Source: Polytrichum commune (Eukaryota; Streptophyta; Polytrichopsida; Polytrichales; Polytrichaceae). Taken from it: a stretch of 64,000 nucleotides of DNA. The notes under the pieces were generated by a model. That model saw only the letters and a program-made list of their open reading frames with translations. It had not been told where the DNA came from and ran no database searches. The position numbers and the translations under genes are program-made. Where the stretch lies: NCBI GenBank assembly GCA_950295325.1, contig OX485805.1, positions 44,602,758 through 44,666,757 of the forward strand, written 5' to 3'. This document shows positions 1 through 64,000 of the stretch, piece after piece (position 1 is the first letter of the stretch; each line of letters starts with the position of its first letter).

Positions 1-230
1 AATATTCAATGAATTCGGATATGCCTTTGATAATTTCTGGTCCATTCCTCATGGGGTCGGGTATGCAAGGCTTTGGATCTCCATCCGGGAGTAAACATTT
101 CCCATCATTATCTTGACGCCATACGAGTATACCATCATCCGGGCCCCAATTAGGAGATGTGCACAAAAGCTTGAATTGCATTGCCGGGAGACCATCATCT
201 CTTATATAGAATCGGAAGCTGAAGACTACT
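1..230 (-). pseudogene. DUF7869-type transposase fragment of element A
   Basis: Read on the minus strand, this stretch encodes residues similar to the C-terminal half of the transposases at 28068-31137 and 60997-64000. Shared landmarks are RDDG-LPAMQ-KLLCTS, then LPDG-PKPC, then KGIS-FI-Y. The frame is open from about 211 down to the window edge. On its 5' side it runs into the unrelated plus-strand MTase-like sequence at about 212-234, so this is a deletion or rearrangement junction and not a normal gene boundary. The role, transposition of the element, is taken from the family and is not shown here. Confidence 0.7.
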
Positions 231-233
231 GCC

Positions 234-1334
234 ATGAGGGACCTGAGCGTACTCGTACCAGAGTACAAAATCTTCCAAGCCAACGGCGACATAAACTGGC
301 CTCAATGGCAATAGTTCAAGTTCGTCTACAACATCAACGGAGCCTCGATGCGCAGTCTGGTCAAGGAGCACGCCTCGGTTTTGAAGTTGAAGGGGAACAA
401 GAGGACGAAGAAAACCGACACGGATCCCCGGGAGGTGGAGCTGTACATAAAAATTTTGGAGAGGAAGAGGAGTGCCACATTCGAAGGAGTGGCAAGGTTT
501 TGTGTGGTGACCTCCGGAGTGGAAAGGGTCACATTTTCCAAGTGGGACAGCACCATCAGCAGGGCCAAGGTGAGGGAGGATCGACGGGGTTGCCCATTTG
601 CCCTGATCGATTTCAGAGGGATCCCGGGTGCGTCGAGGCAGGGGGGGAAAGACATGCCCTTCTACAACCCCTTCATGGCCAAGTTCATGGAGTACAAATC
701 GCCGGCCATGAGGGAGCCTCACGTTTGGCTGTGGATAGTCGAACAGGAGAAGCTGTCGGTTGTCACAGAAATGTATGAGCAGACAATCAAGTTCGAGTAC
801 AACATCTTCCACAGCACGTACGTGCCAGCCAAGACGGAAGGGATCGTGGCCATCAATGAGGCTAGGGGCAACAAACAAGTGGGAGCGGTCAGCCTGATTT
901 TCTTGACGTATAATGCGCTTAGGGATGGGCGACTACCTATCAAGGCAAACAACACGTTCAAGAATATCTACAGCATCCCATATCCCCCTCCCAAGGATCT
1001 GCTACAGGAGACCCTATACACGGTCTTCCCCGCGCTGGAACTCAGGATGGAGTTCTACGTCGCCGTGTTGCAGAGTCTAGTTATAAGTGGAGAGACGGTG
1101 TACAACGTCTACGGAGGCACCAAATTCATGTATGCGGCCATGGTAAGTTGTCCATACTCGATTTACAAACGCTCGTTCGTAAAATTAATCCCCTTCGCAA
1201 TGTAATGCTTCAAACTCGTTGCACGCCAACTTTACAAGTTTTGATGTTTACGAACGCACGTTCGTATTTTCTGACCTCATTGCTCTTGTGTCACAGATGA
1301 TGGGGCTCGTCGTCAACACATATGTTGACACTGT
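234..1334 (+). pseudogene. ParB/MTase-like gene of element A, middle part, N-truncated
   Basis: The reading frame from 234 aligns with residues encoded at about 19112-20100 (minus) in element B. Shared landmarks are LVPE, the FRGIPG/CRNIPG segment, HVWLWIVE/DIWLWIVE, LELRMEFY/DELRMEFY and YNVYGGTKFMYAAM/FNVFGGSKPVYAAM. The last segment resembles the glycine-rich SAM-binding motif at the C-terminal side of beta-class DNA methyltransferases. No clear DPPY motif is seen. A TAG at 312-314 interrupts the frame. The exon ends at 1142 with the donor GTAAGT, and the next exon starts at 1297 after TCACAG and encodes MMGLVVNTYVD. A solo LTR enters in the next codons at 1335. The frame resumes at 4177 on the far side. 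The N-terminal ParB-like region present in B is absent. Confidence 0.65.
1143..1296 (+). repeat. Intron carrying two A-type palindromes
   Basis: This intron has a GTAAGT donor and a TCACAG acceptor and splits the MTase-like gene just after the GG(S/T) motif. It holds two palindromes, at 1162-1183 (centre CT) and 1247-1268 (centre CA). Each has arms close to TTTACGAACG and CGTTCGTAAA. The intron at the same codon in element B (18951-19111) also holds two palindromes, but of the unrelated GTTTGGGTCG family. Confidence 0.8.
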
Positions 1335-4171
1335 TGTGAATCCTTTGAGTGGTCCACCACTCTGCGGGATCACTTTTAGTTAGAATGTTAGCATTAAAAG
1401 TTAGAATTGATAGGGAATTTAGGGAAAATTAGTTCATTTAGCATTTAGCCTAGAAGAAGGAAGGTCAAAATGAAACTAAGTAGTGCTAGAAGATAGCAAA
1501 GTAGAAAAAATATGCTAGCTAGTAAAAACAACTAGCTAAGCAAATATTAGTAGATGCTAGCTATTAAGCAAATGTTAGTAAATGCTAGCTAAGCAAGTGT
1601 TAGTTTATTAGTTAGTGTGAGGCACACAAGACTATTGGAGGTGTTTTACGTAAGAAGATAAAATCGGCGTGAAGAATTTTGAAGACAAAAAAGAAAGAGA
1701 GCAAGGGGGATACTTGTCCACTTGCCCCCTTGCCAACTCGATGGCGGAAAAATTAGAAAGATTTCTAAAGGTTTTTTGTCGGAGCCACCTCGGCGAGAGG
1801 GTGGCAACCTCAACCGGGAAAACCCCCGAGCCAAAATTTCGGGAAAGGGTTTGAAAAATAGATCCGGTGGAGGAGGGGTCCAACCCTTTTGTGAGAGGGT
1901 TTAAAAACCCCTCCTTCCACCTTGTAGCACTCTCTCTTTCTCTAGTTTTTGGGCGAAGCCCTGCTTCAATGTAGTTAGGAAAAAATCCTTTAGTATGCAT
2001 TTTCAATGGCCTAAAAGAAAGGCTTGAGAACCTCCTCTACTCTCTCTCCTAGTTAGAATGTGTGTTTATTAACACACCAACAAAATTATTCCTTCTTTTG
2101 TAGAGGTAGGTTGGATGGTAGAGTTTTGAGTAGAGGCATTATAGACCTCATCTGCCAATGCCCTGAAGGCTTAGTTCAAAAGCTAGAACAAGATACTTAT
2201 CATTTTTCTCTTAGAGAGATTTCATATAGCTATCCATAGCCGTTTCCCATTTGTGATTTGGTTGAGATGACAATTAGTTATGGATTTTCAAAGATGGAGT
2301 AGAAAAACTGGGTGGTCTTGTGGGTAGCGGCTGCTGGATCAGACCTGCGAGCCCAATAGGAATTTTAATTCCAAGAAATTATATTTTTCCCAAGTAGAAC
2401 TTTTGTGTAGCTTTCCAAAATGGCTTAGAACATTTGATTTGAGCATGATTTGAATCAGATATGAATTGTGCAAGATGGGACACATAGTTTGAGAACTTTT
2501 GGTTGACTGCTGCATTACAGAGGACCTGCTGGGTTCACTTCGGCTTACCTTTCTAATCACATATTTTTATCAAATACATCTTTTTAATATCTCTCCAGGG
2601 TCATATAGAACGTTTGATTTGACTAAGATTTGAATTAGATATGAATTGTTGAAGGCGAGATACATAGTTTAAGCCTTCTTGATTGACTGCTGTGTTACAA
2701 GGAGTCCGCTGAATTTCTATTAGCTTAACCTGCTGATGTCATAATTTTTCTAGTTAGAGCTTGTTCATAGCTTTCCAATGGTATAAGGAAAGCCTAGATC
2801 CAAGTAGTAAGGAATGTGCTATGAATTTTTGAAGTTAGAAGGTAGATAGGTGGGTTGGAAGGGTCGGTTGAATCGACCTCACACTTCCAACCCTCATAAC
2901 TTTTGCATTTCTTATCCGATTAGAGTGATTTTTAGATCATTGGAAAGATAATTTGGTGCACTAAGTATAAATATTATGCTTAGGATTAAATTACAGGGCA
3001 GAATAACACTTTATATTTTAATTGTTAACTAAGGTACGCTTACTACCACACTAGTTACAAAGAAGGAGGCAAGGTCGACGCTCGGAAAGTGGAGCAAGGA
3101 AGGAGGTAGCGGCTCGGCCTACATCAAGCCCAAATCAACCGAGGAAAATTGAGGTAAATTAACTAACCTTAAGCCTTCCATTTAGGATTGGAGGGAGCAC
3201 GGCTAAGGTACGCATTTCTAAACCCACTCACCTATCTCGTAAGGTCAAGTGGCTTGACCACTTGACCGCCAAGGGAGTACCCAATTCCATTGTTTTCGGG
3301 GCCCTTGGTATGTTTTGTGGTAGTAGCTTCATTTATTAGCAAGTTTCGTGTGTGGTAAGTCGGATTAATCACCGACACGACCACTCTGAATGTTGTTGGT
3401 GGAAAGGTGGGGTTAATGACCCGCGAATCCACTATTATGTTGTTGGCCCCATAGATTGGGAGTAATGGCCCCAATTTATGAAGATTGCGCAACAGGTTGA
3501 ACCTACAGGTCGCCCGTCACCCTGGTCCCATTGAGTTGCATTTCGTGGTCTATCCAGTGTAAACACATTTAACAATCAAAACATACAAAATAAATCGTAA
3601 ACCCTTGTTGGCAAGAGACCCGAGGTAAGGGGTGATGCCTAATATGTTAATGTAGTGAGTTAGGACGTGCAAACAAAAGTAAGTAATTAAGAAGGAATTT
3701 GTGTGAAGGGTGGGACTTAGGCCAAGTTCCCCCGCTTAGAAAACTAAATAGAACTAAATAAAGAAATAGGAAGAATTGAATGGTCCATCAAATTGTCGTT
3801 ATTCCGTTCGTTGAGTTAGGGTGGTATGAGTCACACCCGGTTGGGTGTATCAGAACCATCCCAATTCACAAATTAGGATTGCCTTGGTTTCAAGGCTGGT
3901 GCGTCTGCGCGTAGAATAGGTTGTAGGTTAAGGTTAGAACTAGATATGAAATTGGTTAGTGGAGTTTAAAGCCACACTAGTAAAAAACTAAGCCCTAACC
4001 TCCGGAGGTACTACGACGCATATTTAATCTCCCTTAAAAATCTAACTACTCACGTTATACACCTATCATCCGGGTTCGGCTTGGGCGCCTGCAAATGCAG
4101 GCCACCTTCACCGAAGGGCTTGTGTGATACTTTTAGGCTCCCTCAAAAGGGGGTGGCCCAAAAGTACCACA
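1335..4171. mobile_element. Solo LTR, copy 1 (2.84 kb), inserted in an exon
   Basis: The sequence starts TGTGAA and ends ACCACA, the TG...CA ends of LTRs. It is nearly identical to 55866-58704 in the same orientation. Most of the visible differences fall in the first 750 bases. Flanks are ACTGT (1330-1334) and GCTGT (4172-4176), a 5-bp target duplication with one mismatch. Ignoring the element and one flank copy brings the two halves of the MTase-like exon into one frame, so this is a single insertion event. There is no gag, pol or primer site. Inside, a segment of about 180 bases is duplicated with divergence (about 2410-2540 and 2600-2720). No convincing gene is present. Confidence 0.88.
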
Positions 4172-5112
4172 GCTGTCGACGAAGAAGATTTCCATATCCA
4201 CCGTGCAAAGGCGTCGATGATGGACCTGAGGGACATCTCTGTCCCGAGGACGGACTTCAATATGCCCGCCGACGAGGGCATACCAATCCACGATTCAGAG
4301 GACGACGAGCCCACCCCCTCCGCCAACCTGGACGCCATCGTCCGGTCCTTCGACATACACCCGCTTCGAATTTTGCCACCAACGACAAATCTTCCCGACC
4401 CTCAAGGGACCCCGGGTGGTTATACCGGTTCGTCAGCGGGCACAACCCAGGATGTCCTCCCCGCGAGAATGTCTTGTGCGGAGGCCTTCGGCATGCCAGA
4501 CAGATGTTCGACGTCACGGTCTCCCAGGCCCTCCGTGGTGCTGAAGATGGAGACCCTCGACCTCCTCGACCAACGCTCGCGTCCATCCTTGGACCACTTC
4601 CGCAATACGAGGAGGAGGATGAAGAAGACTCCCTACGTGGAGTTGCCGCCGGGAGCAATCATCGAGGTCTCCGACGAGGACGAGGGGGACATGGACATCA
4701 TGGCCGAGTTGGGGGTGGACTACGACAAGAACAAGCGGGTGAAGGAGGAGGCGCTGACCGTCGCCAAACTCGAGCAGAAGTTGAAGGAGGAAATGGCGGC
4801 AACCCAAGAGGAGAGCGCCAGGCATTTGGCCAAGATGTAGGGGGAGCTGAGGGCCTCCGTTGTGAAGACCAACGCCATCTTCGAGATGCTCAGGAGCATG
4901 CAGAGCTCCTCTGCGCCGGTCCAGCAGCCTTATCCCTTCCCCCCCGGAGGATACCCCTCACAGCCCCCCTGGCCAAGCATGTACCCAGGAGGACCTTCCC
5001 ACACACCAGCGCCACACCCAACGCCGGCGGGAAGTCCATTGCCCCCAGAGGTGATGGCAACCGCCTCAACCTCCCACGATGCTATCACGGCGGCACTATG
5101 GGAGGATGAAGA

Positions 5113-5134
5113 TTTACGAACGGGCGTTCGTGAA
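5113..5134. repeat. A-type palindrome inside the exon
   Basis: The arms are TTTACGAACG and CGTTCGTGAA with centre GG. The symmetry extends two bases further on each side (GA...TC). It is read as part of the protein (DLRTGVRES). Confidence 0.8.
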
Positions 5135-5499
5135 TCTTCAGGTCCGGTAGTCCTCACCCCTCCCCCTTCAAGGGTAGGATTGCCCTCAGACACGGACACG
5201 GCCTCTTTCACCATCGTCCCAAGGGTAGTAGATAGGCGGGGCGATGACACTGCGCAACACACTGACATGGTCATTGTGGAGGACACGCAGGGGAGCCCCA
5301 ATGACCCGGCAGGTGTCCAAGGGATGGACATGGAGAGCCCTGACCAGAACGACATCCCTCCGCGCACATGGAGGATGTCCGCATGGAGACACTCGACCTG
5401 GGCGGAGACGACGACGTGGAGCTCATCTAGCAGACCCAGACGTCTCAGGCGGAGCGTCCAGCGGAGGTCATGGAGGCAGAAGCGGCTGCCCCAATGGAT

Positions 5500-5521
5500 A
5501 TTACGAACGCGCATTCGTTAA
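5500..5521. repeat. A-type palindrome at the exon end
   Basis: The arms are ATTACGAACG and CATTCGTTAA with centre CG. It lies 8 bases before the splice donor at 5530. In element B a palindrome of the other family lies about 21 bases after the equivalent donor. Confidence 0.75.
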
Positions 5522-5808
5522 TCAAAGAGGTAACTCACTAACCCTGCGTTGTGTTCTTGGTGCTTCAACTCCAGCGACATCACGAGGCCCACGCGAGCCT
5601 TTTTCTACGTGATCCCTTAGCCGATCAATTTTGTAGGACACGGCATAGTTTGCCTTAGGAAACTGTGATAGATTATCACGCGAGACAATTGTAAATATTC
5701 AGCAAATTAATATATGAGCATATGATCTCTGCATCGCATCCCCCCAACTTATTGCATTGTGTTGTGTATGTTCATGCGCATCTTTGCACTCTTTGCATAC
5801 CCACCTCA

Positions 5809-5830
5809 CTCACGAATGCTCGTTCGTAAA
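5809..5830. repeat. A-type palindrome (intron)
   Basis: The arms are CTCACGAATG and CGTTCGTAAA with centre CT. It directly abuts the left edge of the LTR-like sequence at 5833. Confidence 0.7.
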
Positions 5831-5832
5831 AG

Positions 5833-6823
5833 TGTGCGACCCCATGTCCATGTCGCGCACCTCTCCATGAGGAGTGCCCGAAACACCATGGGCACAAGGG
5901 GGACCCCGGAGTGACACCCGGGACTTGTGGCGCCATTGGTGAGAGGGCCCAAGTGATCCTAGTGTGGGTGAGGGCCCCGGGCGTTGGGAACGCCTCCCAC
6001 CCACGGAGACTAGGAGGCACAAGGGTAAGGCCATGAGATATGCGTAGCTCATGGCGTGGTGATTCTAGAATGCTCAAGAACACCTCAATCGGAGGTGTGA
6101 GCTAGGAGTTATGGCCATTTGAGTGGGGTGCTGTCCCGGGACAGCGCCCTGGTACAGCAGTGCCTGGGAGTGATTCCCGGGACTGCCAAGGTTCAAACAG
6201 GCATAACTTCCTCACCACTTGCCCGAATGGGGCAAGTGAGGAGTCCATCGGCATCTACGTGAAGCGTAGATGAGGATGGAGTGGTTGGTTGTTATGATCA
6301 GACATCATACAAGGAAGTTATGATGGTCTGAAGCTGTGGGGGGTTCTAGGCCCAGCGGCTAAGGGAAAATGTCCACTTGGCCCCAACTCTTGGTAGAGAG
6401 ACAAGAGGTTGGTTGATGGTGGGGTAGGGGCCCCGCATAGAGTCCTAGAGGCTTATATGGGTGAGGTGGTGTGGCCTCACCCACCCGAGGCCGAACGGCA
6501 CGGCCTCCATGGGCATTGGCCCATTGTGAGGCCATAGTTGCCTAGTATGGTTCGGGTTGTTGTAGTGTTGCTCCGGCAACACGATGATCAACATAGGATT
6601 GGACTTCCATGGATGGAAGTCCACATCAAAGAAATGGGTTACCGATTAAGGGGTGAGTCCCGAAAGCAAAGTAGGAGGGTTGGTTCCCCTTCTATGAACT
6701 ATGTGGTCCGGGGTAAGAGGAGCTAACCATTAGCATGGCGGTATGCGAAGGGTTAGCGCTCGTAACCTTTGCTAGAAAGGAAAATTGGCAAGATTATTAA
6801 GGGACCTAGCAAGGGTTGCGACA
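5833..6823. mobile_element. Possible solo LTR within the intron
   Basis: It begins TGTGCGACCCC and ends GGGTTGCGACA, which gives inverted TG...CA ends typical of LTRs. The base composition differs from the surroundings. The flanking five bases (AAAAG and GTCCA) do not match, so the borders or the interpretation may be wrong. No coding capacity is seen. Confidence 0.35.
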
Positions 6824-6833
6824 GTCCACCTCC

Positions 6834-6855
6834 TTCGCGAACGAGCGTTCGTATA
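6834..6855. repeat. A-type palindrome (intron)
   Basis: The arms are TTCGCGAACG and CGTTCGTATA with centre AG. Confidence 0.7.
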
Positions 6856-7255
6856 TGTGCGTGTATCCGCGCTCACACTCAGGGCGGGGGGGCAGTGTGT
6901 TAAAAAGTTAAGGATATAGGTGCGAACAACCACTATTTTATAGGGGGGTATTACTTTCAATTCTTTTCTTTTTTTCACATGCTATCATTATGTAAATTTC
7001 TACTTTGGGTTAATAGAAAAATGGCTTGCATTACTTATAATTCCAAATTATCTATTATTCCATACCCTATAGTACTTTAAAGATGCCCAATGCCATTTTT
7101 GATACCCTATATTACTCTTAAACCCAATTATAAATTTTGCTCCCATGTTTTTAAAATACCCTATCATTTGTTCGCACGTATATTGCTACTCCAACCAATG
7201 ACTACCCCCCCCCCGAGCGCTCGTAAATGATGCGCGCTACCACCCGCGGCCCTCA

Positions 7256-7277
7256 TTCGCGAACGCATGTTCGCAAG
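7256..7277. repeat. A-type palindrome (intron)
   Basis: The arms are TTCGCGAACG and TGTTCGCAAG with centre CA. The outer bases have diverged, but the inner seven remain nearly symmetric. Confidence 0.65.
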
Positions 7278-7408
7278 TGTACCACTGAGCACATGCTCCT
7301 TGCACTCTTTTCCTCACTTCCTCGTCTTACCATAATGCATTGTCTTTTCCCTTAATGCAATCTTATTTATTGGATCATAGCATTAAACTAGCCAACTTGT
7401 AATCACAG

Positions 7409-7999
7409 GACCCCCCGGAGATAGATCGCAACCCCTCGGCGAATGGACCTCAGACCCGCCACAAGTCCTTCCTAGTTCTTGACCTCAACGGGGTGTTGTG
7501 TCACACCCAACACATCCCCAAGGTTCCCACCCGTCCCTTCCGCGACCTCCCGAGCCCATGCCTCGTCCTTGGCCAAGAGGCGTGCGACGAGCTCGTCGAC
7601 GAGAAGGGGTTTCCGTTGCCAAAGTTTGGCGGTCGAGGCGGGGGACAACAGTTCCTCAAGGTCCTCCGGTCCAAGTTGTGGCAAGGTGTCCCCCTGCTCG
7701 AGGGGGTCCCCCACGGACACTGGCCAACGTTGGAGACCACCCTCCTCATCGACGACAACCCAACCAAGAGCGTCCTCAACCCCCCGGGCAACGTCATCTT
7801 CCCCGACACGTGGACCGGCGATAGGAAAGACATTTTTTGGGTCAATAGGCTAGCACCCTATCTTAGAAGGCTTGTGCTCCACCCCGGGAGCATCCCCGAT
7901 TTTGTTAGGTCCATCCCCATCGGCAAGGCCGCGCTTAGTCCTCGCGACAATGTATATAAGAGCATCGTGCAACTCGCGAAATTCAATAAATTGATATGA
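7409..7999 (+). pseudogene. FCP1/NIF-like HAD domain exon of element A, internally deleted
   Basis: The exon opens in phase 0 and encodes FLVLDLNGVL, the plant form of the FCP1/NLI-interacting-factor motif I. The usual DxD is D-L-N here. It continues with CLVLG, FLKVL, LLIDDNPTKSVLNP (motif IV region) and a conserved tail ending KFNKLI then TGA at 7997-7999. Compared with the B copy (16153-16968), roughly 55 codons between the PTRPF and CLVLG segments are missing in frame. These include the segment expected to hold HAD motif II. Phosphatase activity is therefore unlikely. FCP1-family enzymes act on phosphoserine of the RNA polymerase II tail. Whether this domain binds such a partner is unknown. 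Confidence 0.7.
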
Positions 8000-8106
8000 A
8001 TTGCCACCATGTATTTGTTGTTTCCATGTGGTTCATATTTCTAATGCCTTCTCCTTTTTTGGATGTATTTTTGTTGTGTTTGTTGTGTTGTTGTTGTTGC
8101 CGACAG

Positions 8107-9056
8107 TCTGCCCCCCCATGCAACGCCCCTCTACTCGACGGCCCTTCCAGTCCCCACTCGGCCCTTGCCTCCCCCTCCCGCAACGCGACGGACTTTCAAG
8201 TGCCATCCCTCTACCAGTTCTCGGCGGTGGACGTGGCCTCGGCCGTGGATTACTCCTGTGACGTCGGGATCGAAGACGGCGTCGTCAACAGCCCTCCCCC
8301 CAAACTTCACACGTGCGCACGCACGCCCTGTCGCCCTATCGCCCTCTCCCCTCTCCAAGGAGAAACGAACGCTCGTTCGGTTGGCACATTCGTCGCCCTC
8401 GAGGGATGACGGCGTTGCTCGTCGCGGGCCGAGCCGGCGTCTCCGCATGGAAGCCCCCCCGTGCAACGCCTCCCCCACCGTCTCCGCTCCTCCCCCCGCA
8501 AACTCCTCCCAGGTCGTTCGCCCTCCTTGCATTGACCCCCCCGTCAACGTCCCCAAAGCCAAGGTGCATCTTCTTTAGCCCTAACCCCTTTTCCGCCGTG
8601 TCTTTCCTTGTCTCGCATGTGCGTGCCGCGATGTTTACGAGCGCCCATCCCAAACTGCCCTCGTTTCCCCCATTGCATTCCCGCTCTTGTTTTACTCCTA
8701 CTAAAATGGTCTTCTTTCGCAGGTGGCTACTCGCTCGATGGGTGCCCGGCCCTCCTCGACAATGTCCTTGGATAGGCATGCCCTCAAGGTCACGTCGTCC
8801 GAGTCCGATCGTTGTTTGGCCCTCCGGTGAAGCGCAAGACAATCCCTCTCCCAAACGCACTCGTATTCCACTCACAATACAACTTCGTACAATTCGGGAG
8901 CGCGTCCGGATAATATTATATGGAGGAACGACACATATTCCGGGCCCGTCAACAAAAATGGTTACAGCCGTGCGTCGGAGATTTTCAGAGCCATGGAGGC
9001 TGCCAAAAACAAGGACGCGGCCGCGAAAAAAAATAGTGGGACGGACTCCCTAAACT
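8107..9056 (+). pseudogene. Gene 4 of element A (unknown function), decayed two-exon gene
   Basis: Two exons are conserved between elements A, B and C. Exon 1 starts after GCCGACAG at 8106 and encodes SLYQFSAVDVASAVDYS and GVVNSPPPK. It then shifts frame to a basic stretch and ends VPKAK before GTGCATC (about 8564). Exon 2 starts after TTCGCAG (about 8721) with VATRSMGARPSS, passes an in-frame TGA near 8828, then NTTSYNSGA, and finishes with EIFRAMEAAK and a basic Lys/Ala tail. I recognise no family. It lies about 100 bases after the FCP1-like stop codon on the same strand, so it may be a separate gene or an alternative last part of the same transcription unit. Confidence 0.5.
8362..8383. repeat. 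A-type palindrome inside gene 4
   Basis: The arms are GAAACGAACG and CGTTCGGTTG with centre CT. The same codons in element C (60030-60051) hold the related arms CAAACGAACG and CGTCCGTTTC with centre AG. Confidence 0.7.
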
Positions 9057-9409
9057 AGAAATAGGTTTAGTGCTATAACATATTAGTGATAACTTTCTAT
9101 TTTATTTCTAGTTCTCCAAGACATTGATGGTATTTCCATTATATTTGTATTTATTCCCATTGAAGTAATTCAATTTCCATTCATTATCCGTATCTTCCCT
9201 TCCATTGAGGTCGATTTCTCATTTCATACGCAAATATTTTCATGTATGCTTGACATTTTCTTTCAATTCGATGCCTTTATGTCTTGTAATTGTTTCCAAA
9301 CCTATACATATGTGAGTTTTAGTTCGTAATTACTGGTCCATATTTGGAAAGTGCGTCCTTAAATAGTCTCAAAATCAACTAAAAGTCTCTAATTAATGAA
9401 TATAGTGTT
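9057..9409. repeat. Terminal non-coding region of element A
   Basis: AT-rich sequence between gene 4 and the terminus. It is similar, in reverse complement, to 58945-59330 of element C, including the GGGACGGACTCCCTAAA motif. The last ~60 bases contain AAATAGTCTC, AGTCTCTAATTAATG and the terminal AATATAGTGTT. Confidence 0.65.
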
Positions 9410-9689
9410 ATGGGCAAAGTTTAAGAGTATGTGTCAGGTAGACCAGCGATTTGCGAAGTATGCAATATATGTGAAGAAAAATGTTTACCAAGATGGAGAT
9501 GTTTTGAATGTAAATGTTGCAGGATTCATTAACAATTCTATTGGAAGAGAGTGTATAAGGAATGTACTTTGGGAATACGTGCCATTGCATACCCCATGGA
9601 ACCCGAAAACTTGGGGGTACATCATAACTATAGCAACACGTGACATTGAAGTGGGAGAGGAACTATTCTCATATAACCCTCTAAATTGA
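9410..9689 (+). pseudogene. SET-domain C-terminal fragment
   Basis: The frame encodes VNVAGFINNSIG, NVLWEY, YIITIATRDIEVGEELFSYNPLN and then a stop. In SET lysine methyltransferases the FINxS segment and the GEEL-x-x-Y segment bind SAM and form the pseudoknot active site. Here the usual FINHSC is FINNSI, and the N-terminal SET part and pre-SET are missing. It lies directly after the terminus of element A and before the CACTA-type short repeats. It may be cargo picked up by the CACTA element or a host gene fragment. A methyltransferase role can only be assigned to its ancestor. Confidence 0.6.
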
Positions 9690-9789
9690 TGGGACGTTTA
9701 TATTGTAGCAAGGAACTCGATAACAATACAAGAAATTGTTGTAATACTTCAGTGCTCAATGATTGCTTAGTCTGTTAGTTCACTTTAAT

Positions 9790-9935
9790 CAGTACATGTA
9801 GTCATTGTTTTTGCAAAGATGACTAAATCGTAGTCACTGTTTTTACAGAGATGACTAAATCGTAGTCACTATTTTTGCAAAGATGACTAAATCATAGTCA
9901 CTGTTTTTACAGAGATGACTAAATCGTGATTACCA
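9790..9935. repeat. Short repeats GTAGTCACTG / GATGACTAAATC
   Basis: At least four alternating copies of about 36 bases contain TAGTCA and TGACTA in both orientations. Clustered short motifs like this are typical of CACTA subterminal regions, where the element's binding protein docks. Confidence 0.6.
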
Positions 9936-10177
9936 AATAAATGACTTTTGTACATATAGATGAATATTTAGAATAAGGAAATATTGTTTACATGCTCGTA
10001 AGCAATGCAAATAACGTCACCTACCAACACATAATTCGGGGGTTGTTATTCTTTACTGTGGAGTGTGGAATTCTGTACTTAAGTGGGCAAGATTGTCAAA
10101 ACCTACACGAATGCAATGAAGCGCAGGAGGAAATCCCGACAATGCGAACCGAATCCAAGGAATTTGAGGTTACATGA

Positions 10178-11303
10178 ATGATCACAGAGTGCTTTGGCAG
10201 ATACGACAACATCCCTCCCGCTACTAATGATGGAATCGATGAGGATGAAAATGACATTGCTTTGGAAGACGACGACCTCCATGACGTAGACCTTACAAAA
10301 GTCATTGAGGAATCAAATATTCCACTATATGAAGGTTCTCAGACAAAGCTTTTAGTTGCAGTGCTTCTCCTATTCAATTGTTTCACGGTATTTGGAGTTT
10401 CAAACACTTGTGCAGATGAAATCTTGAATGTGATCACCGAACTTCTCCCCAAGGGTAATAAACTGCCAAAATCCCACTAGGAAGGGAAGAAATTCCTACG
10501 CCATTTGGGGCTCTCCTACAACTCCATCCATGCCCGTAGAAACGGGTGTTGTTTATTCGAGGAGAGTTAGCAGATTCATTGACCTGTCCAAAATGTGGGG
10601 AGCTGTGATACACATCAAACAATAATACAAGGGCAGTGAAGATACTAAGGCATTTTTCACTTATACCCCGATTGTTGCGAATGTTTCGATGTGCCTGGAT
10701 TGCAGAGTTAACCAAGAGGCAGACATCAAGAAAATAATTCACAGGTAATATGGAGAGTGTTCCAAACTCAAAAGCTTGGAAACACATCAATGTTGTCTAT
10801 TCAGAATTTGCGTCTGAGGAGAGGAACATACAATTAGGGATGGCCCTAGATGGTGTGAACCATTACTCAAACCAATCATTAAGCCACTCAACCTAGCAAG
10901 TATTATTGTTGAACTACAACCTTCCTCTCTGGTTAATCACGAAACATTTTTTTCTAATGTTGGTTCTTCTAATCCCTGGAAAGAAAGCATCACATCGGAA
11001 AATATAGATGTGTACTTGGCCCCACTTATTGAAGAGTTGCAGCAACTGTGGCATGGTGTGAATGTTGTCGATGTCTCCGATGACAGTGAAAACAAGAATT
11101 TTGTCCTCAAAGCGATTTTGATGTGGTGCATTCACGATTATCCTGCGTATGGTCTTGTCTCTGGGCAAGTGACAAAGGGTTACAGAGGATGTACTGAATG
11201 TGGCCCTAATGTCAGTACTCGTCGATCAGCCGCACTCAGTATGGGCAAAAATGTATATTTGGGACATCGGAGATACTTGAAAAGGAATCACCCGTATCAA
11301 TGA
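10178..11303 (+). pseudogene. CACTA transposase Tnp2, N-terminal and central part, broken
   Basis: The translated pieces follow the plant Tnp2 (Transposase_21) order. An acidic start is followed by TKLLVAVLLLFN and LLPKGNKLPKSHY, then EGKKFLRHLGLSYNSIHARRNGC in the next frame. Next come EFASEERNIQLGMALDGVNHYSNQS, VYLAPLIEELQQLWHGV, FVLKAILMWCIHDYPAYG and VTKGYRGCTECG. Frame changes and stops fall between the pieces, for example the stop at 10478-10480. Tnp2 is the catalytic transposase of EnSpm/CACTA elements in the nucleus. The gap at 11304-11768 holds degraded coding sequence, then non-coding DNA rich in GACTA/TAGTC motifs. Confidence 0.75.
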
Positions 11304-11768
11304 CTCCGAAGAGAATTTGATGGCACAAAAGAAAATAGAGCGCCTCCTTGCCCTCTAACTGGTCGAGATATTATGCGCCATGCTAATGTAAGGGAAAAAT
11401 GGCTAAATGCCTCTAACGAGAACAAACATGGGGGGGGGTCAATGATCCAGTGCACCAAACTGAAGTGAAGAGGTTGTCAGCCCTGTACATTCTTCCGTAT
11501 CGGCAGGTTAATAGTCTATCATAGCCATTCTAGACCTTAGACCTTTTTACCTTGTTCTTGTACTATGTGACTACAGAATACTATATGTAATCAATACATT
11601 CCTATCTGCACTGAGTGCATGACTATATGTAATCAACAAATCAGTGCTGCTAGTCACATGTATGTCCTAATATTGACTGAGTAAAATACAATATGACTAG
11701 TTTTAGTCATCAACACCGAATGTACGACTAAATGTAATGACTAGATGTACGACTACATATAGAATGCC

Positions 11769-12729
11769 GTGGTGAGGGGATTTGTAATTGTTCTAACATG
11801 GATTGTGCACTACTGGCAGTGTCTTATGATCCGCCATGTGTTGGATCCAATGCATTGCAAAAAAAACCTGTGCGAAAACATCATAAAGACAATATGGGGA
11901 TTGAAGGATACATTGAAAGTAAGACTAGACCTTAAGGAGGCGAAGATACGTCCCGAGCTCCACCCAAAACATGGTGGAAATGATACCATCATACTACCAG
12001 TTGTTCCTTATGTGCTGTCAAAGGTGGAGAAACCCAAAGACTCCCAACAATTACGTGGGGCAGTTGTCCAAGAGGATAACCGTTGACGGAGACCTTCGTG
12101 GGCTTAAGTCACATGACTACCACATAATGATGTAGTAGATTCTTCCTTTATGTGTGCGAACACTTCTACCAAAGGATTTTCGGGCAGCAATAATTCGTAT
12201 AAGTAGGGTCTTTGTGCATTTATGTGCAAAGTCTGTGGATCCATCAACAATGAAAGACTTGATGGAAGAAATAGCAGTAACTATGTGTATGTTGGAGAAG
12301 GTCTTCCCACCGTCGTTTTTTGATGTCATGTTACATTTGCCGATTCACTTAGTGCAGCAGTTAGACATTTGTGGTCCGGTCCACACACATTGGATGTACC
12401 TTGTGGAACGGTATCTAAAAACGTTGAAGGGCTACGTACGGCAACGAGCACAATTGGAGGGATTGATGGCAAGAGGGTACATCATGGAGGAGGTGCTGGG
12501 ATTCTGCACCAAGTACATGCAAAATTGTACTATGATAGCACGCCGTGTATGGGATGACAAAGAGGAGCCTAGTATAAATGACGAAGTGTTACAAGGGAAA
12601 GGGAGACGACGCATATTGTCAACGGAACTGCAAGAGTGGATTCATGAGTTCGTGCTTAACAACGCTGAAATACTTCAAGATTACAGAGAGTATGAACCTA
12701 AGCAATATAAATGTTACATAGTAATATAA
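11769..12729 (+). pseudogene. CACTA Tnp2 C-terminal part and DUF4218 domain
   Basis: The frame includes RHVLDPMHCKKNLCENIIKT and LKVRLDLKEAKIRPELHP, the Tnp2 segment with the DxMH motif. From 12154 the DUF4218 signature follows: LEKVFPPSFFDVMLHLPIHL, GPVHTHWMY, VERYLKTLKGYVRQRAQLEG and YIMEEVLGFCTKYM. The two parts are separated by a stop near 12084 and a frame change. DUF4218 normally follows Tnp2 in the same CACTA protein. The reading frame of this part stays open to 12729. Confidence 0.8.
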
Positions 12730-12935
12730 GATAAATAGAACACTACGTCTAGTCATCATTTTCGATTTTAGGACTAGCTATTAGCACGAGACAGATGAAA
12801 CAGTCAAGAAAGTGAAAAAAACTACTATGTATAATCACAATTCTAAAGAATATGACTAATAGAGCTGTACATGAGGTAGTATTCTAACAGTTTATGAAAA
12901 ATAACGGACTTGAGGTGATGTGTATACTGCAGGCG

Positions 12936-13761
12936 GTATGCCACTGAAATGAGTCGACGAGAAGAGGCTAGAAAAAAAAGTCCAAACACGTAGCAAGGGA
13001 AGACGCCCAAATTATCCCATTGATATACGATAAGAATCCTTCAATACGTGGTTCCAAAATGTAGTGTCTGAAGACATTGCGAGGGGGAATGATGTCTCTG
13101 AGGATGTACTCGCACTGTTACTGCCTCCTACACGAGAAGCAAAGGGATACAAGGCGATGTACATGCATATGGCAATCATATACGAGTACAAGGAGCAAAA
13201 ACAGATATGTCCACATGTGACAGTGGAGTAGCTGCTACGTTTCTCCAATCTTGTCGCTCTAGTTCTAGTGACAAGAACATGAGGGTAGTAAATCTGGAGT
13301 ATGTGGGGTGGGTGGACGAAATTATTAGCGTAGACTACGGGAAATTTGAAGTGGTGGTGTTGTATTGCACACGGGCACAACCAAACAAGAGGGGAGCTCA
13401 GGCTACAATAAAATGCGACGAATATGGATTCACATTGTTCAGATTAATTTTGATTGATTGATTCCATATTCAATGGAATCTTTTGCATTTCCTCTTCACG
13501 TACAGCAAGTATTTTTTGTAGATGACGAGGAGAACAATGAATGGAAGATTGTTTTACGACGACAGCCGTGTGGCGCAAGAGTCGAGTCAAGCGATGGCAG
13601 AAGGCATGAGGTCCAGAGTGTGCAGTTAGGTAGAGACGAGGAGCATGCAGGCCTACGGCCTGAATGCACTACCATAGACAGGGAACCAGACACTCTTGAT
13701 TTGAGAGGATGTAGGAGACTTACCACCCAAGATGTAAACCAAGCTTTGGTTGTTGTAAACT
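12936..13761 (+). pseudogene. CACTA DUF4216-like C-terminal part
   Basis: Pieces in several frames encode YVGWVDEIISVDYGKFEVVV, IKCDEYGFTLFRLILI and HVQQVFFVDDEENNEWKIVL. This is the DUF4216 pattern that closes many CACTA transposase genes. The frame changes between about 13205 and 13470 show decay. A stop at 13761 follows LDLRGCRRL. The function of DUF4216 is not known. Confidence 0.65.
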
Positions 13762-14690
13762 AGGATCTAGAGGTGGAACATGACCAACTATCAAACACAC
13801 TATGAAGTGTAGTCATTTATTTCATTGCCAAGATATACAATTGGACTTGCCTTCTAATTAACTTCAACGTCACTGATTGAATAAAGAAGATGCATGTGCA
13901 TTGGCTCAAATTTAAATCCAAAACAAACATCAAAACACATCTAAACCAGTGATTGAGAAAAAATTCAGCATCGACGTGAAACAGGGAAAATTTGAAAAGA
14001 GAAAAAATCGAAAGAAAAAGCTAATAAAAAAGAGGGAGAGGTAGAATAAATGAAAGAGGAAATAATAAATGAGAGGAAGAAACGGAGATACAAAATAAAA
14101 CTATCCTAGTCAAAAAGAAAAAATTAAAAAATCAATGCAAAGTAGATAAACGACAAGTATTTGAACAAGGTGCAAAGAGAATTGCAGTGATTGTAGACAA
14201 TGAGAAGGGTAACCGAAAAAAATTTCCATGACATTTAAATTGAAAAAGAGATAGAAAAATGTTGGAAGAAAAAAAATTATGGAATGAAAAAAATTTAAAA
14301 TAAAACTCACGAAAATTTACGAAAATGAAAAATGAAAATAAAAATAACAATATACAGAAGGATAAAACCTTAAAGGAATAAAATAAATTCACGAGAAGAG
14401 TGTAAACTGAAGGAAGGAAAGAAGAAGTGAAATAATAAATTGAACATAAACAAAGGAAAAAAAGTTGCATTAAAACCATGAATGCCCCATTCTAAAATCC
14501 ACTTAGAATTGGCTGCCCAAAACTAGAGTCACCTAACTACTAATTCTAGTCATATGGCTACCCACGAGAAAAATAATCAGGAGAACACGTTCCCTACAGA
14601 GTTCCCATTGAGGTCCCGTGAAAATATGACTAAAATCTTAGTCATGTGATGACTTTAATCATTTATAGTCACCAAAGTGATTACTAATGA
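13762..14690. other. Non-coding 3' part of the CACTA element
   Basis: A purine-rich, AT-rich stretch (13970-14470; its complement reads Phe/Leu-rich but looks like low-complexity artefact) is followed by short TAGTCAT/ATGACTA motifs. It ends at the ATGA target copy (14687-14690). No gene is seen. Confidence 0.5.
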
Positions 14691-15231
14691 AACACTATAT
14701 TCGTTAAATTGAGACTTTTTGGGCATTTTGAGACATTCACAGAAATAAGAACAAGGATAAATGGAACACATATTGGAGAAAGTTGTAAGATGCGAACACT
14801 TTGAAGCGGGTGTTTAGAACAAGAACCCCGTTAATAACTCAATATTTGGGATTGTTTAGGGTGGGCAATCCAAACCTTAGGCCAAGTTGAAGGGGAAATC
14901 TTAAAACATTCATATTATCGCACAAAAACTTGTATGAATATGGTTTAGGTAGGGCAATCCAAACCATAGATCATATTGAAGGGGAAATATGTGAACCAAT
15001 ATAATATAACATACAAAATATTCCAAACTCATATTTGTGATGGTTTAGGTAGGGCAATCCAAACCTTAGACCATATGGAAGGGGAAATCATGTGACACTT
15101 ATATTATTGCAAAAAAAAAACATACAAAGTGTGGCATGTAAAATGCATAGCATGCTAACACAACACATCCATTGGATAGTGCGACCCAAAATGTTCTTGC
15201 CTATGGCCCAAAACCCTACGCCTACTATGGC
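14691..15231. repeat. Left terminal region of B with three decayed palindromes
   Basis: After the terminal repeat, a unit of about 90 bases occurs three times. Each contains GTTTAGG(G)T(A)G, two bases, then CAATCCAAAC (14854-14875, 14943-14964, 15043-15064). These keep the 10+2+10 build of the B palindrome with two or three changes per arm. No gene is seen before 15232. Confidence 0.65.
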
Positions 15232-16033
15232 CTATCTAGCCTCGGAGACTACCTCTTTTTCTTTTGCTTCATTTTCTTTTGCTTTTTTTTCTTTTTTTTC
15301 TTTTTCTTTTGCTACGGCTTCTTTTGCTCGCATTGCTTCAACATTCCTGAAAATCTCCGCCCCGCGACTATAGCCATTCTTGGGGTGACCGCCATCAATA
15401 ACACATTTTGGATTCCGTCGGCCGCCCGAATTATACGACGAAGAATTCGAATACGATGAAGTGGACTGTCTTGCATTTCTGGTCATGGAGTAGAAACGCT
15501 CCAACTCGACGGACGCACTAGCCCGCATAGGTCTACGGGTGGGAGCAACCTGCAACGCGTGAATGCAAGAACACACGTGTTAGTTTAGGGAGGAAGACCC
15601 AAACGTGTCACACGTTCATTTTTTAAGTGCCGGATGATTGTAATGCGCGGTTAACCATGTTTTGGGGGGGGGGGTTCACCTTGTCACCGGGGGCGTTCCC
15701 GTCGGAGTCGGCGAGGAGGGGCAATGCGTCCCGCAAAGGAATAGGAAGGGTGCCACTCTTCGTAGGCCGAGCGTCCATCCGCAGCCGCCGTTGAGGTGTA
15801 CTACTGCCGCCGGGCCGAGAGGGGGACGTCCGGACGCATTTGCGATTTATGCCCTTGAGCGGCGACGGGGACGGAGATCGCCGGAAGATTTGCTTGGGTG
15901 GGGGGCTATCGACGACGCCGGCGTCAAGAGGCTCCTTGGAGTAGTCGATGGTGGATGCGGCATCGTAGACGGTCTCGTAGAAGAAGCTCCCCAAGTTTTA
16001 TTCGCTGACGATCTCAATCGAGGGCTCCAAACG
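15232..16033 (-). pseudogene. Gene 4 of element B (unknown function)
   Basis: Exon 1 (16033-15680) follows the acceptor GCCATCAG and encodes FFYETVYDAASTIDYSKE, GVVDSPPPK and a basic stretch. It ends GDK before GTGAACC. Exon 2 (15549-15232) follows GTTGCAG with VAPTRRPMRASASVELE, then SSSYNSGG, NGYSRGAEIFRNVEAM and a long Lys/Glu/Ala-rich tail that is predicted helical. The splice points match those in A and C. A TAA near the start of exon 1, after EIVSE, interrupts the frame unless translation begins later. I recognise no family. The acidic-basic tail after EIFR is the most conserved part. Confidence 0.5.
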
Positions 16034-16152
16034 CTGATGGCAAAATTAAAACAAACAAAACCCAAGGGGAGGGGGGCAGGGGGGGAGCATGAGAAAATCG
16101 ATATACAATTGAGGCATACTATATCACACACAATGGCACACCATGTAGTATC

Positions 16153-16968
16153 TCAAATGAGTTTATTATATTTCGCGTGAGCGTACAACTCTCTGTACAT
16201 ATAGTCCTTCGGATCCATGTATCTTTCGCCTATCGGATTACAACTAAGGAACCGGGGCACGGGTAGTCCGCTCCCCACGAGCGTTTGAATGTACTTAAGT
16301 AGGTCTAACAAAAAGCGGTCTCGGACCTTCTCGACCGTCCACGTGGGGCAAACGATGAAGTTGGAGGTCGGGTTCAAAATGTTTTTGGAAGCGATGTCGT
16401 CCACCATCAACGTGTTGTCACGGGTGGGGCGAACGTCGTAGGGACAGCCGACCATGGTCGGACGCTGGTCCCATACGACTGGCTTCAAGACCTTAAGAAA
16501 TTGGTTTACGGCGGGGTTGTTGGGCTTCTTCACAACCCTGCCCTTGGGGGTGTACAATGTTTTACAAGAATCATGTCCTAGGACCAAGCACGGGGGTTGG
16601 AGTCCCTTGAAGATGAACTCCACGACGGCCTGGATATTCTCGGACTTCATGGAGCTCCAAATGATCACCCACCATTTGGATAGGGCGACCTGTAGGAAGC
16701 GCCGAAGCCACGGGCGGAGGTACACTAGCTTGTTTTTGATGTACGCGGGGGGGGGTCCATCGTAGTTGGCGTCCTCGGGCTTGCAGAAAGGCACCGTTGG
16801 GACCCTCGGACAATGCACGCACTGGACAAGGACCCCGTTGAGGTCTAGCACCAGGAACCGGGTCTTGGGAGGCGAAGGTGGCGAGGGCAAAATCGGGGGG
16901 ACCACCGCGCTGTCCTCCACACTCCTCGGAGAGGATCGGTGGGGAGCCGCGACGCTATGCTCCGAACC
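16153..16968 (-). CDS. FCP1/NIF-like HAD domain, last exon of the B cargo gene
   Basis: This exon starts after CGCCGCAG in phase 0 and ends with KYNKLI and TGA (16153-16155). About 30 low-complexity residues precede RFLVLDLNGVLVQ (motif I). Then come YLRPWLRRFLQVALSKWWVIIWSSMK (motif II region, with tryptophans typical of FCP1/NIF domains), CLVLGHDSCK, NQFLKVLKPVVW and LMVDDIASKNILNP (motif IV region). Motif I is D-L-N-G-V, so the second aspartate of the DxDx(T/V) acid-base pair is Asn. The domain may bind phosphoprotein without cleaving it. It is open throughout, unlike the A copy. It is probably translated as the C-terminal domain of the upstream ParB/MTase-like protein, because the splice phase agrees in both elements. 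A separate short transcript cannot be excluded. Confidence 0.7.
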   Translation of the reverse strand, partial: GSEHSVAAPHRSSPRSVEDSAVVPPILPSPPSPPKTRFLVLDLNGVLVQCVHCPRVPTVPFCKPEDANYDGPPPAYIKNKLVYLRPWLRRFLQVALSKWWVIIWSSMKSENIQAVVEFIFKGLQPPCLVLGHDSCKTLYTPKGRVVKKPNNPAVNQFLKVLKPVVWDQRPTMVGCPYDVRPTRDNTLMVDDIASKNILNPTSNFIVCPTWTVEKVRDRFLLDLLKYIQTLVGSGLPVPRFLSCNPIGERYMDPKDYMYRELYAHAKYNKLI

Positions 16969-17463
16969 CTGCGGCGACGAGCGAGAGAAGGCGGCGAGGA
17001 CTATGTTATGCTATGTCCATCTCAAGCAGAACGGAAATTTTGTGCAAACACAAGAAGAATTGGACCATTGGTGGCAACAAAAACATACAAGGGAACAACA
17101 TACATTGGGACACGGATGCAAACATATGGGCGCCAAAAATAATAATTTTATTTTTACAAATCTCTATGTACAATTTGATTCGGGGGGGGGGGGGGGGGGG
17201 CGCGGTGAACGAGGGCATTCACACTATCCTAATTCTACATCTACAAAATTGGTTGCGCGCCGCCAAGGTCGAGCGTAGTCGAATGCAGGTGAGACGAAGG
17301 GGATCGCGGGGGGGCACGTTGGGGGGAGGGGGAGCAAGTGTAGACCAGGGGGGGCAGGGGGTGTGCATTTCCTCCTAGCATGGGGGACACGACCACGCCA
17401 ACAAGACAATGACCCAGGAAGTTTGGGTCGGTCGACCCAAACTGGGAGGGCTCAGTGTATTAC
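16969..17463 (-). other. Intron before the FCP1-like exon (B), with G-tract and palindrome
   Basis: The donor GAG|GTAATA and acceptor CGCCGCAG are both phase 0. It contains a run of about 20 G (17180-17200) and further G-rich tracts at 17300-17360. A perfect B-type palindrome with centre GT lies at 17421-17442. No gene is seen. Confidence 0.65.
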
Positions 17464-18950
17464 CTCGCCCTGGTCATGTCTCGACGATGTGGAAGCCTCC
17501 ACCGTCCCCGCTGCCCCGCCTCTCTCGCCACCGCCTTCTCCGACGACGTCAGGAACCTTCTCCTGCAAACGATCGGCATCAGGCCCTTGTCCTAAACCAA
17601 TCTCCGCATGTGCATCATGCATGGGTTCATCGATTTGGTTAGGAGTAGAGGTATCACCAGGCCCTTGCAGGCCTTCAACATCTAGCATGGCCGTGTCTAG
17701 TTGACACCCATGTTGGTCAAGGGAGGACTGCGCTGCAACGGGGTTTGGGTCGCCCGACCCAAACTGTCCTGCATCTGGAGAGGGCCCTTCGGACACTACA
17801 GTGGATGGTGGGTTTGGGTCGGTCGACCCAAACATCCTGGGGTCGTCCGATTGGTGGGGTGGCGCCATGACTATGGGGGGCCGAAGTGGTGGAGGGCCCA
17901 AAGGGGAGGAGGCTCCAGAGACGCGCCAGATGTTGGAGTCATCCACTTGCTGGACCGGCGCGTACGGAACTTGGTGGGGCTGCATCAAGTGCTGGAAGCT
18001 GAAAGACGATTGCGGCACAGGCTGCTGAGGGATGCTCTGCGGATGGAAGCCGGGGGGCAAGTGCGGGAAGGAGCTGGAAGGAGCCACCACCAAACCTTGC
18101 GCCCACATTCCTTGTATCACTTGTGATATCAAGTCGGCGTGAGACGGAGGTTGGGCCATCGCCCTTTGACGCTCCTGCTCCAACAGGAGAGCCCTCAGCT
18201 CTGCGACCTCGTTCCGCATTGAGGGTTCTTCTGCGGCAGCCTTCTGCAGGCGGACTCGCTGCTCCTTGTCCCTCCTCATCTTCTCGTTCGCCTCCTCCAC
18301 AGTCAGGACCTCGGGCTTCACCCTAACCATGCCAGCGAACGCTGTCGGGGACGGGGGATCTGATCTTAGCCGTTTGGCGAGCTCAATGTCATCGTCGTCC
18401 TCACTACTTATGGCAATGGTCTCCTCCACGGAGTAGTCGCCATACAGCTTCTTCCCCTTTAACTTCCTCCTCTCCTTGAACGTCGCGGTGGCGTCCCTGG
18501 AGTACATGTCCCGTGCATCGTCCACAGTCAGGACGGGCACGAGCTTACTCTGCGGGGTTGCCGCCCGCATCGCCTTCTTCCGTTGAGGGGCTTCGGATTC
18601 TTGCGTGAAGCCCGTTGCCCCTTCCTCGACGTCGCCTTCTTCTCCGCCTCCTCGTGTTCCTCTTCTTCCTCCTCCTCCTCCTCAACCTCGCCACCTTCTG
18701 TGCGGGACGGATTGCCCGGATGCAACCCGACCAGAGGTTCGGGAACTTGGGTCGTGGCCCTCATGGCCATTTCCTCCGGGTTGATGCGCCTCACCCTATC
18801 AAGAGGGTTTTCGCCACCCTGAACAACCTCGTCGACGTAGCTACCCGGGATCCAATCGAGGATGTCCATCTTCTTCGCCAGCGATTTCTGCACCCTGTAA
18901 AATGGCAGATCGCCATCCTCTATGTAGGAGTATATATTCAGCCCCGACAT
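17464..18950 (-). pseudogene. ParB/MTase-like gene of B, exon 3 (MTase tail and low-complexity region)
   Basis: The exon opens after TGTGTAG with MSGLNIYSYIEDGDLPFYRVQKSLAKKM. This continues the preceding GGS...AAM motif as in DNA methyltransferases, where a strand ending in an acidic residue binds the SAM ribose. After an acidic Glu repeat the frame changes (overlap near 18528-18640). The exon length is not a multiple of three although both borders are phase 0, so an indel in the GAG/GAA repeat or an unseen intron must be assumed. The rest has a charged helix (18200-18330), a Pro/Gln/His-rich stretch and an acidic tail. It holds two in-frame palindromes, read as FGSGDPN and FGSTDPN. The function of the tail is unknown. 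Confidence 0.55.
17743..17833. repeat. Two B-type palindromes in coding sequence
   Basis: 17743-17764 has perfect arms GTTTGGGTCG and CGACCCAAAC with centre CC. 17812-17833 has the same arms with centre GT. Both add seven codons without a stop. Confidence 0.9.
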
Positions 18951-19111
18951 CTACACAATCCAAGTTATAGGGAAATTAGAATTTGTCGAGGCAATCACAT
19001 AAACAAGACTAAATACAATGTGTAGTTTGGGTCGGTCGACCCAAACCTGCAAAGAGCCTAGTTTGGGTCGGTCGACCCAAACCTGCTTACGAGCTATAGA
19101 AAGTCACTTAC
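18951..19111 (-). repeat. Intron with two B-type palindromes
   Basis: The donor is ATG|GTAAGT and the acceptor TGTGTAG. It holds perfect palindromes at 19025-19046 and 19061-19082, both with centre GT. The position in the gene equals the A intron 1143-1296. Confidence 0.9.
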
Positions 19112-20441
19112 CATAGCAGCATAGACAGGTTTTGAGCCTCCGAAGACGTTGAAGATGCAGTCCCCTCTCCTCGTCAGCGTCCTCATCATTCTCATGTAAA
19201 ATTCCATCCGCAGCTCATCTGCAGGATAGTTCGCGTATTTAGCCTCGTCGTAGAGGCACTTGTTCGCACCCAACCCTTCTGGAACTTGGAAGAGTTTGTC
19301 CATCCGGGATATAGGGTGGTTTGGCACCTTCAGCAACTTCGCTTTGTACACGAAGTACAAACACAAGACGTTGACGAACTTGGTCTTCTTGTCCTTCAAC
19401 GTCGTGTAAGCCCCCTCCGCCGGTGCGGCGATGTAGTGAGACTTGGACACTGCATACTCCGGCTGCAGTTTCCGGACAAGCTCGTACACCTGCTCCGCCC
19501 TTCTATCCTCGACTATCCAAAGCCAGATATCTACCTCCCTGAACTTAGGGCTTGCATAATCGACGAACTTAGTTAAGAAGGGGTCGTAGAAAAGGGTGCT
19601 CATCGTGCCCTCAAATGAGCTTCCAGGAATATTTCTACAATCAATCATCCCAAAAGGAAAGCGGTCCTTTGCTTTCGTCCTTATCGCCATTCTGGCGTCT
19701 TGACCTGGCCAGCCCTGAATTTTCAAAGGCTCGAAGGTGACAAGGTTGAAGTAGGCGTCCCCTTCAAACTGGACAATCTTCTTCTCCTTGATGAAGTTCG
19801 AGAACGCACGCGCTGTGTGATCCGGAAGCGCCCGGTTCTTCCCACCTTTCACCATCTTGGCCCGCAAGAAGTCGTCCCCCGCTTCCCTTATTAGAGCCGC
19901 CATGGAGGCACTGGTGAACTTATATTCATCTTTGAATGCTCTCCAGTTAGCCCCATGAACCTCGCCGTCTACGACAATATTCCTCTCTGGCACCAATTTA
20001 TGCAGCTCCTGCACGATAGTCGTCTTCTTTTTCCTGTTATCCGTCCATTCCTTCATGGTGTAGCATGAAGGAACGAAGGATTTGGGCTTTTGGAAGACAA
20101 TCTTCGGGTGCACCCAACACCTCTTCGCCGTGGGTGCCACGTGCAGGATGTGAGATGCCGCCTTCTCCACCTCCGTCTCTGACAGCCCTTGAAGAGTTCT
20201 AAAGAACTCTCTCACGAGAGGCTTCATCTGCTTGAAGCGCGAGGTTTGGCTGAAGAAAATGCCAGTGTCGGGGTCGATCAAATCCCCCGTCTCGTGCTTT
20301 TCAAACACGGTTTTCCACTTCCTCCAAACTGAGTCCGATGCTGTAATCAAGTAAATTACCCTTGAGGTCGCTGTATTTCTTCTGCTTGTGGCTCGAATTA
20401 TCAATGGAGGAGAATTTGTTGATCATTTGGTATTTGAAATT
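19112..20441 (-). CDS. ParB/MTase-like gene of B, exon 2 (MTase-like core)
   Basis: The exon starts after CACGTGCAG in phase 0. The frame joins exon 1 only if 19 bases at 20341-20359 are skipped; these begin GT and end AG. Landmarks in order are FEKHETGDLIDPDTGIFF, CWVHPK, LVPERNIVVDGEVHGANW, FGMIDCRNIPG, LFYDPFLTKF, DIWLWIVED, DELRMEFYMRMM and GDCIFNVFGGSKPVYAAM. The last follows the 'relocation' helix, as in beta-class N4/N6 methyltransferases, where the FxGxG-like loop binds SAM. I see no canonical DPPY or DPPW catalytic motif; MIDCRNIPG stands where one might expect it. The likely role is DNA binding or modification in the nucleus. Catalysis is doubtful. Fold assignment is by pattern only. 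Confidence 0.55.
20341..20359 (-). other. 19-nt GT...AG segment that breaks the frame
   Basis: On the minus strand the segment begins GTAATT and ends ATTACAG, between codons for SDLK and ASDSVW. Read through, the exon-1 frame stops at a TGA about 35 bases later. Without it, the frame runs on to FEKHETG. It is far shorter than known plant introns, so an insertion in a dead copy is equally possible. Confidence 0.4.
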
Positions 20442-20709
20442 CTGCACGTGAACAAAACAGAACATTTGAATGCGTGTTAGTTAAGTACATGTGATTTCCA
20501 AACCATATCATGACCAACATCTACAACAAGAGTTTGGGTCGGTCGACCCAAACTGAAAAAAAACACAAGACTGCAACAGTTGTTTGGGTCGATCGACCCA
20601 AACTAAAAAAACACAAGACTGCAACAGTTGTTTGGGTCGATCGACCCAAACTAAAAAAAACACAAGACTGCACCAGGAGTTTGGGTCGGTCGACCCAAAC
20701 AATACTCAC
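20442..20709 (-). repeat. Intron with four B-type palindromes
   Basis: The donor GAG|GTGAGT is canonical and the acceptor is CACGTGCAG. Palindromes are at 20532-20553 (GT), 20582-20603 (AT), 20630-20651 (AT) and 20679-20700 (GT). All have perfect arms, separated by a 49-bp repeat containing AAACACAAGACTGCA. Confidence 0.9.
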
Positions 20710-22035
20710 CTCCCACTTGGGATTCTTGTCCTTCGCATTCTCCCTCTCCTTGGGAGGCCTACCATAGAACTCCCACACCTCCCGCGAGGCCATGATATTC
20801 CTTATCCAGGAAGCTTGGTAGGCCCTCTTCTTGTTTCCCATATTGAAGTACCGGGAGATGTCGCTGAGCTTGGTCTCGTCGTCAGACCACACCACCAGTG
20901 CCTTCCAAACCTTCAGCTTTTCCTTCTGATTGTTGGGATCGTCCCACTCATTCATGAGTTGGATTTTCTTGGATGCCTCCACGCTGTGTTGGCCGTCCAT
21001 CAGCCAAAAATCGCCCTTCTGAATTGTTGGCCACATTTCAGGTGTAGGCATTTTCTTGAGACCCTGTGGCATCACTACAATCGTTTGCCTGTCGTCTTTA
21101 AACTGCTCGCAAACGATCTGCGCGATTATCCAGTCAACGTAGGCGTCCTCCTTTGCCCGGACACACTTCTCCGGTGGCGCTAGATGGCACTGGCTGATGT
21201 TCACGTCGAACTTGAAATCCCTGCCCATGAAAAAACAGTGGGAGCATTTCGTCGTGAAATTGTTCACGATTTTCTGCAGCTCCCCTGCATCCACCTCTTC
21301 GCCGGGCTTCGGCATGCGCAACTCCGGTGAGACTGGCTCGTCAGTCATCACAGATGACTCTCTCGCCCTCTTGGATGGAGTTGTTTGACGGCTCCCAGAA
21401 GGTGTAGGGGTCTCACTATTCGTAGGTGTTTGGGAGGGAGTGGTCCTACGCGAGTCAGCCGGTACTGGAAGCGGCATCCTCACCGATTGAGGTCTTGACG
21501 ACCCTGCTCCTTCCTCTGTGGGAGCTTTCCGCCTCACAGGTTGCTGTGATTTGGTTTTGCTTTGCAGGCCCCTGTTCAGCACGGTTATTGCATGTTTTAG
21601 TTTTGTGAACCGGCTTGAGACCTTGGTATTCGATGTACTCCCATCGATAAATATTGTCTCCGGCTTGATAACTTCCGGTTCGACACAGGACTCTCTTGCA
21701 TAGAGTGCGTCGAAAGGCTCGGAGAACTGGTGCATGAACATATGCGCGTTCTGCACAGCCGAGTTCTCGAGGATGACGTCGGTATAGTCTCCAAGAGACT
21801 GTACCGATGCGACCTCCCATCCCGTAAGAGTCGCCCAGGTGTGTTTCTCCACGGTTCCCACCTTGACAACAAAAATCATTTTGTATGTTGAGGCTTTGAC
21901 TACTTGAATAGACCAAGCGAGGACAAGCCCGTCCTTAGGGGAATAGGAGTCATCCTGCGGGGTTTCGTGCTCCTGCCACAACATGTCCGGCGCAGGCATG
22001 AACCACCTTTCGCCGGGTCTTTTCTTTGGAGCCAT
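20710..22035 (-). CDS. ParB/sulfiredoxin-like domain, first exon of the B cargo gene
   Basis: The start is the ATG at 22035 (MAPKKRPGERWF). The exon of 442 codons ends NPKWE before GTGAGT. The N-terminal third contains no motif I know, although IKPETIFIDG resembles the WIPPEKLKV-type entry of ParB-like domains. A Ser/Pro/Thr-rich linker follows. Near residues 290-360 the order YVDWIIAQI, QTIVVMPQG, WPTIQKGDFWLMDGQHSVEASKKI matches the ParB/Srx core. In that core GxHR or DGQHR contacts nucleotide or phosphate; here it is DGQHS (residues 347-351). After it, LKVWKALVVW and a helical stretch follow. Bacterial ParB proteins bind palindromic parS sites. A DNA-binding role on the element's own palindromes is an inference. 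The frame is fully open. Confidence 0.55.
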
Positions 22036-22061
22036 CTGTAAGAGAATAATGCGCAAAGTTA

Positions 22062-22496
22062 GTTTCGGTCGTTCGACCCAAACATCTACGACATGAATAG
22101 GTTTAGGTGGATTGTGTATTTATATATTTCAGCATCATTTGTAATGATAATAAGAATGTTGTGATTATTGGGTGGATTTGCATTTTATATTGTTTGTGAC
22201 ATGCAGGATTCCTTGATACTTTTCCTTCATGCATTCCTTGATTATTATTTTGGGTTGATGTGAATTTTATATTGATGCAAAAATCATGGATTTCTTTATG
22301 AGTTTATAATTAGAAGACTTAGTTTGGGTCGTTCGACCCAAACATGATGATTTGTGTTATATTTGGGTCGTTCGGCCCAAACATGATGCTTTGTTTTGTG
22401 TTTGGGTCGAGCGACCCAAACAAGGGGCTGTGTTTGGGGCTGTGTTTGGGTCGGTCGACCCAAACAAGAGGCTGTGTTTGGGTCGTCTCCCCAAAC
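22062..22496. repeat. Palindrome cluster upstream of the ParB-like start
   Basis: Six sites are seen: 22062-22083 (TT, one arm change), 22322-22343 (TT), 22361-22382 (TT, changed arms), 22400-22421 (AG), 22444-22465 (GT) and 22476-22496 (degenerate). The first is 27 bases upstream of the ATG at 22035, so it lies in the promoter or leader of the minus-strand gene. This suggests, but does not show, autoregulation. Confidence 0.85.
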
Positions 22497-22735
22497 AGTA
22501 TTATTTTAATGTATTTTTTAAACTTGGCATCTAGCATATGCAATGCTTATGCATTGTGTAATATGCTACAAAACCGTGAATATACAAACACATATTGGTT
22601 AAAATAAAACACAATACCTTTCAAAGATGTTGTGCAGACAATTTGGAGTAGAGCAGGTTGTTCTTCCAATAATTCTCAATATCAAACAAACTGTGAGAAA
22701 GTTCAATGAGAAACTTTCAAACAAGTATCAACTCT

Positions 22736-23030
22736 CTCAAATAGCTCTTGGATCTCTCAACCAACTCCTGAATCTCACACAGAACTACTGAATCTCTCAA
22801 AAGACTTCGAAATGTCTAAACCAACTCCTGAATCTCACACACAACTACTAAACCTCTCAAAAGCCTTCGAAATGTCCAAACCAACTCCTGAATCTCACAC
22901 ACAACTACTAAACCTCTCAAAAGACTTCGAAATGTCTAAACCCACTCCTGAATCCCTCACAAAACTACTGAATCTCTCAAACGACTTCGAAAACTCTCAA
23001 ACAACTCTTGATACTCTTAAAGAACTCTTG
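22736..23030. repeat. Tandem 60-bp repeat
   Basis: Four to five diverging copies of a 60-base unit containing CCAACTCCTGAATCTCACAC and AAAAGACTTCGAAATGTC. Being a multiple of three, it keeps a plus-strand frame open (22812-23183, 20-residue repeats SKPTPESHTQLLNLSK). I see no other sign that this is a gene. Its position is in the divergent intergenic region of B. Confidence 0.75.
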
Positions 23031-23183
23031 AATTTCACAAGCACTCCTAAAACTTCCAGTACAAACACCTGGACCTCCCAAACCGAAGCTTTATCTACTA
23101 CCGAATGTTCTACTAACTTCCTTCAGCACTTTCCAATACTCTTCAACACTCTTTTGCTAACTTCCTTCACTCTCACGCTCTAA

Positions 23184-26100
23184 AACCTTCCTCCGTATGT
23201 TTCTGTTTCTTTCAAAACTCTTCCTAACTTCTAAGATTGCACAAGGGCTATTCTATTGAAGAGCAAAAGAAAGGAGGGAAAAGAAGATGCAAAAGAAAGC
23301 AATGAACGCGGGAGAACGAAGGGTTAACCTACACCAAGCCTGATTCGCCGCGGCGCTTTGCGAAAGCGGCGCTTCCAAGCGAGGCGCGGAGAGAGAGAGA
23401 GAGAGAAAGAAATGAGAAATGCGACGGTTGGGGTTTTGTTTACCTCGGGCATTGGCCCCCAACCGCATGAATAGGGTGCCCACAGGATTAGGGCACCCAC
23501 GGAAACAGGGTTACAGGGAACCCTAAAACCTAAATCATAACGCTTGACTCTAAACCCTTAGCGGGCCTACCTCTTTAAGAGTACATAGGCTATTTGCCTC
23601 ATAGCATAGGTTGCATTCTACAATATCAACTTTTTGTAAGTTGAAAACCTTTTGAGTTTGTAAGTTCCTCGCCAATTGCCTCAAAACTAAATTTTAGTAG
23701 GCTAAAATCCTTCATATCTTTTAATGTTGTAGGTTTTAAAATCAAAATTTGAGTACTAAGTGGGATCCTTGGCAGGAATTGAACCAGGCTAAGCCTTTCA
23801 CCACGTTTGAAGGCCAAGGATTAACCAAGTCTTTTTTAAAGAGTTGATTATAAGTTTTGAAAGGTTGCTAAAATTCAAATGAGTTTAAGGGTGAAAGTTC
23901 TCACCATGTTCTCATTCAACCTCTACTCTTCCTGCAAGATATAGCCTAAAGATATGTACTTAGGCCAACTAATTTCCCAATTTGAAGAAGGATGAATGGC
24001 TAAAATCCTTTCTTTTAAAAAAAATTTAGGCAAAATTTCCTAAATGTTTTTATCACATAGGTTGATATCCTATGTTTTTAAATTGTCCATAGGCTCTTTG
24101 TCCTACACTTTCAAAATTTTATAGGCTAAGTCACTAATTTTGTAGGCTGCATTTGTTTTAATCGGTATATTCGTTAATTTGGGATTTTTTCGGCATTTTG
24201 AGAAAGTTACAAATATAAGAACATGGATAAAATCGCACGTACATTGGAGAATGTTGTAAGATGCAAATACTTTGAAGCGGGTGTTCATATCAAGAACGCA
24301 ATTAAGATCTCATATGAAGATGGTTTAGGTAGGACGACCCAAACATTACACTATGTTGTTGTGGTCCATATATTAATTTGAGAGAAGAGAAAATCTCAAA
24401 TTAGCGAATTTTAGGGTTTAGGTTCTTTTGGACCTTGCTCTAAACCCTTATTAGTTTTTTCAAAAGAACTATGGAGTACCCTAAGGTGCTACATAAAATG
24501 TGTTATTCTACAAAACTAACCATTTATATAGCCAGCGCATTCTTACAACAAAACTTTATGCTAAACTAATACTTATCCCCTACTTACATGACACCATACC
24601 CTAAATTTTCCAAAATCATTGAAGGCATTGGTTTCTCTTTTGTTTGAGCATGTTAGAAAATTTAAACCATATAATTGCGTTATATTTAACAATGTAATCA
24701 TTCACATTTAGTCCTTACCAATGATGCCAACAATTCACACGATATTGAATGAAAAAAAAAAGATTACCCACACCCCCCAACATGTGGAACAATTTAGAAT
24801 AATTGAGTGTGGAGCCTAATAAATGAATACCTTCCCCAACTGCATTTTGCAAGGGTTTTGAAATGCACGATCCTTATTTGAAAATGCGAACATGCTCAAG
24901 TTTTAAGTACATCCCTTAGATCGTGACTTTCACGAATCACATAGTCGCCAATAAATCATGGTTCATGATTTATTTAATATATAGATTGTGATATAAGAGT
25001 AAATGGGATAAGCACAACATCAAATGAAGCCATTCAAGCAATCATGTTGTTATTCCCTGTTCCTTCCATGTATATTAGATGATGGCGCAAGATAAAATAG
25101 ATGTTGTTTGTATATGGGGGCATCAGTGAACCACAACTACATTTGGTGTTTAGGGTTTAGGGTTTAGGAGATAGGAGATAGGGTTATAACATATTAATCT
25201 ATCCAATGTCAATGTATAACATTGTCTTACTCGTGAGAAGAGTCTTATAGGAAGGTTATAGTGAAGACGATGTTGATTATGTTAATTTGTTATTCGAGAC
25301 GTTTAAACGCGATATATTGATTGGTCGTGTGTTTATTCAAATAACATGAAATATTGTGGATGTTAATAGGGGCTAGGGGTCCAACTTTGGATGTTTCGCT
25401 CACTTTAGGGAATCACATATTAGTCGCTAATAAACCATCGTTCATGATGTATTTAATATATGGAATGTCATGTAAAAGTAAATCGGAGAAGCACAACATC
25501 ATGTTGTTATTCATTGTTCTCTCCACGTGTATTAGATAATGGAGGAAGATATAACAGATATTGTTTGCATAATATGAAGAAGAGTCTAATCGGAAGGTCA
25601 TAGTAAATACAATCTTGATCATGTTAATATGTTATATGGGACGTTTAAACATGATATCCTAATTGGTTTTGTATTTAGTCAATGCGTATTTCATGTTGTG
25701 GATGTTATAAGGGTTTAGGGTCCAATCTTGGATGTTTTGCTCTCACACATTAGTAAACTTGAAGTGAACTTGAGGATGGATTCAAGTAACATTAAAAGAT
25801 TGAACTAGAAAGGGACATTGGTAGTTAGTATCCCCTTAACAACGTCCACATACGTTCGTCATTGCCACTCTTGCATGCGAGATAATAGAGCAAGGTTCTA
25901 GGGTTTAGGGTTTAGGGGGGACAAATAAATAATTCTATTCATCATGACAATGGCCTCAAGCCTTGGAAACTCTCTCATAATTGCAGCCTCCAAATGGCCC
26001 AAACCCCACCTAAATAGGTTTACACTTGAAAGCATTGAATGGAGTTGTGTTTGGGTCTACATATTGGTTAAAATATACCTTGATGATACTTGAAAAAATT

Positions 26101-26655
26101 AATGTGGCCGCCACCCTTCCTCCCAATGGCGTATGTCATATCCACACAAAACAAAACAAATAGATTAAATAACATAGACTAAGTCATATGACGGCTGGGG
26201 TATCAGAGGGGCATTGATAGATGCGCATTTTTCTACTATAAACAGAAAACGGGGAATTATGTCAGGAGGTTTGAAATAACCTCTGCAAGAGAAGAAGGCG
26301 GGGAAGGCATCCAATGACTAAGTCTGGGAAGCGGAGGTGGATAGTATAAAGGGGCGCACCCCCCAAAAGTCGGTCCTTTTTTTCTCTTCTCCCGCTGTCG
26401 AATTCGTAGAGAGAACTCTTAGTAGGAGCTGTACTTCAAGGTTCGTGCATGCTGCCATTCATGAGCACTTATCCATAGCATGCAAGTTCATGAGCACCTA
26501 TCCACACCATGCAAGCCCACCGTGAACTTTGCAATGAGCTCAAATTCAACACACCACGCAATATCCGCCCCATTATACGCCGGATTTTGTGGTGTACTTG
26601 GGCGAACCTTCACCTTTACACTAGTGTTGGCGGGTCTTGAGTCTGACCCTATGAG
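23184..26655. other. Non-coding intergenic core of element B
   Basis: There is no supported gene. It contains a GC-rich hairpin-like stretch with GCCGCGGCGCTTT (about 23350) and a GA-repeat (23390-23406). TTTAGGG-type telomere-like runs occur near 25145 and 25900. A diverged tandem duplication of about 450-470 bases has copies near 24930-25130 and 25390-25570, with a weaker part at 25640-25745; both copies share AATCACATA-TAGTCGC-AATAAA and TATTAGAT-ATGG. A MITE lies at 24161-24412. Confidence 0.5.
24161..24412. mobile_element. Small derivative (MITE) of the giant element, nested in B
   Basis: The left side TATATTCGTTAATTTGGGATTTT and the right side (reverse complement TTCGCTAATTTGAGATTTT) match the giant element's terminal repeat. 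The 150 bases after the left end match 14715-14850, including AAGATGCAAATACTTTGAAGCGG. The right side matches 31610-31660. It also carries a B-like palindrome at 24323-24344 (GTTTAGGTAG, GA, CGACCCAAAC). No clear target duplication is seen. Confidence 0.7.
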
Positions 26656-27891
26656 GTTTGGGTCGACCGACCCAAACCTGTCCACTAGTGTGTTAGGGTT
26701 TATGTCTGACCCTTGTAAGGTTTGGGTCGGTCGACCCAAACCCCTACCCCAGTGTCTTAGGGTTTTTTTCCTGACCCTTATCAGGTTTGGGTCGACCGAC
26801 CCAAACCACTACATGGTGTGGGTGGATGTACTCTTGTGAGGTTTGGGTCGGTCGACCCAAACCCCTACCCCCAGTGTGTTAGGGTTTTTTCCTGACCCTT
26901 ATCAGGTTTGGGTCGACCGACCCAAACCCCTACGTGGTGTGGGTGGATGTACCCTTGTGAGGTTTGGGTCGGTCGACCCAAACCCCTATTTCAGTGTGTT
27001 AGGGTTTTTTTCTGACCCTTGTCAGGTTTGGGTCGACCGACCCAAACCACTACCTGGTGTGGGTGGATGCACCCTTGTGAGGTTTGGGTCGGTCGACCCA
27101 AACCCCTACCCCCAGTGTGTTAGGGTTTTTTCCTGACCCTTATCAGGTTTGGGTCGACCGACCCAAACCCCTACGTGGTGTGGGTGGATGTACCCTTGTG
27201 AGGTTTGGGTCGGTCGACCCAAACCCCTATTTCAGTGTGTTAGGGTTTTTTTCTGACCCTTGTCAGGTTTGGGTCGACCGACCCAAACCACTACCTGGTG
27301 TGGGTGGATGCACCCTTGTGAGGTTTGGGTCGGTCGACCCAAACCCCTACCCCCAGTGTGTTAGGGTTTTTTCCTGACCCTTATCAGGTTTGGGTCGACC
27401 GACCCAAACCCCTACGTGGTGTGGGTGGATGTACCCTTGTGAGGTTTGGGTCGGTCGACCCAAACCCCTATTTCAGTGTGTTAGGGTTTTTTTCTGACCC
27501 TTGTCAGGTTTGGGTCGACCGACCCAAACCACTACCTGGTGTGGGTGGATGCACCCTTGTGAGGTTTGGGTCGGTCGACCCAAACCCCTACCCGAGTGTG
27601 TTAGGGTTTTTTCCTGACCCTTATCAAGTTTGGGTCGACCGACCCAAACCCCTACCTGGTGTGGGTGGATGTACCCTTGTGAGGTTTGGGTCGGTCGACC
27701 CAAACCCCTACCCCAGTGTGTTAGGGTTTTTTTTTCTGACCCTTGTCAGGTTTGGGTCGACCGACCCAAACCCCTACCTAGTGTGGGTGGATGCACCCTT
27801 GTGAGGTTTGGGTCGGTCGACCCAAACCCCTACCCCAGTGTGTTAGGGGTTCAGTCCGACCTTTATGAGGTTTGGGCCGGTCGACCCAAAC
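26656..27891. repeat. Array of 21 B-type palindromes upstream of the transposase gene
   Basis: By eye, sites start at 26656, 26720, 26785, 26841, 26906, 26962, 27026, 27082, 27147, 27203, 27267, 27323, 27388, 27444, 27508, 27564, 27628, 27684, 27750, 27806 and 27870. Centres alternate AC and GT, which is one site in alternating orientation, for the first twenty. Spacings alternate about 64 and 56 bases. Two 120-base units form a 241-base higher unit repeated at 26843, 27084 and 27325. Between palindromes lie GTGTTAGGGTTTTTTCCTGA and GTGTGGGTGGATGTACCC. The array ends about 177 bases before the transposase ATG. Confidence 0.95.
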
Positions 27892-28067
27892 CCGCACCAA
27901 AATAATTTCTGGAACTTGTTTTGGACTTGCACACAGTGTTGGGAGTTCACATTGTAGTTGTGTTGGAAATGTCTTCATCCTCGGTGTCCCCATTGATCAT
28001 GTTGTCTTGCATTTTTCGATATTTGATTCTTTTGGACCCTTACATTCTTTCCATGTGTGTAGGCGCA

Positions 28068-31000
28068 ATGGAGGGAGTTGGTGGAAGAGGGGATTCCTTC
28101 TCTGACGACATGGGCAACACCCAATCTACGTCTGGGGATGAGCTAGACATTGTTGGGGAGGATAGTTTTGATGACAGTGCAGATGAAGGTGACTTGGGGA
28201 GTCCTTCGCCATCTGCCCCTTCTTGCCCCACTGTGGAATGTGCTGGGCTTTCACGAGCTTCATGGGTGAATTTGGATGTAGTACTTGTTAATGACAGTGG
28301 AGTTGCTATGGCGGAGGGTATTTGTCGTAACACACATCCAGAAGATTGCATTGATGAAAACTCCCTTGGCACCGAGGACGTTGGAGTTGTTATATTGGAA
28401 TCACTCGTACATTCTGAAGTGAATCCAACTCATAGGTTCTCGTTGCGAAGGTGGCCGTTGAGGAATGTGACAATTGATGGGGTTAATTTGCATGAGCACG
28501 AGCGACGACACATCCAAATCCAAGAAGAGCTCCAAGCAAACATTCGGCCACGCAAAGGCCTACGGAAGTACGATACATTGGCACGTCCTACTCCGTCTGC
28601 AAATGAGTGTAAACGTCAAAGGTTGCTTTGTGAGGAGTCCATTAGAGAAGTTGCCACAAAGGATTGTTGTGTACATCGTTGTTGCCAATTGTTCCCAAGG
28701 GATAAATTGAAAGCCATCCGCGAGGAAATGTGGCTTGGAGATTTCCGTCTAAGATCTACCAAAAAGCTTGATGTCCATAGGGCGATACATGTGAACGGAG
28801 CGGGTCGCAAGGTCATCACCCTTGAGAGCATAGACGTGTGTTGTACCGCATGGTACATCATTCACGGTGTGTCGAAAGCGGAATTTTATAGACAAGCCGC
28901 GTATGCCAAGGAAGGCCGCCGGTCCCGTCACCATGGGAATACGGACTTAAAGAAACCAAGGGAAGCAACGAGACAAGCAACCGCCACTCTGGCAACCATC
29001 ATTGTCCCCCTTGCCGATGCAATGCTGCACAAAACACGCACACTCGCAACCGGTGAAAATGTTGTGGAGAAGGTTCTTCCTACAGGCACGAAATGGAAAG
29101 ACATATTGTTGGACGTAAACGCAGTTGGCGAGAAGGTTGGGTTGGACCCTATTTCGTTGTCGAAACTGAGTGCAATAAAAAAATCTCACTTTAGCGAATA
29201 CATCACAAAAAGACGAGGCGACAAATTTGCCCGTTGTTCCAAATGCGAGAAGTTGAAACGCCTTCGAGATGCACACACGATGGGGACAGAGTCCTATGCC
29301 GCACATCAAATGAACTATTTCAAGCATGTGAACATGCAAGAGGCACACCGTAATGATTACTATACAAATAGAGCTTTGTCCATCTCTAGGCCTTTGGAGG
29401 TCCTTACAATCATCCATGACAAAATGGACCATGCCAAAACAGCCTCACCATGTTTTGCAAATCGAATAAAAGCCACGGACGGCCTTTTTAAGCTTCCTGT
29501 ATCGGTTACAGGTGATTTCGATAACAATTGCATTGCATTACCTAAACACAAATTTGTGCTTTAGGTTTGTACTTGGGGCCATAGATGTACACCATGTGAA
29601 TTTTTTGGTGTTATAGTTGAATATTAAACCATTGGGTTGGCTTTACAGGGATGATTGCACATGGACATGGTGATGTCAAGTATGCTCATTATGCTCTTGA
29701 TTTGTATCCAGCGGATTCAAACCACACGATAGGGTCATTTGCAAAGCTTTTACGTGATTTGGAGAAACCGCCGTCCTATTCATCAAGATTGTTATTTGAA
29801 AACTCGGGATCAACACCTCTATATGAAGCGGTCTTGGATGGAAGAGATGTATGCGTGCACTCCTTGCCGGAGCCACCAAGTGAAGATGTGATTGCCAAGA
29901 ATTGCCCCCAACTCTGCGTGTCCAATTGGACAATTGTGCGAAGGACAATAAAAGTAGATATGTTTTTGCATATTGGTCGTTGTTGGTTGCGAAAGGCATT
30001 TTCAAGGAGGTTTTTGTGTCCTTTCTATTAGTAGGCCACACGCACGACGATATCGATGCATCTTTTAGGCGGTGGAGCATGAAGTTGCGCGAGGAGGATT
30101 TTCCGACAATCCCATTGTTGATGAAGTCGTATATGGATTTGGAGAACATTCCCGTCATCCCCCATATGATCGAGGAGGTTCCAGACTTCAAGGCATTTAT
30201 AGAACCGTATATTCGAAGCGGAGCTCACCAATTGATCGGACATACGAAGGCACAACAATTTCGGTTCTACGTGCGTGACGATGGTGTCCCCGCCATGCAA
30301 TACAAGTTGTTGTGCACGTCACAAGACTGGAGCCCGCCGGAGGGTCTCCTTGTATGGCGTGTTGATGGGGAGGGAAGGACGATGTTGCCTGACGGAGAGC
30401 CTAAGCCTTGCAAACCAATACTAATGAAGAATTTGGAGGACATTTGTAAAGGCATATCAGGCTTCATACAATATTGGGAGAGTTTGAGGGTAGCGGATGT
30501 TGGTGGATCGTGTTGGCTTCGTTACGGAAGTTGGATACAATATTGGACACGTGTTCGTGGCGCTTTGGCAAACCTTCATCAAGATACACCCCTTACTTTA
30601 AGGCATGGGTTTTGGCCACAAACATGTGTCAATGTACAAGCTTCGGAGGCTAGTCTTTTGGGAAATGGAGAGGTTCGAGAGGAGTTTGATGTGGACGACC
30701 ATTACGTGGGGCCTGCTAGTAGTCGTCCGCCACCATCTTTCCGCATTGCAGTGGATTGTCATGAAAGTTATATGCTCATTTTGCGTCCTGGAGATGAAAC
30801 ATATGCAAAGCCAGTGTGGGTGGCAAGAGCTTTGTCCAAACCAAATTTTGTAACTTCCAGCCCTCATTTTCGACAAATACAAGTAGAGTACTACCGACCG
30901 ACAGCACGGAATGAAGATGTTGTTCGGCATTATACAGGCTGGGATACAAACCCTAACTTTCGGTGGAAGGTGGATTTTGAGCACGGTCCATCTTGGGTAG

Positions 31001-31137
31001 ATACAGATTCCATATTCATAGCATGGAAACCACGGAAAAATCATAGTGGATCAGTGTCCATCCCTCAAAAGTACATAACTTTTGCAAAAGACAACCTTGC
31101 TCGGATCGCAGAAGAAGCAACCCACGTTGAATGAGAA
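28068..31137 (+). pseudogene. DUF7869-type transposase gene of B, one-base frameshift
   Basis: The ATG at 28068 follows an acceptor-like GTGTGTAG. An acidic N-terminus is followed by a Cys/His-bearing region (CCVHRCCQLFPRDKL near 28670; CSKCEKLKRL near 29238). FDNNCIALP precedes a stop at 29562-29564, followed by a possible intron to about 29650. The second segment, MIAHGHGDVKYAHYALDLYP, runs to about 29901. There one T is missing compared with element D (AAGAATTGCCC against AAGAATTTGCCC), shifting the frame. The third segment has LDNCAKDNKSRYVF, FLLVGHTHDDIDASF and the C-terminal domain to the TGA at 31132-31134. D/DN and HTHDDID are the conserved acidic motifs of this family, thought to be an RNase-H-like nuclease. 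This is the best candidate for the enzyme that moved A-D. Confidence 0.7.
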
Positions 31138-31665
31138 GTTGGTAGGATTGTGTTAGCATGATTATAGTGTAATATGTAATTCGACGAATATATATTACTC
31201 ATATGTGTGCTCCTCAAACTTGGGGCAAAGTTTGGGTAGAACTTGCGAATGCTATATTGTTTGGGGTTGGATGAATATCCATTTACTATATTTCAATACA
31301 GTTGTGAAGTTCATTTTTTTATTAAGTTTGGGACTAAATTTTCCATTGAAGAAAAATGCATTTATTGCATGTACTTTGTATGTTGCAATGTCTATATTTT
31401 ATTGACCATGCTAATAATAGAAATCCTTTTATATGTTTTTTGGGTGAAACTAGTTTGGAGTGCTCTACCCAAAGTGTTTTTGTTCATGAAGTTGGTGTTG
31501 AGTGCTCTACCATATGTGCTTATGTCCACACCCCATAGATTTGGGATATTAGAACATATAATATATTTGAGATTGTTCGCAATATAGTTTCGGAACACGG
31601 AATGTTGTTTGATCCATATATTAATTTGAGACTAGAGAAAGTCTCAATTTAACGAATATAGTGTT
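31138..31665. repeat. Right terminal region of element B
   Basis: Non-coding. It is nearly identical, in reverse complement, to 60466-60996 of element D. It contains TTTGGGTAGA (31224) and TCTACCCAAA (31465) as separated inverted halves. The end carries two inverted GAGACT/AGTCTC blocks and CGAATATAGTGTT. No gene is seen. Confidence 0.75.
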
Positions 31666-31738
31666 ATGACTGCATTCTAACCGATAGTCATATCTGGTCT
31701 ATGGCCCTAGTCATATTTTGATTGTTTTCCTAGTAGTG

Positions 31739-32605
31739 ATTGGTCTTACCTCCAAAGATGGTTTGTCTTTTCAAACTTTTGGTGATAAGTGTGCATTATA
31801 CGGAGATTTTAGCAAGGGACCGAAGGTGATGGAAGGGACACAAAAAAACACTCTATACAAACTATCCATTCAACCTGTCATCCCAGTTACTACTCCCTCC
31901 GACATACCTTCAACATCCTTGACATCTACAACCCTTACAGCAACGAGTTCTTGCGCTGATGAACTTACCCTCTGGCACAATAGGATGGGGCATGTGAAGC
32001 CACATGTAATCACACAAATGAGCAAACACAATAGCCTACAGGATTTTACTATTTCTCTTAGCATTACTTTTCATATCTGCCAAGGATGTGCTCTAAGGAA
32101 ACAACACAAGGCCACATACCCTACTGATCCCCTGAACGAGCGGTCTCAAACACCTGGAGCTCTTCTTCACGCTGATCTATGCGGCAAGATGTCTCATCCA
32201 TCTTTAGGTGGGGCTAACTACTATATTCTCATCAAAGATGACTGCACATCATACAGGTTTGTAGGATTTCTCAAAGCAAAAAGCGATGCCCTAAGGTTTT
32301 TTGTTAAGGTATTACGTTCGGTGGAAAGGATAACAGGAGATCGCGTCAAAACCTTACGTATTGATCGGGGCAGGGAGTACTTACATCGGCAGCTGCAGAA
32401 AGATCAAGGCTATGTTCAGGAAGTCGAGCCACATGACTCCATCCGTAACGTTGAGGATGAGGATGATGATCCAGTTCCCGGGGTGGCAATTGCCGCGGTT
32501 GTGGCAGAAATTTGTCGACCGATCGCTCATGCAGTACCGGATGAGCCCATGAATGGGGAAGAGGTTGATGACCCGATCGAGTACGAGGAGGGCTTTATTC
32601 CTTGA
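31739..32605 (+). pseudogene. Ty1/copia pol remnant (GAG-pre-integrase and integrase), internally deleted
   Basis: The frame starts inside the coding region (LTSKDGLSFQTFGDKCALYGD). It continues with the GAG-pre-integrase zinc motif LWHNRMGHVKPH...ICQGCALRK and the integrase core start HADLCGKMS, YYILIKDDCTSYRFVGF, LRIDRGREYL. After residue LQKDQG the frame jumps to an acidic stretch (EVEPHDSIRNVEDEDDDP) that belongs further downstream, so the third catalytic residue and the reverse transcriptase are lost. The 5' border is the CACTA end at 31738. The left half of this retrotransposon would be left of the window. Confidence 0.75.
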
Positions 32606-32663
32606 GGAGATATAAACCTGTCGGATGTACATCACAAGAGCTCCGCCCTCTACGTGCCTTCAC

Positions 32664-32774
32664 CTGTAATTGAAGATTCACCTGAATCGCCTCGGAGTTA
32701 AGTTGAAGCTGTTGTATTGCCATGAACATCTGTGCCATTTCTGTGTCGAGGTTTAATTGACGTCTCCAAAGGTC
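32664..32774 (-). CDS. Exon-like segment, Gln/Leu-rich (37 codons)
   Basis: It is bounded by TATGCAG and by the donor CAG|GTGAAG, phase 0 on both sides. It encodes DLWRRQLNLDTEMAQMF and then a Gln/Leu-rich amphipathic helix. This is probably an exon of a host gene on the minus strand, perhaps together with 34880-35020 and 37012-37066. I recognise no family. Confidence 0.4.
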
Positions 32775-34343
32775 CTGCATACATAAACGCATGTAAATAC
32801 GTTCAAAACTGGATAGAGATCTACTTTTGGTTCAATTTTTGCAAAGACATCTTCTACCATTAGGAATATCTAGTTTAAGTGATCTCCCACCATCTGCCGT
32901 TCATCTCGCATTAGTGTACAGGCTCATGCAGAACAGTGGAAGTTGATTCTTTTTAAGTGTTCAGTTTTGCAAAACTTGTAGCATGATACATAATAGCTTG
33001 TGCAGCAGCAACTCCATGTTGATTAATATTGTATTCCAAGTCAAGTTAAATGCTTCTGGTATGCTTTTACTCTCTGGAAATGATTGGGAAATGAATGCTA
33101 TAACTAACTTCACAACTGTCTCTCTTACTGTGGGCACCAGTGTATATACCCTAGCGAAAATACATCGAATCACCCTACCAAGCCTCATGATAATGAATTT
33201 GCGTGCGACCAAACCTGTTATCGCATTCCATGTCACCTCCATCATCATCAATGTCTGGGGAATGTCTCCACTCAGTCATTACATCTGCAGCACCAACACT
33301 TCCACATTGATGAAGTGTTGGATTGTAGCTGCATGTGCTTTGGAGGAGAGATCAACAGGTAAGAATATCACTGAGTTTGTGAATTTGACCACTAATTGGG
33401 ATGTAAATTAGATGTTATTTCATAATAGCTAGTGAGTAGTGCACACAGATGACTTATTTTGTGATTACCACCAGAATTGCTTCAAAGTCTTTCAGGAAGC
33501 GAATCAAATTACGTCCTTGATACTAACTACACCACATAATTTATAAAACCTTTCAGGTAAACCAAATTAGATAATATATATAGCACTCTCACAAATGGAG
33601 CTTCTCACCCATCTCACTATTACCTGCATGTACAGCTCCAAGCTAAGAGTACCAATGTTTGTAAGACGTTATGGGGTGAATGACATACGGCTGGGTGGCC
33701 AGACGTCTAGAGTGAATGAGGAATAGAAATTAGCTCTGCACAGGGAGTTTTGAGAAGCTCTAGTCAGAAGGAGTTACAGAAAGATGAATCTCAGAAGCAG
33801 AAACCACATTTAAGTTGACAACGATACAAGATCCTGATCACAATGAGTTCAAATTCATGTAAAGATACCATGGCACAATTAATGCTGGATCCTGAACCCC
33901 AACTGACAGATTTCGGAGCTGTTAGCGCCACGTACTCTGGACTCCAACTGGGCTTACCTACTGAACAGCATGAGACCACGACTCTAGATCAGAACAGAAT
34001 GAAAAATGAGTTTGCCACTCTTACACGAATAATACAATAGAATAACATCATCTACAGTTCTAAATCAAAGCTCATGAAGTTGTATCGGACACAAGAATTA
34101 AGACCATTTAGATTCACATTGATCACCCATACATGATTTGAAGCTCCTCAGAATAGTACAGTGGAGCTTAATCTATTCTGCACAAGTATGCATTTTTATG
34201 GAAATCAACTTGTAGCATATATACAAGCTTGTGCAGTTATTTCGTGTACATTTTGTTGTCTTCAGATTTAAGTTCAATTAATGTTTTTACTTGCATGAGT
34301 GTAAGTGTGCCCATATGTGTGACTCTGATACCCCTCTCATGAT
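32775..34343. other. Anonymous non-coding DNA
   Basis: AT-rich sequence with no open frame I trust. Frames at 32983-33411 (plus) and 33843-34040 (plus) look like chance ORFs without splice or family support. If the flanking exon-like segments belong to one gene, this is intronic. Confidence 0.3.
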
Positions 34344-34605
34344 AGAGTTATCCATTAGTTCAACGGGCATTCAACCGGAATTAATTTTGGTCGGGAGTTG
34401 GTTGTTTTGCTTACAAAGAGTTTTCACGTTCGGTAAGGTTTCGGTGCATGTTCGGAGTCAGTGTGGAGGTTGTCCTTTATTCAAACCTCCACACTGACTC
34501 CCAGCAGGCACAGATAACTTCCCGAACATGGAAAGTATTGTATGCAAGACAACCAACTTTCGACCAAAATGCCGGAATATATATTAAAGGATATATAACT
34601 CTAAT
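34344..34605. repeat. Long imperfect hairpin
   Basis: The inner arms GGAGTCAGTGTGGAGGTT (34454-34471) and their exact complement (34484-34501) enclose 12 bases. Symmetry continues with gaps for about 100 bases each side (AGAGTTAT, TTTTGGTCG, GTTGGTTGT, TTCGG on the left; their complements on the right). It could be a foldback MITE or a young MIR-type hairpin. No coding frame supports a gene. Confidence 0.7.
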
Positions 34606-34879
34606 GTAATTATACTTCAGACTACAGAGCTTTCTATCTTACGTGCACATCATTCAGGATCCCCAGTAGCGCGGATGCACCAGATCATTTCATGTCCTGA
34701 TCCCAACAAGAACAATTAACACGTGCACGCTGATAATCATGTTGTATTGTATTTCCAGCTGCATCTGCTTGGAAGTGACATCACGAAGTAAGATCACTAA
34801 GGAGACGAGTCAACCACTGCAACCCTCGTAAGTAGATGTTGGGAATGGTATGTGGTCGATGAGGTAGCTGTTTCTTTAC

Positions 34880-35020
34880 CTGATGGTTGCAGATGGCCAA
34901 CTAGCTGGAAATTATGATCAGTGAAAGGCTCCCCGGATTGTGTAGATATTGCTACAGGTGCCATTTGACGCTCTGATTGCTGATGTTGTGTAGATGCAGC
35001 AGATGCGGTGCAGCTTCTTA
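34880..35020 (-). CDS. Exon-like segment, Gln-rich
   Basis: It ends at the donor CAG|GTAAAG (34879). It encodes STQHQQSERQMAPVAISTQ, then SGEPFTDHNFQLVGHLQPSG. The acceptor side is uncertain. The Gln-rich composition and strand agree with 32664-32774. No family is recognised. Confidence 0.3.
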
Positions 35021-37011
35021 TAATCAATCAATCAATCAATTTGCGATGAACCAAGGACGAACTAGCTGTGTCAATGAGGTGTAGCTGGATCGGAGTAGTG
35101 CACTGGAGGTGAGGAATGTTGTGATAATCACCAGAAGTGCGACTATTGCTTAAAACCAGAAGCAGAAAAAGGGACGAACTGTGGTCCAGAGGGACCCCAT
35201 ACTGCTGTACTCACTAGGTAGCAATGTTTTTTAAGTGGCTTCATGACGCCAAATTGCACTCGAAATAGTAAAGAGACTTTGTCACTTTCAAAACATGAAC
35301 ATGAAGAAAAGGTGGTTTGGCATGTTGGTGCCAACTCAACATCGATTGTAGTGTACTCCAACAAATCATCCATTATAGTCTCTCCCTTGTGACCTAACTT
35401 CAATTTTTAGGAAAAGATTGCATCCTATTGTTAGCTTTATATTTGGATGCAACATAAGAAAAGTCAAAATTAATGGCATTTTTCATTTATGCATTGTGCA
35501 ACCAACATGTAAATACTCATGGAACCAACTAAAAACCCCACTAAGTACCTCCCTACTCACTTTCTACCTTCTCTAATTGTACTATGAAAACCCAAACAAG
35601 AGTCAATTATTCAAGTATTGAAAGTTTATGGTTTTCATGCATATGACAATTATGTCGAGAAAACCATTTACCAATTGAAAAGTTGGCTATGAGTTCAATG
35701 AAGAACCTTAAATAATATGATAAACCCATATCCACTTGCTAAACATCACTTTGAAGTGAACCTTGAACACTCCACTTGTGCCCCCACCACCAAAAAGTTC
35801 ATTCAAAAGAAAAAAAGAAATCACTCTAACAATGTCCTTAATTATATTTACAAATATGTCGATATGACTACACCATGTATATATAAATCATGGAAACCTC
35901 AGTGAAGAAATGAAAACAGAGACAATATAGCACTTTCTCAACATTTTGTCACCACGGCTACAAGGTAAGAGGACACTTGATATTGTATTTAGAGTCATGG
36001 TATTTTGTATCACCGTGGTAACTTTTCTAATGACACTTCTAAGGAATAAGCTTACAAGTATTGTCATACCAGCTTACTTTTAGTTCATCCAATTGCCAAA
36101 TTTTTAAACAAACTTTGGTATATTCTGCATCCTAATATTTTTGAATGACATACTGTCATGGATGACTAAAATTTGGATGAAAATCCACTTAGTAAGTGAT
36201 AGTATTTGTAACATTGTAAATCTACGATGCCCAAAATGTATCTTTTACAAGGCATGACAAATTAAAATGTTAGGTTACATTTAGTGTGGTGACACTACAG
36301 GGGCGGTTTACAATTAGCAGTATTGTGCAAGACAAATAGAAATGGTGAGACTAAATAAAATTACTTATTTACTGTATCTCCTTGTTGTTATTTCCTATCA
36401 GTGTTAGAATATCTGACAGGTGAATCACCTCATATGTCATAGCCCTATCATCACAACCTTCATATACAAAGCCTGAGATGAACAGAATGAGGTTTGCAAT
36501 GACCTAGGTTCCATTAATTACTAGATTCCATTACAACAAATTGGGAATGCATGGCCACATTGTAGTTATAATTTTCAGCAACTGACATCATAATCTCTGT
36601 AGGCATGAAAAGCAAGACTGGGCACACTATTATCCAAATACAATGCCATCTCACCATTTTAAAAAAATTATGATGTTTGTCCAGACTTTATAAGAATTAG
36701 TCAATTTATAAAGTGTGAGCAGAAGCCAAGGCAGCTTCAGATTCAGGAGAAAGCTGTTGAGGACTAAGAGCATTTGGACGTGTCATGTAGAATACAGGAG
36801 AGGACTGCATCATAAAACCTCAAAAAATTATAAACCAGCATTCACTCCACATTACCGTAGTCACATCAATGCATTGAATGATTGCCTACAAAATACAGGG
36901 TTGCAATTTTGATCGTTTGTTTCTATAAGTTATAGCTGTGAGAATTAAAAGGGTGAATTATGATTCGAATTGCTATAAATGGAATTTCATAATTAGTACT
37001 GAGTAGCTTAC
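35021..37011. other. Anonymous AT-rich DNA with a MITE relative
   Basis: About 35985-36300 resembles the 37585-37973 MITE: GGTAACTTTT, AATGACACTTCTAAGGAATAAG, TGTAAATCTACGATGCCC, and TTAGTGTGGTGACACTA near its right side. The outer ends have decayed. Otherwise no gene is seen. Confidence 0.4.
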
Positions 37012-37066
37012 CTCTGCCCATAATTTCTTCAAGAACCTGCTCTTCCTCCATCCTTGGCTTCTCTTT
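37012..37066 (-). CDS. Short exon-like segment (EKPRMEEEQVLEEIMGR)
   Basis: 55 bases lie between CATTGCAG and GAG|GTAAGC, both good splice signals. It encodes KEKPRMEEEQVLEEIMGR, an acidic helix. It is too short to assign. With the CT-rich (minus strand) stretch at 38340-38600 as a possible leader, it may belong to a host gene running leftward. Confidence 0.4.
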
Positions 37067-37584
37067 CTGCAATGGAATTCAAATCCAGTGAAATTTTCAG
37101 CAAGGATGCCCAATCTCGGCAGATTTACGTCCAATTTCTCAACCAATAGTCATTTAATATGTGGTATCAACCTGGATGCTAGTAACTAATCCTGCAAATT
37201 GGTGAAGCAGGATAGCAATGTCATTGTTTTCAGACTTTTACGCAATTTGCATTCAAAAAGTTCTGCCACTCAAAAACAATGGATGCCATCAATGCGGCCA
37301 ACTAAAAATACTTGGGCAGAGTTTACACAAAGGCTTGCCTTTCTGGGATCCTGCCCCTTCTTAAGACATGGTATGATATTTGGACGAACCCATTACGGGT
37401 GGCTTGGAATGCACTATGCAATGTGAATCCTTCTCATGTCTTAAGCCGGAGAAGGCCCTTTGTGTTGGGCTTTCCAAAAATGTTGAGTCTTACCCCTAAC
37501 AGGGCGGGTTGGGCCCTAGGGCCAAGGTGCCACTTGGCGTAAAGCTTTGGGCCATCTTTTTTAATGTAACAGTGCATGCATTGC

Positions 37585-37973
37585 ACTACACTAAATATGA
37601 TATTTAGTGTCACTATGGTAACTTTTTGGATGACACTTCTTATGAATAAGTGAACAAATATTGTTGGGGATGATTGAAAATTGGATTCAAAAACACTTGG
37701 TAAGTGACAAGAATTGCAACACTGTAAATCTATAATCCCCAAAAAAATTTACAAGGAATGACAAATAATGGATTTGGGCGACCAACCCATACACTTGTTC
37801 CTTGTTGGATGCTTAAACCCTTGTCTCCAAGGAACCAGTGTACAGGTTGTTTCACCCCAGCCCAAATAATGTTGGGTTCACATTTAGTGTTGGTGACATT
37901 ATACCATAATTTAAAATTAGTATCGAGGAAGACAATTAGAATCGGTGACACTAAATATCATATTTAGTGTAGT
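37585..37973. mobile_element. MITE with 29-bp terminal inverted repeats
   Basis: The left ACTACACTAAATATGATATT... and the right reverse complement are identical over about 29 bases through TTAGTGTCAC. The repeat itself contains a 23-base near-palindrome (ACACTAAATATGATATTTAGTGT). The interior is non-coding and similar to 35985-36300 and 46614-46760. The target duplication is not clear. Confidence 0.75.
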
Positions 37974-38339
37974 ACATGACATATGCCCTAATCAAGGGAG
38001 ATATCACTTTATATCACGACCTCCTTCATAAAGGAATGATGGACTATGTTGTTTATTCCAATTAGTGTGTGCTATTATTCGGACTTATGCAGTGTAATAA
38101 TGTGTTATTCAAGAGTTCGATTGTTACTAACGAAAGTTCAATAGGTTATTTTGACATTAAAGAACATAGATGACTTTACTTGGTAGAATATTACATTCTC
38201 ATTAAATAGTTATAGCACTGCGTAGCTCCAAATATGAGCACGCATTGATTAGGATAATCAGTGTAGTGCTTAACATTTTGAGAAAGCCCCCACTCAAGGC
38301 CTTCCCCTGCATACAGACTGGAAGGGAGAGGGAAGAGGA

Positions 38340-38534
38340 AGATAGGAAGAGTGATAGGCGAAAGAGAAAGGAAATTGAGCAACATCAGCGGTAGGGAGAG
38401 GGAGAGGAGCGAGAGAGACGGGAAGAAAAGAGTGAGAAAGAGAGAAGGAGCCTAGAGTAATCACAAGTGAGAGACAGAGAGGAGCCTAGAGGAATTAGAA
38501 GAGAGAGAGAGAGAGAGAGAGAGAGAAGGAGCCT

Positions 38535-38569
<35 letters not shown>

Positions 38570-38600
38570 GAGAAGGAGCCTAGAGAGAGACAGAGACAGA
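38340..38600. repeat. GA-rich and GACA microsatellites
   Basis: GAGA runs, (GACA)n at about 38542-38568 and repeats of AGAGAAGGAGCCTAGAG. On the minus strand this is CT-rich, as in plant 5' leaders. Confidence 0.8.
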
Positions 38601-39074
38601 GAGAAGGCGAAATGACAAAACCTACGACAAGCAGTCCATCAGAGCTGAAGAATCAGGGAGAAACAGGGATGAGCCGATAATTCCCTTAGACTTCTCATGT
38701 GAAAATCACTAAGCATGAATGCAGACAGGAGTTGAGTACCTATATGCCGTCCACGCCTGACGTGCTGCGTCGAAGAACCCAGCTAAATTCGATTCAGCAC
38801 TTGCCGAGAGCGAGGAGTGATCAGGGTTTGGTGCCAAGAAACCTGGATTCCGCCTTAAGGGTTAACTAATTACTGCAGAGTCGACATTCTGCTCATGAAA
38901 CACCGGGCTCCTCGAAACTTAGTGTTCTAGTTGAGTGCGTGCAGTCACACACTCGGGCCAGTGGAGTCGATCATCACCACCGGCTGCATATTGAAAAGCT
39001 AGTTTAATTAGCTTGCTGTCAGGGAGTCCGTGGCAACGATCGATCGATCACCGAGGGGGTTTGAGACTCGAAAC

Positions 39075-39368
39075 ATGAACACACCGGTACAGATGGCTTC
39101 GGAGGAGCCACCTCAGGCCTCTTCTTCCGATTTTCATGGGGCGCGACATAGCCCCAACTCCAACATCTCCGCAGTTGGAGTAAACCCTAACATTGCAATG
39201 GCTTCTGGTCTTCAAGCTCCAGTGCAGGTGATTCATCATCCCGTGGTAGAAGTCCCAGTGGAGCCTCCTGCTGTCCTCTTCGAGCGTGGATTCCTTCCCA
39301 ATTGGGAAGACAGAATGAATCTTAACAACCCCGGCTTCTTGACAATCCATCCCACTGTCACTGAATGA
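39075..39368 (+). CDS. Small hypothetical ORF, 97 codons
   Basis: The ATG at 39075 opens MNTPVQMASEEPPQASSSDF. Then come Pro/Val-rich residues (PVVEVPVEPPAVLF) and RGFLPNWEDRMNLNNPGF, ending in a stop at 39366. The composition is more protein-like than its neighbours, and it is preceded by a GATCGATC-rich leader. No family, signal peptide or membrane segment is seen. It may be a gene fragment. Confidence 0.3.
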   Translation: MNTPVQMASEEPPQASSSDFHGARHSPNSNISAVGVNPNIAMASGLQAPVQVIHHPVVEVPVEPPAVLFERGFLPNWEDRMNLNNPGFLTIHPTVTE

Positions 39369-40992
39369 GCGCATGGCTCAAGTACACATCAAGTAGTGCA
39401 TGCAGCAGGTGACATTCAATTCTTTCCCATAGTTGCATGAGTACACATGAATCGGTATCAAGATGACATGTCTGCAGGACATGATGCATACATGATGAAT
39501 TGAAGATTCCAATCAGTTTCTGGACCTTAAGTCGATTCTCGAGGAGTACATGATAATCAAAGACGTCATACTACGCCGTTCCAAGGAAATTACACTGCTA
39601 ATTATGAGGTGCAGGACCCCTGACCTGTCGTCGACATTCACATCATTTCCTAAGCTTTATGAACTAGGGTTCATTCATTCTGGAAGGAATGTAGAGACAG
39701 CAGGTAGGAATATATAGACATAAGTAGAGGTTAGGCTGCATCAAACTGTAACAAACCTCATTACCTGCAGCGAAAGTCTGCGAAGGGATCAAGGTCCTGG
39801 AAGGAGAATGTGATAAATCATGCACGTTGCAGATGATCCAAGAAACATCATGTGATATATGCATCATATTGTTACAATTAGTAAGTAGTTAGTGAAGAAG
39901 CATTAAATGTTCAAGCTAGGTGTAGTCGAGGACTTTCTGGAAGCTTCGCTGGTAGTTACTGTTGAGTAGTTATTAGTTATCATCGCTCTGCACATATTAG
40001 ATCCATTACCAAGGAGCTTAGTTGTTGCTAGGACTCTGTAATGATGTTGTTGTATTGCAATAAAGATAGTGAATAAGAATGGACGCACATCATGTTTATG
40101 CTATGTGAGCTTATCTGGTTCTATCGTTCCAATATATCAAGAACTGCAACATGATCAAATTTCACTCTTTTCCTTTCACAATTAAATTACCCACTGGTTC
40201 AAAGTTCCATTCTAGCTACATAAGTTTAGTGATGGTGTGTGTGATGATTCAGACCTTTCTTACTTGGGTTCTAGTGGTTAAATGCAATTACTTGTACACA
40301 TTTGAAGTTCTGGTGGCAGCTCATGAATCATAAGCATGCTCTTAGTAAATATCACCAAAGATCCTGGGTTTCTAATGTAAACTATGTAACACTTGCATAT
40401 GAATATTGTTCCTTTCTTTTGCCCCGGTTCAGACTACCATTCTAGTGTAAGCAGCTTATTGATGCTTCAATACTTTCTTTCTTGAGTTCTAGTGGTCAGT
40501 TACAAAGTGTTTGCACAGATACAAAGCTCTAGTGATATCTCATAATGTTCGCAGACATCATTAAAGATCTTGGGAGCTGGCGGTTACCCAGTGGTTACAA
40601 GTATTTGCACATGAATAGTGTATCTTTCTTTATTTCAGGTTCAGACCTCCATTCTGGGATAAGTTTGTTGATATAGTGCGTGTGACACTTCAGAACTTTC
40701 TCTCTTGATAAGTAATTCACTCACCTTTCAAAAGAGAAATGGCAGTCTAATTTGTGCCTGTAAATATGGCGAACACATCATCCGTTGTTTGATGTCTTGC
40801 GGAACCGGTGACCAGCTGCTTCTGTTTAAACCAGATGCTGTCACTAGAAGAAATCTCGTCTGTCTTACCATCCGCGTTGACTGCTTGTTTTGCTTGGTTT
40901 TGGTTTTTGATTTTTTTGACAAATGAAATACTCCATTTCATTGCCGATAAACATAGAAGGCCACATGGACCCGAAAGAGAGAGAGGGGCATC
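39369..40992. other. Anonymous non-coding DNA
   Basis: Three diverged copies of a repeat of about 220 bases contain CTTTCTTNCTTGAGTTCTAGTGGTTA and TTCAGACC-CCATTCTAG (about 40180-40320, 40420-40560, 40620-40720). No supported gene. Confidence 0.4.
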
Positions 40993-41058
40993 TTAGGTGC
41001 ACTCGGTGGAACCACACTGCCCCAAGAAGCTGGTGTTCCTTGCAATCAATTCCGGCAT
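40993..41058 (-). CDS. Exon-like segment, 21 codons plus stop
   Basis: It follows the acceptor TATTTGCAG and encodes MPELIARNTSFLGQCGSTECT, then TAA. It could be the last exon of a leftward gene. No family is recognised and the upstream exons were not found. Confidence 0.25.
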   Translation of the reverse strand: MPELIARNTSFLGQCGSTECT

Positions 41059-43831
41059 CTGCAAATACTTGCAACATTTAGACTAGATGAACCAATGTAG
41101 GAAAAAGCCCCTGGTTTCAGAATATCCACTGCCACAGAAGCACAAGACCCGACTGTCGCACAAGATCTTTCAGAAGAAGAGCACAACACCTTGCAGAGGA
41201 CCATACAGAAGAAGAGCACAACACCTTACAGAAGACCATACAGAAGAAGAGCACAACACGTTACAGAAGACCAAACAGAAGAAGAGCACAAGCCTTGAGT
41301 AATATCGATAACAGTTCCAGCACCTTAACTTAGGTGTATCGCTTTCATATTAGTCTAAGAATATAATAAACTTGAAATTCATATTGTCCTCTGATACATC
41401 GGAAATGTCACTTTCATATTTACTCTGAAACATCGGCAACTTTGCTTTCATATCCTCTTCTGATATATATATATATATAGACAGCTTGTAGAAACTGTGA
41501 TTACTGAACCATTCGCTCTGATATCATGTTAGAAATGGAGAGTGGGAGATCATGGTGAGAAAGGATCTCCACCCAACCTTGAAGTGTCTGTCACAATTCT
41601 CTCTATCTCTATTTCTAACATTCATAAAATCTGGTGATTTCTTTGTGGATCACTGGATTAATACTTCTTTGGATGCTTATTGATGAATTCTTCTACTACC
41701 TTAAATTGTTGGATGTACATTGGGCCGGCGATCATTCAGTTTTTTTAGTAGGTGTTTGTCATGCTCCTGTCATCTTAAAATCATGAATCGTATTAAAACC
41801 TCACAATACGTACTGTGCATCTTCATGTAAACCTCAATATTAAATGCTTATAGAACAGTAATGATATTAAAAATGAAATATGTACACATGTGAACATGAG
41901 CTTCTCTGTTATTATTTTTAGATTATGGAAAATATATGAGTTAAGGGAGTTGCACACAAAGGATTAAACGGAAATGAGTTAGAAGAAGTGGACCCTGAAA
42001 GTGAAGGGGGAGAAAGAAACTGTGAATATTATAATTATGACAATTGGGGAGGAATTAGGCAGCAATTCAGAATGGCCACTTTTTGGTTCAGTGTTTGAAA
42101 TCTAGTCCAATTCAGCTTACCAATAATCAAGGTTGATCAGTGATGATGAACGTGGAGAATTGGTTGCTAGGGACAGCCACTCGATTGAAACAGCAAAAAC
42201 TCTGCGATTCCATATTTCAAATCTTAGGAATCAATCATTTGAGAATATAACTATTAGATAATATTCTCCACTTTCTGAAGGCATAACCAATATTTTGCCC
42301 CAGAAAACCAGTCAACTCTACAAAAGTCTAAGATTTTGACGAGTTGTTCCAAATTCTTCCCTTTGCTGGGCCAGTGGTAAGACATCCCATCCCAAAGATA
42401 TGACAAAACCTTTGCATTAAAACTTACTGCTTTGGCCAACAAAGATGTCACAGATTCAATGCCGTCCAGGATGAGGGACAAAAAGAAGGCAGTCCCTAGC
42501 ACTAGAAGAACTCTTGTCATTTCAATTGTACATCCATTACAACTCCCAACAAAGAAATACAAGAATAAATCAATTTGGTTGTTACTGGTCACATGTCTTC
42601 ATGGGGAGGTCACTGTTGAAAGTTTATTAAACCACATGAGAAAAAATATACGGTACTTTTATTTCAATTAAGAAAAAGTTTACCCAAATTCTGAAATTAC
42701 TCCAGCTTGGATGGAATGACCCATACAAATTATATCTAAAATAAGGCGGGTGAAAAATATAGGCAGTAGTTCATTTTCATTGATAGAATATAGTTTATAA
42801 TATTTAATGGAACTAAGAATTTATGTGAAGTTCAATAAATATCTTTGGATCGGATGAGAAATTGCCTCAATTGACTAAAAGTCATTGAATTTAGATGTTG
42901 GCTATTGATGAACCGCAAATTTATTGAAGGTTGACTTATTTGGTTTCAAGGGAAAGTCTCTTTATCACAAATCTGATATCAAATGATCAATGAGGTTAAA
43001 CCCCCCAACTTTTATTTCCATGATTCTCATGATTTCTATTAACTTACAAATTTGTAGTTTAACATTTTATGATAAGGACAACTTACAAGGGCACTTAGGG
43101 CAAAGCATACATACTAGGGCCTGAGGGGCCACAAGGACGTTGTTTGTCGAAGACTCAAGGAAGAATCGAGAGAGAGATCGGAAGGTGTGAAAGGTTCCAA
43201 CATCATTGAGGGTCGGCAAACATATATTATTGGAAGCATATACTAAGTGATGATTTGGTCTTGTGTGTAAGCTTGGGTGGTCACTAAGAGTTTCAAGATA
43301 GTGTTGCAACCAAGTACCACTCAACTTTATTTGCATGTATTGTTAATGTATTGTTATTTTGTTATCAATTATCAATTTATGTCAAAATTCCAAGATTTTG
43401 ATAAATAATGCAATATAAAAAAAATTATAGTCCATCAAATGAGCTCATGGTGTACATTATATTTACCTATAGGTGTCTTGAAAATACCTCAAAATACCAT
43501 TTTATCTACTAATAGGGTGCCGGTTATTCAAGAAATTTAGATAAATAACCCATCTTTAATTAACCCTCGACTGACATGGTTTACAAAAGTATATATTAGC
43601 TTGTGATCCCCCCAAACATGACTTACAACTACAACCAAAAACCTCCAGGGGGCAACCAAATTTTTTGTTTATATATTTTCTTGCCATGATTAATAATGGA
43701 CAAGACTTTGCATGAGACAGATGCAACATACAAGCTTTCTTCTAGTCTAGTTCCAAGCAACGTAAGTAACCCTTTGCCCAAGTTTCCCTGACACACGGAC
43801 AAGTCCGCTCTAGACCCTCAACCAATGGACA
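41059..43831. other. Anonymous DNA with a 35-bp minisatellite
   Basis: 41165-41292 holds three to four copies of a 35-base unit (CAGAAGAAGAGCACAACACC...). The rest is AT-rich with no gene supported. A minus-strand frame at 42254-42592 has a hydrophobic start but no family match. Confidence 0.4.
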
Positions 43832-44088
43832 ATCATTATATTCGGTAATCGGAGACTTTTTCATGATTTTGAGACTATTTAAGGACGTGGTTTTCAAATA
43901 AAGATTAAGAAAAACAAGAAAATATATTCAATGTGGCTGAATTTAATTGAAATGAAGCAATTTGCATGGGTGATACTAACCAATTTGGCACAATTTCATG
44001 TCACCACAATATAAAATTCAACCAAATATTAAACCATTTGCATTCAATTTAAAACTTTCCAAAGTCTCTAATTAACAAATATAATGAT
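43832..44088. mobile_element. MITE derived from the giant element family
   Basis: The left ATCATTATATTCGGTAATCG-GAGACTTTT and the right (reverse complement ATCATTATATTTGTTAATTA-GAGACTTT) resemble the termini of A-D. ACA flanks both sides. The subterminal TTTTGAGACTATTTAAGGACG matches 9350-9375 of element A in reverse complement. 257 bases, no coding sequence. Confidence 0.7.
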
Positions 44089-47000
44089 ACATTCAACGAA
44101 TGATCATCTCCTAGTCCAATTGACATACCATCCAACCAATTCTCAACTGGAACCGATTGAATGTAAACATACACAGTCGTCGCATATCCAACTAGAAGAC
44201 ACATCCAACACTCAACACTGTGCTTTTTTTATCCATATATGAAGTATTTTGTCATCCACAACCTTTGGTGTCTGTCCGTGACCAAACCGGTTATGCCCCA
44301 TAAACAGCTTAATTAATTGATTGTCTCATTGTTCCCGCAAAGCATCATCCACTGTCCTCTTGCCAATTATGTAGGCCTTGCTTATCCAAGACAACTAGAA
44401 TCAATTAACCAGGGTTTTTTTTTCACAAAAATGGAAGAAGAATCCCCTCAAACACAACAAGTAGTCTTACAATCATCCATCAGTTCTTAAGAGCCGATGT
44501 CATATATATATGAGACGCAATGGCCAGCTTGGCTTAGCTCGGCTTGGCTTAGCTCGGCTTGACTTGACTGACTTGTTCTATAGCCATCACCAAGGACACA
44601 TAGAATCATATGATTAGGGAATTAGTGACCATGGGTTAGGATATCTAAATCCAGCCCTCTTGTAGATTCCGAGATCCTTCAATGACAAGAACTGAGTGCT
44701 AATAACACCCCCCACCCCCCAAATCTGATCAAGGTGTAAATGGAGTTTCAGTATTTGTATATCTTATAAGTGGAGTATTTTCCTTTCGAATATGTAAATG
44801 TTTTAACGGTGTCCAAATGAGGCTCTTTCTCAAAGACAACCGACAACAAGAAGTTGAGAAACCCAACCACAAAATAAAACCTTTAATATGCTATGGACCT
44901 CGACCAGACTTGAATAAAGACAAGTCGATCGTCCATTTTCCACCCACCATTTTAAAGTTGAATCCGTGTATTTGCAAGGGGAGTTGGTTTGGCATCTCAA
45001 ACTCAAATTTTAGTCAGCTAGAATTTTTACGGGATCTAAACAGAAAGGAACAGAGAGAAAACTCTAGCTAGAGTCTCGACAGTCAGAATAAGGACCAACA
45101 ACATACTGGGATTTAATATTCAATCCAAACCTCTTTTAAGAAACTTCAAATAAGAGAGTATTAACCAGAACATCTATGCGCAAGCAACATTAATAAAGCT
45201 TGTAATATGTGCACGGAGATTCATACCTTATTAGAACTCGATTTCCTCCTCCCAAGCTTGAAGGTCGAGAAAGATGAGTCTAAGATGGACCAAAATAACA
45301 GGAGTTTCGTCCCATGTATATATATTTATCGAATAACTCAAGTCCTCGGATCAAAGACTTGTGGATGGGTTCAACTCCTCAGCCAAACAGCTGTTTCATT
45401 GTGTGAATCTAATCTGTAGAAGTTGGAGAACATGAAAAACGACCCGAATAACACCCACACACCTTATAAATTGATCTCGCACAACAACACCGCTTACAAA
45501 CAATCATCTGAAGATGGAGTGTCAACACCCATCATGAATACTGGAGCCAGCCAGCCAGCCTGGACTCCGCCGGCAGCGAGCTTGAAGCGCCTATCCTCTA
45601 GAAGGTTCCAAGACATGCTAGTATAGATCCAGGTAATGCCAAAATATATTGAATCTCGATCCCACATATCATCGCCAATCGTGTAAGTCCCCGTTTCTCA
45701 AAGACTCCGGCGATTCAAATCCGCAGCCAGAATTTAAGAGTTGTAACAAAGTTGTTGCTTTGGTTGGAACTGTATAGAATCAAGTCTTGCTGCGACAAAT
45801 TTCAAACGTATATATCATCAACAAAATCCTGTATCTCACGGCACAAACTTCTCTGGTCTAAAGTGCACTAACTTAAATTTACAATCATCTGAATTAGATG
45901 AGATGGGGAAGCTTGCTCCGGCAGCCAATCTCAAAGTATGAGTATGGAGAAGTTATCTTTGTTTCATTCATTTGGCGTTGGCTTGGTTGGCCTTCTGTCT
46001 CAAAAAATAAATAATAAAATAATAAAATGGAGAAGTTAGTTGACAGGCTGATGAGGACTTTTTGGGAACGAGGTTAGGAAGGGATTCTCATCAATCAAGC
46101 TTATGGACTCTATTAGTAATTGATATAAATAAATTATTCCCAAAGAAAGCCACTATTCAGACACCATTGGTCGGTACCTCCGGAACCCCCGGCCGGCTGT
46201 AATAGTGGTGGGCCAGCATCTATTCTTCCCCAACATAGTCCCCAGCAATTTCACGGCACGGATGCAACCAGACCAAAATTTCGGTGTGATGAGTCACTTC
46301 AAGAATGGCCCAAAAATATAAGCCCATGTGAAGTGAAGCCCATTTTTGGGCCAGGATTACCTCCGCGCCGCTGCTTTAGTAAAAACTATGCAGTGGTGCC
46401 GGACTATAATGCGGGAAAGATAGGTACATTTATCATTGTACAGTGTTCGGAACCAGTAGGAAATCCAATAAAAGTGGAAGTGTAGACTTATCGTCGCAGA
46501 TTTTCCTCCGCGACCTCATTGTTATAAGCTTATATCTACGCTTCTACCCCGGGTTTCCCATGAGCACTGTAAGGCGGGCGACTCGCTTGCTCTTTGTAAT
46601 GTTATGTTTGGTATGTACACTGGATATAATATTTAGTGTTCTATGGCATTTTATGTCACTGCGGTAACTTTTTTAGTGGCACTTTCTATTGAATACGTTT
46701 ACAAATACTGTCATCCTGACGTACTTTCAGTTCATCAAATTATTGAAACCAAAGTTTGGTATACACTCTAAACTCCATAATATCAACTCCTGTAATGTCA
46801 CTTACTCTCTAATATCCCAAAACTCTAGGGAACAGATGTTCTTAGTTCAAATCTCACTCCTTATTGTCACATTTCTCTTCTTTATATCACAGGTTCTGTC
46901 ATTAATGCAAACCATCGTAGAAGTCAACTCACACCCTCGTATTGTACCATGTGTCAATACGTGGAGTGTCCTTTTCTTTTTCTTCTTCTTATGTTACTTA

Positions 47001-47681
47001 TTGAATTGTTGGTGCGTGAATGTGTCACATTGCTCAGGAAGGTCAAGTGGGAGGTTGACACGTGAAGATGGATCATGTATTATGATACCGTAAATTTCAC
47101 ACGGTATCATTTGTTCTAAACCCTAGCAAACCCTAATCTTGAACCATGTCTTCTCCTCTCACATGTGTTGGACGTCTCTCGGCAATTCAATCCAACAATG
47201 TGGGAAGCACTTTAAGGAGTTGAATATGAACAAGTGCATGCATTACTCATTGTGAAGGGCACTGGTGACTAATCTCAAATGCAAGCCCTATTAATTTTGC
47301 TTTCTACATGTCCGAGTTGTTTTTAATATGAGATTGAGCATCATGGAGTTGGTGTTGTTGTAGGACACTTCCATCAATTGTTGATGAAGATATAGAAGCT
47401 ATATTTTATGCATTGGACGACAATACTGACTTCAAGGTTCGTTTCTTATACGAATTTTTAATTACTGTAAATATTTTCTCACAAAATAATGAAAATTTTC
47501 ATCAGATGTATGGGGTTTTGTCCATGTTGAGAATTTGATGAGTTGGTTGTCTCCATATCAATTGGGAGGAATTTGTTGACCTTTGTAACGCCATCTCTTT
47601 GAATTTGAATTTGAATTAGTCACTTGAGGTTAATTGGTGCAATCTTAACTGTTGAGAGCATGGAAGTTGGGACTTACCACT
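44089..47681. other. Anonymous AT-rich DNA
   Basis: No supported gene. It includes GGCTTAGCTC-type short repeats (44528-44570). A relative of the 37585 MITE lies at 46614-46760 (left part TAATATTTAGTGTTCTATGG...GGTAACTTTTTTAGTGGCACTT). A few short frames lack splice or family support. Confidence 0.35.
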
Positions 47682-47964
47682 TCACACGGGGTCCCAAGTC
47701 CTAAGTCCCATATGGGTCATGAATGCCTACATGTCAACACTTTTTGAAGGTGAGGCTTCGGACTTGTGTTGAGAGTTGGGTCTAGAAAAACGCTAGACCC
47801 AACTCTCAACACAAGTCCGACAAATATTTTTGCATGTAATAATCAAGATCCGACTTTCACGATAATTAACCATATTTGAATGATTTCTTGAAGCTCATTA
47901 GTTGGAACTTTTGCCTCTATATAGGAACTTGCTAACATGAGTGAGAGTTGGGACCCCATGTGAA
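47682..47964. repeat. Nested inverted repeat with perfect 28-bp hairpin
   Basis: The inner arms 47758-47785 and 47793-47820 are exact complements around a 7-base loop (core GACTTGTGTTGAGAGTTGGG). The outer arms TTCACACGGGGTCCCA (47682-47697) and TGGGACCCCATGTGAA (47949-47964) pair with one mismatch. It is not coding. Confidence 0.85.
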
Positions 47965-50139
47965 CCAGCCCTAAGGCTTCAAAAATTTGTCCGGGTCCAC
48001 TCTCAAAGAATGCGACTAGTATGCAGAGTCGTGCATTTCCAGCACTCAACCTTATGGTGCCAAACGTCTAGACTTGACTCATACTAAGTCTCTTTCTCTC
48101 TTCTTTATTTCGTTTTGGAGAGAGAAGTGACCTACTATACTATCTATGGTATTTGACTTGTCACATACACTATTTGAGAAGGGTTAAATTGGCTACTTGG
48201 TATGTGGGTATTAAGTAACTTGTTTTTTTATGTTCTCCGAATTCTACTGATCATATTCATGCTAGGAAATGAATTGTGAGAGTCCATGTGTGTTCATAAC
48301 ATTATTCAACCGCATAGTCGTGTTCCATTCTATATATAGAATAGGATATGGGCCTTCACTATCTTACCTTCATGGAAGAAACTTAGAAAATAGAAACAAA
48401 CTAACGCCGGTGCCAATATGAGTGTAGAAATATTGCAAATAGTGTTGATATTTTCAATGGTAGTGTTGTTATGAATAGTATTTTTAGTGGATAATACCAA
48501 GATGAACAATGTTTCTTGTGAATAATACCGGGATGAACAATGAATCTTGTGAGTAGTGTCAGGATTATAAGGGCGAGTTTCCATGTATTAAGCTACTCGC
48601 CCACTAGATTCTAGTGTGAATAAGGACAAACCAACCCAAGTGCAGAGGGAAAATGATGGGGTAGGGTTCATATGTACCAACTCAGAGCTACTCCCATCTT
48701 CTCAAATCTAGGCCCACCTACTACCCTCCTCCTCCTCCTGGTTACCAAGGATTGAGTTCTAGACCAATTTTGGTTTTGTTGAGTCTTCAACTGGTCTTAA
48801 TCCTTTAATGACTTGCATTTGTAGGTTAAATATCCTTTAGTGACACATGGAAGTCTAGCAACCCGTGTCCATGGCCTTCAACATTCTAGCAGACAACCAA
48901 AATGTGGTTGGATGGCGGCTTGTGGTTAACTAAGGTTGACCAAGTCTATTTAACCACTCAGTAGGGTCATGTAATGCCGACATGGATGACATCTATATAT
49001 TTTTAGGCAAAGAAAGTCAAAGTTCATGTGGTGGTGGCTTGTGAATGATTGCCCTCATAAAAGTTTTGATAATTGTCGTAGCCAAGGAGTAGCATTGAGA
49101 TGAGCAGTTATGGGTTGACTATAGATCAACTATGTGTAACCCTCAAAATTTCGCTTCAGAATTTGTAGCAATTTCCATATTCAAGAAAATTCTACAAAAA
49201 AAACACTTCATTGCATTCTCCTTAGAATTTGTTTATTTTCGCAACAAAAATAATTCTCTTCTATTACTCCTCCTAAACATATTCAAACTCTCTTATTTTA
49301 TCGGTTATAGATGCCTCAACCTTACAATGCAAACACCTTCAACCCACTATTATGTGGAATCTGGTGGGCGAGTGGCCTACATAGAAACTCACCCTACCTC
49401 CACCCAAATTTTCAAGTGTCAGCTTGAATGTACGATTAGTAAATAAATATTCATACTTTGTTCCGGGGGCCACATATTATAACTGACATATTCCATGATC
49501 ATGGAACCAACCCACATGGTTGAATTATGTGATGTGAAATCATTCTTTAAATGAATACCCAGGCTCCCCTCCACTATTTTCACTATTCTAAAGCAGTTGA
49601 TATATTTTGAACATGTAGTCCAATATCTTTTAAATACATTTATTGTTGGGTGTCTGTTCTTAGATCTAACCTAACCACAACCCATTCCAATATAGGCACA
49701 TCTAATAAGATGAATAACCCATTAAGGCCCAATGTATCTTAATATGAAAAATAAGGGTCTTTGACCATCCAAGTCCCTATATTCTCCATACCATGTTTCT
49801 CCAAATTTGGCGGATGCCAAGGACCATGCACAGCGAAGACTACACAACCATGGTTGTGGCCAAGGATCGTGTGGACAAATCATCCCTTGAATACAAGTGT
49901 AGTGGAAGTGTAGTGGAAGTCTATTGATGGATCCGCCCATAGAAATTATTGAAGCAACCACAAATATCAAATCTTGAGTATGTTCAAATTTATTAAAATA
50001 GTACAAGTTGCCCCCTTAGGTTTCTTACAAAAGGATTATAATTTATCTAGATAGACCTTATATATCTCTTGTTGGAGGTGGTATTGGCGCCATTCACGAT
50101 TGGGGTACTACTTTTGGGATAAAGGAATTAAGGACTATG
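47965..50139. other. Anonymous AT-rich DNA
   Basis: No supported gene. A short repeat of TTGTGAATAATACCGGGATGAACAATG-like units lies at 48490-48560. Other frames are short and unsupported. Confidence 0.3.
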
Positions 50140-50635
50140 CCCGGGTACGCAACTCCCATATTATACACAGGGGGCATCGTACTTAAAACGGCTTAGAGGA
50201 CGGCTTTTGTAAAAATTATATCAAATTATATCAAATTAAAATGATCAAAAAGTTGGGTGAAGACAAAATTAAATAAAATGAGATGAAAAAAAAGTTGGGT
50301 GAAGCCTTCCATTAAAATTATAAGCCACGAATAGTTGCCTCCCATTAAAATTATAATTCATTCACAATGTTAAAATTTTATTAAAAAGTCCAAAAAGTTG
50401 GGTAGTTTGACCTATGGCACCTGTATTAAAAAAAATCATATAATTAGGTTTTTAATGCAATTATATGCTTCAAAATATATTCATTTCCTATATATAATTA
50501 CATTTTTGGATTCCTTGTTAGAAGGGCTACAAGGGTTTCCTACATTAAAACAAATTGTATCACTCAATATTGGACTAAAACGCATTATAAGTGATTATAA
50601 TCAGGACCATATAATACGGGAGTTGCGTACCCGGG
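50140..50635. mobile_element. hAT-like MITE with 8-bp target duplication
   Basis: The terminal inverted repeat CCCGGGTACGCAACTCCC continues (A/G)TATTAT with one mismatch at both ends. The flanks GGACTATG (50132-50139 and 50636-50643) are exact direct repeats of 8 bases, as made by hAT transposases. The AT-rich 496-base interior contains no transposase, so it is non-autonomous. Confidence 0.9.
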
Positions 50636-50643
50636 GGACTATG

Positions 50644-53600
50644 TCGCATTGGATCTCGGCATTTATTATGATTTCCTATTATTTGATCAATAAATTTTAA
50701 ATAAATAAGTAGATAAATCATAAGACTTATCAAGAAAAATATCATTTAATATTAAATAATCACCAATAATAGATAGATCCTTTATGAAACGAGTAGATAG
50801 GTCATAAGACTTGCAAAGAGGTCATGTGACTTGTTTGGGCCACATCACTAGCAATTTCATTATTGAAGTGTACATCGGAGGTGAATTATTTCATGTTTTC
50901 CATCCTAATACCTTGGTGTAAGTGTCATGTGTTCATACATATATTTTGTTATGTCCAAATCTAACACTAAATGTTTCTTTTTCATGTAGCCATGTTATTG
51001 TGTATTGTTGGCCATGTTTGGTGTCATATGTAAAGCTGTACAATTGGTATGCAATACATTCATAGTTTTATTGGTACACAATTGAACCATAATTGCGAGG
51101 AAAAAAATCGGGATCATTTCAATTAATTTTTGTTGTCCTTTTCATTCCTTGATCCTAAGGTCAACAATTTTGACAGCACCCATGGATGTCCATTAAGGAA
51201 TCAAAATGGACAAGGAATAGGGACAGCACCCATGGATGTCCCTTGTAAATTAACTTTGTCGGTGTATTCAATATGGAATATTAAATGTAGGTATGATCCA
51301 AAATATGGTTCACAATACAAATCTAAGCACACCAACTATGTAAAGTTATCCAATTTAGTCCTTTAACTGTTAGACACCCAAAAGTAGTACCCCAACCGTG
51401 AATGCCCCCTATTATGTTTGATTGTCTGAGAATTCTTCATTGAACACAATTCTTCACAGAAAATACTTCTTTGCCCAATCAAACTCTGAAAATTTCTTCA
51501 TATCACATTTTCTCTTCAAACCTCCGCACTTCTTGGAAAACCTTGCTAAAACCTAGTCATATCTTTTGCACAAAATTTTCAAATCACAACAGTCTTTTTG
51601 GAGGTGGTATGGGGGTGGTACTTTGTCTAATTTACCAACGACCTTAACATAACATTAAGTAGCAAGCCCAGTTTGACCTTTTCAAAATAGCATCAAATCG
51701 GCATGTGCTGGTTTGATGCTCTTTCAAGAGCAAATGTAGCACTAAGTTTGAGTTTTACTTAGGCTATTTTTAATGTATTTGGGTAGTTACTTTCAATGCT
51801 TAGAATTGATTATATTGGTTTCTAGGACAATAGTAATGCCAAGTGGTGGTAAAGGTTCTAATATAGGCTAAATTACGATCAAAACAAATCCAAATAGCTA
51901 TAGAGCAAATAGGAAAGTTGGTGAGGTCAAAAAGGTAGTTGCACTTTTTAGAAAAGTTTCCTAATATCCGCATTGGAAACCTCTTTGATACCTTTTTGAA
52001 GCTTTTATATTCTCGGGGAGGTGACTATCGGAATTTTAGAAACCATGTGAGATAGAAAAATAAGATCAATATAATTCGTTGAGGGTAAAAATTATAAATT
52101 TGTTAGATCTACCAGAGCATTGAAAATATGTCCCCTACATGATTATATGTAAAATAGGGTGGTGAATAATTCCTTCATTTCAGTAATCAATAAAATAAAA
52201 TAAAGTTATATCCCAAGGGGAACGCACTAGAATCCTATAGGAAACGCGCCATGGGGAACGGAAATTGTCCGATATGACCGTAATTATTTTGTCTGGAGCG
52301 ACTGGTCCGACATGACCAGGTTGAGGACTAAAAATAATACTAGTTATTACTTCATTTTCTTACCTATATTAGTCATAAACCCCAATCATGTTTTCGTGTT
52401 TTCCTTGTAGTGTATGAATATTGAATCTCCCTAAAAGTGTGTAATAGGATCAATACTATAATTATGGCTTTTTATTGAGCTTTCTTGTATTTGAATGTAA
52501 TTTTTTTTGGAAGTAGTATAGTAGATAGTTGTGCAAAATTCGATGTCTTGTCAGAACTTATTGTAATTCTTGTTTTGTTCTATCTGTGTTTACAACTTGT
52601 CTATGTTAGCTTGTATATTTTGTTATCTCCATGTTTATTGGTAACCCTTTAACTAGTACCCAAATGCTATTGGTTGTGTTTTGAATGGTACTTTGAATGG
52701 TTTAGGATTGGTATAACTAATTAAACCCGATTGAATGACAAGATGGATGATATGGAATGTTTGTTGCTCACATAATTGATTTTGCAATGCTATAGTATTC
52801 CGTCCACTATTTGGTACTTGTACGATTTAAAAACAATGTATGGTGCCAAAAATGAGCCTCTCTAAATAATTACAAAATAAATATAGGGTGCTAAAAAAAT
52901 ACGTCAAAATAGCTTTATATCTACAAATAGGGCAAGAAAAAATATTAAGAGGTGCATAAATATCCCCCCATTAAATACTCAACTATCGTACGTGGTTACA
53001 AAACGTAAAGGGGTGTGATCGTCCCGAGTCTATATTTGATTAATTATCCATTCATTCACCCTTGCTTTGCAAGTTTTTCCCTTCTTGTTCAGGTAAAATT
53101 GTGAGTATTCAAAGGGTACCCTCCTAGCATTGCTACTTAATGTTATGAAATATAATGTGAAACCTTCCTCCCTTGGGGGTCCACTCTTCATTGGAACTCT
53201 AAGACCCCTATGTATGCAATGTTTTTAGAGAAAAAAAAAAGCATGTACATACTAATGATCTCCTAGAAAATAGCTTCATGTGTTTATACTAAGGTTTTTA
53301 GTATTGTGATAATGACTTCACTACATACACAAAATATATATCAACATAAAAGGATAGGTCTTATTATGTACACAAACCACTCATTTCCCATTAAGAAAGT
53401 TATTGAAGAAATTTTCATCCATATGATGTAATTCCTACTAATCAAACCCTATAACATACATTTATCAATTGTCAATTTTCTTCCCTAAAATTTAGGATCT
53501 ACTTTTGTACATCCAGATCTTCTTTGTGATTCGCAATATCCTTTTCATTTTTACAAAATCATAAATAAAACACCTACCTTTTGGTGTACATTATGTATGC

Positions 53601-53979
53601 TAATGCCCGAAATAATGCCATTTTTAACACTCACGATAGTTTTGGACATTGTACTATGAAGAGTGGACTCTAGGCCCCTTCCCCACCTAATATCCTACAT
53701 TTAAGTATCAACACCACATAATCTTGTGTAGAACATGAATTCACCACATTTTGGCAATTATTTGAGGTTAAAAAAAATCGATAAAAAATCGATAAAATAT
53801 TATATTTTCCAAAATAATCTGGCATTTATTTGAAATTTTATTTTGTCTCAAACAACTATCTAGCTACAATATAGGGGTTTTTAATAGAGGTTCCTACACA
53901 CATGTGGCTCCAACACTCTAAGAAGAGACTATCCACCCCTCCCCTCCATGCCAAAAATATTCTGAACCGTCCAATTTTC
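50644..53979. other. Anonymous AT-rich DNA
   Basis: No supported gene. The 20-base segment GACAGCACCCATGGATGTCC occurs twice (51172-51191, 51221-51240). The remainder is low in coding signal. Confidence 0.3.
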
Positions 53980-54028
53980 AATCCTAGATATTGGAGATTA
54001 CAAAAATCAATCTCCAATATCTAGGATT
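53980..54028. repeat. Perfect 20-bp inverted repeat
   Basis: AATCCTAGATATTGGAGATT (53980-53999) and its exact complement (54009-54028) enclose nine bases. Weaker symmetry lies outside (CACATGTGGCTCC near 53898, GGACATGTGAGGTCC near 54106). A foldback MITE is likely. Confidence 0.75.
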
Positions 54029-54658
54029 ACTATAGGTTTTGATTTCCTTTCTATAAATAAAAAATTGAGTCGCCCCCCCCCCCCCAAATTCTCAAATTGG
54101 ATGATGGACATGTGAGGTCCAATGCATACCAGATTTGATCGGATGTCACATTAGAGGAGACTTAGGTGCATGCCACACGACCGGCAACGGCAAGGCATAT
54201 GCAGCTGGGATTGGCCGAATCAGAGCCCTCATCACCACACAAGAGGAAACTGCTGGGGCGGCAAAACGACGTGGCAAGGAATCTTGTTGGTCGAAACTAC
54301 CAGGCGATGTGGGCTGGAAGCCCGTGAAATATGGGAGAAGGGTGTCCTGAGCCCACCAGGTCCAGCTCCACCATCCCTCCCCGCGACCCTGTCCACCCTC
54401 TCCGCCCGCCCGACTCCTCCCTCCTCCAGCACCCTGCTCCACCACCCTCCCCGCGCGTCGTCGCTCCCCCTCAACGAGCTTCTGTCGAACTGAAGCCTGC
54501 GCATCGCGATTGCTCACCGCACGCCATCCCCGCCGCCCTCCGCCCACCAGCGCCCTCGCAGCCTCGCACCGATCACTCTCTGCAATTTTTTTTTCCTTGT
54601 TTTTTTCGGAACCCTTCATGTTCTCTAAAATTTTGTTGGTTTCTTGTTTTTGGGTTTC
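54029..54658 (+). other. Upstream region and leader of the trihelix-type gene
   Basis: It contains a C-run (54072-54086) and a C-rich leader (54340-54580) typical of plant 5' untranslated sequence. No separate gene is supported, although GC-rich frames are open by composition. Confidence 0.4.
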
Positions 54659-55139
54659 ATGGATTCACAGGGACCTCTGCGAGACGTCGGTGCCACCAAT
54701 CCAAATGACGTCTCCACTACCAATCCTCCCGCTGTGGGCACCAAATTCCGTGTACAAGGAAGTAGCATTCCTCCTGCACCATTCTTTCAAGGTTTTCCAC
54801 ACCATGGCAGTCAAATGCCATTCCTCTTTCCGCACTCCTTCATGCCTCCACTTCTGGGGGTGGGGTTTGCACCTCCCAACCAGGGCGGTCCTAGCGGAAA
54901 CATCAACCTGACGGCGGGCTCTCAGAAGCGTGCTTCGCAAGAATGTGTCACTGACCAATCCAAGTCCACCAAGAAGTGGAGAGTTGCTAAGAAAAAACTG
55001 GAAATCGTCGAATTGGACGACGTGAAGGACGAAGTGGAGGTCCTGAAGAGCAGTGGGCATTGGAAGTATCACTGGGTCATCCAGTTGATTAGCATTTGAG
55101 GAGAGATGCACATCACTTTCTCTGCACCCCCGAAGCAAG
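54659..55139 (+). pseudogene. Trihelix (Myb/SANT-like) type gene, exon 1
   Basis: The ATG at 54659 opens MDSQGPLRDVGATNPN. A Pro/Phe/Gly-rich N-terminus and a basic KSTKKWRVAKKK stretch follow. Next come EIVELDDVKDEVEVLKSSGHWKYHWVIQLISI, the start of a trihelix/SANT-type DNA-binding domain with its first conserved Trp. A TGA at 55097-55099 stands where related domains usually have Arg. The frame continues GEMHITFSAPPKQ to the donor at 55140. The role would be a nuclear DNA-binding factor or a transposon accessory protein. The copy is dead because of this stop, the LTR in exon 2 and element C at its end. Confidence 0.65.
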
Positions 55140-55801
55140 GTAATGTTCGTTTTTTTTTTTTTCCTTTTTATTTCAATCCGCATTCTACATCTCCTACACA
55201 CAGCTTCTGCAATGTTTTTTTCTTTCAATCCGCATTCAACATGCCATGCCCTACTCCGCAATAATTTCGAACGATGTCAAAATCTGGTCGCATCCAAATT
55301 GCGTTGCTGAGCTCTGTCAGGTTCGCCTGTATCGCATTCTGTGGCTGTCCTTAGGTGCAGACAACACCTCTTGATGCTGCTGCCGAATTCCACAGAATCC
55401 CTGCAACAGTCGCCGAATTCGGAGGATGGCTACCTCTGCAGCAGGGTACAGAGTTTACCTTTGTGGTCAGCTCCCAAGGAACAAACCTTTGTGGACTCCT
55501 GGCCGGTTTTTTTTGTTGGATTCGGCCACTAATGCAGGATACATGTGCAGTTTGCTGTGGCTGCAACTAATTCACAGCATTTTCTGCTGCACCAACAATT
55601 TTTTTTTCTGGATTTCGGCTTTGCTGTGTCGTGCACTGAATTTCTGTATTGGTTTGTATTAGCTGTGTTTATTTCTTTGCAATGCTTGCCGAGTTCTTTC
55701 CGTATATGTGAACGTGGAATCGGAAGAATTTGCAAGCAACATAAAATGTGCGCAAGTTACTGACTTGTAAATGCATCTTGCAATCCGAGGTGGTGTTCAA
55801 G
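55140..55801 (+). other. Intron of the trihelix-type gene
   Basis: The donor is CAAG|GTAATG and the acceptor probably TTCAAG. T-rich, with GCATTC-type repeats near 55180-55240. The phase across this intron is off by one base with the acceptor I chose, so either the true acceptor differs or the copy has an indel. Confidence 0.45.
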
Positions 55802-55865
55802 TGTGGACAACTGGTCGCGGCTACATACAAAATTTGTGTCTATGTGCCCGGATTTCTCGAAGGAT
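55802..55865 (+). pseudogene. Trihelix-type gene, exon 2, left part
   Basis: Encodes VDNWSRLHTKFVSMCPDFSKD, the second helix region with its conserved Trp. It is interrupted after AAGGAT by the LTR at 55866. The frame resumes exactly at 58710. Confidence 0.7.
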
Positions 55866-58704
55866 TGTGAACCCTTTGAGTGGTCCACCACTCTGCGGGA
55901 TCACTTTTAGTTAGAATGTTAGCATTAAAAGTTAGAATTGATAGGGAATTTAGGAAAAATTAGTTCACTTAGCATTTAGCCTAGAAGAAGGAAGGTCAAA
56001 ATGAAACTAAGTAGTGCTAGAAGATAGCAAAGTAGAAACAATGTGCTAGCTAGTAAAAACAACTAGCTAAGCAAATATTAGTAGATGCTAGTTATTAAGC
56101 AAATGTTAGTAGATGCTAGCTAAGCAAGTGTTAGTTTATTAGTTAGTGTGAGGCACACAAGACTATTGGAGGTGTTTTACGTAAGAAGATAAAATCGGCG
56201 TGAAGAATTTTGAAGACAAAAAAGAAAGAGAGCAAGGGGGATACTTGCCCACTTGCCCCCTTGCCAACTCGATGGCGGAAAAATTAGAAAGATTTCTAAA
56301 GGTTTTTTGTCGGAGCCACCTCGGCGAGAGGGTGGCAACCTCAACCGGGAAAACCCCCGAGCCAAAATTTCGGGAAAGGGTTTGAAAAATGGATCCGGTG
56401 GAGGAGGGGTCCAACCCTTTTGTGAGAGGGTTTAAAAACCCCTCCTTCCACCTTGTAGCTCTTTCTCTTTCTCTAGTTTTTGGGCGAAGCCCTGCTTCAA
56501 TGTAGTTAGGAAAAAATCCTTTAGCATGTATTCTCAATGGTCTAGAAGAAAGGCTTGAGAACCTCCTCTACTCTCTCTCTCCTAGTTAGAATGTGTGTTT
56601 ATTAACACACCAACAAAATTATTCCTTCTTTTGTAGAGGTAGGTTGGATGGTAGAGTTTTGAGTAGAGGCATTATAGACCTCATCTGCCAATGCCCTGAA
56701 GGCTTAGTTCAAAAGCTAGAACAAGATACTTATCATTTTTCTCTTAGAGAGATTTCATATAGCTATCCATAGCCGTTTCCCATTTGTGATTTGGTTGAGA
56801 TGACAATTAGTTATGGATTTTCAAAGATGGAGTAGAAAAACTGGGTGGTCTTGTGGGTAGCGGCTGCTGGATCAGACCTGCGAGCCCAATAGGAATTTTA
56901 ATTCCAAGAAATTATATTTTTCCCAAGTAGAACTTTTGTGTAGCTTTCCAAAATGGCTTAGAACATTTGATTTGAGCATGATTTGAATCAGATATGAATT
57001 GTGCAAGATGGGACACATAGTTTGAGAACTTTTGGTTGACTGCTGCATTACAGAGGACCTGCTGGGTTCACTTCGGCTTACCTTTCTAATCACATATTTT
57101 TATCAAATACATCTTTTTAATATCTCTCCAGGGTCATATAGAACGTTTGATTTGACTAAGATTTGAATTAGATATGAATTGTTGAAGGCGAGATACATAG
57201 TTTAAGCCTTCTTGATTGACTGCTGTGTTACAAGGAGTCCGCTGAATTTCTATTAGCTTAACCTGCTGATGTCATAATTTTTCTAGTTAGAGCTTGTTCA
57301 TAGCTTTCCAATGGTATAAGGAAAGCCTAGATCCAAGTAGTAAGGAATGTGCTATGAATTTTTGAAGTTAGAAGGTAGATAGGTGGGTTGGAAGGGTCGG
57401 TTGAATCGACCTCACACTTCCAACCCTCATAACTTTTGCATTTCTTATCCGATTAGAGTGATTTTTAGATCATTGGAAAGATAATTTGGTGCACTAAGTA
57501 TAAATATTATGCTTAGGATTAAATTACAGGGCAGAATAACACTTTATATTTTAATTGTTAACTAAGGTACGCTTACTACCACACTAGTTACAAAGAAGGA
57601 GGCAAGGTCGACGCTCGGAAAGTGGAGCAAGGAAGGAGGTAGCGGCTCGGCCTACATCAAGCCCAAATCAACCGAGGAAAATTGAGGTAAATTAACTAAC
57701 CTTAAGCCTTCCATTTAGGATTGGAGGGAGCACGGCTAAGGTACGCATTTCTAAACCCACTCACCTATCTCGTAAGGTCAAGTGGCTTGACCACTTGACC
57801 GCCAAGGGAGTACCCAATTCCATTGTTTTCGGGGCCCTTGGTATGTTTTGTGGTAGTAGCTTCATTTATTAGCAAGTTTCGTGTGTGGTAAGTCGGATTA
57901 ATCACCGACACGACCACTCTGAATGTTGTTGGTGGAAAGGTGGGGTTAATGACCCGCGAATCCACTATTATGTTGTTGGCCCCATAGATTGGGAGTAATG
58001 GCCCCAATTTATGAAGATTGCGCAACAGGTTGAACCTACAGGTCGCCCGTCACCCTGGTCCCATTGAGTTGCATTTCGTGGTCTATCCAGTGTAAACACA
58101 TTTAACAATCAAAACATACAAAATAAATCGTAAACCCTTGTTGGCAAGAGACCCGAGGTAAGGGGTGATGCCTAATATGTTAATGTAGTGAGTTAGGACG
58201 TGCAAACAAAAGTAAGTAATTAAGAAGGAATTTGTGTGAAGGGTGGGACTTAGGCCAAGTTCCCCCGCTTAGAAAACTAAATAGAACTAAATAAAGAAAT
58301 AGGAAGAATTGAATGGTCCATCAAATTGTCGTTATTCCGTTCGTTGAGTTAGGGTGGTATGAGTCACACCCGGTTGGGTGTATCAGAACCATCCCAATTC
58401 ACAAATTAGGATTGCCTTGGTTTCAAGGCTGGTGCGTCTGCGCGTAGAATAGGTTGTAGGTTAAGGTTAGAACTAGATATGAAATTGGTTAGTGGAGTTT
58501 AAAGCCACACTAGTAAAAAACTAAGCCCTAACCTCCGGAGGTACTACGACGCATATTTAATCTCCCTTAAAAATCTAACTACTCACGTTATACACCTATC
58601 ATCCGGGTTCGGCTTGGGCGCCTGCAAATGCAGGCCACCTTCACCGAAGGGCTTGTGTGATACTTTTAGGCTCCCTCGAAAGGGGGTGGCCCAAAAGTAC
58701 CACA
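55866..58704. mobile_element. Solo LTR, copy 2 (2.84 kb), inserted in an exon
   Basis: TGTGAA...ACCACA ends, with exact 5-bp target duplications AGGAT (55861-55865 and 58705-58709). It is nearly identical to 1335-4171. Each copy has its own flanking repeat, so the two are independent insertions and not the two ends of one 57-kb element. No internal region or gene is present. Confidence 0.92.
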
Positions 58705-58709
58705 AGGAT

Positions 58710-58944
58710 AGCGAGGCCTGTAGTGAAAAATGGAATGCCATCTTCAACGATTACAAGGAGGACAAGGCTATGAACATGAAGTCTGGCTCGCAACGATCGG
58801 AGAAATGCCGTTGGTATCAATTGGTGGACGAGTTCATGTTCGATAGAGCTAAGGTTGTCTCACATGCCCATGCAAGCGCAGTGGATGGAGATGGAGTCAA
58901 GTGCACAACCACATCGGATACTAACACTACAGAGCAGAGGAGTG
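58710..58944 (+). pseudogene. Trihelix-type gene, exon 2, right part
   Basis: Encodes SEACSEKWNAIFNDYKEDKAM, the third helix with its Trp. It continues NMKSGSQRSEKCRWYQLVDE and FMFDRAKVVSHAHAS. It is cut at 58945 by the terminus of element C. Joined with 55802-55865, the frame is continuous across the LTR. Confidence 0.75.
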
Positions 58945-59346
58945 AACACTATATTCGGTATTTGAAGACTTTTTGTTGATTATGAGACTATATAAGGATG
59001 TACATTTCAAAATTGGACCAGTAATGACGACTAAAAATCCCATATGTATAATGGTATGCTACTATTATTATACATAAAAGCATGGAAGTGAACAAAAATG
59101 TGAGGCATACATGAAAATAGTTGCGTATGAAATGACAACTCGTTATGAATGGAAGGGAAGATGCGAAGAATGAATGGAAGTTGAATGAATTAATTGGGAT
59201 TGAAATACAATTATAATGGAAATACCATCAATGTCTTGAGTAACTTGGAATAGCATAGAAAGTAAGCACTTAAATATGTTCTACACCTAAGCCCATTTAG
59301 GGAGTCCGTCCCACTAGTACGCTTCTAGTCACACTAGTCCGACCCA

Positions 59347-60296
59347 CTATTTTTTTTTGGCGGCCTCCATGGCTCTAAAAATCTCAGGCCCACGACTGTA
59401 TCCTTGTGTGTTGCCTGGACAAGAATATGTGTCGTTCTTGCATGTTTCAGGACGCGCTCCCGAATTGTACGAGGTGGTATTATAAGTAGAATGTGAGGGC
59501 GTTTGCGAAAGGGAACGTCTTGCGCTTCTCCGGAAGGCCAGACAACGATCGGACTCGGAAGATGCGGCCTTGAGGGCGTGCCTATCCAAGGAGGACGTGG
59601 AGGAGGGCCGGGCACCAAGCGAGCGGGTAGCCACTTGCGAAACAACGTCATAGGAAGATAATAATAGGAATGGAGTGGGGAAAATAATGAGGGCAGTTTG
59701 GGATGGGCGCTCGTAAAGAGAACGGGACGCACACGGAAGACAAGGAAAGCAAAAGCGGGAAAGGGGTTTAGGGGTAAGGAGGGCACCTTGGCTTTGGGGA
59801 CGTCCATGCGGAGAACGGTGGGAACGAGGGGGGCGTCGACGGGAGCATCCGGAGTTGATGGAACTATTGCACTGTTGGATGGCGGGGGGGAGTCGAGGCG
59901 TGGAGGGCCCACGATCGCGGAGGACGTTGCGGGGGGAGGAACGGAGTCGGTGGGGGCAAAGTCCATGCGGAGACGCCGGCTCGGCCCGCGACGAGCGACG
60001 GCGTCGTCCCTCGAGGGCGAGAGGTGTCCCAAACGAACGAGCGTCCGTTTCTCCTTGGAGAGGGGGGAGGGCGACAGGGCGTACGCGCGGGGGACAAGTG
60101 CTGGGGGCGGGCTGTTGACGACGCCGTCGTCGATGCCGACGTCGCGGGAGTAATCCACGGCCGAGGCCACGTCGACCGCCAAGAAGTGGTAGAGGGATGG
60201 CATTTGGAAGTCCGTGACGTCGCGGGAAGGGGAGGCAGGGGGCGAGAGGAGACGGGAAGGGCCGTCGACCATAGGGGCGTCGCATATGGGGGCAGA
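59347..60296 (-). CDS. Gene 4 of element C (unknown function)
   Basis: Exon 1 (60296-59787) follows the acceptor CCCATAG. It encodes TDFQMPSLYHFLAVDVASAVDYSRDVG, GVVNSPPP, a basic RRGPSRRLRMD stretch and VPKAK before GTGCCC, with one frame change near SPPP. Exon 2 encodes VATRSLGARPSS, RSARRSLSQT, NTTSYNSGA, YSRGPEIFRAMEAAKKK and a stop at 59347. The A copy has CGCAGG at the exon-2 acceptor, where C has CGCAAG, so splicing may be altered. This is the least damaged copy of the three in exon 2. The function is unknown. Confidence 0.5.
60030..60051. repeat. A-type palindrome in gene 4 of element C
   Basis: The arms are CAAACGAACG and CGTCCGTTTC with centre AG. It occupies the same codons as 8362-8383. 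Confidence 0.7.
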
Positions 60297-60417
60297 CTAT
60301 GGGCAAGAACAAGAACAAGAACAAGAACAACAATCACAACAACAAAAGACATCCAAAAACGAACCTAGTATTAGTAAATGTGAACCACATGATAATAAGC
60401 AAAGACATGGAGGCATT

Positions 60418-60465
60418 TCAAATCAATTTATTGAATTTGGCGAGCCTCATGATGCTCTTATATAC
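60418..60465 (-). pseudogene. FCP1-like exon of element C, last 16 codons
   Basis: Encodes VYKSIMRLAKFNKLI and TGA, matching the ends of the A and B exons. The rest is displaced to beyond element D. Confidence 0.8.
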
Positions 60466-61526
60466 AACACTATATTCGTTAAATTGAGACTTTCTCTAGT
60501 CTCAAATTAATATATGGATCAAACAACATTCCGTGTTCCGAAACTATATTGCGAACAATCTCAAATATATTATATGTTCTAATATCCCAAATCTATTATG
60601 TGTGGACATAAGCATATATGGTAGAGCACTCAACACCAACTTCATCAACAAAAACACTTTGGGTAGAGCACTCCAAACTAGTTTCATCCAATAAACATAT
60701 AAAATGGTTTATATTATTAGCATGGTCAATAAAATATAGACATTGCAACATACAAAGTGCATGCAATAAATGCATTTTTCTTCAATGGACAATTTAGTCC
60801 CAAACTTAATAAAAAAATGAACTTCACATTTGTATTGAAATATAGTAAATGGATATTCATCCAACCCCAAACAATATAGCATTCGCAAGTTCTACCCAAA
60901 CTTTGCCCCAAGTTTGAGGAGCACACATATGAGTAATATATATTCGTCGAATTACATATTACACTATAATCATGCTAACACAATCCTACCAACTTCTCAT
61001 TTAACGTGGGTTGCTTCTTCTGCGATCCGAGCAAGGTTGTCTTTTGCAAAAGTTATGTACTTTTGAGGGATGGACACCGATCCACTATGATTTTTCCGTG
61101 GTTTCCATGCTATGAATATGGAATCTGTATCTACCCAAGATGGACCGTGCTCAGAATCCACCTTCCACCGAAAGTTAGGGTTTGTATCCCAGCCTGTATA
61201 ATGCCGAACAACATCTTCATTCCGTGATGTCGGTCGGTAGTACTCTACTTGTATTTGTCGAAAATGAGGGCTGGAAGTTACAAAATTTGGTTTGGACAAA
61301 GCTCTTGCCACCCACACTGGCTTTGCATATGTCTCATCTCCAGGACGCAAAATGAGCATATAACCTTCATGACAATCCACTGCAATGCGGAAAGATGGTG
61401 GCGGACGACTACTAGCAGGCCCCACGTAATGGTCGTCCACATCAAACTCCTCTCGAACCTCTCCATTTCCCAAAAGACTAGCCTCCGAAGCTTGTACATT
61501 GACACGTGTTTGTGGCCAAAACCCAT

Positions 61527-63264
61527 TGTGAGACCAAATCCACCACCCTTAAGCGTCCTAGTCCGGGTGATGACTTTGAGAATCACATTTATCTATCACA
61601 ACATGGAACCATATGCAAGGTGATTTTCATGTTTAAATGAACATGCATTGTCTCACTCATTGTACTTTATTAATGTTGGCCTCTTGGCTTGTGCTAGAGT
61701 TGGCTTTCTCAAGAGTCCAACCCGCGGCTTTAGCCGCACATGCCCTCAATGATTTTCCCCTTGCATACTTTGACCCAACCTCCTTTGTCTTCCCCTCGCG
61801 GAAGTCCTCCACCTTCTCCATTACTTGTGCACTTGATTTATTTAATAGAGAGGATACAAGCGTTAAAAAACGCTATTTCCCCTAATCAATCCTAAGTGCA
61901 ATTACTTATGAAACCCACACGTGCCTCCACCTAACCTAATGTGGCCAACTACTTATCTATAAACTAATATAGTCTAATATAGTCTATAAACTAATGTAAT
62001 AATATAAACTAATCAGTCTCAGCCGCAGCTAACCAGCTACCCAAAATACAGTCCCGGCCACAGCCATCCAGCTGCCTCCAATGCAATCACAACCACAGCT
62101 AACCAGCTGCCTCCAATGCAATCACAACCACAGCTAACCAGCTGCCTCCTGATACAGTCCCGGCCACAGCTAACCAGCTGCCTCCAATGCAATCACAACC
62201 ACAGCTAACCAGCTGCCTCCAATGCAGTCGCAACCACAGCTAACCAGCTGCCTCCGATGCAGTCGCAGCCGCAGTTAACCAGTTGCCTCTTGATACAGTC
62301 CCGGCCACAGCTAACCAGCTGCCTCCAATGCAATCACAACCACAGCTAACCAGCTGCCTCCAATGCAGTTGCAACCACAGCTAACCAGCTGCCTCCAATG
62401 CAGTCGCAGCCGCAGTTAACCAGTTGCCTCTTGATACAGTCCCGGCCATAGCTAACCAGCTGCCTCCAATGCAATCACAACCACAGCTAACCAGCTGCCT
62501 CCAATGCAGTCGCAACCACAGCTAACCAGCTGCCTCCGATGCAGTCGCAGCCGCAGTTAACCAGTTGCCTCTTGATACAGTCTCCCCTAGCCGCTAATCG
62601 AGCATTTCCCTAAGTCTTTGTTTTCGATCCTTTACTAATGAATTAATCTAACCCACTAATTCCACTAAATAACTACCTAATCCCCACATGTTGTCTCAAG
62701 CTCTAAGAGCTCACTCCACTTGAGAGGAATTGAGAGAGAGAACTTAACTAATTAAATTCACTAAAAACTAATGTCCTACACGCGTAGCTCAAGCTTTTAA
62801 GAGCTTGCTCCCTTGAGAGCGCTTGATGAAGAGAGAGAGAAATGAGAGAAAAAACACCTTAAGTAGCAAAGAGGGGGAGAGGGAGAGAGGGGGAAAGAGG
62901 TGAGGATAGGGTGAGAGGATTGGCACCTCCAATCACAATCCTTTAACCCTCTCCTCCAAAGTAGGGACTAATCCCCATCCACCAAGCTTCCTTCTTCCCA
63001 AACTACCAAGGTGGATCCAAAAGTGGGCATTTAACTCGCGGAGCTCACCTTGCTTCACCTTACCCCCCACTCACCTAATCAAGGCATCCTCTTATTGAAG
63101 TTAAACCTTGAAATTACTACACAACACATTCTAATGCCTAAACTTAAATCCATACCACACTTCACTCTTTTTATGTTTTGTGAATAATCATAGCACATCA
63201 AAGTCACACTAAAATTGGTTTCGAAGACTTAATCACCACATGTGGGCACCATTTTGGGCTCACA
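61527..63264. mobile_element. LTR-like insertion (1.74 kb) in the D transposase gene
   Basis: It starts TGTGAGACC and ends GGGCTCACA, with exact 5-bp flanks CCCAT (61522-61526 and 63265-63269). The flanking gene frame is continuous when it is ignored. No gag or pol is seen. It is a different family from the 2.84-kb LTRs. It may be a solo LTR or a small non-autonomous retrotransposon. Confidence 0.85.
62036..62580. repeat. 35-bp minisatellite with higher-order pattern
   Basis: About 15 copies of a unit containing CACAGCTAACCAGCTGCCTCC with variants CAATGCAATCACAAC, CGATGCAGTCGCAGC and TTGATACAGTCCCGGC. Variants recur in the same order every four to five units. The unit includes the palindromic CAGCTG. 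Confidence 0.9.
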
Positions 63265-64000
63265 CCCATGCCTTAAAGTAAGGGGTGTATCTTGATGAAG
63301 GTTTGCCAAAGCGCCACGAACACGTGTCCAATATTGTATCCAACTTCCGTAACGAAGCCAACACGATCCACCAATATCCGCTACCCTCAAACTCTCCCAA
63401 TATTGTATGAAGCCTAATATGCCTTTACAAATGTCCTCCAAATTCTTCATTAGTATTGGTTTGCAAGGCTTAGGCTCTCCGTCAGGCAACATCGTCCTTC
63501 CTTCCCCATCAACACGCCATACAAGGAGACCCTCCGGCGGGCTCCAGTCTTGTGATGTGCACAACAACTTGTATTGCATGGCGGGGACACCATCGTCACG
63601 CACGTAGAACCGAAATTGTTGTGCCTTCGTATGCCCGATCAATCGGTGAGCTCCGCTTCGAATATACGGTTCTATAAATGCCTTGAAGTCTGGAACCTCC
63701 TCAATCATATGTGGGATGACGGGAATGTTCTCCAAATCCATGTACGACTTCATCAACAATGGGATTGTTGGAAAATCCTCCTCGCGCAACTTCATGCTCC
63801 ACCGCCCAAAGGACGCATCAATATCATCGTGCATGTGGCCTACCAATAGAAAGGACACAAAAACCTCCTTGAAAATGCCTTTCGCAACCAACAACGACCA
63901 ATATGCAAAAACATATCTACTTTTATTGTCCTTCGCACAATTGTCCAATTGGACACGCAGAGTTGGGGGCAAATTCTTGGCAATCACATCTTCACTTGGT

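What the first reader, a model, noticed from the sequence alone, without database searches (positions are those of the whole stretch)
1143..1296. Homologous introns of related elements carry two unrelated palindrome families
Elements A and B share the same gene and the same intron (1143-1296 against 18951-19111). Each intron has exactly two palindromes of 10+2+10 build, but A uses TTTACGAACG arms and B uses GTTTGGGTCG arms. The exon end and the following intron also carry A-type in A and B-type in B. This looks like lineage-specific replacement of a recognition motif across a whole element, as expected if a binding protein and its sites co-diverge.
Basis: partly seen in the sequence, partly recalled or inferred. 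Interest (0 to 1): 0.92.

Follow-up and report, generated by a model that had tools for sequence, protein, structure and literature searches.

The report
Transposon DNA tags co-diverging with protein
Two related plant-type jumping genes each scatter their own 22-letter mirror-image DNA tag through their introns, exons and control regions, and in 78 related gene pieces the spelling of the tag follows the family tree of a gene the element carries, as expected if the element makes a protein that recognises its own DNA.

Summary
Introns 1143-1296 (A) and 18951-19111 (B) are homologous; each has two 10+2+10 palindromes with A-type or B-type arms. The sites continue through both elements: 6 A-type and 36 B-type at up to 3 mismatches, 0 of either in 100 shuffles. 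B is a 17-kb DNA transposon (14691-31665, 28-bp inverted ends) with a DUF7869 putative transposase, a NIF-type phosphatase and the palindrome-bearing gene; A is a broken relative. The gene has no Pfam match, but its models show a ParB/Noc CTPase fold and an amino-methyltransferase fold lacking the DPPY motif (0 of 51 rows). Correction: A and B arms are not unrelated; intermediates grade between them. Best reading: co-diverged recognition sites of an element-encoded, ParB-fold DNA-binding protein, working like the VANC anti-silencing system of Arabidopsis VANDALs but built from different protein parts. Binding and anti-silencing are inferred, not shown.

The parts
1143..1296 (+). Element A intron 2 of the ParB/MTase-like gene; two A-type palindromes at 1162-1183 and 1247-1268
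   Evidence: GT..AG boundaries; homologous ORFs end in the same ...YAAM|VS read-through
213..1142 (+). Element A exon 2 (MTase-like part), with an in-frame TAG at about 312-314; 37% identical to B exon 2
2..220 (-). Element A fragment of the DUF7869 putative transposase gene, 64% identical (46 of 72 aa) to B's
4121..5521 (+). Element A exon 3 region with A-type sites 5113-5134 and 5500-5521; followed by sites 5809, 6834 and (weak) 7256
1334..4171 (.). Later insertion inside element A, 99.3% identical to 55865-58704; not part of the system
7448..7999 (+). Element A NIF-type phosphatase gene remnant
   Evidence: (E 3.1e-4, just under Pfam's own cut-off)
9382..9409 (-). Right terminal inverted repeat of element A, 25 of 28 identical to B's
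14691..31665 (.). Element B, a 16,975-bp DNA transposon; 28-bp identical inverted ends AACACTATATTCGTTAAATTGAGACTTT; candidate 4-bp target duplication ATGA
16153..16920 (-). Element B NIF-type (FCP/SCP-like) phosphatase gene
   Evidence: Pfam NIF 5.1e-13
17452..22035 (-). Element B ParB/MTase-like gene: exon 1 22035-20710, intron 1 20709-20442, exon 2 20441-19112 (with a frameshift near 20370), intron 2 19111-18951, exon 3 18950-17452
   Evidence: frameshift is my reading against homologs such as P0127; models
18951..19111 (-). Element B intron 2; B-type palindromes 19025-19046 and 19061-19082
20442..20709 (-). Element B intron 1; four B-type palindromes (20532, 20582, 20630, 20679) in a 48-bp tandem repeat
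17421..17833 (.). B-type palindromes in exon 3 (17743, 17812) and just past its stop (17421)
22062..22465 (.). Five B-type palindromes upstream of the ParB/MTase-like start codon (22062, 22322, 22361, 22400, 22444); three of them exact
26642..27893 (.). 120-bp tandem array with 21 B-type palindromes (20 exact), upstream of the DUF7869 gene
27921..31134 (+). DUF7869 putative transposase gene of element B
   Evidence: Pfam PF25273 5.1e-36 on 29902-31134; the upstream ORF 27921-29564 has no Pfam match
14854..15604 (.). Five weak B-like sites (4-5 mismatches) 163-892 bp inside the left end of element B
   Evidence: about 0.2 such matches expected per window
31453..31474 (-). Weak B-like site (5 mismatches) 191 bp inside the right end of element B; the same site at 60657 in element C

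Best explanation
The palindromes are recognition sites, spread over the whole element, for a dimeric sequence-specific DNA-binding protein that the transposon itself encodes. The likeliest protein is the one whose introns carry them: a ParB/Noc-fold domain, a helical region and a probably dead amino-methyltransferase domain. Half-sites and protein have diverged together, so related elements in one genome recognise only their own kind (A TTTACGAACG, B GTTTGGGTCG). The element multiplies its sites by tandem duplication. The likeliest use is VANC-like: the protein coats its own element and keeps it active by countering host silencing while ignoring other DNA. Shown here: the sites, their dyad symmetry, their lineage-specific arms, and the ParB-like and MTase-like folds of the models. 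Inferred: that this protein binds the sites. Inferred with less confidence (about 0.35): that the result is anti-silencing rather than autoregulation or a transposition complex.
Confidence: 0.62

Rival explanations
1. The palindromes are binding sites of the element's protein, but serve transposition or autoregulation, as the repeated subterminal TnpA sites of En/Spm do (recalled), not anti-silencing.
For: Weak B-like sites lie 163-892 bp from the left and 191 bp from the right end of B; the array sits just upstream of the transposase gene.
Against: The exact sites are internal: introns, coding exon, gene upstream, 3' side and array, not at the ends; sites in introns and in a coding exon are not needed to bring ends together.
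Confidence: 0.25
2. Passive inheritance: sites were present in an ancestor and simply drifted with each lineage, without a co-diverging protein.
For: Arm type follows descent; many intron-1 sites sit at one homologous place, 9 nt after the donor; tandem duplication can copy one arm type around.
Against: Drift would not change both half-sites alike (11 explicit symmetric double changes, with the template bias told above), nor keep 32 exact copies in six separate parts of B.
Confidence: 0.1
3. The palindromes act as RNA hairpins in the transcript (splicing, export or small-RNA control).
For: Many lie in introns or exons and could fold.
Against: The centre does not vary in length: the unconstrained scan finds 53 of 155 segments at spacer 2 and only 3 to 5 at the odd spacers 1, 3 and 5 (24 to 32 at 0, 4 and 6, which I take to be the same centre). 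Two copies are full 22-bp palindromes without any loop (20582, 20630). 20 of 32 exact copies lie in an array between the two genes.
Confidence: 0.04
4. The sites are recognised by another element-encoded protein (NIF phosphatase or DUF7869 transposase) or by a host factor, and the ParB/MTase-like gene only rides along.
For: NIF is as divergent as the ParB/MTase gene between A and B (37%).
Against: The transposase fragment and ends are conserved, so they are poor partners for a changed motif; a host factor would not be expected to differ between two elements in one genome; a ParB-type fold with palindromic sites is a known pairing (recalled).
Confidence: 0.2

Closest known systems
VANC / VANDAL anti-silencing system of Arabidopsis (PMC5735166: abstract, passages and section 8 read; PMC10398659: abstract and section list read)
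   Same: Transposon-encoded protein; short motifs in introns, upstream and other non-coding parts of the element; tandem-repeat amplification; related families with different motifs in one genome; transposase more conserved than the motif-binding protein.
   Different: VANC21 binds a 9-bp motif (YAGTATTAY), here a 22-bp palindrome; no VANC-type domain was found in this protein; VANDALs are Mutator-like (recalled), this element has a DUF7869 gene and AACACTATATTCG ends; sites here also lie in a coding exon.
ParB/Noc family and parS/NBS sites (PMC7383237: abstract, section list and section 8 read)
   Same: ParB-CTPase fold; palindromic operator (recalled); two related proteins with different DNA preference.
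   Different: Bacterial. Here the fold sits in a eukaryotic transposon protein with an added MTase-like domain and no Pfam ParB match.
ParB-CTPase/methyltransferase fusions of phages, archaea and bacteria (PMC12704722: passages read)
   Same: ParB-CTPase fold fused to a methyltransferase domain (N6_N4 type in phages, MT-A70 in archaea), often on mobile elements.
   Different: The passages name sulfiredoxin as the commonest eukaryotic form; 'plant' and 'transpos' have 0 occurrences in the main text. Here the MTase has lost DPPY.
Sirevirus palindromic repeated motifs (PMC2829016: passages read)
   Same: Plant transposable element with many copies of a palindrome whose sequence varies between elements; a CGG-CCG core in all but one of them.
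   Different: LTR retrotransposon; motifs in the LTRs and near the envelope gene; 11-17 bp in the three rows that I saw; no element-encoded binder in the passages seen.
En/Spm TnpA with subterminal 12-bp sites (recalled; one search found no paper with its four terms)
   Same: Transposon protein with many binding sites, linked to demethylation.
   Different: Sites near the ends, unrelated protein.

Membership tests
ParB/Noc (ParB-CTPase fold proteins) | ParB-CTPase N-domain fold | tested here: met
ParB/Noc (ParB-CTPase fold proteins) | Sequence match to a curated ParB family | tested here: not met
   No Pfam family for exon 1 at E up to 5; only weak non-ParB NCBIfam and PHROG rows; a distant homolog, P0046, has a ParB-like PHROG at E 0.28
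ParB/Noc (ParB-CTPase fold proteins) | HTH DNA-binding domain after the CTPase domain | tested here: inconclusive
   The first 240 residues of exon 2 are mostly modelled as helices; the fold searches matched only 241-462
ParB/Noc (ParB-CTPase fold proteins) | CTP binding and clamp spreading | not testable with these tools
   needs biochemistry
Beta-class amino-methyltransferases | Rossmann MTase fold in this arrangement | tested here: met
Beta-class amino-methyltransferases | Catalytic [DNS]PP[YFW] motif | tested here: not met
   0 of 51 aligned rows; DFRxxP or close variants in its place
VANC anti-silencing proteins | VANC-type domains named in PMC5735166 (DUF287 among them) | tested here: not met
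   No Pfam match for the exon 1, 2 and 3 ORFs of B at E up to 1 and none for exon 1 and P0127 at E up to 5; I did not check that this Pfam copy still holds DUF287
VANC anti-silencing proteins | Short motifs in non-coding parts, amplified as tandem repeats, differing between related families | tested here: met
VANC anti-silencing proteins | Protein binds motif and causes loss of methylation | not testable with these tools
   needs ChIP, EMSA and bisulfite data
DUF7869 DNA transposons | DUF7869 gene between terminal inverted repeats | tested here: met
   PF25273 5.1e-36; 28 of 28 inverted ends
DUF7869 DNA transposons | Fixed-length target-site duplication | tested here: inconclusive
   one case only, ATGA at both ends of B

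The most novel reading that the evidence does not exclude
A eukaryotic DNA transposon has taken over a phage-like ParB-CTPase/methyltransferase fusion, lost the methylation chemistry, and uses it as a nucleotide-gated clamp: dimers load on parS-like palindromes in introns, exon and array, spread along the element and exclude host silencing, with lineage-specific half-sites so that each family protects only itself. This would be an anti-silencing system evolved independently of VANC.
Probability: 0.25. Interest if true: 0.93.

Novelty: new variant of a known kind. Interest (0 to 1): 0.8.

Why it matters
Only one transposon self-recognition system with co-diverging motifs (VANC) came up in the searches made here. 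A second one, built on a ParB fold and a dead methyltransferase, would show that selfish DNA has evolved orthogonal self-tags more than once. It would also give a natural series of protein and 22-bp site pairs (TTTACGAACG, TTTACGGACG, TTTACGnCCG, GTTTGGGTCG, GTTTGGGCCG, GTTTCGGTCG and GTTTCGGGCG arms) on which specificity switching could be tested directly.

Tried and rejected
Rejected: (1) A 19-nt mini-intron in B exon 2. Homologs such as P0127 read straight through in the later frame, so I take it as a frameshift in this copy. (2) Mobile mini-palindromes: in the site flanks printed I see no shared junction or target duplication (by eye, no test). (3) RNA hairpins: centre of constant length and loopless copies. 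(4) A viral or prokaryotic source: no relative in viral contigs or in one genome-contig scan with the exon-2 alignment; the two exact motifs have no match in viral contigs. (5) Specificity-determining residues: B2 and B3 rows share a changed residue 216 of exon 2 (P0127 numbering), but B4 rows do not, so this stays a lead. (6) Arms in the most distant homologs P0046, P0125 and P0126: nothing convincing.

Bias to bear in mind: the 10 arm templates were chosen after looking at the tails and are symmetric; site calls allowed one mismatch, so other arm types would be missed. 28 of 122 exon-2 ORFs, short or distant, were left out of the exon-2 tree; 8 of these 28 bear sites (all A-type). The exon-1 tree left out 5 of 46 ORFs, one with sites, and its arm count was not shuffle-tested. 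Exon-1 and exon-2 ORFs of one element may both be counted: P0026/P0151 and P0044/P0165 share a longest-contig length.

Not in print: searches (DUF7869, 0 papers; ParB, methyltransferase, transposon, plant, palindrom: 16 papers, 15 listed, judged unrelated by title and start of abstract; 4 papers, unrelated by listing; 0 papers) found no description of such an element; the library holds open-licence papers only.

Full report
Observation. The two introns are there, homologous, and each holds two 10+2+10 palindromes. In A the sites are 1162-1183 and 1247-1268, with 1 and 2 mismatches to TTTACGAACGnnCGTTCGTAAA; in B 19025-19046 and 19061-19082 are exact. Over the window, 6 A-type and 36 B-type sites occur at up to 3 mismatches, against 0 in 100 shuffles for each. 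The 6 A sites lie at 1162-6855, the 36 B sites at 17421-27891. Of 32 exact B copies, 20 are in a 120-bp tandem array, 4 in intron 1, 2 in intron 2, 2 in exon 3, 3 upstream of the gene and 1 just past the stop codon.

The elements. B is a DNA transposon of 16,975 bp, 14691-31665, with 28 of 28 identical inverted ends and a candidate ATGA duplication. It contains a NIF-type phosphatase gene (Pfam E 5.1e-13), the palindrome-bearing gene and a DUF7869 gene (E 5.1e-36). A has a right end of the same type (25 of 28), a NIF remnant, exons 2 and 3 of the same gene, and a DUF7869 fragment at 2-220; it is broken by a stop codon and a 2.84-kb insertion. A and B sit in one genome, so host difference cannot explain the arm difference. 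The window also holds a DUF4218 gene, a type known from CACTA elements (the CACTA link is recalled), and what I read as a copia-like frame at 31718-32605 (not tested), which suggests a land plant; the species was not identified.

The test. Protein searches gave 168 ORFs in all, from public contigs. Because predicted ORFs run on into introns, their tails and heads contain translated palindromes. I cut 155 such segments of 7 residues or more and compared them, codon by codon, with ten arm templates. 82 segments, from 78 ORFs, hold 105 sites at one mismatch or fewer; 40 shuffles of the whole set hold none. Without templates, 53 of 155 hold a perfect palindrome of 9 bits or more, against a mean of 3.95 and a maximum of 8 in 20 shuffles. 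The 73 segments without a site are not informative either way, as many are short.

Result. None of 78 site-bearing ORFs mixes A and B. Of 22 with several sites, 19 fit one arm; P0039, P0102 and P0122 mix one-base variants. On a tree of 96 exon-2 rows (28 of 122 ORFs left out), 36 rows have an unambiguous arm; these need 8 changes, against a mean of 19.3 and a minimum of 14 in 2000 shuffles. Within A (17 rows) 26 of 2000 and within B (19 rows) 10 of 2000 shuffles did as well. Pairs with their own arm include GTTTCGGGCG (P0150, P0151), GTTTCGGTCG (P0119, P0122) and GTTTGGGCCG (P0148, P0155), each within one small clade as drawn. On the exon-1 tree of 42 rows, 24 rows with four arm types need 5 changes; this was not shuffle-tested.

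Not unrelated. Arms form a series: TTTACGAACG, TTTACGGACG, TTTACGnCCG in the A family; GTTTCGGTCG, GTTTCGGGCG, GTTTGGGCCG, GTTTGGGTCG in the B family. TTTACGGACG and GTTTCGGTCG differ at 3 of 10 positions.

More than descent. Where both halves can be read, 11 pairs in 9 ORFs show the same change on both sides and 13 pairs are one-sided. Symmetric double changes at this rate fit selection on a dimer site; the templates being symmetric, the count favours them. At the homologous place 9 nt after the intron-1 donor, 11 ORFs carry B1, B2, B3 or B4 arms. Between A and B, ends and transposase fragment are conserved (25 of 28; 46 of 72 residues), but the ParB/MTase gene and the NIF gene are not (37% each). 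In VANDALs too the transposase VANA is more conserved than VANC (PMC5735166, passage).

How it probably works. The protein, likely a dimer, binds the palindrome, one half-site per subunit. Sites lie in introns, coding DNA, upstream regions and an array. Weak B-like versions (4-5 mismatches) sit 163-892 bp and 191 bp inside the two ends of B; about 0.2 such matches per window are expected from 30 Markov-shuffled windows, and two of the nine found lie outside the elements described. Motifs in introns and upstream regions, tandem amplification, and different motifs in related families are what PMC5735166 describes for VANC, which causes loss of methylation. VirB of Shigella offsets silencing by H-NS and needs CTP (PMC10653881, title and start of abstract in a search listing; its ParB kinship is recalled). 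CpG o/e is 0.82-0.86 in A and 0.79 in B as a whole, and 0.46-0.67 in flanking DNA; but element C has 0.59, B's 22036-26641 0.63 and the B array 0.50, while the A-like remnant at 58945-60465 has 1.12. This is compatible with reduced methylation in A and B, but also with coding content or youth. The anti-silencing step is therefore an inference.

Against. There is no binding assay; the partner could be the NIF gene product; and the ParB fold rests on a model with a moderate Z. The window's own genome could not be searched, so copy numbers are unknown.

Place among known things. It works like VANC but is not a member: no VANC-type domain was found. It has the fold of ParB but no curated ParB match. 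It resembles ParB/methyltransferase fusions of phages (PMC12704722, passages), from a survey whose main text has no occurrence of 'plant' or 'transpos'. I therefore call it a new variant of a known kind, with a reading (the section on the most novel reading) that would be considerably more novel.

Noticed in passing
1334-4171 and 55865-58704: A 2.84-kb insertion, 99.3% identical in two places, with TG...CA ends; the second copy is flanked by AGGAT on both sides, so it looks like a recent LTR-type insertion.
   Followed up: partly
16153-16920 and 7448-7999: Both elements carry a NIF/FCP-type phosphatase gene, which I find an unusual cargo for a DNA transposon; it might act on RNA polymerase II (guess) and deserves its own study.
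   Followed up: partly
8634-8655 and 59696-59717 (minus strand): A 22-bp stretch TTTACGAGCGCCCATCCCAAAC, half A-like and half B-like, identical in two copies that are otherwise about 75% alike.
   Followed up: no
37588-37610 and 37948-37970: Two copies of another 11+1+11 palindrome, ACACTAAATATnATATTTAGTGT, 360 bp apart, outside the elements described.
   Followed up: no
43832-43900: Another terminus of the same type (22 of 28 identical to B's end) that starts an element not analysed here.
   Followed up: no
60466-64000: Element C, about 98% identical to the right part of B in two blocks (60466-61526 and 63264-64000), apparently inserted at the end of an A-like remnant (58945-60465).
   Followed up: partly
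62014-62582: A 35-bp tandem repeat, about 16 copies, in a stretch of element C (61527-63263) that B lacks.
   Followed up: no
37771 and 42705: Two weak B-like sites (5 mismatches) outside the elements described, against about 0.2 expected per window.
   Followed up: no
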